From contig LJSV01000024.1 of assembly GCA_001314715.1 (NCBI GenBank), positions 1 through 35,914 on the forward strand: DNA of 35,914 nt, given 5' to 3'. The DNA is from Rhodobacteraceae bacterium HLUCCA12. GTDB taxonomy: Bacteria; Pseudomonadota; Alphaproteobacteria; Rhodobacterales; Rhodobacteraceae. Below the pieces are notes generated by a model. That model worked only from the letters and a program-made list of their open reading frames with translations. It made no database searches and was not told the DNA's origin. Below are positions 1 to 35,914 of the stretch, one piece after another; positions within the stretch are counted from its first letter, which is position 1, and each line of letters starts with the position of its first letter. Position numbers and translations under genes: made by a program.

Positions 1-234
1 GTCGCGCCCGGGCCAGACCTGCGAGGCATTGTCGACCTGGTCGCCCTGCGCATCGACATAGGCCGCGTCGATCCGGTCGGCATCATCCGTCCCGTGAACA
101 ACACCATCCGGTTCACCGTCAGGATCGCCAGGCCACGTCCCGATATAGGGGGCAGCAAGATCCTCCTGGGTTGTCGTCTTGTCGCGATCGGCAGCGGCGC
201 CGTCGCTGTCCTTGTCGTGATCCTTCCGGCTCAT
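1..234 (-). CDS. Partial RTX/Hint-like protein, N-terminal 78 residues
   Basis: The reading frame is open from the ATG at 234 to the window edge, so only the N-terminus is visible. A good ribosome-binding sequence (GAGGTG) lies just upstream of the start. The first 40 residues are polar and rich in D and K, with no signal peptide. They are followed by GTDDADRIDAAYVDAQGDQV, which resembles the GT.GDD.ID. blocks at the start of roseobacter proteins carrying RTX-like calcium-binding repeats and a Hint (self-processing) domain. The absence of a Sec signal would fit type I secretion, whose signal is C-terminal and lies outside this window. The family assignment rests on this single motif and the composition; an unrelated acidic protein is possible. 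Confidence 0.5.
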   Translation of the reverse strand, partial: MSRKDHDKDSDGAAADRDKTTTQEDLAAPYIGTWPGDPDGEPDGVVHGTDDADRIDAAYVDAQGDQVDNASQVWPGRD

Positions 235-377
235 CTTTGCACCTCTTGCAATCCTGTCCCGTGGACTCCTGCATCGTGCGTAGCCGCGGATTGGGGTGCG
301 CGCGCGCCGCCATTGTGGCGAGAATTGGGCTTTTCCGCCCCATGCAGCAGGATTGTTTCAGCGAGGCCCCGGCACCC

Positions 378-545
378 TCAGTCGTCGTCCGGGTCCGGAT
401 CAACAAGCGCCTCGCCATCGCGGCCGGGAATCGCGTAATCGGCGCGCAGCCAGCGCGCCAGGTCGATATCGGCGCAGCGGCGCGAGCAGAACGGCCGCCA
501 GGCGGGATCGGCCGGTTTGCGGCAGAGAGGGCAGCGCGGGGTCAC
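378..545 (-). CDS. yacG: DNA gyrase inhibitor YacG
   Basis: This is a 55-residue zinc-finger protein starting with GTG. CPLC at residues 5-8 and CSRRC at 20-24 supply the four zinc-binding cysteines, and the following DIDLARWLRADYAIPG is the conserved YacG core. The family binds GyrB and inhibits gyrase supercoiling; E. coli YacG is of similar size. The GTG overlaps the TGA of the upstream ribonuclease gene (GTGA, 542-545), so translation is probably coupled. The C-terminus is acidic (DPDPDDD). The gene is the last of the infA-maf-rng-yacG run, an arrangement common in alphaproteobacteria. Confidence 0.9.
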   Translation of the reverse strand: MTPRCPLCRKPADPAWRPFCSRRCADIDLARWLRADYAIPGRDGEALVDPDPDDD

Positions 546-1576
546 GATGCCAGCCAAGCCGCCAGCGGTGCCCGGTCGCGCCGGCGTTGCAACTCGAAAT
601 TTCCCAGCGGCGTCCAGCCCGCCAGCGTTGCGTCCTGGCCATCGGGGCGAAAGGCCTTGCGCAGGGTCTGTTCGACGATTGCGCGATCCTTCTTGGGACA
701 GGGCGCGAAATCGACCACGACCTGCCCGCCGAGGCCGCGCAACCGCAGCTGGCGCGGCAATTCGCGCGCGGCGGCGATACCGGCCTTCAGCCCGGCTGCG
801 GGCGAGGTGTCGGCGCCGGTGTTGACATCGACCGCGACCAGCGCGCGCGTGGGTTCGATCGCCATCGAGGCCCCGGCACCCAGCGCGACCTCGGGCCGCA
901 GGAGCGCCGCGATCTGATCACGCACGCCATGGTGGTCCAGCGCGCCCTCGCTGTCATCGACGCAATCGGCCGTGCCCCAGTCGCGCCAGGCCAGCGCATG
1001 GGGATCGGGCGCATCGACCAGAAGTTCGGGCGCGCCCTGGACATCCGCCAGAACCGCCTCGGCCAGCGTGCGCATCTGTGCGGCATCCTCGGCAATTTCC
1101 TTGGGCGGGGCCTCGGCGCAGATCGAGCGCAGGATCAGGCCCAGGTCATCCGGCGCCCCGTCCATGACCCGTCCCGCCAGGTCGGAAAGCGCGTCGCGCT
1201 GCGCCGGATCGCGGATCTGGCGCGAGATGTTCAGCCCCGGCGCGCCGGGGGTGACGATGGCATACCGGCTCTTGAACAGAAGCCGCAGCGACAGCGGCAC
1301 CGCCTTGCCGGGTTCGGCCACGCCCGCGCACTGGATCAGCACCGGCTGGCCCGGTGCAAGGCCCTTGGGCTGGCGCAGGAACCCGCGCGCGCCGCCGGGC
1401 AGATCGACAAAGACACCGCCCAGCCCCTTCATCGGCCGCCCAACAACCCCGCGCAGGATCGCACCGGGGGCGATGCCGTCATGTTCGACGGCCAGATCCT
1501 CCAACCGGCCGTCAATCAGGCGCGCGGCCACCGCGCGCCCGTCGATCTGCCCCAGAATGATCGCCGTGCCCTTCAT
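542..1576 (-). CDS. Short ribonuclease E/G family protein
   Basis: This 344-residue protein is homologous to the catalytic part of RNase E/G, the endoribonucleases that process rRNA, tRNA precursors and m[17 protein letters not shown] (241-254) and [13 protein letters not shown] (287-299) match the metal-binding segments of the DNase I-like domain. D250 and D289 correspond to the two catalytic aspartates (D303 and D346 in E. coli RNase E). The chain ends about 50 residues later, so the zinc-link cysteines and the small dimerisation domain of full RNase E/G are absent. I chose the ATG at 1576 because it overlaps the maf stop (ATGA) and gives MKGTAIILG; the frame extends upstream but is then antisense to conserved maf coding. 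Short versions of this type occur beside maf in Rhodobacteraceae. Confidence 0.85.
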
Positions 1577-2142
1577 CGGTGCACCCGGTATCCCGCCGCC
1601 TGCAGCAGCTGCGCGGTTTCGGCCAGCGGCAGGCCGACCACGCCGGTGAACGACCCCGAGATCCACGGCACCAGCGCCCCGGCCAGCCCCTGGATGCCAT
1701 AGCCACCGGCCTTGCCCCGCCATTCGCCGCTGTGCAGATAGGCGTTCAGTTCATCATCCGACAGGCGTTTGAGTTTGACCGCGGTCGTCACCACGCGCCG
1801 CCAGATCCGGTCACCGCGCCGCACGGCCACGGCCGTGATGACCGAATGGCGCCGGCCCGCAAGCGCGGTCAGGAACCGTGCGGCCTCACCGGCATCGGCG
1901 GGCTTGCCCAGAATACGCCGGCCCAGCGCGACGGTGGTATCGGCGCTGAGGACGATGTCATCGGCCCCCGCCTGCACGGCCGCGACCTTTTCATCCGCCA
2001 TGCGCGCGCAATAGGGGCGCGGCAATTCGCGCACGCCCGGTGTTTCGTCGATATCGGCGGGTCGAATGTCATCGGGCACGATACCGATCTGCGCCAGCAA
2101 TTCCAGCCGGCGCGGACTGGCCGAACCCAGAACAAGCCGCAT
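1573..2142 (-). CDS. maf: Maf family nucleotide pyrophosphatase
   Basis: This is a 189-residue Maf/YceF-type protein. It opens with [16 protein letters not shown], the phosphate-binding loop that defines the family (S-x-S-P-R-R). [11 protein letters not shown] holds the catalytic aspartate region. Maf proteins hydrolyse non-canonical or modified nucleoside triphosphates such as dTTP, UTP or m7GTP, as housecleaning enzymes; which subfamily this belongs to cannot be fixed here. The ATG at 2142 shares its A with the infA stop (TGATG); a GTG one codon upstream is a less likely start. The 3' end overlaps the RNase E/G start by 4 bases. Confidence 0.92.
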
Positions 2143-2360
2143 CACTTGAAGCGATAGTTGATCCGGCCCTTGGTCAGATCGTAAGGGGTCATTTCCACCT
2201 GGACGCGATCGCCTGCCAGAACCCGGATGCGGTTCTTGCGCATCTTGCCTGCCGTATGCGCGATGATCTCATGGCCGTTCTCCAGCTCGACCCGAAACGT
2301 CGCATTCGGCAGGAGTTCCTTCACGACGCCTGGAAATTCGAGCAGTTCTTCCTTGGCCAT
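2142..2360 (-). CDS. infA: Translation initiation factor IF-1
   Basis: This is a 72-residue protein, the exact usual length of IF-1. It is a single OB fold: [20 protein letters not shown], then [20 protein letters not shown] and the conserved end [15 protein letters not shown]-1 binds the 30S A site with IF-2 and IF-3 during initiation. The frame is open further upstream, but MAKEE is the family start and has GGAGTG correctly spaced before it. The gene leads the infA-maf-rng-yacG cluster. It is separated from the upstream hydrolase gene by 76 bases that may carry a promoter. Confidence 0.97.
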
Positions 2361-2402
2361 GGTCACTCCATTCATAATTCGCCCACCGAGACGCGAGCGC
2401 CG

Positions 2403-2433
2403 TTTAGATGGACCTTCACGCACGAAATTTCAA
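2403..2433 (-). promoter_or_regulatory. Possible promoter upstream of infA
   Basis: On the minus strand, TTGAAA (2433-2428) is followed 19 bases later by TCTAAA (2408-2403); a 17-base spacing gives the poorer CATCTA. The boxes sit between the hydrolase stop codon and infA. They would let infA-maf-rng-yacG be transcribed independently of the genes upstream. The match is imperfect and the spacing is not ideal. Confidence 0.3.
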
Positions 2434-2436
2434 GAT

Positions 2437-3333
2437 TTAAGTTGTGCGCCGCGTGGTGACCGGCGCAACCACCCGCGCCTGCTGTTCCGACCAGTGCAAA
2501 TGGTTCAGTACCACGCCATCGGCGCGCGTCTGGGCGATCTGCGCGCGCGAGACCGGGGCCAGGACCCAACCCGGCGCATCGGCGCCCCCCTCGGCCAGGA
2601 TGCCGGTATCGGGCCAGCCCCGATCAGGCGGGCCGTAGATCGCGGCGCGGCCGGTGTTTTCCTCGACGCCGACGCACCATTGGGCATCGCCGACCAGCGG
2701 GGCGTGGACCGCCACGCACTGGTTTTCCAGCGCGCGCGCCATCGCGCCGACGCGCACCCGGCTGAACCCGGCCCAGGTCTCGGTGCAGCTGGGTGCCAGC
2801 AGGATCTCGGCCCCGGCATCGACAAGGTGGCGCGCCAGAAGGGGAAATTCGCTGTCATAACAGATCACCACGCCGACCCGCCCCAGCGGCGTGTCGAACA
2901 GGGTCAGCCCGTCGCCGGCGACGACATCCCAGTCCTCGCGCTCGAACCGGGTCATGATCAGCTTGTCCTGATGGCCGATGATGCCACCGGGGCCATAGAA
3001 CGTGGCGCGGTTGACCGGGCGCGCCCCGGCATAGACCGGGCCCGAGCCGCCGAGGATATGAACCCCGTGCTCTGCCGCAAGGCGCATGTGCAGGGCATCG
3101 ACCGCATCCTTGTGGCGCGCGACCTCGCGCAGCGCGCCTTCGAGATCGGCGGCGACCGCGGCCCCGCCCAGGCTGGCCAGCTCCATCGCGGCGTATTCGG
3201 GGAAGACCAGCAACTGGCCGCCCTGCGCCGCGCCGTCGGCAACCCAGCGGGCGATCTTGGCCTCATACTCGGCAAAGCTGTCGAACCAGTCCAGCGGATA
3301 GGCCGCGGCGGCGATCGTGATTGTGTCGCTCAT
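2437..3333 (-). CDS. Carbon-nitrogen hydrolase (nitrilase superfamily)
   Basis: This 298-residue protein has the full nitrilase-superfamily triad: E46 in LLVFPEYAAM, K124 in HQDKLIMTRFE and C158 in VVICYDSEFP. Such enzymes hydrolyse or condense amide or nitrile C-N bonds in the cytoplasm. The ICYDSEFP signature and the overall length fit the amidase/omega-amidase-like branches better than true nitrilases, but the substrate cannot be read from the sequence. The start overlaps the stop of the upstream GNAT gene (ATGA, 3330-3333). GNAT and carbon-nitrogen hydrolase domains are fused into one polypeptide in other bacteria, which suggests that the two act together. The C-terminus is basic (VTTRRTT). 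Confidence 0.9.
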   Translation of the reverse strand: MSDTITIAAAAYPLDWFDSFAEYEAKIARWVADGAAQGGQLLVFPEYAAMELASLGGAAVAADLEGALREVARHKDAVDALHMRLAAEHGVHILGGSGPVYAGARPVNRATFYGPGGIIGHQDKLIMTRFEREDWDVVAGDGLTLFDTPLGRVGVVICYDSEFPLLARHLVDAGAEILLAPSCTETWAGFSRVRVGAMARALENQCVAVHAPLVGDAQWCVGVEENTGRAAIYGPPDRGWPDTGILAEGGADAPGWVLAPVSRAQIAQTRADGVVLNHLHWSEQQARVVAPVTTRRTT

Positions 3334-3920
3334 GTCAGTTCCTTGATCCAGAATTGCAGCGGCTTGGCGGATTCGGCCAGCTGATCGACATCCTTCCAGC
3401 TAAACCGCGCAATCACGCCGGGCAAGGGCGCATAGCCGCGCCGCCGCCAGAACGCATCAAGCGGGCGGTACTCCGCAGGTCTGAGCGGGTGATCGCGCGG
3501 TCGCTCAACGGCGCAGAACGCAACGTGACTGCGGTGCAGCGCACGGGCATGGGCCTCGCGAATGTCGAAGAACCGGTGCCCGACCCCCTGCCCGCGATAC
3601 GCCGGCAGCAGGACGGATTCGGCGCAATAAAAGATGTCGGTCAGGGCCAGGCCGGTGGCGGCGAAGGGCGCGGCGAAATCGTCGGCGTGATCCTCCATGG
3701 GTGTGCCGGTTGCCGCCCCTACCAGCCGGGCGCCGTCGAAGGCGCCGGCCACCACCGCGCCAGGGCTGTCGCGATAGGCTTGCAGATAGCGCCGCTCATA
3801 GTCCAGGTCCCCGTCATAAAGATAGGGCCAGTCGCGGAACACGGCGATGCGCAACCGCGCCACATCCTCCAGCGCGGCGTCCAGCGCCGCGCCGGTCAGG
3901 GTCTCGACCCGCAGGGTCAT
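3330..3920 (-). CDS. GNAT family N-acetyltransferase
   Basis: This 196-residue acetyl-CoA-dependent acyltransferase carries motif A in ESVLLPAYRGQGVGHRFF. R109-G110-Q111-G112-V113-G114 forms the pyrophosphate-binding loop, preceded by the beta-4 strand IFYCAESVLL. The acceptor is unknown. The gene overlaps its neighbours by 4 bases on each side: NTF2-like upstream and carbon-nitrogen hydrolase downstream. The pairing with a hydrolase mirrors known GNAT-hydrolase fusion proteins. A sequential or antagonistic action on an amine substrate (acylate, then hydrolyse) is conceivable but is inference only. Confidence 0.88.
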   Translation of the reverse strand: MTLRVETLTGAALDAALEDVARLRIAVFRDWPYLYDGDLDYERRYLQAYRDSPGAVVAGAFDGARLVGAATGTPMEDHADDFAAPFAATGLALTDIFYCAESVLLPAYRGQGVGHRFFDIREAHARALHRSHVAFCAVERPRDHPLRPAEYRPLDAFWRRRGYAPLPGVIARFSWKDVDQLAESAKPLQFWIKELT

Positions 3921-4318
3921 GGCGAAACCTGCGCGATCCAGTCCTGAAGATTGTAATAGGTCGTGATACGGGTGATCCGACCATCGGCCAGGGTAAAGAA
4001 CGACCCGGCCGGCAGGCGATAGCTCTGGCCATGCGCCTCGGGCAGGCCGGGGTCGGTCTGAAGATAGGTGCCATGCACTGTGAATTCGGCGGCCGCGCGG
4101 GCGCCATCGGCAGTGGCGAAGATGACCAGATCGCTCAACTGCTCGCGATAGCTGACGCCCATATGCGCGCAGAAGGCGGCAAAGGCGGCGCGGCCGCGCC
4201 GGATCTCGCCCTGATTGACGTGGTGTTCCACGTCATCGCTGACCAGCGCCAGCATGGCCGCGCCATCCCCGGCGTTGAAGGCGTTGAAATAGGCGGCGAT
4301 GATGTCCTGCGCGGTCAT
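3917..4318 (-). CDS. NTF2-like / SnoaL-type small protein
   Basis: This 133-residue protein of the NTF2-like cone fold begins with an amphipathic helix (DIIAAYFNAFNAGDGAAMLAL). It continues with DDVEHHVNQGEIRRGRAAF and ends in the beta-sheet ITRITTYYNLQDWIAQV, the usual pattern of ketosteroid-isomerase/SnoaL relatives. These proteins are isomerases, hydrolases or ligand-binding proteins, and catalytic residues are not conserved enough to assign one here. ATGA overlaps at both ends place it in the same transcript as the phosphatase upstream and the acetyltransferase downstream. Confidence 0.75.
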   Translation of the reverse strand: MTAQDIIAAYFNAFNAGDGAAMLALVSDDVEHHVNQGEIRRGRAAFAAFCAHMGVSYREQLSDLVIFATADGARAAAEFTVHGTYLQTDPGLPEAHGQSYRLPAGSFFTLADGRITRITTYYNLQDWIAQVSP

Positions 4319-4782
4319 TCTGACGGCTCCTCAATTGGCGGCCCGAAACGGGCGATCATGCGGGTGCGGATCTGCTCGCGCGTCTGGCGATAGGCCGACA
4401 GCTTGGCCGCGCGGCTCTCGCCCAGCCCGGTCGGGTCCATGATCGGCCAGTATTCGACGTCGATATGGGCATAGCGCGTCATCTCCAGCGCCGCGCGCTG
4501 GCTGGCCGGCGAAAGCGCGACGATCAGATCGAAGCCCGAAAGGTCGTCGCCCCATTGCGCCATCTCGTCAAAACTGCGCGAGCGGTGGCGCGACAGCTCG
4601 ATGCCGATCTCGCTGCTGACGGCGATGGCGAACCCGTCGATCTCCAGGTCGTTGTGAACCCCGGCCGACTGCACATAGGCCCGCTGGCCGTAGAACTTCT
4701 TCATCAGCGCCTCGGCCATCGGCGAGCGCACGGCGTTGTGGTCGCAGCAGAAAAGAACCGACTGGGGAAAACCCGCGCCCAA
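4315..4782 (-). CDS. Low-molecular-weight protein-tyrosine-phosphatase-like protein
   Basis: This 155-residue protein contains the phosphatase P-loop C13-D-H-N-A-V-R19-S (CX5R-S) near its N-terminus and a candidate general-acid Asp in PIMDPTGLGES near residue 125. This fold covers low-molecular-weight tyrosine phosphatases and thioredoxin-linked arsenate reductases. Here the extra Cys-Cys of ArsC is not evident, so phosphatase is preferred. The only plausible start is TTG at 4782, one base after the UPF0262 stop; MGAGFPQSVLFCCDHN aligns with the typical start of relatives. No arsenic genes are nearby. UPF0262 followed by this phosphatase and infA is, from memory, a common rhodobacterial gene order. 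Confidence 0.82.
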   Translation of the reverse strand: MGAGFPQSVLFCCDHNAVRSPMAEALMKKFYGQRAYVQSAGVHNDLEIDGFAIAVSSEIGIELSRHRSRSFDEMAQWGDDLSGFDLIVALSPASQRAALEMTRYAHIDVEYWPIMDPTGLGESRAAKLSAYRQTREQIRTRMIARFGPPIEEPSE

Positions 4783-4783
4783 T

Positions 4784-5263
4784 TCAACCCCCGCGATTGA
4801 GCACGCAAATCAGGGTGAACAGACGCCGCGCGGTGTCCATGTCGACATCGGCCTTGCCCGCCAGACGCTCTTGCAAGACCCGCGCGCCCTCGTTGTGGAT
4901 GCCGCGCCGGGCCATGTCGATCGCCTCGATCTGGCTTGGAGGCAGGCGCTTGACGGCATCGAAATAGCTGTCGCAGATCTGGAAATAGTCCTTCACCACC
5001 TGCCGGAACGGACCCAGGCTCAGGTGGAACTCGGCCACCATGGCACCGCTTTCCTGCGTCACCGCCACCACCAGCCGCTTGTCGCGGATCGCCAGCGCCA
5101 GCCGGTACGGCCCCGCCGGCACCGGCCGCCCGTCGCGTGGCGGCAGGGCAAAGCTGTTGTCCTCGATCAGATCATAGACCGCCACCCGGCGCTCCTGCTC
5201 CATTTCGGGCGTCGGTGCGGGCAGGCCGGAATCGTCGATCTCGATATGGCAGATACGGTTCAT
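4784..5263 (-). CDS. UPF0262 family protein
   Basis: This 159-residue protein matches UPF0262, a family of unknown function largely confined to alphaproteobacteria. Recognisable segments are RICHIEIDDSGL at the N-terminus, RVAVYDLIEDNSF, the central SLGPFRQVVKDYFQICDSYF and the C-terminal DTARRLFTLICVLNRGG. It has no transmembrane segment or signal peptide and should be cytoplasmic. It is the first gene of the minus-strand run. In many relatives hisD precedes it, but here the upstream neighbour is a divergent aminotransferase remnant, so the local order has been rearranged. Confidence 0.88.
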   Translation of the reverse strand: MNRICHIEIDDSGLPAPTPEMEQERRVAVYDLIEDNSFALPPRDGRPVPAGPYRLALAIRDKRLVVAVTQESGAMVAEFHLSLGPFRQVVKDYFQICDSYFDAVKRLPPSQIEAIDMARRGIHNEGARVLQERLAGKADVDMDTARRLFTLICVLNRGG

Positions 5264-5420
5264 GGGGCGTCCGTGGGCAGCGTCGATCCCGCTTGATGCC
5301 TGAGCCCGTGGCGGGGATCAAGGCGAGAATGCCATGCCGTCCGCGTCATCGCCCCCGCCGCCGGAGTCCGTCCGCGACGATGGCGGCTGCGAGAAAGATG
5401 AAACGGGGGCAGACAGGTCA

Positions 5421-5449
5421 TTGGCATTGCCGAACCGGCACAATATGAT
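5421..5449 (+). promoter_or_regulatory. Sigma-70-like promoter before the aminotransferase remnant and GS gene
   Basis: TTGGCA (5421-5426) and TATGAT (5444-5449) are separated by exactly 17 bases, five of six matches to each consensus box. The -10 box ends 32 bases before the ATG at 5482, giving a leader of about 25 nt. It is one of the best promoter matches in the window and would drive the remnant and the glutamine-synthetase-family gene as one transcript. Confidence 0.65.
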
Positions 5450-5481
5450 CAAATCCTGCGCCTTCCCAAGGATGTTCCTCC

Positions 5482-5769
5482 ATGCGTGCCGACCCGACAA
5501 TGATCGCCGGGGTTTCCCGCGACCGGATTGCCGAATTCCATGTCCGCGAGGCGCGCCAGTTCGTCCGCGCGCGGCGCGCAAGCCAGGCATGGGCCGATGG
5601 CGGGGCCGGGGACTGGCTGGGCGGCGTGCCGATGCACTGGATGGCGGACTGGCCGAGCCCATTTGCGCCCGTGGTCAGCCCGGCCGCCCGCAAGCGCCAG
5701 ATCGACCGCCTGATTGCGGCTTTCGACGCGGTGGTCGGCGCCCTATGCAAGGACGCACCTGATGAGTGA
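5482..5769 (+). pseudogene. Internally deleted class III aminotransferase (N- and C-terminal remnants in frame)
   Basis: This is a 95-codon open frame. Residues from about 8 to 65, ending in WLGGVPMHWMADWPSPF, match the N-terminal arm of about 450-residue class III PLP-dependent aminotransferases (GSA-aminotransferase-like). They are followed directly by SPAARKRQIDRLIAAFDAVV, which resembles the last helix of the same enzymes. The whole PLP-binding core, including the catalytic lysine, is missing, so no aminotransferase activity is possible. Frame is kept across the junction (about 5670-5680), and the stop still overlaps the next gene's start by 8 bases. A promoter and an AAGGA ribosome-binding site remain. 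I read it as a pseudogene that still serves as a translated leader for the downstream gene. Confidence 0.7.
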
Positions 5770-7153
5770 TCCTGTCTGCCCCTCGGGTGCGGACCCGGCC
5801 GAGGCCGAGGCCTTTCTGGCGGCCAACCCGCAGGTCCAGGCGATCGACATTATGTTGCACGATTCGAACGGAATCGGGCGCGGCAAGATCATCCGGCGCC
5901 ATGAGCTGATGTCGGTCTTTACCCATGGCCGGCATCTGCCGATCTCGATCCTGGGGCTGGACATCTGCGGCGAGGATGTCCACGAGACCGGGCTGATCTG
6001 GGAGACGGGCGACGGCGATCTGCGCGCCTGGCCCGTGCCCGGCACGCTGGCGCTGCTGCATGGCACCAAGCCTGCGCGCGCCGAAGTGTTGCTGACGCAG
6101 CATCATCTGGACGGCGCGCCGATGCTGTCGGACCCGCGCCACGCCCTGGCCCGCCAGATCGCGGCGCTGGCCGACAGGGGGCTGCGCCCGGCCGCGGCCT
6201 TCGAGCTGGAGTTCTTTCTGCTCGATCGGGCGCGCGACGGCAACGGTGCCATCCAGCCCGCGCGCGATGTGGTCGATGGGCGGATGTCCCGCGCGACCGA
6301 GGTCTATTCGGTCGATCAGTTGCATGGCATGCAACCCCTGTTCGATGCGATCTATGCCGGCGCCGAAAAGGCCGGCATCACCGCCGAGACACTGATTTCG
6401 GAATACGCGCCGGGGCAGTACGAACTGACGCTGCGGTACCGTGACGATATGCTGCGCGCCGCCGACGATCTGGTCCGGCTCAAGCGGATCGTTCGGGCGC
6501 AGGCGCGCGCGCATGGCGTGGTGGCATGTTTCATGGCCAAGCCCTTTGCCGATTACGCGGGATCGGGGATGCATCTGCATGTCTCAATGCAAGACGGCGC
6601 CGGCCGCAATGCCTTTGCCGAGGCGCCGGGTTCGGACTGGACCGACACGATCCGCCACGCTTTGGGCGGGCTGATCGAGACGATGGGCGAATCGATGCTG
6701 GTTTTCGCCCCGCATGCCAATTCCTGGCGCCGGTTCGCGAACCAGAGCTATGCCCCGGTCTCGCCCAGCTGGGGGGTGAACAACCGCTCGGTGGCGTTGC
6801 GCATTCCCGCCGGGCCGGCCGCTGCGCGCCGGATCGAGCATCGGCCGGCAGGTGTCGATGCCAACCCCTATCTGGTCGGCGCGACGGTTCTGGCGGGTAT
6901 CCGGCAGGGGCTGGAACGACGCATCGATCCGGGGCCGCAGACCACCGGCAACGGGTATGAGGCGGGGTCGCGGTTTGCCATTCCCCGCGACTGGCGCACG
7001 GCGATCGAGGCGGCGCGCGATTCGAGCTTCCTGAAAGACGCCCTCGGGGCCGAGATGCACCGCACATTTTCCGCGGTGAAGGTGGCCGAATACGCGCGCG
7101 TCGCCCGCACCATCCCCGAGGTGGATTTCGAGCTCTATCTGCACCGGGTCTGA
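5762..7153 (+). CDS. Glutamine synthetase family protein (gamma-glutamyl-amine ligase type)
   Basis: This 463-residue protein has the glutamine synthetase catalytic fold. AFELEFFLLD carries the metal-binding glutamates. ISEYAPGQYEL is a further catalytic segment, GSGMHLHVSM holds the metal-binding His, and WGVNNRSVALRIP is the arginine-containing ATP/glutamate loop. EHRPAGVDANPYL follows it. The sequence looks like the PuuA/GlnA3-like branch that ligates glutamate to amines such as putrescine, rather than the housekeeping GlnA; the adenylylation-site tyrosine region of GlnA is not evident. The start at 5762 overlaps the aminotransferase remnant by 8 bases. Pairing of such a ligase with an aminotransferase is typical of amine catabolism, which suggests the original pathway. 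Substrate is inferred only. Confidence 0.88.
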   Translation: MSDPVCPSGADPAEAEAFLAANPQVQAIDIMLHDSNGIGRGKIIRRHELMSVFTHGRHLPISILGLDICGEDVHETGLIWETGDGDLRAWPVPGTLALLHGTKPARAEVLLTQHHLDGAPMLSDPRHALARQIAALADRGLRPAAAFELEFFLLDRARDGNGAIQPARDVVDGRMSRATEVYSVDQLHGMQPLFDAIYAGAEKAGITAETLISEYAPGQYELTLRYRDDMLRAADDLVRLKRIVRAQARAHGVVACFMAKPFADYAGSGMHLHVSMQDGAGRNAFAEAPGSDWTDTIRHALGGLIETMGESMLVFAPHANSWRRFANQSYAPVSPSWGVNNRSVALRIPAGPAAARRIEHRPAGVDANPYLVGATVLAGIRQGLERRIDPGPQTTGNGYEAGSRFAIPRDWRTAIEAARDSSFLKDALGAEMHRTFSAVKVAEYARVARTIPEVDFELYLHRV

Positions 7154-7159
7154 GCGTGA

Positions 7160-7831
7160 TCAGTCGCGCAGGCAGCCGAGCTTGGCGCCCGGCTTCGGAA
7201 CCGCGCGCAGGATGCGGGTAACGTCGGCATCGGGCACCTGGGCGAAGTCGTCATAATGCGCGCCGACCGCACGGAACGGGTGCGGGCGCAGCGGGCAATG
7301 GACCTCGTCAGCCATGGGCGCGATCGCGGCCAGCGTATCCTCGGCCCCGACCGGCACGGCAACGATCAGCCGGGCCGGCTTCTGCGCGCGCGCCCAGACC
7401 AGGGCCGCGCGCATGGTCGCGCCGGTGGCCAGCCCGTCATCGACCAGGATGACCGTGCGCCCGGTCAGGACCGGCAGCGCCTGCCCGGACAGCCACAGGG
7501 CCGCGCGGCGCGCCAGTTCGTGGCGTTCGGGGCTGGCCAGTGCCGCGACCGCGTCCGCATCAAGCCCGGCGGCGCGCATGACATCGGGATTGGTGACAAG
7601 GGTTTCACCCGATGGCCCGGCCAGGGCCGCGACCGCCAGTTCGCGATGGCCGGGCATCCCGACCTTGCGCACCAGCGCAAGCCCCAGTTCCAGCCCCAGG
7701 TCGCGGGCGATCTCGGCGGCGACGGGCACGCCACCGCGTGGCAGCGCCAGAACCAGCGCGCCGCTGCCACGCCAGCGTTGCAGGCGGGTGGCCAGCGTGC
7801 GCCCGGCGGCGGCGCGGTCGGCATAGCTCAA
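7160..7831 (-). CDS. Phosphoribosyltransferase-family protein
   Basis: This 223-residue protein has a PRTase type I fold. VILVDDGLATGATM (about residues 125-140) is the PRPP-binding loop, and LALPRGGVPVAAEIA supplies the N-terminal PPi loop. Stand-alone members of this group (COG1926-like) have unproven substrates and are often found with stress or phosphate genes. The start overlaps the stop of the upstream host-attachment-protein gene by 4 bases (7828-7831), so the two form an operon. The 3' end converges on the glutamine-synthetase gene with 6 bases between the stops. Confidence 0.85.
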   Translation of the reverse strand: MSYADRAAAGRTLATRLQRWRGSGALVLALPRGGVPVAAEIARDLGLELGLALVRKVGMPGHRELAVAALAGPSGETLVTNPDVMRAAGLDADAVAALASPERHELARRAALWLSGQALPVLTGRTVILVDDGLATGATMRAALVWARAQKPARLIVAVPVGAEDTLAAIAPMADEVHCPLRPHPFRAVGAHYDDFAQVPDADVTRILRAVPKPGAKLGCLRD

Positions 7832-8307
7832 GGCCCCTGAACCCCCAGTTCGGCGCGCAGCTTCTTGGTCAGCTCATGCGACGAAAGTTGCAGGTAGTTC
7901 GCGGTTTCCTCGTGGGTGATGGCGGGCTTGAGCGGGTCGGGAATCATCTTGCGCAATTCCCCCAAAACCTGCGGTTCGGCGAATATCGCCAGTTCCTTGA
8001 AATGCCCCTTGCGGTGATGGGTTTCCAGCTTGGCGATGACCTCGCGGATCAGGGCGCGGGTTTCCTCGGCCAGCGGGTCGCTGCCGTATTCCATCGCCGA
8101 GCGCCGACCACCGCCGGCCGAGGCAAAGCTGCGCCCCGGCTTGTCGGCCATGATATCGCTCAACTGATGGTTCTCGGTGGCGAATTCCAGCTCGGCGGGC
8201 GGGGTTGCATCCGAATCCTGCGGGCGCGTCCAGCCAAGGTCGCGCACGATGCGCGCATGGGCCGAATTCATGACCAGGGCCCAGATCTTGCGCTTTTCGA
8301 GGGGCAT
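7828..8307 (-). CDS. Host attachment protein family (baeRF-like)
   Basis: This 159-residue protein belongs to the family annotated as 'protein required for attachment to host cells'. The N-terminus KIWALVMNSAHARIVRDLG is the first strand-helix of a fold related to archaeal peptide release factor eRF1 domains (baeRF). The central SDIMADKPGRSFASAGGGRR and the C-terminal LSSHELTKKLRAELG are also family-typical. The name comes from Agrobacterium/rhizobium phenotypes, and the biochemical role is unknown. A strong ribosome-binding site (AAGGAGG) precedes the ATG. It shares an operon with the downstream phosphoribosyltransferase. Confidence 0.85.
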   Translation of the reverse strand: MPLEKRKIWALVMNSAHARIVRDLGWTRPQDSDATPPAELEFATENHQLSDIMADKPGRSFASAGGGRRSAMEYGSDPLAEETRALIREVIAKLETHHRKGHFKELAIFAEPQVLGELRKMIPDPLKPAITHEETANYLQLSSHELTKKLRAELGVQGP

Positions 8308-8367
8308 GTGATCCTCCTTGTAGTTGCATGGGTGGTGCCCGACAGAACGCGCGCCGGGCGGCGCGGT

Positions 8368-9372
8368 TCAATCCAGCCGGCCCATCGCCGCCGCCGTGTC
8401 CAGCATCCGCAGCGCGTAAGCCCATTCATTATCATACCATGCCAGAACGCGCACCATATGCGAGTCCATCACCCGCGTCTGGTCCAGATGGACCACGGCG
8501 GAATGGGGGTCGTGATTGAAATCGATGCTGACATTGGGTTGGTCGGTGACGGCCAGGATACCGGCCAGCGGGCCGGTGTCGGCGGCATCGCACAGCGCGG
8601 CGTTCACGGCCTCGACACTGGTGGGCCGTTCGGTTTCGAGTGTCAGATCCACCGCCGAGACATTGGGCATGGGCACCCTGAGCGCCACGCCATCCAGCTT
8701 GCCGTCGAGTTCGGGCAGGACCAGCCCGACGGCCCGCGCCGCGCCTGTCGTCGTCGGAATCGCGCTGACCGCCGCGGCGCGGGCGCGATAGTGATCCTTG
8801 TGCAGGGTGTCCAGCGTGGGCTGGTCGCCCGTATAGGCATGGATGGTTGTCATGAACCCGCGCTTGATCCCCGCCGCCCGGTGCAGCATCTGCGCGACCG
8901 GGGCAAGACAGTTGGTGGTGCAACTGGCGTTCGACACGATGCGATCCTGTGGTCGCAGGCTGTCATGGTTGACGCCATAGACGATGGTGCGATCCGCCCC
9001 CGGGGACGGTGCCGAGACCAGAACCCGCGATGCGCCGCGATCCAGATGCGCGCGCGCCTTGTTGGCATCGCGGAACACGCCGGTGCATTCCAGCACCACG
9101 TCGATACCCGACCAGTCCAGCGCGGCCGGATCGCGGGCGGCGCTGACCCTGATCGGGCCACGCCCGGCGTTGAGGGTGCTGTCGGTGGTGGTGATGTCCT
9201 GCGGAAAGCGGCCGTGCACCGAATCGAAGCGCAAGAGATGGGCGTTGCTGTCGACCGGGCCAAGATCGTTGATGGCGACGATCTCGATATCATGGCGATC
9301 CTGTTCGATCAGTCCACGCAGGACCAGCCTGCCGATCCGTCCGAATCCGTTGATGGCAAGGCGGGTGGTCAT
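8368..9372 (-). CDS. gap: Type I glyceraldehyde-3-phosphate dehydrogenase, NAD-type
   Basis: This 334-residue GAPDH interconverts glyceraldehyde-3-phosphate and 1,3-bisphosphoglycerate. INGFGRIGR (8-16) is the dinucleotide-binding loop, the catalytic Cys is C151 in SNASCTTNCLAP and the catalytic His is H178 in MTTIHAYTGDQ. WYDNEW near the C-terminus completes the signature. At the end of the second strand it has AIND36-L, the acidic residue that binds the adenosine ribose in NAD-dependent enzymes. The second copy lacks this, so this gene probably encodes the glycolytic NAD form. GGAGG precedes the ATG. A GTTTACGCTAAC operator-like site lies 22 bases upstream of the start. Confidence 0.93.
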   Translation of the reverse strand: MTTRLAINGFGRIGRLVLRGLIEQDRHDIEIVAINDLGPVDSNAHLLRFDSVHGRFPQDITTTDSTLNAGRGPIRVSAARDPAALDWSGIDVVLECTGVFRDANKARAHLDRGASRVLVSAPSPGADRTIVYGVNHDSLRPQDRIVSNASCTTNCLAPVAQMLHRAAGIKRGFMTTIHAYTGDQPTLDTLHKDHYRARAAAVSAIPTTTGAARAVGLVLPELDGKLDGVALRVPMPNVSAVDLTLETERPTSVEAVNAALCDAADTGPLAGILAVTDQPNVSIDFNHDPHSAVVHLDQTRVMDSHMVRVLAWYDNEWAYALRMLDTAAAMGRLD

Positions 9373-9394
9373 GGGGCCTCCGTCAGCTGTGGGT

Positions 9395-9406
9395 GTTTAC
9401 GCTAAC
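9395..9406. promoter_or_regulatory. LacI-type operator-like site before the first gap gene
   Basis: GTTTACGCTAAC is an imperfect 12-bp palindrome centred on CG, typical of LacI-family operators. It lies 22 bases before the gap start codon (9372), inside the probable leader or core promoter. A TTGAAA box on the minus strand (9432-9427) could be the -35. It closely resembles the two sites upstream of the second gap gene (10675-10686 and 10707-10718). Confidence 0.5.
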
Positions 9407-9543
9407 AAAGGCCTTCTGACGCGTCTTTTCAACCCCGACCGCTGCGGGTGGGCGCGCGGCGCCGGAACACATGGCGACCGCCGCCGGTTCGGACCCCATC
9501 GGGACGGCCCGGTTGCTTCAGGGGGACGGTGCCGCGCGTAATG

Positions 9544-10545
9544 TCAGCTCAGCCGGCCCATGGCCGCGGCGACATCGGCCATACGGCAGGAAAAACCCCA
9601 TTCGTTGTCATACCAGGCCAGCACCCGGACCGTGCGCTTGCCCACGACCTTGGTCTGGTCGGGCGCAAAGATCGACGAATGGGTGGTGTGATTGAAGTCG
9701 ATCGACACTTTCGGTTCGGGATCATAGGCCAGAACATGGCCGATGGGTCCCGCCACGGCCTCGCGCACCGCGGCATTCACCTCGTCCACGGTGACATCCC
9801 GGCTGGCCACGAAGGTCAGGTCGACGGCCGAGACGTTGGGCGTGGGCACACGGATGGCGGTGCCGTCCAGCTTGCCCGCCAGTTCCGGCAGCACCTCGCC
9901 CAGGGCCTTGGCCGCGCCGGTCGAGGTGGGGATCATCGCCATGGCGGCCGCGCGCGCGCGGTAAAGATCCTTGTGCCGGCGGTCCAGCGTGGGCTGGTCC
10001 CCGGTATAGCTGTGGATCGTGGTCATGATGCCCGATTCGATACCGATGGCGTCATTGAGCACCTTGGCCAGCGGCGCCAGGCAGTTGGTGGTGCACGATC
10101 CGTTCGAAACCACCAGGTGTTCGGGGGCCAGAACGCGGTCGTTCACGCCGAACACGATGGTCTTGTCGGCGTTGGTGGCGGGGGCCGAGATCAGCACCCG
10201 CTTGGCGCCCCGGCTCAGGTGCACGGCGGCTGCGTCGCGATCGTTGAACTTGCCGGTGCATTCCAGCACCACATCGACGCCGGACCAGTCCAGCTCGGAC
10301 GGGTCATAGGTCGAAAACACCTTGATCGGACCGCGCCCCAGGTCCAGCGTGTCGCCCTCGACACGGATCTGGCCGGGAAAGCGGCCGTGGACGCTGTCGT
10401 ATTTCAGCAGATGCGCGTTGGTTTCGATGGGGCCGGTGGCGTTGATGGCGACCACTTCCACGTCGTTGCGCGCGCTTTCGGCGATATGGGCCAGCGTGCA
10501 GCGACCGATGCGCCCGAAACCGTTGATTCCGATTGTGATGGTCAT
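9544..10545 (-). CDS. gap: Type I glyceraldehyde-3-phosphate dehydrogenase, NADP-type candidate
   Basis: This is a second 333-residue GAPDH, colinear with the gene downstream and identical at well over half of positions by eye. It has INGFGRIGR, C151 in SNGSCTTNCLAP and H178 in MTTIHSYTGDQ. The key difference is AINA36-TGPIE, where the NAD-specifying Asp is replaced. This resembles the region in Bacillus subtilis GapB, an NADP-dependent gluconeogenic GAPDH, so I infer NADP use. GGAGG is well spaced before the ATG. The gene has a 315-base upstream region with two operator-like palindromes. Only 171 bases separate it from the next gap, which has its own regulatory site. Confidence 0.93.
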   Translation of the reverse strand: MTITIGINGFGRIGRCTLAHIAESARNDVEVVAINATGPIETNAHLLKYDSVHGRFPGQIRVEGDTLDLGRGPIKVFSTYDPSELDWSGVDVVLECTGKFNDRDAAAVHLSRGAKRVLISAPATNADKTIVFGVNDRVLAPEHLVVSNGSCTTNCLAPLAKVLNDAIGIESGIMTTIHSYTGDQPTLDRRHKDLYRARAAAMAMIPTSTGAAKALGEVLPELAGKLDGTAIRVPTPNVSAVDLTFVASRDVTVDEVNAAVREAVAGPIGHVLAYDPEPKVSIDFNHTTHSSIFAPDQTKVVGKRTVRVLAWYDNEWGFSCRMADVAAAMGRLS

Positions 10546-10674
10546 GATCCAGCCTCCGCAATACGTTTGACAGCATTCTCCGCGGGGCAGCCGGTCAGCG
10601 CGCGCGGCGTCATGCCCTGTCGTATAGCCGCGCCAACACGGCTAAGAAAGGGCGAAAAAGGCCATTTTGCAAGG

Positions 10675-10718
10675 CGTTAGCGCAAACCTGGCCTGGCTGC
10701 TGGTCTGATTGCGCTAAC
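10675..10718. promoter_or_regulatory. Pair of LacI-type operator-like palindromes upstream of the second gap gene
   Basis: GTTAGCGCAAAC (starting at 10676) and GATTGCGCTAAC (10707-10718) are near-palindromes centred on CG. Their outer halves, GTTAGCGCAA and TTGCGCTAAC, form a perfect 10-bp inverted repeat at 10676-10685 and 10709-10718. The centres are about 32-33 bases apart, close to three helical turns, so two dimers could bind on the same face. They lie 130-173 bases upstream of the gap start. Confidence 0.55.
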
Positions 10719-10804
10719 TGCCGGCGGTGGCCGGGGACAGCTGCGGGCACGATGGCGCCGGGGGGACAACAAGACCTGGCGCCGCTCGTTCCCGAAACCG
10801 TGCG

Positions 10805-10833
10805 TTGCCAATACCCGGCGGCGGGCGTAAAAG
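10805..10833 (+). promoter_or_regulatory. Sigma-70-like promoter for the DUF1294 gene
   Basis: TTGCCA (10805-10810) and TAAAAG (10828-10833) are separated by 17 bases, 28 bases before the ATG at 10861. The -35 box matches the consensus at five of six positions and the -10 box at four. Confidence 0.45.
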
Positions 10834-10860
10834 CATGTCCCTCGGATTGAGATTTTTCAC

Positions 10861-11169
10861 ATGAGTTTCGGCGTGGTCGTCCTGTCATATCTGTTTGTGA
10901 CCAATGCACTGGCCTGGTTGGCTTTTGCACATGACAAGCGTGCCGCGATCTCGGGGAGCCGGCGCATCCCCGAGGACCGTTTGCTGGCCATCGCCTTTCT
11001 GGGTGGCTCGCTGGGGGCGAAACTGGGGCAACTGCTGCTGCGCCACAAGATCCGCACCGAACCGTTCCGCCAGCAGTTGAACGGCATCATCGCGGTGCAG
11101 GTGCTGGCGCTCGCCGCGCTCTGGGCGATCCGATTCGTGCAGCGCGACATGGTCTGGCTGGCGGGCTGA
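10861..11169 (+). CDS. DUF1294 small membrane protein
   Basis: This 102-residue protein has a hydrophobic N-terminal segment (residues 3-22), then the family signature AFAHDKRAAISGSRRIPE. A second hydrophobic stretch (43-54), RLLRHKIRTEPFR and a final membrane segment (74-90) follow. This is the DUF1294 pattern: small integral membrane proteins of unknown function, sometimes fused to cold-shock domains in other bacteria, which is not the case here. It is divergent from gap and convergent with the threonine aldolase gene; the two stops lie in one short palindrome (11165-11185). Confidence 0.85.
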   Translation: MSFGVVVLSYLFVTNALAWLAFAHDKRAAISGSRRIPEDRLLAIAFLGGSLGAKLGQLLLRHKIRTEPFRQQLNGIIAVQVLALAALWAIRFVQRDMVWLAG

Positions 11170-11185
11170 TCACCGGTCGATCAGC
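11165..11185. terminator. Small palindrome between convergent genes
   Basis: GCTGATC (11165-11171) and GATCAGC (11179-11185) form a perfect 7-bp stem with a 7-base loop that is itself largely palindromic (ACCGGT). It spans the stop codons of the convergent DUF1294 and threonine aldolase genes. There is no T tract on either side, so terminator activity is doubtful. Confidence 0.25.
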
Positions 11186-12236
11186 GCGGGGCGATCACCT
11201 CAAGAAAGCGATCGACATGGTCCTCGGTCGTCGACCACGAGGCCACGAGCCGCGCGCTCAGGGGCTCGGTGTCGTCGCCCTCAAGCGAATGATCGTTGGG
11301 CCAGAAGTAATACGCCGCGCCGTGCTCGCGTGCGCGGCGATGCGCGGCGCGGGGGAAGGCGGCGAACAGCATGTTGGCCCCGCGCGGATGCACGAACGCG
11401 GTGCCCGGCAGCGCGCGCAACCCGGTTTCCAGCCGTTCGCCCATGGCGTTGGCCTGCCGCGCCAGGCTCAGCCACAGATCGTCCTGCAACCAGGCCTCCA
11501 TCTGCGCCGACAGGAAACGATGCTTGGAAAACAGATGCCCGCCGCGTTTGCGCCGCAACTCGAACTCCCAGGCTTTGGCCGGGTCGAACATCACCACCGC
11601 CTCGACCCCCAGTAGCCCGTTCTTGGTGCCGCCGAAGGACAGCACATCGACCCCCGCCCGCCAGGTCATCTCGGCGGGGGTGCAGCCTTCGGCCACCAGC
11701 GCGTTGGTAAAGCGCGCCCCGTCCAGATGCACCGGCAGGCCGTGATCGCGCGCGATCGCGCTCAGGCGGCGGATCTCGGCGGGGGAATAACGGGTGCCGC
11801 ATTCGGTCAGGTTGGTCAGGCTCAACATGCCCTTCTGGACATTGTGAACGCCGACGCGGGCCGCATTTTGCAGCGTTATGTCAAGGGCCTGCGGGTCGAT
11901 CTTTCCATGCTCGCCCGGCAGTGAAACCAGCTTTGATCCGCCGGTATAGAATTCGGGCGCGCCGCATTCGTCCTCTTCGATATGGGCCTCGCGGTGGCAA
12001 TAGACCGCGCCCCAGGGCGGGCAATGGGTGGCGATCGCCAGCGCATTGGCGGCGGTGCCGGTGGCAACCAGATAAACCGCGGCCTCGGGTGCCTCGAAGA
12101 GGTCGCGGATGCGGGTGCGCAGGCGTTCCATGATCGCATCGGCGCCGTATCCGGGTGCGAAGCCCTCATTGGCGCGCGCCAGCGCCTCAAGGATCGGTGC
12201 GGGAACGCCCGATGTGTTGTCCGAGCCAAAGAACAT
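11181..12236 (-). CDS. Low-specificity L-threonine aldolase (beta-eliminating lyase family)
   Basis: This 351-residue fold-type I PLP enzyme probably cleaves threonine or allo-threonine to glycine and acetaldehyde. MFFGSDNTSG is the usual start, and YGADAIMERLR follows. H85 in CHREAHIEEDE is a candidate for the ring-stacking residue. LDGARFTNA provides the aspartate that contacts the PLP nitrogen, and K205 in LSFGGTKNG is the Schiff-base lysine. Length is typical of the family. The ATG at 12236 shares one base with the stop of the upstream YcgN gene (TGATG); the longer open frame upstream is antisense-type noise over ycgN. Confidence 0.9.
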   Translation of the reverse strand: MFFGSDNTSGVPAPILEALARANEGFAPGYGADAIMERLRTRIRDLFEAPEAAVYLVATGTAANALAIATHCPPWGAVYCHREAHIEEDECGAPEFYTGGSKLVSLPGEHGKIDPQALDITLQNAARVGVHNVQKGMLSLTNLTECGTRYSPAEIRRLSAIARDHGLPVHLDGARFTNALVAEGCTPAEMTWRAGVDVLSFGGTKNGLLGVEAVVMFDPAKAWEFELRRKRGGHLFSKHRFLSAQMEAWLQDDLWLSLARQANAMGERLETGLRALPGTAFVHPRGANMLFAAFPRAAHRRAREHGAAYYFWPNDHSLEGDDTEPLSARLVASWSTTEDHVDRFLEVIAPR

Positions 12237-12682
12237 CAGATTTCCTCTTCGATGATGTGATCTTCCCAGTCTTCCTCGGGGATCTCGTATTCGGGCAGGG
12301 TCTGGCCGCGCACCGACACCCCGGCGCGGTGCACGCTGTCGGGATCGCCCGAAACCAGCGGGTGCCAGTCGGCCAGGCCGCGCCCCTCGTTCAGGCGGCG
12401 ATAGGCGCAACTGCGCGGCATCCAGTAGGCGATCTCGGACAGTGTGTCGGGCGTCAGGACCACGCATTCGGGCACCAGGCTCTTGCGGATCGCGTAATTG
12501 CCGCAGCGGCACGAGGCGTCGTCGAACAGGCGGCAGGCGATGCGGGTAAAGAACACCTCGCCGGTGTCGGCATCTTCCAGCTTGTTGAGGCAGCACTTGC
12601 CGCAGCCGTCGCACAGCGCCTCCCATTCCTGGGGGGTCATCCGGTTCAGCGGCACGGTTTCCCAGAACCGATGGCGCATCAT
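12236..12682 (-). CDS. UPF0260 / YcgN family cysteine-cluster protein
   Basis: This 148-residue protein has the cysteine cluster CDGCGKCCLNKLED (C24, C27, C30, C31) and further cysteines in CRLFDDASCRCGNY. It then has the conserved CVVLTPDTLSEIAYWMPRSCAYRRL and GLADWHPLVSGD. The family (YcgN, UPF0260) is thought to bind metal or an iron-sulfur cluster; its function is unknown. ATG codons at 12682 and 12679 are both possible; I use 12682 because it overlaps the ribF stop in the ATGA form. The C-terminus is very acidic. Confidence 0.9.
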   Translation of the reverse strand: MMRHRFWETVPLNRMTPQEWEALCDGCGKCCLNKLEDADTGEVFFTRIACRLFDDASCRCGNYAIRKSLVPECVVLTPDTLSEIAYWMPRSCAYRRLNEGRGLADWHPLVSGDPDSVHRAGVSVRGQTLPEYEIPEEDWEDHIIEEEI

Positions 12683-13605
12683 GCCCCCGCCAGGATCGCG
12701 CGGGCGCGCGCGCTGTCGTCGTCCATCTGCGCGATCAACGCCTCCAGCGTATCGAACCGCTCTTCGCCGCGCAGGAATTCGACCAGACCGACCGACAGAT
12801 GGGTGCCGTAAAGATCACCCGAGAAATCAAATAGATGCACTTCAAGGTTGGGCACATTCTCGCCAAACATCGGCCGCACCCCCAGCGATGCCACGCCGTC
12901 ATATTCGCCCTTGTAAGGCCCGGACATGACCTGAACCTTGACCGCGTAGACCCCGAAGCGCGGTCGGTGCAGGCCCGCGATCGACAGGTTCGCGGTGGGA
13001 TAGCCCAGATCGCGCCCGCGCTTTTCGCCATGCTGCACCGCGCCGTCGATCCGGTGGCGATGGCCCAGCATCCGGGCGGCATCCGCCGGTCGCCCCGCGC
13101 TCAGCGCGTCGCGGATCGCGGTCGAGGAAAAGACGCCCGCGTCGCTGCGGATCAGCGGCAGGATCGTCACGTCGAAACCAAAGCGCGCCCCGAAGTCGCG
13201 CAGCATTTCGGCGGTTCCGGCACGGCGCTTGCCAAAGCAGAAATCGGCGCCCACCACGACATGGCGCAGGCCCAGCCCCTCGGCCAGCACGTCACGGGCA
13301 AAGTCTTCGGGCGCGAGCCCGGCCAGTTCGGCGTCGAAGGGCAGCTGGAAAAGGCAGTCCACGCCCAGCCGCTCCAGACGGTTAAAGCGGCTTTCGGCGT
13401 TCATCAGACGAAACGGCGGTGCGTCAGGGGTGAAGTATTCGCGCGGATGGGGTTCGAAGGTGACGATCCCCAGCGGCATGCCCGCGCGCCGGGCGCGGTC
13501 GATCACCGCCTGATGCCCGCGGTGAACACCGTCGAAATTGCCCATCGCCGCCGAGGCCCCCCGGCATACGGGATCGACGTTGTTCCAGTGGGTAATGATG
13601 CGCAT
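12679..13605 (-). CDS. ribF: Bifunctional riboflavin kinase / FAD synthetase
   Basis: This 308-residue RibF makes FMN and then FAD from riboflavin. The N-terminal adenylyltransferase domain (about 15-170) shows AMGNFDGVHRGHQ, a nucleotidyltransferase HxGH-like motif, and VFSSTAIRDAL. The C-terminal kinase domain (about 183-306) shows GRDLGYPTANL, the conserved PTAN metal/nucleotide motif, and VEFLRGEERFDTLEAL. The length is normal for the bifunctional enzyme. The stop overlaps the YcgN start. A GC-rich hairpin lies between this gene and maoC. Confidence 0.95.
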   Translation of the reverse strand: MRIITHWNNVDPVCRGASAAMGNFDGVHRGHQAVIDRARRAGMPLGIVTFEPHPREYFTPDAPPFRLMNAESRFNRLERLGVDCLFQLPFDAELAGLAPEDFARDVLAEGLGLRHVVVGADFCFGKRRAGTAEMLRDFGARFGFDVTILPLIRSDAGVFSSTAIRDALSAGRPADAARMLGHRHRIDGAVQHGEKRGRDLGYPTANLSIAGLHRPRFGVYAVKVQVMSGPYKGEYDGVASLGVRPMFGENVPNLEVHLFDFSGDLYGTHLSVGLVEFLRGEERFDTLEALIAQMDDDSARARAILAGA

Positions 13606-13614
13606 CGGCTTTTC

Positions 13615-13640
13615 GCCCGACCCTTCGTGTCAGGGCGGGC
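13615..13640 (-). terminator. GC-rich hairpin between maoC-like gene and ribF
   Basis: GCCCG-ACCCT (13615-13624) pairs with AGGG-CGGGC (13632-13640) with one bulged base, just after the MaoC stop and 10 bases before the ribF start. It lacks a T tract, so it may attenuate or stabilise rather than terminate. Confidence 0.3.
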
Positions 13641-13653
13641 AAGGCCCGCCGCG

Positions 13654-14112
13654 TCAATCGAACTTGCGGCTGGGCGCCAGAACCAGCGCCTCGCCCTTCA
13701 GGACGGTGGTATCGCCCACAGAACAGCGACATTCAAGGGTCACATGGCGCTTGTCATAGACGATCTCGCGCACCGAGACCTCGGCCAGCACCGTGTCGCC
13801 GGGGCGCACGGGGGCCATGAACTTCAACGACTGGCCCATGTAGATCGTGCCGTGACCGGGCAGTTGTTCGCCGATCACCGCCGAGATCAGCCCGGCGGTC
13901 AGCATGCCATGCGCGATCCGGCCCTGGAACATGGTGTCGCGGGCATAGTCGTCATCCAGATGTACCGGGTTGTGGTCGGTCGAGACCTCGGCGAACAGGG
14001 CGATATCGCGGTCGGTCACGGTCTTGCGCAGATAGCGCGACATGCCGATTGCCAGATCCTCGATACAGATCGTGCCGCGCGGCAGGTTGTCGTTGGGGCG
14101 TGTGTCAAGCAT
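13654..14112 (-). CDS. MaoC family (R)-specific enoyl-CoA hydratase-like protein
   Basis: This 152-residue hot-dog-fold protein contains the hydratase 2 motif. D46-H-N-P-V-H51 carries the catalytic Asp/His pair, followed by GRIAHGMLTAGLISAVIG. Such enzymes add water to trans-2-enoyl-CoA to give (R)-3-hydroxyacyl-CoA, feeding PHA synthesis or beta-oxidation variants. The substrate range cannot be deduced. It stands apart from its neighbours, 149 bases from the HAD gene and 48 bases before ribF, so it may be a single-gene unit. Confidence 0.88.
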   Translation of the reverse strand: MLDTRPNDNLPRGTICIEDLAIGMSRYLRKTVTDRDIALFAEVSTDHNPVHLDDDYARDTMFQGRIAHGMLTAGLISAVIGEQLPGHGTIYMGQSLKFMAPVRPGDTVLAEVSVREIVYDKRHVTLECRCSVGDTTVLKGEALVLAPSRKFD

Positions 14113-14261
14113 GGCGGGCGCTCCGGTCTGGGGGCGGCGATTGGCCGATCCGGTCGATACTGCGGCGCAGCATAGGGGGGCTGCGCCGGGCTTGCAAGAT
14201 ATGCGCGCAACGAATGTTCGAAATATGGCTTCAAAAGGAAATTTTATTGCTGTCCGCCTGG

Positions 14262-15143
14262 TCAGCGCAAACGCCCGATCGCATAGCGGGGCGTGCGCCC
14301 CTGTTCGCGCAGCCAGTCGCGAAGCCCGGCGGTGTCGGGACGCGCCGGATCGGTGCCAAAGCGGCGCGTCTCCAGCCCGCCGGTCACGAACAGCGCGTCG
14401 ATCCCCTCGCCCTGCGCGCCGGCGACATCGGTCAGGATGCCGTCGCCCACGGCCAGGATGCGGTCGGATTCGGACGGCAGACCCCGTTCGGCCAGTCGGC
14501 GACGGGCCAGGTCATAGATCGGCGGATGCGGCTTGCCGAAGGACAGGACGTCCCCGCCCATCTGCGCATAAAGCTGCGCCAGCGCCCCCGCGCAATGAAT
14601 CCGGATCTCGCCGACATCGACCATCAGGTCCGGATTGGCACTGAGCATGGTCAGCCCGCGCGCCTTGGCCGACAGGAACCGGCCGCGATAATCCTCAAGC
14701 GTGTCGTTGTATTCGTCGAACGGGCCGGTGCAGATGATCCCCTCGGCCCGGTCGAAGGGCACGCGCTCGATCGGGGGCTGATCGGCCAGCGCCTCGGGGA
14801 TTTCGGAAAACAGATCCTCGTCCTTGCCCGGCCCCAGATGCCAGAGCTTGCGCCCGGCCGCGCCCAAAAGCATCGCCTCTTGCGTTGCATCGCCCGATGA
14901 GACGATCAGATCCCAGGCGTCGTCGGGCAGGCCCATGCGCCGCAATCGCCGCTCGACCGCGTGGCGGGTGCGCGGAGCGTTGGTCATCAGGACCACGGCC
15001 CCGCCGCCGCGGCGAAAGGCCTGTACGGCGGCCACGGCATCGGGATAAAGGGCGCGCCCGTCATGCAGGCACCCCCACAGGTCGCAATAGAGCACGTCAT
15101 ACCGCGCGCCGATATCGGCCAGGGATTCGATGATCTCGGTCAT
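14262..15143 (-). CDS. TIGR01459-type HAD hydrolase
   Basis: This 293-residue HAD-superfamily protein of the NagD-like (IIA) class has motif I as CD21LWGCLHDG, with the nucleophile Asp but W-G where most HADs have a second Asp. This DxWG form is a feature of the TIGR01459 group common in alphaproteobacteria. Motif II is VLMTNAPRT, motif III has the Lys in LSFGKPHPPIYD, and motif IV is LAVGDGILTDVAGA. It probably dephosphorylates a small sugar phosphate or nucleotide; the substrate is unknown. Confidence 0.85.
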   Translation of the reverse strand: MTEIIESLADIGARYDVLYCDLWGCLHDGRALYPDAVAAVQAFRRGGGAVVLMTNAPRTRHAVERRLRRMGLPDDAWDLIVSSGDATQEAMLLGAAGRKLWHLGPGKDEDLFSEIPEALADQPPIERVPFDRAEGIICTGPFDEYNDTLEDYRGRFLSAKARGLTMLSANPDLMVDVGEIRIHCAGALAQLYAQMGGDVLSFGKPHPPIYDLARRRLAERGLPSESDRILAVGDGILTDVAGAQGEGIDALFVTGGLETRRFGTDPARPDTAGLRDWLREQGRTPRYAIGRLR

Positions 15144-15162
15144 GTCGCGCGCGGCCTCGGGG

Positions 15163-16083
15163 TCAAACCGACAACACCGGGATGATCTGCTTCTTGCGGC
15201 TCATCACGCCCGGCAGGACCACGCTGTCGCCGCTGACCGAAACGCCAAAGCTTTTCTCGGCGATCGTCCTGACCAGATCGTTGGGCACCAGAAGCGTCGC
15301 TTCCTCGCGCAGGATGTCCACCACGAACAAGAGCACCTGATCGGCACCATCTTCCTGAGCGACGGCGTCCATTGCCGTCATCAGGCTGCCCTTGCGATCC
15401 AGGATGGCCCTGGGCGATGTGGTTTCCATCACCGATATGCGCAGGGCCTTGCCGCCGACGGTGTATTCCTTGCTGTCCATGCGCAACAGCTCGGCGTCCG
15501 ACAAGGTCGAGACATCGGATTTCGCGGCAAACATCTCTTCGGCGTAATCGGCGATGGTGATGTCCAGATCCTTGGCCAGCGACAGCGCCAGGGAACGGTC
15601 GTGATCGGTCGTCGTGGGCGAGCGGAATTCCAGCGTGTCCGACAGGATGCACGACAGCATCAGACACTTGATCCGGTCCGGCATCTTTGCGGCATCGTCG
15701 CCCATTAGGTCATGCATCAGCGTCGCGGTGCAGGCCAGCGGGCGGATGGTGATGTCGATCGGCAGCTTGGTAGCCAGTCCGCCGGTCAGCTTGTGATGGT
15801 CGATGATCGCCTGGACATCGGCCTGATCGATCGAGGCCGGCAGTTCGGCGGGATTGTTGGTATCGACGATCACGACTTTGGTGCCGGGTTCGACATCGGC
15901 GATGATCTCGGGCGTTTCGATCCCCCAGCGTTTCAGCACGAAGGCCGCTTCGGTGTTGGGTTCGCCCAGCAGCACGGCGCGCGCCGGGATGCCCTTGATC
16001 TCGTTCAGATACCAGGCCCAGATCAGGGGCGAGCCGGTGGAGTCGGTGTCGGGGGCCTTGTGGCCAAAAACAAGCGTCGTCAT
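15163..16083 (-). CDS. ppaC: Manganese-dependent (family II) inorganic pyrophosphatase
   Basis: This 306-residue cytosolic enzyme hydrolyses pyrophosphate and so drives biosynthetic reactions. All family II (DHH) metal ligands are visible: H8, D12 and D14 in FGHKAPDTDS, D74 in VDTNNPAE, the D95-H96-H97 triplet and D149 in LSDT. The C-terminal SRKKQ substrate-binding motif is also present. Length is typical and there are no regulatory CBS domains. Use of a family II enzyme is less common in proteobacteria than the hexameric family I enzyme, but it is known in Rhodobacteraceae. It appears to be transcribed with the HAD gene downstream (19-base gap). Confidence 0.95.
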   Translation of the reverse strand: MTTLVFGHKAPDTDSTGSPLIWAWYLNEIKGIPARAVLLGEPNTEAAFVLKRWGIETPEIIADVEPGTKVVIVDTNNPAELPASIDQADVQAIIDHHKLTGGLATKLPIDITIRPLACTATLMHDLMGDDAAKMPDRIKCLMLSCILSDTLEFRSPTTTDHDRSLALSLAKDLDITIADYAEEMFAAKSDVSTLSDAELLRMDSKEYTVGGKALRISVMETTSPRAILDRKGSLMTAMDAVAQEDGADQVLLFVVDILREEATLLVPNDLVRTIAEKSFGVSVSGDSVVLPGVMSRKKQIIPVLSV

Positions 16084-16185
16084 GGGTCTGTCCTGCGCCA
16101 GAGTGTCTCGGTCGCGGGCCTTATAGGGGCTGTGCCGGGCCTTGTCACGCCCGGCCGCGCCGAAATTCCCTGACCGATCCAGGCG

Positions 16186-16617
16186 TCAGCGCAGCCCCAG
16201 ATCGGAAAGGGCCGCGCTCAACTCGGGCGGCAGCGTATCGTCGCCGGGGCGCTGGGCCGGCAGATCGCGCGGGGCGTCCGAACCCTTGAGATAACGCCAG
16301 CCCTGGAACGGGCGGCGCGGCTGGGGTTCGGTGCGAATGATCGGCGCATCCAGGATGATGCCGCAGCGGGTGATTCCGTCCGTCCCCTCGACCGCGTCCA
16401 GCCGCAGGATGCGCTGGCGCGCCAGAACGACACCCTTGAACACCCAATACAGCGATCCACCGTCCAAAAGCTCGGCCCCGCGTTTGGGCCACATGCGGGT
16501 GACGTGGCGCGCGCAACCCTCGGGCCAGCGGTGGCGCTGGCTGTCCTGCCAGTTCGCCAGATCCTCGACGCGTTCGGCGCCGACGCAGAGTTTCAGAAGA
16601 TTGAGCGATGCGGCCAT
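16186..16617 (-). CDS. DUF1489 family protein
   Basis: This 143-residue protein matches DUF1489, an alphaproteobacterial family of unknown function. It shows LNLLKLCVGAERVEDLANWQ at the N-terminus, then HVTRMWPKRGAELLDGGSLYW and VFKGVVLARQRILRLD. It has no membrane segment or signal peptide. It is divergently oriented to the ribonucleotide reductase gene, with 159 bases between the two starts. Confidence 0.88.
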   Translation of the reverse strand: MAASLNLLKLCVGAERVEDLANWQDSQRHRWPEGCARHVTRMWPKRGAELLDGGSLYWVFKGVVLARQRILRLDAVEGTDGITRCGIILDAPIIRTEPQPRRPFQGWRYLKGSDAPRDLPAQRPGDDTLPPELSAALSDLGLR

Positions 16618-16713
16618 GCCCCGCTATCTAGGCCGTCGCGCCGGGGCTGGCAACTGATGGCGCGGTTTCGCGCTCGGCTTCCACGGAATGCGCGTCCGGG
16701 GGCAGAGGGGGGT

Positions 16714-16742
16714 TTGACCGCCGGGGCGGCGGGGCGTATCTT
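16714..16742 (+). promoter_or_regulatory. Sigma-70-like promoter of nrdJ
   Basis: TTGACC (16714-16719) and TATCTT (16737-16742) are separated by 17 bases and end 34 bases before the nrdJ ATG. AGGA at 16766-16769 is the ribosome-binding site. I see no NrdR box and no cobalamin riboswitch in this short upstream region. Confidence 0.6.
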
Positions 16743-16776
16743 GGTGGGTCTCTCGCCCGCACCACAGGATTTGCGC

Positions 16777-19041
16777 ATGAATCGCTTTGCCGCCCCCATC
16801 GCCGAGCAGATCTGGGACATGAAATACCGGCTCAAGGACGCGGCCGGCAAGCCGGTCGATGCCACGCTTGAGGACAGCTGGCGCCGCATCGCGCGTGCCC
16901 TGGCGGCAGTCGAGGACGACCCCGCCCACTGGGAGGATCGCTTCTATACCGCGCTTGAGGATTTCAAGTTCCTGCCCGCCGGGCGGATCGTGGCCGGCGC
17001 GGGCACCGGGCGTTCGGTGACGCTGTTCAACTGTTTCGTGATGGGCACGATCCCCGACAGCATGGCCGGCATCTTCGACATGCTGAAAGAGGCTGCACTG
17101 ACCATGCAGCAGGGCGGCGGCATCGGCTATGACTTCTCGACCATCCGCCCGCGCGGGGCGCCGGTGGCCGGGGTGGCCGCCGACGCGTCGGGCCCGCTGT
17201 CGTTCATGGATGTCTGGGACGCGATGTGCCGCACCATCATGTCGGCCGGGTCGCGGCGGGGCGCGATGATGGCCACCATGCGCTGCGACCACCCGGATAT
17301 CGAGGATTTCATCACCGCCAAGCAGGACTCGGCGCGGCTGCGCATGTTCAACCTGTCGGTGCTGGTCACCGATCCGTTCATGGACGCGGTCCGGGCCGAC
17401 AAACCATGGGATCTGACCTTTGGCGGCAAGGTCTTTCGCACGGTTCCCGCACGCGATCTGTGGAACCGGATCATGCGCGCGACCTATGATTATGCCGAGC
17501 CCGGCGTGATCTTCATCGACCGGATCAATGCCGCCAACAACCTTCATTATTGCGAGACCATTTCCGCCACCAACCCCTGCGGCGAACAGCCCCTGCCGCC
17601 TTACGGCGCCTGCCTTCTGGGTTCGATCAACCTGGCGCGGCTGGTGACCGACCCGTTCGGCCGCAACCCGCAACTGGATGAGGCCGTACTGGACGATCTG
17701 GTGCGCACAGCGGTGCGGATGATGGACAATGTGGTCGATGCCAGCCGCTTTCCGCTGCCGCAACAGGCACAGGAGGCGCAGGCGAAACGCCGGATCGGGC
17801 TGGGCGTCACCGGCCTGGCCGATGCGCTGTTGATGATGGGCCTGCGCTATGGGTCGGACGCGGCCGTGGCCCAGACCGAAGCCTGGATGAAGGCCATTGC
17901 CCGCGCCGCCTATCTGGCCTCGACCGATCTGGCACGCGAAAAGGGCGCATTTCCGCTGTTCGACGCCGACAAGTTTCTGGCCTCGGGCACCATGCAGGTG
18001 ATGGATGACGATGTGCGCGCCGCGGTGCGCGCGCATGGCATTCGCAACGCGCTTCTGACCTCGATCGCGCCGACCGGCACGATCAGCCTGTTCGCGGGCA
18101 ATGTCAGTTCGGGAATCGAGCCGGTCTTTGCCTATTCCTATCGCCGCAAGGTGCTTCAGCCCGACGGATCGCGCACCGAAGAGGAGGTCGAGGATTACGC
18201 CGTCCAGATGTGGCGCGAAAAGAACGGCGACGCGCCGCTGCCCGAACATTTCGTCAACGCGCAGATGCTGACCCCGCTCGATCACGTCAGGATGCAGGCG
18301 GCGGCGCAGAAATGGGTCGATTCGTCGATCTCGAAAACCATCAACTGCCCCGAGGATATCCCGTTCGAGGAATTCAAGGATGTCTATCTGGCCGCCTGGG
18401 ACATGGGCTGCAAGGGCTGCACGACCTACCGGCCCAATGACGTGACCGGATCGGTGCTGAGCCTGTCGGAGGTCAGCGAATCCGAGCCGCAGGCCGATAC
18501 CGGGGCCGAGGTGATCTATCTGTCCGAACCCCTGGACCGGCCCGAGGCGCTGGAGGGGCAGACCTACAAGCTGAAATGGCCGGTGTCGGAACATGCGATC
18601 TACATCACCATCAACGACGTGATCGTGGGCGGGCACCGGCGGCCGTTCGAGGTGTTCATCAATTCCAAGAACATGGAGCATTTCGCCTGGACCGTGGCGT
18701 TGACGCGGATGATCTCGGCGGTGTTCCGGCGCGGGGGCGACGTGTCGTTCGTGGTCGAGGAACTCAAGGCCGTGTTCGATCCGCGCGGCGGGGCGTGGAT
18801 GCAGGGCCGCTATGTGCCGTCGATCCTGGCCGCGATCGGCGGCGTGATCGAGGAACATCTGGTGCGCATCGGCTTTATCGAAGGGGCCGGGCTGGGCCTG
18901 AAATCCGATCCCAAGGCCAGGGCCGCGATCATGGGGCAGGGCGCGCGCGGCAAGGCCTGCCCGGCCTGCGGCGCCTATGACATGGTCATGATCGAAGGCT
19001 GCATGACCTGCCGCGCCTGCGGCCATTCCAAATGCGGCTGA
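16777..19041 (+). CDS. nrdJ: Adenosylcobalamin-dependent (class II) ribonucleotide reductase
   Basis: This 754-residue enzyme reduces ribonucleotides to deoxyribonucleotides using an adenosylcobalamin-derived radical. NPCGE (266-270) supplies the active-site N266, C268 (thiyl radical) and E270; C86 in LFNCFV and C279 in GACLLGSINL are the candidate redox pair. GGGIGYDFSTIRPRG and NALLTSIAPTGTISL are further family segments. The C-terminus (728-754) is a cysteine-rich tail, CPACG then CMTCRACGHSKCG, likely a zinc ribbon plus the cysteine pair that re-reduces the active site. The start at 16777 fits a promoter and ribosome-binding site; the frame upstream is antisense to DUF1489. No class I or III genes are nearby. 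Confidence 0.95.
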   Translation: MNRFAAPIAEQIWDMKYRLKDAAGKPVDATLEDSWRRIARALAAVEDDPAHWEDRFYTALEDFKFLPAGRIVAGAGTGRSVTLFNCFVMGTIPDSMAGIFDMLKEAALTMQQGGGIGYDFSTIRPRGAPVAGVAADASGPLSFMDVWDAMCRTIMSAGSRRGAMMATMRCDHPDIEDFITAKQDSARLRMFNLSVLVTDPFMDAVRADKPWDLTFGGKVFRTVPARDLWNRIMRATYDYAEPGVIFIDRINAANNLHYCETISATNPCGEQPLPPYGACLLGSINLARLVTDPFGRNPQLDEAVLDDLVRTAVRMMDNVVDASRFPLPQQAQEAQAKRRIGLGVTGLADALLMMGLRYGSDAAVAQTEAWMKAIARAAYLASTDLAREKGAFPLFDADKFLASGTMQVMDDDVRAAVRAHGIRNALLTSIAPTGTISLFAGNVSSGIEPVFAYSYRRKVLQPDGSRTEEEVEDYAVQMWREKNGDAPLPEHFVNAQMLTPLDHVRMQAAAQKWVDSSISKTINCPEDIPFEEFKDVYLAAWDMGCKGCTTYRPNDVTGSVLSLSEVSESEPQADTGAEVIYLSEPLDRPEALEGQTYKLKWPVSEHAIYITINDVIVGGHRRPFEVFINSKNMEHFAWTVALTRMISAVFRRGGDVSFVVEELKAVFDPRGGAWMQGRYVPSILAAIGGVIEEHLVRIGFIEGAGLGLKSDPKARAAIMGQGARGKACPACGAYDMVMIEGCMTCRACGHSKCG

Positions 19042-19089
19042 TGGTGGTGTCGTCGAACCCCGCACATCACAATTAACGGAGACAAAACG

Positions 19090-20406
19090 ATGACAGCCAG
19101 CGATCTGCGCCATGGCATCCGCGAGAACATGGGGCAGGTAACGCACCAGTTGATCCAGGTGATGCTGGTGGGCTTTGCCATCGGCATGACGCGCACGGTC
19201 GTGCCCGCATTGGCGGAAACCGAATTCGGGCTCGAGCGTGGGTCGTTCCTGCTGCTGGCGTCCTTCGTCGTGGCCTTTGGCGCGGTCAAGGCGGTGATGA
19301 ACTTCGTCGCCGGGCGCTGGTCCGAAAGCATCGGGCGCAAGCAGGTGCTGGTTTGGGGCTGGGTCGTGGCGCTGCCAATTCCGGTGATGATCTGGGCCGC
19401 CCCCGGCTGGAGCTGGATCGTCGCCGCCACGGTGCTTTTGGGCATCAACCAGGGTTTGTGCTGGTCGATGACCCAGACCGCCAAGCTTGACATCACGCGC
19501 GCCGATGAGCGCGGGCTGACCATGGGCTTGAACGAGTTTTCGGGTTATGTCGGCGTGGCGCTGGCGGGGATTCTGACGGCTTATGCCGCTGAAGCCTTGG
19601 GCGCGCGCACGGGTCTTCTGGTCTTTGGCATGGTCGTGGTCGTGGCCGCACTGGTGCTGAGCGTGGTGTGGGTGAAGGACACGCTGCCCTGGGCCAGGGC
19701 CGAGACCGCCGCGCATAAGGCCGCGCCCCCGGCATCCCTGCCGCGCTATCCGCATGGCGTCGCCGACCACCCGACCACGGGCGAGGTTTTCGCGCTGATG
19801 AGCTGGCGCGACCGGCGTTTGTTCGCGATCAGTCAGGCCGGGCTGGTGGAAAAGTTCGTCGATGCCCTCGTCTGGGCGCTTTTTCCCGTGTTTCTGGTGT
19901 CACGGGGCGCCAGCCTGACCGAGGTCGGCTGGATCGTCGGTTTCTACGGCTTCGTCTGGGGCGGTTCGCAGCTTGTCACCGGGCGGTTGTCGGACCATGT
20001 GGGCCGGTTCTGGCCAAACGTGCTGGGCATGTGGATCTGCGGCGCGGGCGTGGCGATGGTCGTGCTGGGCACGGGCACGCTCTGGTGGTCTGTCTCGGCG
20101 GGCGTGGCGGGCTTCGGCATGGCGCTGCTCTACCCGAATCTCTCGGCGGCGGTCGCCGACATCACGCCGCCCGCGTGGCGCGGTTCGGCCATCGGCATCT
20201 ATCGTTTCTGGCGCGATCTGGGGTATGCCGTCGGTGCGCTGGGTCTTGGCCTTGCCGCCAGCCTGACCGGCGCGGCCGAGGCGGCGTTCTGGTTCGTCGC
20301 GCTCTCGATGTTCGTCTCGGGCACGGTGCTGTTGTGGCTGGCCGAGGAAACCCATCCCCGCCTGAACCCCGCGCCGCCCCCATCCGTCCCGGATGCGCGG
20401 ATCTGA
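19090..20406 (+). CDS. Major facilitator superfamily transporter
   Basis: This 438-residue protein has twelve predicted hydrophobic segments in two halves, joined by a cytoplasmic loop around residues 195-245. The MFS signature between TM2 and TM3 is visible as AGRWSESIGRKQVL, and its counterpart in the second half as TGRLSDHVGRFWPN. The substrate is unknown; the motif-A form is that of drug/metabolite:H+ antiporters (DHA1-like). It lies 48 bases after nrdJ with its own GGAG site, so cotranscription is possible but no functional link is evident. Its stop converges on the DUF2723 gene 18 bases away. Confidence 0.85.
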   Translation: MTASDLRHGIRENMGQVTHQLIQVMLVGFAIGMTRTVVPALAETEFGLERGSFLLLASFVVAFGAVKAVMNFVAGRWSESIGRKQVLVWGWVVALPIPVMIWAAPGWSWIVAATVLLGINQGLCWSMTQTAKLDITRADERGLTMGLNEFSGYVGVALAGILTAYAAEALGARTGLLVFGMVVVVAALVLSVVWVKDTLPWARAETAAHKAAPPASLPRYPHGVADHPTTGEVFALMSWRDRRLFAISQAGLVEKFVDALVWALFPVFLVSRGASLTEVGWIVGFYGFVWGGSQLVTGRLSDHVGRFWPNVLGMWICGAGVAMVVLGTGTLWWSVSAGVAGFGMALLYPNLSAAVADITPPAWRGSAIGIYRFWRDLGYAVGALGLGLAASLTGAAEAAFWFVALSMFVSGTVLLWLAEETHPRLNPAPPPSVPDARI

Positions 20407-20424
20407 CCGGTCGCGGGCTACCGT

Positions 20425-22020
20425 CTACTGGCCATCCTCTGCACCTGATCCGGTCGTCGCGTCCTGATCGCACAGGAAGCCATAGGCGGGCCAGGGCGTG
20501 TCTTCGGGCTGTTCCAGCGGCCAGGAGCGGCACGACAGGTCGGGATGACGATGTTCGATCCATTGCAGCAATTGCTCGCCATCGGTCGGCACGACGATGC
20601 CACCCACCGGGCGCAGCTCGACTGCCGCCTCTTCGGCCCGCCAGGGCACGCGATAGCGCGCGGGGGGCACGTCGCCCAGCAGTTCATGATAAAGCGTGGC
20701 CATCCGCAAGCCGTAGGTCATCGAGACCAGCGGGTCCTCGACGGGAGCCTGCTCGACCAGCGCCGTGATGGATTCGGGAAGGGTCGTGAAAATCGGCTCG
20801 CGCGCGGTCAGCCCCTCGGCCATCATCAGGGCACGCCACGCACCGATGCCGACCAGCACCAGCGCGGCCATCCGTTGCGTCGAGCCGTTGCGCCCCAGCC
20901 ACCACCCGCAGGCCGCAACCACGCCCACCAGCAGCGGCCCCAGAACCGGCAGATGAAACGCCTGAATGTCATAGGCCCCATACCACAGCATGAATGGCAG
21001 GAACGACGCCGCCGCCCCCAGCACCACCAGCAGGCCATACCAGGCTGGGTCGCGGCGGCGCCAGCCGACGACAAACAGAACCAGCCCCGCGACGATGAGC
21101 GGCGCCGAGATCCAGGGATGCGCGAAACGCAGCGTGCTCAGCAATGTCTCGGTGGTGTGGGTCGATCGCAGGCCCGAGCCGAAAAGCCCGCTGAAATAGG
21201 TGCCGGTGATGTAGCGAAAGTACTCCGACAATGTGGGCGGCAGCGGCAGGTATTCCGAATAGGCGGTGTCGGGGTGATGGACGATATAGGCGAGATAGAG
21301 ATACTGGCTGGAGCCCACGACGATCGCCGCCAGAACCGCCAGGATCACGCGAAGTTTCCAAAGCAGCCGCCAATGCGCGATCAGGATCCACAGGAACATC
21401 GGGATCAGCATGATCATCATCAGATGATTGCCGAACGAAATCGCATAAACCCAGCATGCGGCGATGAAAAAGCCGCGGCGTTTGGTCTCGACGAAAAGCA
21501 CCAGCAGGTAGGACACGCCAAGGATGAAGGCCAGCGCAAGCGGGTAAACCTCGGCCTCGGTCGATTGCACCGCCATCAGCGAGGCCGCGCCAAGAACCAG
21601 CGAGCCGGCAATGCCGAAGGTGACGCTGCGCGACAGTTGCGCGACGATCAGAAAGGCAACGGTATTCGCCACCGCGCCGGGAACGGCGGCCATGGCAAAG
21701 GTCATGGCGCGCCAGGGTTCGATCGGCAACGACAGACCCCGCACGAGCGTGCCCAGCATATGGATCAGCGGATAGCCGGGGCCATGCACCAGGATCTGGG
21801 TATGCCCAAGGGTCTGGAACTTGGCGGTATCGCCGGCATTCATCACCCCGCCCAGGCCCGGAAACAGGCAATACCCGTAATAGGCCGCCCAGAACGCGAA
21901 AACCCCGAACGCGATCGCCGCGCGCAGCGCGCGGGCCTGCCCCAGATGCGGCATCCCGCCGGGCGCGTTGAGCGGGTCATGGCCGTTCAGCGCGGCGGGC
22001 ATGTTCGTGGGAAGTGTCAT
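20425..22020 (-). CDS. DUF2723 / GT-C-like integral membrane protein
   Basis: This 531-residue multi-spanning membrane protein contains the DUF2723 signature GDTAKFQTLGHTQILVHGPG followed by YPLIHMLG in the first periplasmic loop, then about ten further hydrophobic segments. DUF2723 proteins resemble GT-C glycosyltransferases of the protein O-mannosyltransferase type, where an acidic residue in the first loop is catalytic; D63 in this loop is the candidate. The C-terminal 100 residues are soluble and probably periplasmic. It overlaps the AsmA-like gene by 4 bases, suggesting a joint role in the cell envelope. Confidence 0.8.
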   Translation of the reverse strand: MTLPTNMPAALNGHDPLNAPGGMPHLGQARALRAAIAFGVFAFWAAYYGYCLFPGLGGVMNAGDTAKFQTLGHTQILVHGPGYPLIHMLGTLVRGLSLPIEPWRAMTFAMAAVPGAVANTVAFLIVAQLSRSVTFGIAGSLVLGAASLMAVQSTEAEVYPLALAFILGVSYLLVLFVETKRRGFFIAACWVYAISFGNHLMMIMLIPMFLWILIAHWRLLWKLRVILAVLAAIVVGSSQYLYLAYIVHHPDTAYSEYLPLPPTLSEYFRYITGTYFSGLFGSGLRSTHTTETLLSTLRFAHPWISAPLIVAGLVLFVVGWRRRDPAWYGLLVVLGAAASFLPFMLWYGAYDIQAFHLPVLGPLLVGVVAACGWWLGRNGSTQRMAALVLVGIGAWRALMMAEGLTAREPIFTTLPESITALVEQAPVEDPLVSMTYGLRMATLYHELLGDVPPARYRVPWRAEEAAVELRPVGGIVVPTDGEQLLQWIEHRHPDLSCRSWPLEQPEDTPWPAYGFLCDQDATTGSGAEDGQ

Positions 22021-23939
22021 TGCGAAGTCCTGTCAGAGGCCGGCCGGATGTCGGTGTCGCCGTCACGGTTCGGCACACCCACCGCCACCACGGGGGCCGA
22101 AAGGGTGCCGCCAAGTCCGAAGGGCAGATCGACAAGCGATGCCGCGTCCTCGTCGTCGGGATCGTCGGCGTGCAAGGACGCCTGCCCCTCGACCTGCATC
22201 TCGCCGACCGGCAACGCGGCTTCGCCGTTCAATTCGATGGCATACCGTCCGCCGCGGATGCTGGCCCGGCGCAGTTCGGCGCGACCGGGCACGAAATCGA
22301 CCCGGCCCTCGACCGTATCGAAATAGGTGCGGCCGGCGGCGGGGATCAGCGGGCCATCGCGTTCCGTCATGAAGCGGCGCCCCTCGGCCACCGCCTCGAG
22401 CGTCAGGATCAGATCGGCGCCCGCGATGCTGCCGTCGCGGGCTTCGGCCTCGATCGATCCGTCCAGGGAACTCAGCAGCGCACCCAAGGTCTCGCCCCGT
22501 GCCGCAAGGTCGTAGCGCCCGTCCAGCCGACCGTTCGGCAGCTCCATCGGGCTGACCAGGGGCGGCGGGGCCTGGGCCTGGGCCTGGATGAATTCCCCCA
22601 GGGTTTCCAGATCGACCCTGTCAAGCCGGCCGTTCGAATCGACGCGGATTCCGCCGGTGTCGGTGTCGGGCGTCAGCATGGCCTCGGCGGCCATCTCGCC
22701 GATGTCCCCACTGGTCCGAACGCTGAGATTCAGGTTCGCGTCGCGGGTCTCCAGCCGAAGGCGCCGGGCCTCAAGGTCGGGCCCGGCGATGCCGGCCTCG
22801 CGCATACCCGCATCCAGGGTGATGTCGACCGGGGCAAGCCAGTCCAGCGTGAGCGGCGCCGCCCGCCAGGTGCCTGCGGCAAACGCCTCGGCGACCTCTT
22901 CCCAGGCGCGGCCCGCGCCGTCAAGGACGCGGTTGAGTTGCTGGCCCGGTGGTGCGGTTCCCGGCAAGACCACGTCAAGATCGCCCTCGAACAGCAGGCT
23001 TTTCACCGACATGGACGCATCGGCGATGCGCAGCGCGCGCGGTGTCAGCGCAAACTGCCCTTCAAGAGCAAGCGACCCGGCCGGCGACAGGCCCAGCATA
23101 TCGGTCACCCAAAGCAGCGCACGCGCGGCGCGACCCTGGTCCAGGGCAACCGTGGCAGCTTGCGGCGGCGGCGATGGCACGGTTGCGGGCTGCTGGGCGG
23201 GAAGGTTCTGAAGCGCCAGCCGTGCCTGGCTGCCCTCGGCCGAGAAAGCCGAAAGCGGGTTTTCGAGCCACGCTTCCAGTCCGATCCGCCGCTCGCCCAC
23301 CGGGAGTCCGCCCGACAGCAGAACGCCGGCCGTTTCCTCGGCTGCCGCCAGCCGCAGATCGATGCCGCGCAAGGCTTCCATGCCCGAACTGGCGATCGTG
23401 GCGTCAGTCAGGATCAACTCACCCACCGGCATGGGGGTGTCGGGGGCGTCACCGTCGGCATCACTGGTGATTGGCGTGTCGGGCAGCGATATCTCGCCGT
23501 CGTGGATGCGGATGCGGGGCCGGTCAAGCACCAGTTGCCCGACCTCGATCTTGCCGCGCAGCAGGGGCATGGCCCGGATCGACGCCCTGAGCGCCGCCAC
23601 CTCGATCCGCCAAGTCACCCCGCCGGCAGAGCCTGCGAGCACCACATCGTCCAGCGCCACGCGCAATCCGCGGTCCAGCGAAATGTCGCCGAAATGGCGC
23701 AGCCGGGCCTCGCTTCCGGTCCAGGTCGCGACATGGTCGGACAGGGCGGCGCGCAAACGCTGATCGGGCACGAGGTCGGGCAGGGCACGATACGCCAGCG
23801 CGCCGGCCCCGGCAACGATGGCGACGATCACCCCCAGTGTCAGCGCCCAGCGCCGCACAGACCAGCGCCGGGTGGTCCGTCGGGCGGGTGTGCTGCGGTC
23901 GGATGCCCCGTCGCGGTCGTGTGATGTCGGAACCTTCAT
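22017..23939 (-). CDS. AsmA-like inner-membrane-anchored protein
   Basis: This 640-residue protein has a charged N-terminus, one membrane segment at about residues 32-50 (ALTLGVIVAIVAGAGAL) and a long repetitive beta-rich periplasmic part. LPDLVPDQRLRAALSDHVATWTG is the AsmA N-terminal hallmark, and GRYDLAARGETLGALLSSLDG with SIEAEARDGSIAGADL is the C-terminal AsmA pattern. AsmA-type proteins form hydrophobic grooves and are linked to phospholipid transport to the outer membrane. I chose the ATG at 23939 because the upstream extension lacks coding character. The 3' end overlaps the DUF2723 gene in ATGA form. Confidence 0.85.
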   Translation of the reverse strand: MKVPTSHDRDGASDRSTPARRTTRRWSVRRWALTLGVIVAIVAGAGALAYRALPDLVPDQRLRAALSDHVATWTGSEARLRHFGDISLDRGLRVALDDVVLAGSAGGVTWRIEVAALRASIRAMPLLRGKIEVGQLVLDRPRIRIHDGEISLPDTPITSDADGDAPDTPMPVGELILTDATIASSGMEALRGIDLRLAAAEETAGVLLSGGLPVGERRIGLEAWLENPLSAFSAEGSQARLALQNLPAQQPATVPSPPPQAATVALDQGRAARALLWVTDMLGLSPAGSLALEGQFALTPRALRIADASMSVKSLLFEGDLDVVLPGTAPPGQQLNRVLDGAGRAWEEVAEAFAAGTWRAAPLTLDWLAPVDITLDAGMREAGIAGPDLEARRLRLETRDANLNLSVRTSGDIGEMAAEAMLTPDTDTGGIRVDSNGRLDRVDLETLGEFIQAQAQAPPPLVSPMELPNGRLDGRYDLAARGETLGALLSSLDGSIEAEARDGSIAGADLILTLEAVAEGRRFMTERDGPLIPAAGRTYFDTVEGRVDFVPGRAELRRASIRGGRYAIELNGEAALPVGEMQVEGQASLHADDPDDEDAASLVDLPFGLGGTLSAPVVAVGVPNRDGDTDIRPASDRTSQ

Positions 23940-24228
23940 GGCCTCATTTCGTGGTTGCAGCGGCAATCTAGATAGGCGGCACGGGGCATGCAAACAAACC
24001 ACCGTGATATCGGCAAAAATCCGCAAATCGCGGGTTCGTGACACCCTGCCGTGAACCGGATCGAACCGCAGTTCGTGCCGATCTGTCGCTGGCGGGTCAA
24101 GGCCCCGTGCAAACGCGCGCAACGATTGTCACGATACCTTTGGCCGCCCATGGTCTACGCCGGTTGTGAAAATGTCCAGACGGCAGCGGCGCGATGGGGC
24201 CGAAAGGGGCGGGCGATGCCGGCGCGTG
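23940..24228. other. Intergenic region upstream of the AsmA-like gene
   Basis: This 289-base stretch lies between the stop of the PPC-domain gene and the AsmA-like start, both on the minus strand. It should contain the AsmA promoter and the end of the catabolic transcript, but I see no convincing -35/-10 pair, hairpin or RNA gene. Confidence 0.5.
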
Positions 24229-25086
24229 CTATCGCTGGGGCAACAGCAAGACCTCGGCGGTGACGCAGATGGCATTGGCGCCTGGTGCCAGCCGCCCTGA
24301 TTGGCTGCGCCCGTCGAACCCTGTGCCCCCCACCTCGAGCGACAGAGCTTCGCCCTGCAACTGGCCGTTCACGATCAGGATCTCGGTCGCATAGCTGTCA
24401 ATCGACCGGCCATCGTCAAAGGCGATGCCGATCAGGCTGCCGATCCCCTCGATCCGGGCCGCGCGGAGAGACTGGGCGCGCGCGAAGTCCGACAAGGCCG
24501 CGCCGATGTCCTGATTGGGGCGCAGGGTGATCAGGAACGCATCGCCCTGCGCGCCTTGGGCCGTCGGCTCGGGCCGGAACAGGGTGAAATCGGTCTCGGG
24601 GTCGTGGCGCGCGGTCATCTCTGCGCCCCTGATGCCCCAGCCCGTGAGCGTGCAATCGCGCGCCAGGACGCTGTCGCCGCACAGCATGTGCCCGGTATCC
24701 GCGCCGGACTCGGACGCCCCGTCCGCCGCGTGCCACATCCCGTGGCAATGCAGGAACGGCTGGCCGTCGCGTCGGCCCAGATGCGCCCCGGCGTGCCGTA
24801 CCCGCGCACCGGCCACGATCCGGTGCGTGGCGCTGTACCACGCCGCGTGGCCATCGCCCGGCGCCGGGGCCGGGGTGACGAAATGCAAGGGCGCGAACTC
24901 GGCGCCATCGAGTCGCAGGTAGCCGGCGGTGAACCCAAGGCGGGCAAACGCCGCGGGCACCGCGTCTGACAGGCTCTGGCCCGCGCGCAGGTCCAGGCGC
25001 AGCTCAACCGCCTGGCAGGGCAGGGCGCGGATACGCCGGTCGGCCGGTGCGCCGGGGTGGCGTATGTGGCGCAAGCCCGTGGTCAT
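24229..25086 (-). CDS. Double PPC (DUF296) domain protein
   Basis: This 285-residue protein appears to contain two copies of the PPC/DUF296 fold (plant and prokaryote conserved domain). The first runs about 25-150 (DLRAGQSLSDAVPAAFARLG ... AHLGRRDGQPFLHCHGMWH). The second runs about 175-285 (LRPNQDIGAALSDFARAQ then AARIEGIGSLIGIAFDDG). The first copy keeps H..LGxxDG...HG, the histidine-containing stretch of prokaryotic PPC proteins; the second has lost most histidines but retains the IEGIGS turn. PPC proteins form trimers and their bacterial function is unknown. The start overlaps the acyl-CoA ligase stop by 4 bases, making it the last gene of the IclR-thiolase-ligase operon, so a role in that pathway is likely. 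Confidence 0.78.
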   Translation of the reverse strand: MTTGLRHIRHPGAPADRRIRALPCQAVELRLDLRAGQSLSDAVPAAFARLGFTAGYLRLDGAEFAPLHFVTPAPAPGDGHAAWYSATHRIVAGARVRHAGAHLGRRDGQPFLHCHGMWHAADGASESGADTGHMLCGDSVLARDCTLTGWGIRGAEMTARHDPETDFTLFRPEPTAQGAQGDAFLITLRPNQDIGAALSDFARAQSLRAARIEGIGSLIGIAFDDGRSIDSYATEILIVNGQLQGEALSLEVGGTGFDGRSQSGRLAPGANAICVTAEVLLLPQR

Positions 25087-26672
25087 GCCCGCTGTTCCGG
25101 CAGCTCGCCGCGGGCTTCCAGCTCGTCACGGATCATTTTCTTGGTGATCTTGCCATAGGCCGACTTTGGCAGCGCGTCCCAGAAAACGATATGGCGCGGG
25201 CGCTTGTATCCGGCGATCTGCGGGGCAAGCCAGTCCAGCACGGCCTTGCCGTCGGGGCGGGCGCCATCGCGTGCGACGCAGACGGCCATGCCGACCTCGC
25301 CCCAGACCGGGTCGGGCACGCCCAGCACCGCAACCTCGGACAGGTCGGGATGGAGCAAGAGCTTTTCCTCGATCTCGCGCGGATAGATGTTCGATCCGCC
25401 CGAGATATACATGTCCGACGCCCGGCCGGTCAGATAGACGAAGCCCTGCGCATCCATGTGCCCCAGATCGCCGGTCAGGAACCAGCCGTTGCGAAAGCTT
25501 TTGGCATTGGCCTCGGGGTTGTTGTAATAGCCCGCAAAGACGGCCGGGCCGATCACCGCGATCTCTCCGGTTTCGCCGAAATCGACCTCTTCGCCCCGGT
25601 CGTTCTGAATCTGCACCTGCATCCCCGTGCGCGCGAACCCGCAGGTGCCGATGCGCATGCGCTCGTCGTCAAGGTGGTGATGGACCGGGGGCAGGACGGT
25701 GATGTTTCCCGTAACCTCGCCCAGCCCGAAATACTGCACCAGAACCGGGCCCAGCTTTTCCAGCGCCAGCCGCTGGTCGGCGCGATACATTGGCGCGCCC
25801 GCGTAAATGACATGGCGCAGGCTGGAATGGTCATGCTGATCGACGGCCGGGTGTTCGACCAGCAGCTTGACGATGGTGGGCACGGTGAACATGTTGCTGA
25901 CGCGCCAGCGCGCGACCAGTTCCCAGATTTCCGCCGGGTCGAATTTCTCGCCCGCGGGAAGGATCGTCTTGACCCCGTGGGCGACCTGCGCAAGCTGGTG
26001 GATGCCCGCCCCGTGCGACAGCGGCGCCACCACCAGCGAGGCATCCTCGGGCCCGGTGCCGGGCATCAGGTCGCACAGGTGGTTGGTGACGACAAAGGCC
26101 AGCTGGCCATGCGTCAGCACCGCCGCCTTGGGCCGGCCGGTCGTGCCCGAGGTAAAGAAGAACCAGGCCGGGTCGTCGCGCTGCACGACGACCGGATCGG
26201 GGCGCGCCCCGTCGTGGCGGGCGATGAGCGTCTCATACACGTCGCCAAGGGCGATGGTTGCATCGACATGCGCCGCGCAGGCGCGGGCGTGATCGGGAAA
26301 CTGTGCGCCGCACAGCAGCAGGCGCGCGCCCGAGGAGTCCGCCAGCCAGGCCAGATCCTCGGGCGACAGGCGGAAATTCGCGGGCACCCACACCGCGCCC
26401 ACGCGCCAGCAGGCGAACATCGCCTCGAACATCTGGTTGCAATTGGCCGATTGCACCAGCACCCGGTCGCCCTTGGCGATCCCGTAGTCCTGCACCAGCG
26501 CCTGCGCAAAGGCCGCGGCACGGGCGTCCATTTCGGCCCAGCTCCAGCGTGCGTCGCCGCGGACGAATGCGATGTCATCACCCAGCCGCCGCGCGCTTTC
26601 GGTCAGAAAGTGCGACAGGTTCATCACGCGGGTCGAAAAGGGCGTGACGCCTTGCGACAGATCCTGCCTCAT
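25083..26672 (-). CDS. Acyl-CoA synthetase (AMP-forming)
   Basis: This 529-residue ANL-superfamily enzyme activates a carboxylic acid to its CoA thioester through an acyl-AMP. FFFTSGTTGRPKAAVLTHG (about 171-189) is the A3 P-loop, FGLGEVTGN the A5 motif and FLTGDLGHMDAQG the A7 motif. SGGSNIYPREIEE is A8, and the C-terminal lysine in KSAYGKITKK is catalytic for adenylation. The substrate is unknown. Its ATG overlaps the thiolase stop (26669-26672); an internal ATG at 26624 is an alternative start. It lies between a thiolase and a PPC protein, suggesting degradation of an imported acid. Confidence 0.92.
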   Translation of the reverse strand: MRQDLSQGVTPFSTRVMNLSHFLTESARRLGDDIAFVRGDARWSWAEMDARAAAFAQALVQDYGIAKGDRVLVQSANCNQMFEAMFACWRVGAVWVPANFRLSPEDLAWLADSSGARLLLCGAQFPDHARACAAHVDATIALGDVYETLIARHDGARPDPVVVQRDDPAWFFFTSGTTGRPKAAVLTHGQLAFVVTNHLCDLMPGTGPEDASLVVAPLSHGAGIHQLAQVAHGVKTILPAGEKFDPAEIWELVARWRVSNMFTVPTIVKLLVEHPAVDQHDHSSLRHVIYAGAPMYRADQRLALEKLGPVLVQYFGLGEVTGNITVLPPVHHHLDDERMRIGTCGFARTGMQVQIQNDRGEEVDFGETGEIAVIGPAVFAGYYNNPEANAKSFRNGWFLTGDLGHMDAQGFVYLTGRASDMYISGGSNIYPREIEEKLLLHPDLSEVAVLGVPDPVWGEVGMAVCVARDGARPDGKAVLDWLAPQIAGYKRPRHIVFWDALPKSAYGKITKKMIRDELEARGELPEQRA

Positions 26673-27838
26673 TTCACGCGTTCCAGGATCGAGGCATAGT
26701 TGGTCACCGCCGCGCCGCCCATGTTGAACACACCCGCCAGCCGTGCGCCGGGGATCTGCATGCCCTCGGCCCGTTCGGTCAGTTGCATCGCGGCCATGAC
26801 ATGCATCGACACGCCCGTGGCCCCGATCGGGTGCCCCTTGGACTTGAGCCCGCCCGAGGGGTTGACCGGCAGTCGCCCGTCCTTTCGGGTGATGCCGTCG
26901 CGGATGACCCGGTGGCCCTGACCGGGCTCGGCCAGCCCCATCGCCTCGTATTCCAGCATCTCGGCGATGGTGAAACAGTCATGGGTTTCGACAAGACTCA
27001 GATCGTCCAGCGTGACCCCGGCGTCGGACAGCGTCTTGGCCCAGGCCATGCGGGCGCCACGAAATTCCAGCACGTCGCGCCGCGACATCGCCATGATGTC
27101 ATTGGCCTGCGCTCGCGCCCGAAAACCGATGGCCCGCGCCATGCCGGCCGCGGTCTCGGCATCGGCCAGCACCAGAACGGCGGCACCGTCCGAGACCAGC
27201 GAACAATCCGTGCGCCGCAGGGGGCCGGCCACGCGCGGGTTCTTGTCGGACACGGTATTGCAGAACGCCAGCCCGAAATCCTTGCGCATATGCGCATAGG
27301 GGTTGGCCATGCCGTTGGCGTGGTTCTTGGCGGCGATCATGGCCAGTTCCTCGGACCGATCGCCGTATCGCTGAAAATAGCTTTGCGCGATCTGGCCGAA
27401 CAGACCGGCGAACCCGCCCTCGACCTCGGCTTCCTCGGCGCGATAGCTCGCACCCAGGAGGATGTCGCCGACCTCGGCCGTGGGTGTGGCGGTCATCTTC
27501 TCGGCGCCGACGACAAGGGCGATGCGCCCGCGCCCGGCCTCGATGAAGTCCATCGCGCCATGCAGCGCGGCCGACCCGGTGGCGCAGGCGTTTTCATACC
27601 GCGTGGCCGGCGTATGGGCCAGGCGCTCATCGCCCATGGCGACCAGCGCCGCCTGAAAATCCTGTTTGGAAAAGCCGTTGTTGAAGACGCCCACGAAAAT
27701 GCCGTCGACATCTTCGGCGCCGATCCCGGTATGCGCCAGCGCCTGCGACACCGCATCGGCCATCAGGCTTTCGGTGTCGGGATGCTCGGATTTGCCAAAG
27801 GCCGTGTGGCCCCAGCCGACGATCTGTGCGCCTGTCAT
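26669..27838 (-). CDS. Thiolase family protein (SCP2-like acetyl-CoA acyltransferase)
   Basis: This 389-residue thiolase-fold protein has the nucleophile C85 in YENACATGSAA, H286 in ETHDCF and H336 in SKGHPIGATG. The usual second cysteine near the C-terminus (CxGGG) is replaced by Asn in VFNMGGAAV, as in the SCP2-thiolase/nonspecific lipid-transfer branch. That makes CoA-dependent cleavage or an acyl transfer likely, and canonical condensation less so. It overlaps both neighbours by 4 bases (IclR upstream, ligase downstream). Substrate unknown. Confidence 0.9.
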   Translation of the reverse strand: MTGAQIVGWGHTAFGKSEHPDTESLMADAVSQALAHTGIGAEDVDGIFVGVFNNGFSKQDFQAALVAMGDERLAHTPATRYENACATGSAALHGAMDFIEAGRGRIALVVGAEKMTATPTAEVGDILLGASYRAEEAEVEGGFAGLFGQIAQSYFQRYGDRSEELAMIAAKNHANGMANPYAHMRKDFGLAFCNTVSDKNPRVAGPLRRTDCSLVSDGAAVLVLADAETAAGMARAIGFRARAQANDIMAMSRRDVLEFRGARMAWAKTLSDAGVTLDDLSLVETHDCFTIAEMLEYEAMGLAEPGQGHRVIRDGITRKDGRLPVNPSGGLKSKGHPIGATGVSMHVMAAMQLTERAEGMQIPGARLAGVFNMGGAAVTNYASILERVK

Positions 27839-28683
27839 GGTGCGGTTCCTTCTTTCGGCCTGTCCGGGGCAACCCCCTTGGCCAGGCGTGTTTCGATCAC
27901 GCGGGCCTCGGCCCGCAGCTTGCGCGCCAGGTCTTCGCGGCGCGGCGCCTTCATCCGGCTTTCCACGGCGGCCAGCGACAGCGCGCCGACCAGTTGGCCG
28001 CCCGGCCCGCGCAGCGCGACGCCCAGGCCCCAGGAATCCTCAAAAATCAGGCCGGGGTTGAGCGCGATGCCCGTGTCGCGGGTCTTTGCCACCTGTGCGC
28101 GCAACGTGTCCGGTTTCAGGCGCGGATAGCTGGTTTCAAGTTCGGCGCGATTGGCTTCCAGCACTGCCTCGACCTCGTCCTCGGGCAGGGCCGCCAGCAT
28201 CGCCAGCGAACCCGCGCCCACGCCCAGCGGATGGTGCGCGCCGGGCATCAGGGCATAGGTGCGAATCGGATGTGCGCCGTCTTCGCGGTGCAGGCAGACG
28301 GCATAAAGCCCGCGGCGCACCGAGACGAAGGCGGCATCCCCGGTCTCGCGCGCCAGACGCTGCAACGAATCGATGGCCTGCGACAGCAGCCCGTGGCGAC
28401 CCTGCGCCAGCAATCCCAGCAGATACGCCTCTTCGCCCAGGTGATAGGCGCGGCTCTGCGCGCCCTGTTCGACCAGCCCCGCCCGCATCAGCGCCAGCAG
28501 CAGGCGCCGCACCGTCGCCTTGTTCAGCCCGGTCTGGCCGACGATGACGGAAAGCGGCATGCCTTCGGCGGGATGACGCCCGATCAGCGACAGCAGCGCA
28601 AGCGCCCGATCGACGCTTTGCGCGCCACCAATCGCCGAATCCGACCCTTCAAGTTTCATAATGTGAACCGTCGCATCGGCCAT
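27835..28683 (-). CDS. IclR family transcriptional regulator
   Basis: This 282-residue protein has an N-terminal winged helix-turn-helix (about 19-80), SVDRALALLSLIGRH then GLNKATVRRLLLALMRAGLV. A C-terminal IclR effector domain (about 95-265) follows, containing PLGVGAGSLAMLAAL and VALRGPGGQLVGALSLAA. IclR proteins bind small acids. It is the first gene of the minus-strand operon and divergent to the TRAP genes, so it likely controls both. The start is not certain: ATG at 28683 is used, ATG at 28659 is possible, and neither has a strong ribosome-binding site. Confidence 0.9.
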   Translation of the reverse strand: MADATVHIMKLEGSDSAIGGAQSVDRALALLSLIGRHPAEGMPLSVIVGQTGLNKATVRRLLLALMRAGLVEQGAQSRAYHLGEEAYLLGLLAQGRHGLLSQAIDSLQRLARETGDAAFVSVRRGLYAVCLHREDGAHPIRTYALMPGAHHPLGVGAGSLAMLAALPEDEVEAVLEANRAELETSYPRLKPDTLRAQVAKTRDTGIALNPGLIFEDSWGLGVALRGPGGQLVGALSLAAVESRMKAPRREDLARKLRAEARVIETRLAKGVAPDRPKEGTAP

Positions 28684-28736
28684 GTTTCGCTGTTTTCACC
28701 CCGTTTCCAGTTTATTTTGATTTTATTTCGCGCAGG

Positions 28737-28784
28737 TTGCAAGTTTTTCTTGCAATTTTGAAAAACCACGGTCCACTATTTGGA
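28737..28784. promoter_or_regulatory. Two inverted repeats in the IclR-dctP intergenic region
   Basis: TTGCAAG (28737-28743) and CTTGCAA (28749-28755) form a perfect 7-bp inverted repeat around five T. TCCA-CTATT-TGGA (28772-28784) is a second, 4-bp repeat. Both lie in the AT-rich 155-base region between the divergent iclR and dctP starts, where an IclR-type regulator would bind. Confidence 0.5.
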
Positions 28785-28838
28785 AAAATCAGGCAAGGGC
28801 CACGCAGGCCATTCGCGATTTTTCAAAGGGAGGAAGGA

Positions 28839-29843
28839 ATGACATTCACACGCATGACCGGCACCGCACTGGCGGCGGGCCTTGCCACGGCATTGAGCCT
28901 TGGTGCGGCAACGGCCGAAACCCTGCGCCTGTCGCACAATACCGGCGACACCACGACCTGGCACCAGGGCGCCGAACGCTTTGCCGAACTGCTGGACGAA
29001 CGCACCGATGGCGAACTGACCGTGCGCGTTTTCCCCAATGCGCAGCTGTCGGGTGGCGACCAGATGCGCCAGGCCGAGATGGTCGGGCGCGGGGCGCTGG
29101 ATCTGGTGGTGACTTCGGCCATCAACGTCACGCCGCTGGTCCCTGAGATGGCGGTCTTTTCGCTGCCCTACCTCTATTCCAATTACGAACAGGTCGATGC
29201 CACCACGCAGGGCGAACCCGGACAGATGCTGTCGGACATTCTGGCCGAACGCGGCATTGTCGTCCTGGCCTGGGGTGAGAACGGCTTTCGTGAAGTCACC
29301 AACAACACCCGCCCGATCCGTTCGCCCGAAGACCTGGAAGGGCTGAACATGCGCGTCGCCGGGCCGATGTATATCGACGTGATGAATGCCCTTGGCGCGA
29401 ACCCGCAGCAGATGCAGTGGGGCGAGACGATGTCGGCGCTTCAGCAGGGCGTGGTTGACGGGCAGGAAAACCCGATCGGCGCGGTGATCATCCCGCAGCA
29501 GGTGTACGAGGTGCAAAAATACCTGACCACCTGGCACTATTCGTATGATCCGATCTTCATCGGCATCTCGCAGGCGAAATGGGATGGCTATGACGCCGAG
29601 ACGCAGGAACTGATCCGCGACGCCGCCCAGGAGGCCATGGCCTATCAGCGCGAGATCACCCGCGAGGGCACCGCCGAGGGGGTCGAATACCTGCGCGAGC
29701 AGGGCATGGAAGTCTATGAGCCCACCGACGAAGAGCTTGCCGCCTTCCGCGAAGCGACGCAGCCGGCCTTTGACGAATGGGCCGAGCGCGTCGGCCCCGA
29801 GATCGTCAATGCCTTCCAGGATGCGATCGCCGCAACCAACTGA
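28839..29843 (+). CDS. dctP: TRAP transporter solute-binding protein DctP
   Basis: This 334-residue periplasmic binding protein has a Sec signal peptide at residues 1-26 (MTFTRMTGTALAAGLATALS, cleavage after ATA). R172 in GLNMRVAGPMY is the conserved arginine that forms a salt bridge with the substrate carboxylate in DctP proteins. QWGETMSALQQGVVDGQENP is the signature that follows. AAGGGAGGAAGG is a strong ribosome-binding site. The ligand is probably an organic acid. A strong hairpin follows the stop before dctQ, a common way to make more binding protein than membrane subunits. Confidence 0.93.
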   Translation: MTFTRMTGTALAAGLATALSLGAATAETLRLSHNTGDTTTWHQGAERFAELLDERTDGELTVRVFPNAQLSGGDQMRQAEMVGRGALDLVVTSAINVTPLVPEMAVFSLPYLYSNYEQVDATTQGEPGQMLSDILAERGIVVLAWGENGFREVTNNTRPIRSPEDLEGLNMRVAGPMYIDVMNALGANPQQMQWGETMSALQQGVVDGQENPIGAVIIPQQVYEVQKYLTTWHYSYDPIFIGISQAKWDGYDAETQELIRDAAQEAMAYQREITREGTAEGVEYLREQGMEVYEPTDEELAAFREATQPAFDEWAERVGPEIVNAFQDAIAATN

Positions 29844-29858
29844 ACCGTGACACGGTGT

Positions 29859-29890
29859 CCCGCGGCCCCCGACCGGGGCCGCGGGGCCTT
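29859..29890 (+). terminator. Strong hairpin between dctP and dctQ
   Basis: CCCGCGGCCCC (29859-29869) and GGGGCCGCGGG (29875-29885) form a perfect 11-bp stem with a CGACC loop, followed by GCCTTTTGCG. It begins 15 bases after the dctP stop. The short T run suggests a leaky terminator or an mRNA 3'-end stabiliser. Confidence 0.7.
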
Positions 29891-29910
29891 TTGCGTCGAG
29901 GGCCAAGCGG

Positions 29911-30399
29911 ATGATGCGCCTGCTGCTGCGTGATTTCGAAAAGATCATTTGCGCCGCCCTGTTCCTGGGGATGACGGCGCTTGGCTTTGCCAATGTCGTG
30001 GTCCGGTATGGAACCCGCTATTCGTTTGCGGCCAGCGAGGAATTGCTGGTCAACGGCTTTTTGCTGCTGACGGTCTTCGGCGCGGCGCTGGCCGCACGGC
30101 GCGGCGAGCATCTGGCCGTGACCGTGGTGCATGACCTGATGCCGCGGGTGCTGTGGCTGCCGGTCCTTCTGCTTTCCGTCGCGCTTTCGGTGATCCTGCT
30201 GGGTTTGTCTGCCTGGTTTTCCTGGGAGGCGATGATGAACATCAAGCGCGTGGGCATGCGATCCTATGCGCTGGGCATTCCCGCCTGGTACTATCAGGCC
30301 GCGCTGCCCTTCGGATTCGCGCTGGTCTGTATCCGGTATCTGCAACACGCCTGGACGGTGATGCGCACCGGCAGGGGAACGGAGATCGGCCATGTTTGA
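29911..30399 (+). CDS. dctQ: TRAP transporter small permease DctQ
   Basis: This 162-residue membrane protein has four predicted transmembrane segments (about 12-32, 45-62, 85-105 and 128-148). It shows the DctQ features: NVVVRYGTRYSFAASEELLV after TM1 and AARRGEHLAVTVV in the loop after TM2. The small subunit joins the large permease in the inner membrane to receive substrate from DctP and couples transport to a sodium gradient. It overlaps dctM by 8 bases. Confidence 0.9.
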   Translation: MMRLLLRDFEKIICAALFLGMTALGFANVVVRYGTRYSFAASEELLVNGFLLLTVFGAALAARRGEHLAVTVVHDLMPRVLWLPVLLLSVALSVILLGLSAWFSWEAMMNIKRVGMRSYALGIPAWYYQAALPFGFALVCIRYLQHAWTVMRTGRGTEIGHV

Positions 30400-31726
30400 G
30401 GCGATCGGGATCGACTCGGCCGGAACGCAGATGATCATCGTCTTCTTTCTGCTCATGGCGCTGCGGATGCCGGTGGCCTTTGCGCTGGGCTTGTCGGCGA
30501 TTTACGCGATGTGGACGATCGGATTCGGCCTCGATCTGGCCGGCGATCTGATCGCGACCGGCATCACCAAGTTCTCGCTGCTGGCGATTCCGTTCTTCAT
30601 TCTGGCGGGCACGCTGATGGGCAGCCTTGGCATTGCCGAGCGCATGATCCGGTTCTTTCGCGTGGCGGTCGGCGGGTTGCCCGGCGGTATGGGGATGGTC
30701 GGCACGGTGGTGTGCCTGTTCTGGGGCGCTGTCAGCGGCTCGGGCCCGGCATCGGTTGCGGCCATCGGCCCGATGATCATCAAGGGGATGGAGGACGACG
30801 GCTATGACCGCGCTTTCGCCGCCGGTCTGGTGGTGACGGGGGCGGCCTTTTCCATCGTCATCCCGCCGTCGATCGGGCTCGTGATCTATGGTGTCATTGC
30901 CGAAACATCGATTTCGCAGCTGTTCATTGCCGCCATCATTCCCGGCATCTTCATGGCCCTGACCATGCTGGCCGTGCTGCCCTTCGCGCGCCGCCATGGC
31001 GTCGCGGGCGGCAGCCCCGGCCTGCAATCGCTGAGCCCCGACCCCTATGGCGGCAGTTCCCGGCGCACGGCCCTGTGGCAATCCTTCCGCGACAGTTTCT
31101 GGGGCCTGATGACGCCCGTGGTCATCCTGGGCGGTATCTATTCCGGTGTCTTCACCCCGACCGAGGCGGCGATCGTGGCCACGGTCTATGCGCTTGCGGT
31201 CGGGGCCTTCGCCTATCGCACCCTGACGTTCCAACGGCTTTACGATGCGCTTGGCGCCGCAGCGGCCTCGTCGGCGGTGGTGATGCTGATCGTCGCCTAT
31301 GCCAGCCTGTTCGGCTGGGTCGTCACCATCGACGATCTCGTCGGCAGCTATTCCAGCGCGCTTCTGGGGCTCAGTGACAATGACTGGATCATCTTGCTGG
31401 TGATCATGGTGATCCTGCTGGTCGCGGGCATGTTCATGGACCCGGTGACGGTCATGTTCATCGCGCTGCCGATCTTTCTGCCGGTCTCGCGGGAAATCGG
31501 CTGGGATCCGGTCTGGTTCGGTGTCGTGGTGATGATCAACCTTGCGATCGGCCTGATCACGCCACCGGTGGGGATCAACCTTTATGTCGCGGCCAATGTC
31601 ACCCGGCTGAGCATCGAACGCGTCGCGCGCGGCACCATGCCGTTCCTGCTGGCCAGCCTGGTGGGAATCGCCGTGGTCGCGGCAATCCCGCAGATGTCGC
31701 TGATCCTGTTGCAGTGGCTGCGGTGA
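30392..31726 (+). CDS. dctM: TRAP transporter large permease DctM
   Basis: This 444-residue integral membrane protein of the DctM family has about 12 hydrophobic segments, with re-entrant hairpins expected. LLAIPFFILAGTLMG, WGAVSGSGPASVAAIGP and VIPPSIGLVIYGV are the conserved motifs of the substrate/sodium pathway; LITPPVGINLYVA is the matching motif in the second half. The start overlaps dctQ, so the two subunits are coupled. Together with DctP it forms a complete TRAP system. Confidence 0.93.
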   Translation: MFEAIGIDSAGTQMIIVFFLLMALRMPVAFALGLSAIYAMWTIGFGLDLAGDLIATGITKFSLLAIPFFILAGTLMGSLGIAERMIRFFRVAVGGLPGGMGMVGTVVCLFWGAVSGSGPASVAAIGPMIIKGMEDDGYDRAFAAGLVVTGAAFSIVIPPSIGLVIYGVIAETSISQLFIAAIIPGIFMALTMLAVLPFARRHGVAGGSPGLQSLSPDPYGGSSRRTALWQSFRDSFWGLMTPVVILGGIYSGVFTPTEAAIVATVYALAVGAFAYRTLTFQRLYDALGAAAASSAVVMLIVAYASLFGWVVTIDDLVGSYSSALLGLSDNDWIILLVIMVILLVAGMFMDPVTVMFIALPIFLPVSREIGWDPVWFGVVVMINLAIGLITPPVGINLYVAANVTRLSIERVARGTMPFLLASLVGIAVVAAIPQMSLILLQWLR

Positions 31727-31745
31727 TCAACGGAAAGGGTCAGTC

Positions 31746-32501
31746 ATGGACATGAAAACCGCCATCGTCACCGGCGCCGCGCGCGGCATCGGGCTGGCAA
31801 CGACGCAGCTGATGCTGGACGAGGGCTGGCAGGTCGCGATGATCGACCGCGACGCCGAAGCCCTGAAAACCGCGGCCGAGGGGCTGGCGCATGTCTTGCC
31901 GGTGGTCTGCGATGTGTCCGACCCCGATCAGGTCGATGACATGACCGCGGATGTTGTGCGCCGCTGCGGCCGCGTCGATGCCTTGGTCAACAATGCCGGC
32001 GTGGCCGATTTCCGCCCGCTCGACGAGACCGATTTCGTCACCTGGCGAACGGTGATGGGCACCAATCTGGACGGTGTCTTTCTGGCCAGCCAGGCAGCGC
32101 TGCCGCATCTGAAAAAGACCCGCGGCGCCATTGTCAACATCGCCTCGATTTCCGGGTTGCGCGCCAGCACGCTACGCGTGGCCTATGGCACCTCGAAAGC
32201 GGCGGTGATCCATCTGACCCGCCAGCAGGCCGCCGAACTGGGCGAATGGGGCATTCGCGCCAATTGCGTCGCGCCCGGCCCGGTCGATACCAAGCTGGCG
32301 CTGGCCGTGCATTCCCCCGCCATCCGTGCCGCCTATCATGACGCGATCCCGCTCAACCGCTACGGGTCCGAGCGCGAGATCGCCGAGGCGATCGTGTTCC
32401 TATGCTCGCAACGCGCAAGCTACGTCACCGGCCAGGTGATTGCGGTGGATGGCGGGTTCGAGGCCGTCGGCGTCGGCCTGCCGGCGTTGCGCGGGGCCTG
32501 A
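31746..32501 (+). CDS. SDR family NAD(P)-dependent oxidoreductase
   Basis: This 251-residue classical short-chain dehydrogenase has TGAARGIG (9-16) as the nucleotide-binding motif, and D34 at the end of strand 2 favours NAD(H). NNAG (82-85) is the structural motif. N107, S134, Y147 and K151 form the catalytic tetrad. It lies 19 bases after dctM in the same transcript, so it probably oxidises or reduces the imported compound or a CoA intermediate of the divergent thiolase/ligase pathway. Confidence 0.92.
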   Translation: MDMKTAIVTGAARGIGLATTQLMLDEGWQVAMIDRDAEALKTAAEGLAHVLPVVCDVSDPDQVDDMTADVVRRCGRVDALVNNAGVADFRPLDETDFVTWRTVMGTNLDGVFLASQAALPHLKKTRGAIVNIASISGLRASTLRVAYGTSKAAVIHLTRQQAAELGEWGIRANCVAPGPVDTKLALAVHSPAIRAAYHDAIPLNRYGSEREIAEAIVFLCSQRASYVTGQVIAVDGGFEAVGVGLPALRGA

Positions 32502-32615
32502 GGCCGCAATCTTGCGGCGCAAAGCGCCCGGCAGGAATCCATTCACAAGTGTAGCTTTGGCTGGTGCTCGCGGCCCAGACGCGTATGATGGCCGCGCAAA
32601 CCAAGGGGGCGCGCG

Positions 32616-33671
32616 ATGCGATTGCCGGCGGGCCGGCTGACACGACCGGCGCTGATCTATGCAGGGGCGGTGGGATGCGGCTGGATCGGCAGCCTGATCA
32701 ACCTGCCGCTGCCGTGGATGATCGGCGCATTGGTCTTTTCGACCGTGCTCAGCCTTTCGGGCGTCGCGGTCCGGGTTCCGGCCGTGACCCGACCGGTGGG
32801 TCAGATCGTGATTGCGGGGTCGGTCGGAATGGCCTTTACCCCGGCGGCGCTGGAAAGCCTTGCGCAAATGGTCGGGCCGATGGTTCTGGCCGCGCTTGCC
32901 ACGCTGGCGGCCGGGTTCGTCGTGGCATGGGCACTGACACGGATGGCCGCCGTCGACGCGATCACCGCAAGCCTTGCCTCGATCCCGATGGGTCCGGTCG
33001 AATCGGCCAATCTGGCACGGCGCTACGGGGTCGCGCCGGGGCCCGTGATCTTCACGCAGACGCTGCGTATCATGACGCTGGTCCTCTTGATCCCGCCGGC
33101 GGTGCTGGCCTTCAACGGCGGGATACACGGCGCCGACAGCGCGCTGCGCGCCATGCACTGGACCGCGCCGGGCGCAGCGCTGCTGCTTGTCCTGGCGGTG
33201 GCGGGCGCCTTCCTGACCAAGGCCGTGCGGTTGTCCAACCCGTTTTTCCTGGGGCCGCTGGCGGCCTCGGCGGCGGCCTCGGCGGCCGGTCTGCCGGTGA
33301 CGGCCGTGCCCTACTGGATGCTGGCGGGGGCGCAGGTGTTGTTGGGGGTCTGGCTGGGTGCGGCGATGGATCGCGACCTCTTTCGCCGCGCCGGCGGGTT
33401 CGTGGCCGCGGCGGTGGCCTCGACCCTTCTGATGATCGTCTTGTGCGTGGCCATGGCCCTCGCAATGGCGGCGGCGACCGGATCAGCCTGGAGCACGATG
33501 GTCCTGGCCTTCGCGCCGGGCAGCGTGACCGAGATGGCCCTGACCGCCAAGATGCTGCAAGCCGACATCGCGCTGGTGACGGCGTTTCACCTGGTTCGGA
33601 TCTTCATCATCCTGCCGACGGCGCCGCTGTTCACGCGCTGGGTTGCCTGGCTGGTGCGCCCGCAAAGCTGA
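32616..33671 (+). CDS. AbrB family membrane protein
   Basis: This 351-residue protein has about ten hydrophobic segments in two similar halves, each with a family turn: LPWMIGALVFSTVLSLSG in the first and NPFFLGPLAASAAASAAG in the second. This is the duplicated gneg_AbrB_dup pattern (TIGR03082). Despite the name (from AbrB of E. coli), these are membrane proteins and not DNA-binding. Function is unknown, probably transport. It follows the SDR gene after 114 bases. Its last 85 bases overlap the convergent lipoprotein gene. Confidence 0.85.
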   Translation: MRLPAGRLTRPALIYAGAVGCGWIGSLINLPLPWMIGALVFSTVLSLSGVAVRVPAVTRPVGQIVIAGSVGMAFTPAALESLAQMVGPMVLAALATLAAGFVVAWALTRMAAVDAITASLASIPMGPVESANLARRYGVAPGPVIFTQTLRIMTLVLLIPPAVLAFNGGIHGADSALRAMHWTAPGAALLLVLAVAGAFLTKAVRLSNPFFLGPLAASAAASAAGLPVTAVPYWMLAGAQVLLGVWLGAAMDRDLFRRAGGFVAAAVASTLLMIVLCVAMALAMAAATGSAWSTMVLAFAPGSVTEMALTAKMLQADIALVTAFHLVRIFIILPTAPLFTRWVAWLVRPQS

Positions 33672-33793
33672 CCGCGCCCGGCAAGGGCGCGGCGGCGGGC
33701 CATCTCCTCGGGGTCGTTGAGAACGCTGTTCGCACAGCCGCTGGCGAACAGCGCGGCACCGACGACGATGGTCGCGATCCGTTTCCCTGACAT
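33587..33793 (-). CDS. Small predicted lipoprotein
   Basis: This 68-codon gene has an excellent ribosome-binding site (GGAGGGAG) a few bases before the ATG. Its N-terminus is a lipoprotein signal, MSGKRIATIVVGAALFASGC, with lipobox ASGC and the modified cysteine at residue 20. NDPEEMARRRALAG follows. The chain then runs on antisense to the last 85 bases of the AbrB gene, where composition is less convincing (many R, S and Q). The signal and Shine-Dalgarno sequence argue that it is real. No family is recognised; small lipoproteins of this size are common in Rhodobacteraceae. The true stop might have shifted by a frameshift. Confidence 0.5.
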   Translation of the reverse strand: MSGKRIATIVVGAALFASGCANSVLNDPEEMARRRALAGRGQLCGRTSQATQRVNSGAVGRMMKIRTR

Positions 33794-33832
33794 GGCTCCC
33801 TCCGACTGGACTGAGGCCATCTTGCCGAAAGG

Positions 33833-33880
33833 CTGGCCTGCCTGCGCGCCCCTGTTCAGGCGCGCGCGCAGGCTGGCCAG
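33833..33880 (-). terminator. Long imperfect inverted repeat downstream of tRNA-Thr
   Basis: The 17-base arms 33833-33849 (CTGGCCTGCCTGCGCGC) and 33864-33880 (GCGCGCAGGCTGGCCAG) pair with one mismatch around a 14-base loop that contains CCTG/CAGG. It lies 73 bases downstream of the tRNA-Thr 3' end on the minus strand and upstream of the lipoprotein gene. No T tract follows, so its role as a terminator is tentative. Confidence 0.4.
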
Positions 33881-33953
33881 ACCGCGGCGCGGACGCTGCC
33901 GGACACCGGCCCCCCGACACGGATCTGGGCAATCGCGACTTGCAGGGGGGCGG

Positions 33954-34029
33954 TGGTGCCGGTTGAGGGGCTCGAACCCCCGACCTTCGGTTTACAAAAC
34001 CGCTGCTCTACCAGCTGAGCTAAACCGGC
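33954..34029 (-). tRNA. tRNA-Thr (anticodon TGT)
   Basis: A full cloverleaf of 76 bases is read on the minus strand. The acceptor stem is GCCGGTT/AACCGGC, the D stem GCTC/GAGC, the anticodon loop TTTGTAA with TGT at positions 34-36, and the T arm carries TTCGAGC. A73 is followed by an encoded CCA (33956-33954). The first pair of the anticodon stem is a G-A mismatch (27-43) and one T-stem pair is G-T. TGT reads ACA and, by wobble, other Thr codons. Confidence 0.95.
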
Positions 34030-34037
34030 GCGCGCCC

Positions 34038-34066
34038 CTGATAGCGGGTTTGCCGGGGCGGCTCAA
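34038..34066 (-). promoter_or_regulatory. Promoter of tRNA-Thr
   Basis: TTGAGC (34066-34061) and TATCAG (34043-34038) are 17 bases apart on the minus strand, placing the start of transcription a few bases before the tRNA 5' end at 34029. The GC-rich GGGGCGCGC between the -10 box and the tRNA resembles the discriminator of stringently controlled stable-RNA promoters. Confidence 0.6.
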
Positions 34067-34185
34067 GCGCGAAGCGCGCCGGGCGCGCGGCCTTGCGCCG
34101 GGGCGGCAAATCGGTCAGACTCGGTCCATCCTGCCAAGACAGGACAGGACGGTTCCCGAACCGGTGCAAGGAAGCTTTCCGACCC

Positions 34186-35061
34186 ATGGACATCGCCATT
34201 CACCTCGGGGCCCATCTGACCGATGAAGACCGGCTGATCCGCTGCCTGATGCGCAATCGCGCCGTGCTGGGTCGCCACGGGATCAGCGTTCCCGGCACCA
34301 GCCGCTACCGCACCATGCTGCGCCGCACGGCCCATGAGATGCGCGACACCGCGACCGATGCCGAGACCCAGGAGGCGTTGCTGGACAGCCTGATCACGGA
34401 AGACACGGTCGACCGGGTCGTGTTCTCCTCCGACTGCTTTCTGAGCAATCATCGCTGGGCGATCGGCAAGGGCAGGATCTATCCCGATGCCGGCACCAAG
34501 GTGGCGAACATGCGCCGCCTGTTCCCGGCCGCCGAGGTCGAATTCTTCATCGCCATCCGCAATCCCGCGACGTTTCTGCCGGCACTGGTCGAACACGTCG
34601 GCCCCGGCGGGGTCGAGCAGGTTCTGGGGGTCAACGACCCGTTGTCGCTGCGCTGGTCAGAGACGCTGTCGCGCCTCCATGAGGCCGCGCCCGATTGCCC
34701 GCTGACCGTCTGGTGCGACGAGGACACGCCGCTTCTGTGGCCCGAAATCCTGCGTACGGTGGCGGGGCATCCCGACGATCTGGTGCTCAAGGGGGTGTTC
34801 GACTGGTATCGCGACTTCGTCACCGACGAGGGGGTGCGGCTGATGGAAGCCTGGCTGGCCGAACGCCCGCCGATGACCGACCTGCAACGGCGCAAGGTGC
34901 TCAGCGCGTTTCTGGACAAGTTCGCCCGACCCGACCAGGTCGAGGTCGAGGCTGCGCTGCCCGGCTGGCAGGACGATCACGCCGATATCCTCAGCGAGCT
35001 TTACGCCCAGGATGTCGATCTGATCGCGCAGATGCCGGGGGTGCGCTTTCTCGAACCGTGA
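34186..35061 (+). CDS. Hypothetical protein with sulfotransferase-like N-terminus
   Basis: This 291-residue soluble protein begins MDIAIHLGAHLTDEDRLIR. The IHLGAHxTDxDxL segment looks like a degenerate form of the phosphosulfate-binding loop (IHIGxxKTGTT) of Rhodobacteraceae sulfotransferase-like proteins, but the glycine/threonine core is altered, so catalysis is doubtful. Later segments (VVFSSDCFLSNHRWAIGKG, then EFFIAIRNPATFLPALVE) resemble the R-N-P element of sulfotransferases. I do not recognise a characterised family. The start at 34186 is chosen because the upstream extension is rich in R and G and overlaps the tRNA promoter side. Confidence 0.7.
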   Translation: MDIAIHLGAHLTDEDRLIRCLMRNRAVLGRHGISVPGTSRYRTMLRRTAHEMRDTATDAETQEALLDSLITEDTVDRVVFSSDCFLSNHRWAIGKGRIYPDAGTKVANMRRLFPAAEVEFFIAIRNPATFLPALVEHVGPGGVEQVLGVNDPLSLRWSETLSRLHEAAPDCPLTVWCDEDTPLLWPEILRTVAGHPDDLVLKGVFDWYRDFVTDEGVRLMEAWLAERPPMTDLQRRKVLSAFLDKFARPDQVEVEAALPGWQDDHADILSELYAQDVDLIAQMPGVRFLEP

Positions 35062-35095
35062 TGGCGCGGAAACGGCCCCCCGCGACCGGGCGCGA

Positions 35096-35350
35096 TCACG
35101 CCATTCCCAGCGCGGCCTTGTAGACCTCCAGAACCGCTTCTTCCTCGGCAAGATCGTCGGGCTCACGCTTGCGGATGGCGACGATCTTGCGCAGCGCGCG
35201 GGTGTCGTAGCCGCGGCCCTTCGCCTCGGCCATGATTTCCTTTTGCTGGTCGGCGATGTCCTTCTTTTCCGCTTCAAGCTGTTCATAACGCTCGATGAAC
35301 TGGCGCAGTTCGTCGGCGGTGACGGAATAGGTGGCGTCGGGGCTGCTCAT
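35096..35350 (-). CDS. gapR: DUF2312 nucleoid-associated protein GapR
   Basis: This 84-residue protein matches the DUF2312/UPF0335 family. It is mostly alpha-helical with a long coiled coil (VTADELRQFIERYEQLEAEK), then KDIADQQKEIMAEAKGRGYD and TRALRKIVAIRKREPDDLAE. The Caulobacter member, GapR, is an essential or near-essential protein that encircles overtwisted, AT-rich DNA ahead of replication and transcription and stimulates topoisomerases. Length and key basic residues agree. The gene is single and convergent with the upstream plus-strand gene, with 34 bases between the stops. Confidence 0.93.
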   Translation of the reverse strand: MSSPDATYSVTADELRQFIERYEQLEAEKKDIADQQKEIMAEAKGRGYDTRALRKIVAIRKREPDDLAEEEAVLEVYKAALGMA

Positions 35351-35501
35351 CGTGATCTCGCTGGACTTGGGGTTGCCGGCCCGTCCTAGCGGCTCGTCCG
35401 CGCACAGGCAAGGGCGGCCGTGCCGGGGATTGCGCAGTGCCGGCGCATGCGGCTATACCACGCCCAGACGCCGCCCTTCATCTTGCCGAAAATACGCGCG
35501 G

Positions 35502-35540
35502 GGGTGAATGGCCGCAGGCCAGAGGGGGCGGCAGCCCCCT
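35502..35540 (+). repeat. REP-like double-hairpin repeat, copy A
   Basis: GGGTGAAT (35502-35509) is followed by the small hairpin GGCC-GCA-GGCC (35510-35520), then AG and the larger hairpin AGGGGGC-GGCA-GCCCCCT (35523-35540). A second copy in inverted orientation ends exactly at the window end (35875-35914). The two flank the small membrane-protein gene. Confidence 0.7.
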
Positions 35541-35600
35541 GCACACGTCCCAAAGGGGCTGGGCGAGGGGCGGCGCGGGCAAACGGGCAGGGGGCTGGAC

Positions 35601-35825
35601 TTGGGCGTTTTCGACATCGTCATCTGGGCCGGGGCCGGCGTGACCCTGGCCGGGGTCGCCGGCCTGGTGGCCTGCATCGTCTATGTGCTGCGCCAGCGCC
35701 GCGCCGGTCTGGACGAGGCGACCTTGCGCTCCCGCCTGCAGCGCGGGGTGGTCTGGAACATGGCCGCGCTTTTCATCTCGGTCATCGGGCTGATGCTGGT
35801 CGTCGTGGGCATCGCGCTGACGTGA
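35601..35825 (+). CDS. Small two-TM membrane protein
   Basis: This 74-residue protein has two hydrophobic segments, residues about 5-27 (IVIWAGAGVTLAGVAGLVAC) and 50-73 (MAALFISVIGLMLVVVGIAL), joined by a basic/polar loop (RQRRAGLDEATLRSRLQRG). The open frame extends upstream to 35508, but that part overlaps the REP-like repeat and lacks protein-like composition. I take TTG at 35601 as the start: GGGGG lies just before it and GVFDIVIWAG fits the start of related small rhodobacterial proteins. No function is known. Confidence 0.6.
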   Translation: MGVFDIVIWAGAGVTLAGVAGLVACIVYVLRQRRAGLDEATLRSRLQRGVVWNMAALFISVIGLMLVVVGIALT

Positions 35826-35874
35826 CCTGATTGTCTGCTTTGCAGGTTCCGTTTGTGCCGCTTCGCGGCGGGTG

Positions 35875-35914
35875 AGGGGGCGCTGCCCCCTCTTCGGCTG
35901 CGCCGAATTCACCC
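35875..35914 (-). repeat. REP-like double-hairpin repeat, copy B (inverted)
   Basis: Read on the minus strand, this is GGGTGAAT (35914-35907), the hairpin TCGGC-GCA-GCCGA (35906-35894), then AG and AGGGGGC-AGC-GCCCCCT (35891-35875). It has the same layout as copy A, but the small hairpin has a different stem sequence with pairing and the GCA loop kept. The repeat runs to the window edge and may continue. Confidence 0.7.

Follow-up and report, generated by a model that had tools for sequence, protein, structure and literature searches.

The genes at positions 24229-32501 of the window, i.e., the whole stretch of 35,914 nucleotides analysed here (contig LJSV01000024.1 of Rhodobacteraceae bacterium HLUCCA12), may constitute one regulon through which a short hydroxy-carboxylate is taken up and degraded by thiolysis, with a metal-dependent double PPC enzyme and IclR control of both arms, a reading to which we give an even chance. 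Our coordinates agree with the layout described in the initial annotation, in which PPC, ligase, thiolase and IclR genes, overlapping by 4 bases at each junction (25083-25086, 26669-26672 and 27835-27838), lie opposite a TRAP transporter and an SDR gene over a gap of 155 bases as called (28684-28838):

24229-25086, minus strand: double PPC (PCC/DUF296) protein, 285 aa (ORF, Pfam and profile comparison)
25083-26672, minus strand: AMP-forming acyl-CoA ligase, PRK07470 family (Pfam and NCBIfam, 900 bits against a cut-off of 774)
26669-27838, minus strand: SCP2-type thiolase, PRK07516 family (667 bits against a cut-off of 412)
27835-28683, minus strand: IclR-family regulator (ORF and Pfam)
28653-28669: operator-like palindrome 1 (13/16 scored positions), overlapping the iclR 5' end
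28770-28786: operator-like palindrome 2 (12/16 scored positions), 117 bp from palindrome 1
28839-29843, plus strand: DctP-type TRAP solute-binding protein, 334 aa (PF03480)
29911-30399, plus strand: DctQ small permease (PF04290)
30392-31726, plus strand: DctM large permease (PF06808)
31746-32501, plus strand: SDR oxidoreductase (Pfam and NCBIfam)

The listed dctP ORF begins earlier, at TTG 28737; coordinates given here use 28839. Pfam assigned every cluster gene, including each of the P, Q and M subunits of a complete TRAP transporter, and NCBIfam every one except the PPC protein, while PADLOC gave no match.

Conservation was evaluated in the best 80 of 340 related loci, chosen by their PPC gene, with partner counts resting on identity thresholds that we set and with genes called by a simple GC-position rule, so that the neighbour lists are rough. 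Within these best 80 of 340, the ligase accompanied the PPC gene in 76 loci, the TRAP binding protein in 48 (43/63 among loci of at least 20 kb), the IclR gene in 47, SDR_A or SDR_B2 in 43 and the thiolase in 39; TRAP and ligase occurred together in 25 of 34 genus labels. Because the set recurs in relatives, the grouping is not due to chance. Separation of the two arms in such a neighbourhood check had been named beforehand as the result that would speak against the proposed system; given the frequency of the TRAP binding protein, the arms are therefore kept together. The same enzymes accompany two TRAP types (A and B), whose binding proteins are 27.8% identical. Literature searches gave no published description of this gene set.

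The association is nevertheless not strict. In Bradyrhizobium, the DNA examined for 18 of 19 loci has ligase and PPC genes but no TRAP, IclR or thiolase gene, which counts against a single regulon. Moreover, 4/80 PPC genes (best 80 of 340) had no ligase in the DNA examined, two of them (L066 and L074) on short contigs, and Phyllobacterium sp. 628 shows the order TRAP-SDR-PPC-SDR, where the genes annotated over 14.8 kb include neither ligase nor thiolase. The parts of the cluster are therefore not obligate partners. Recurrent extra neighbours retrieved by a search of the loci were mostly groups limited to Bradyrhizobium or to another single relative group.

As for the enzymes, the ligase belongs to the PRK07470 family by score, and its residues T174, G176, K182 and K508 were found in 93/93 sequences, window included. 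The thiolase carries the catalytic set C85, H286-D-C288-F (HDCF, 286-289) and H336 (the GHP His), present in 52/52 sequences including that of the window, and has a C-terminal NMGGAAV, without Cys. These features, i.e., N-terminal Cys, HDCF and GHP His with the CxG Cys absent, place it in the SCP2 type, where the CxG cysteine is naturally missing, with the HDCF cysteine regarded as its replacement, as stated in sections of PMC7682436 and PMC12329534. The argument that a missing second cysteine makes the chemistry non-standard thus falls, and we dropped that reading since the SCP2-type residue set is complete. A thiolase homologue (59-84%) was present in 22/22 genomes searched, including 20/20 without a thiolase in the cluster.

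No acyl-CoA dehydrogenase or enoyl-CoA hydratase was found among the cluster genes scanned with Pfam, which sets the cluster apart from a standard beta-oxidation operon. This absence, already pointed out in the initial annotation, holds for the scanned genes but is no anomaly, since an acid already carrying a beta-hydroxy or beta-keto group needs neither enzyme. Genes of this kind adjoin the cluster in one relative, on R. leguminosarum pRLG203. The SDR shows the glycine motif, an Asp after beta2 and Ser/Tyr/Lys, and scores below the curated cut-off for BudC butanediol dehydrogenase (238 versus 270 bits), thus falling outside that family; an Asp at this position in SDRs generally goes with use of NAD.

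The natural reading, with both arms conserved together, is still import, CoA activation and thiolytic cleavage: the cluster probably serves to import a small hydroxy-acid and to degrade it by a coenzyme-A route. In the scheme we propose, the TRAP transporter would import a beta-hydroxy acid whose alpha carbon probably bears a hydroxyl or a branch; the SDR would oxidise the beta-hydroxyl, presumably with NAD, as guessed from the Asp after beta2; the ligase would yield a beta-keto-acyl-CoA; and the thiolase would split this, leaving a shorter acyl-CoA and freeing acetyl-CoA or some other acyl-CoA. If SDR and ligase supply the beta-keto-acyl-CoA for thiolysis, acyl-CoA dehydrogenase and hydratase would therefore be unneeded. 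The PPC protein would work alongside the ligase, with an alpha-hydroxy-beta-keto stage as its most likely point of action, where an isomerisation, decarboxylation or hydrolysis would fit the acid for activation.

Two PPC domains are present in the PPC protein, although Pfam detects only the second (PF03479, 26.2 bits versus a cut-off of 25), the first being evident by profile comparison. Each half matched single PPC proteins in hhalign (P 1.8e-13 and 1.2e-13) and qualifies as a PF03479 domain, while the halves compared directly with each other gave a weak match (P 0.0071). In a 103-row alignment, H113, H115 and H133 of the N half together with E235 and E278 of the C half occurred in 102/102 covering rows; E164 in the N half is also conserved. 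In Roseomonas and Variovorax the protein is encoded by two separate genes, which keep the same division of residues, the His set in one half and the Glu pair in the other. In 11/80 loci (best 80 of 340), the ligase carries the PPC protein fused at its C-terminus. PPC/DUF296 proteins were found in 24/100 sampled genomes of the phylum. From these sequence features, we propose a metalloenzyme role for the PPC protein, in concert with the ligase, with a single active site that would take its His triad from the first half and its Glu pair from the second. The earlier suggestion that it supplies a chemical step is hence plausible and better supported, by the conserved His3/Glu2 set and the ligase fusions, though not proven. 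As far as we know, bacterial PPC/DUF296 proteins are mostly without assigned function, and a catalytic role for prokaryotic domains of this kind would, to our knowledge, be the first. The papers listed in a literature search on PPC/DUF296 deal mostly with plant DNA-binding AHL proteins.

That some PPC proteins are treated as DNA-binding, with catalysis not established for the group, counts against an enzyme. A DNA-binding or regulatory role, such as is ascribed to plant AHL proteins and to certain DUF296 proteins of bacteria, would also agree with the name 'DNA-binding protein' given to some split PPC halves in plasmid records and with E. coli LmiA, a DUF296 protein to which part of PMC7667037 assigns a regulatory function and a zinc site of three His. 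We regard this as quite improbable here, as the operon already has an IclR regulator, the protein is fused to an enzyme in the loci mentioned above, no AT-hook was seen by eye, and a metal-type His triad plus Glu, divided between two halves, makes up the invariant residues. A non-catalytic stabiliser of the thiolase, replacing the DUF35 partners described for related enzymes in sections of PMC12329534, would fit the lack of any Pfam DUF35 match in nine proteins (cluster and next gene), but is highly improbable, the fusions being to the ligase rather than the thiolase and the PPC gene remaining where the thiolase leaves the cluster.

The ligase fusion would equally suit a hydrolase, opening a lactone or ester or hydrolysing acyl-CoA to prepare or clear the ligase substrate, without alpha-hydroxy-beta-keto chemistry; the three-His zinc protein C11orf54 has hydrolytic activity on p-nitrophenyl acetate according to the portion of PMC12435205 consulted. 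We consider this doubtful but deserving some weight, sugar-acid genes being no more than occasional neighbours. A plain scavenging operon for a beta-hydroxy acid (e.g., 3-hydroxybutyrate-like), with PPC as accessory, is unlikely even though SDR, ligase and thiolase suffice for such a route by established chemistry, because PPC pairs with the ligase more often than with the thiolase (76/80 against 39/80, best 80 of 340, in loci chosen by PPC, a choice that favours PPC). More specifically, and tentatively, with the balance against it, the double or split PPC proteins might be a new metal-dependent enzyme family with a composite His3-Glu2 site built from complementary half-sites, acting beside the ligase on alpha-hydroxy-beta-keto (acetolactate-like) acids or CoA esters, within a TRAP regulon that IclR would control by looping and that would serve the breakdown, by an undescribed route, of a branched hydroxy-acid.

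The PPC protein shares the HxH...GGH motif with acetolactate decarboxylase (PF03306), and in its His set resembles C11orf54/PTD012 (beta-ketogulonate decarboxylase), for which part of PMC12435205 describes a three-His zinc site. Resemblance to acetolactate decarboxylase is weak, with no Pfam match to PF03306 in the PPC protein. Foldseek placed these decarboxylases at ranks 11, 13, 14, 33 and 48 among the 50 matches listed, with unrelated folds interspersed and low scores (prob 0.28-0.77, TM 0.22-0.27), and full-length profile comparison gave prob 0.3. A profile of four sequences matched at P 0.0013, without shuffled controls; with 11 sequences the match was reduced to 21 columns (P 0.0064), against a best P of 0.0061 for 40 column-shuffled controls and of 0.058 for 24 unrelated-alignment slices. 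As the match is no better than shuffled controls (1/40 as good), homology was rejected and kept as a lead only. DUF1907/PF08925, the C11orf54 family, was detected in 0/299 genomes, control genomes likewise being without signal, so that the zero count carries no information.

Palindromes like those of the divergent region numbered 43 in 24 type-A regions, versus 0.36 expected, and 12 in 7/31 type-B regions, not used for motif discovery, versus 0.12 expected. Spacing was 117-120 bp in 20/24 regions, window included, and 75, 107, 130 and 140 in the rest. Palindrome 2 of the window is weak alone, a 12/16 score occurring 10 times in the whole window. Palindrome 1 covers an in-frame ATG (28657-28659) at the ninth codon of iclR as called; this ATG may be the true start, in which case the gap would measure 179 bases. 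From their sequence, the paired palindromes may form a switch by which IclR controls both arms: IclR bound to both sites would repress both arms, possibly through DNA looping, and the appearance of the substrate or of an intermediate would lift this repression. A search for promoters of the sigma-70 type between 28400 and 29000 found none. The TTTGAAAAATCA repeat in the window gap was dropped as an operator, being absent from the 23 other regions.

Regarding the substrate, the hosts of the cluster span rhizobia, roseobacters, paracocci, halomonads and some betaproteobacteria, and it may therefore be a common environmental acid; Paracoccus denitrificans PD1222 is among the strains with the cluster. 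The structure nearest to the window DctP is 4P8B (Ralstonia eutropha H16_A1328; E 9e-74, 36%), while the type-B DctP of Agrobacterium is nearest to 4OAN (Rhodopseudomonas palustris RPB_2686; E 1e-151), presumably modelled with 2-acetolactate. TRAP ligands reported in part of a review (PMC5812351) include 2-acetolactate and pantoate/D-erythronate, with entries unnamed. Inference from 4OAN is weakened because 4OAN-like binding proteins in Bradyrhizobium adjoin a different ligase in 5/5 loci examined (L148-L152), one being PRK08162. Two further clues, valine-pathway-like genes after the R. leguminosarum cluster and an acetolactate-synthase-like gene near that of Roseomonas, were discarded, neither recurring in the other loci compared.

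The gene set thus recurs in many soil and marine bacteria, with a little-studied two-part PPC protein sometimes fused to the activating enzyme. Constant operon partnership, ligase fusions and invariant metal-site-like residues make the PPC/DUF296 domain a testable enzyme, and the paired, evenly spaced operator-like sites offer a ready test of IclR looping.

Compared with known systems, the regulator shares its family with those of IclR-controlled catabolic operons (BhcR, PcaR/PcaU/PobR), but scores far under their curated cut-offs (102 versus 350 bits for BhcR, 75 versus 285 for PcaR/PcaU). The thiolase has the N-terminal Cys, HDCF loop, GHP His and absent CxG Cys in common with the SCP2-type enzymes 4bi9, 3zbg and PRK07516, and differs from them by its operon context with a PPC protein. 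This latter shares fold and HxH...GGH motif with the single-domain PPC/PCC proteins AF0104 (2h6l), PH0802 (2dt4) and BT_1116 (3htn), whereas it has two domains per chain, with the His set in the first half only and the Glu pair in the second half only.

All genes named in the initial annotation, which had proposed a system for carboxylate uptake and CoA-dependent breakdown, were found in the open reading frame list, the minus-strand iclR, thiolase, ligase and double PPC genes overlapping by 4 bases at each junction (25083–25086, 26669–26672 and 27835–27838). A gap of 155 bases separates the called iclR start (28683) from the ATG of dctP (28839), the first gene of the plus-strand TRAP–SDR arm. 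Pfam and NCBIfam named the AMP-binding plus C-terminal domain, thiolase, IclR, DctP, DctQ, DctM and SDR, and the PCC domain of the 285-aa PPC protein was named by Pfam only, in its second half. The ligase was assigned by NCBIfam to PRK07470 (900 bits, cut-off 774) and the thiolase to PRK07516 (667 bits, cut-off 412). The cluster is flanked by the following features:

20425–22020 and 22017–24122, minus strand: TMEM260-like O-mannosyl-transferase-type membrane protein and AsmA-family protein, with a 4-base overlap
32616–33671, plus strand: AbrB-family (PF05145) membrane protein by Pfam, directly after the SDR gene
33954–34029, minus strand: tRNA-Thr (TGT), lying downstream of the cluster; no other RNA gene was detected in the window

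Among the compared loci, the neighbour table lists an AbrB-family gene for the window only.

The linkage of the two arms, also put forward in that annotation, was followed by scanning genomes with the PPC profile; of the 340 loci found to encode relatives, the best 80, with flanks of up to 10 kb, were kept, and these represent the closest relatives rather than a random sample, 19 of them bearing the label Bradyrhizobium. Judging presence by identity thresholds of our own setting, the ligase was found in 76 of these best 80 of 340 loci, the TRAP binding protein in 48 (20 of the window's kind, type A, and 28 of the other kind with a fused permease, type B), IclR in 47, SDR_A or SDR_B2 in 43 and the thiolase in 39. 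The corresponding numbers among the 63 loci spanning 20 kb or more were 61, 43, 42, 38 and 31. Counted by 34 genus labels, which for some MAGs are mere names of a family or order, the ligase was present in 31, TRAP with ligase in 25, TRAP with ligase, SDR and IclR in 22, and the thiolase in 21. A window-like divergent layout was observed on annotated plasmids of Roseinatronobacter, Alloyangia, Sulfitobacter and Paracoccus liaowanqingii, and also on a Loktanella plasmid, but without SDR in the stretch shown; differing arrangements with an annotated fused permease occur on plasmids of Agrobacterium, Sinorhizobium, Paracoccus denitrificans, Terrarubrum, Roseomonas and Variovorax. The binding proteins compared between types A and B share 27.8% identity, so that two different importers accompany the same enzymes.

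Several clusters are incomplete. Chelatococcus and Mesorhizobium, among others, have no thiolase within the cluster; a homologue (59–84% identity) was nevertheless retrieved from all 22 genomes searched, 20 without and two with a thiolase in the cluster, and its surroundings vary in the 10 of 23 matches inspected. In two rhizobial loci (L161 and L163), an SDR gene directly follows the stand-alone homologue, with nearby genes that read as choline-betaine-like. Within the DNA covered, the ligase–PPC pair stands alone in 18 of the 19 Bradyrhizobium loci, and the PPC gene has no ligase in four of the 80 loci (L063, L066, L074 and L081). In L063 (Bradyrhizobium sp. LHD-71, 7597–12384) it lies amid 2-hydroxyacid dehydrogenase-like, MlrC-like and, from reading the sequence, kinase-like genes. 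Pararhodobacter and one Rhodobacter strain carry thiolase–ligase–PPC, TRAP being absent. The single double PPC gene of the window's own genome encodes a protein 35–42% identical to same-genus copies (genomes with a near-full-length match) and 53% identical to that of Roseinatronobacter, values that hint at a separate acquisition of the window's copy.

Comparison of 24 type-A divergent regions, among them that of the window, brought out a 17-bp palindrome near GGTCCATANTATGGACC. At a threshold of at least 13 of 16 positions, 43 matches were observed against 0.36 expected from first-order Markov sequences, all 24 regions having one and 19 having two. As the motif was derived from type-A regions, type-B regions offer an independent check: 12 sites were found where 0.12 would be expected, and of the 7 regions (among 31) that have them, three are Pandoraea with sites in common. 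The two top-scoring sites lie 117–120 bp apart in 20 of the 24 type-A regions; the remaining spacings are 75, 107, 130 and 140, the last three probably corresponding to a shift of about one or two helical turns. In the window the candidate sites are:

28653–28669: candidate operator palindrome 1, 13 of 16 positions
28770–28786: candidate operator palindrome 2, 12 of 16 positions, 117 bp from palindrome 1

Across the whole window a score of 12 occurs 10 times and a score of at least 13 once, so palindrome 2 depends on its spacing. Palindrome 1 covers an in-frame ATG of iclR, an overlap that would suit autoregulation. A whole-genome pattern allowing one mismatch, too strict to detect palindrome 2, retrieved palindrome 1 and three other matches (backwards control, 0); the sole other perfect match adjoins transposase-like frames, as judged from translations read by eye. 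From their sequence and spacing, the palindromes are a candidate operator pair for looping.

Each half of the PPC protein on its own matches single-domain PPC proteins (hhalign, P 1.8e-13 and 1.2e-13); compared directly, the halves match weakly (P 0.0071). From reading the alignments, the first half keeps HxH...GH, gone from the second, and the second has two Glu, gone from the first, at positions where single PPC proteins conserve Glu. Residues were counted in 109 PPC proteins (103 distinct sequences) from 111 loci, L197 and L198 being dropped because the match was divided between two genes: H113, H115, H133, E235 and E278 were present in 102 of 102 covering rows and E164 in 101. Roseomonas and Variovorax encode the halves in separate but overlapping genes inside the same cluster, with the residues divided likewise, and in Agrobacterium an extra split pair adjoins the single-chain copy (L020, plasmid pAtCFBP5877a, 10909–11869, minus strand; alike pairs occur in L036 and L047). 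Conversely, ligase and PPC form one open frame of about 820–830 aa in 11 of the best 80 of 340 loci, the domains of one fusion being confirmed; these loci all bear Rhizobiaceae names or 'Rhizobiales bacterium', so perhaps a single event was involved, and the rest of the loci tested are unfused.

PPC proteins, acetolactate decarboxylase and PTD012 probably belong to one fold class. The structure model of the PPC protein (mean pLDDT 95.5) retrieved with Foldseek eight PPC chains as top matches, including AF0104, labelled 'metal-containing'; acetolactate decarboxylases were far weaker, amid unrelated folds (ranks 11, 13, 14, 33 and 48 among the best 50, prob 0.28–0.77, TM about 0.25). Since a sequence test of the link was no better than shuffled controls, we prefer to say that the PPC protein perhaps works like, rather than is, an acetolactate decarboxylase. 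An excerpt of PMC12435205 describes C11orf54 as a three-His zinc protein, structurally related to acetolactate decarboxylase and acting as a beta-ketogulonate decarboxylase.

As for the thiolase, its closest structures are SCP2-thiolases (4bi9, E 1e-56), which, according to excerpts of PMC7682436 and PMC12329534, have no CxG motif, the HDCF cysteine possibly assuming its catalytic role. The residue count covered 52 sequences of at least 60% identity, the window's among them, and C85, HDCF and H336 were present in each. The non-standard chemistry initially proposed thus loses its ground, CxG being naturally absent from this class and these residues being kept.

Judging from protein families, the route would proceed from import to beta-hydroxyl oxidation, CoA activation and thiolysis. 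Fusion and adjacency suggest that PPC and ligase act in successive steps, and the PPC gene of Phyllobacterium sp. 628, flanked by two SDR genes, fits a PPC step after an oxidation. Two thin leads bear on the substrate. One type-B DctP is close to 4OAN, whose ligand we take to be acetolactate. In R. leguminosarum pRLG203 (L200, 7745–11542, plus strand), the one locus of this kind, a valine-pathway-like module (acyl-CoA dehydrogenase, 3-hydroxyisobutyryl-CoA hydrolase, 3-hydroxyisobutyrate dehydrogenase and enoyl-CoA hydratase) directly follows the cluster and would suit isobutyryl-CoA as product. TRAP and ligase are paired differently in five Bradyrhizobium loci (L148–L152), where a 4OAN-like TRAP binding protein and fused permease accompany an AMP ligase sharing about 30% identity with that of the cluster; the ligase of L148 belongs to the PRK08162 family.

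In the open-access literature searched, a scope outside which most subscription papers lie, we found no description of DUF296 together with a thiolase, an acyl-CoA synthetase and IclR, no paper on DUF296 with a TRAP transporter and no description of the PPC domain or DUF296 with acyl-CoA, TRAP transporter and thiolase; nor did any of the matches listed contain PRK07470 or PRK07516. Among the matches listed, work on DUF296 or the PPC domain mostly concerns plant AHL genes. A TRAP-linked catabolic operon is of a known kind; for the PPC–ligase partnership and the two-operator arrangement, the open-access literature searched gave no match.
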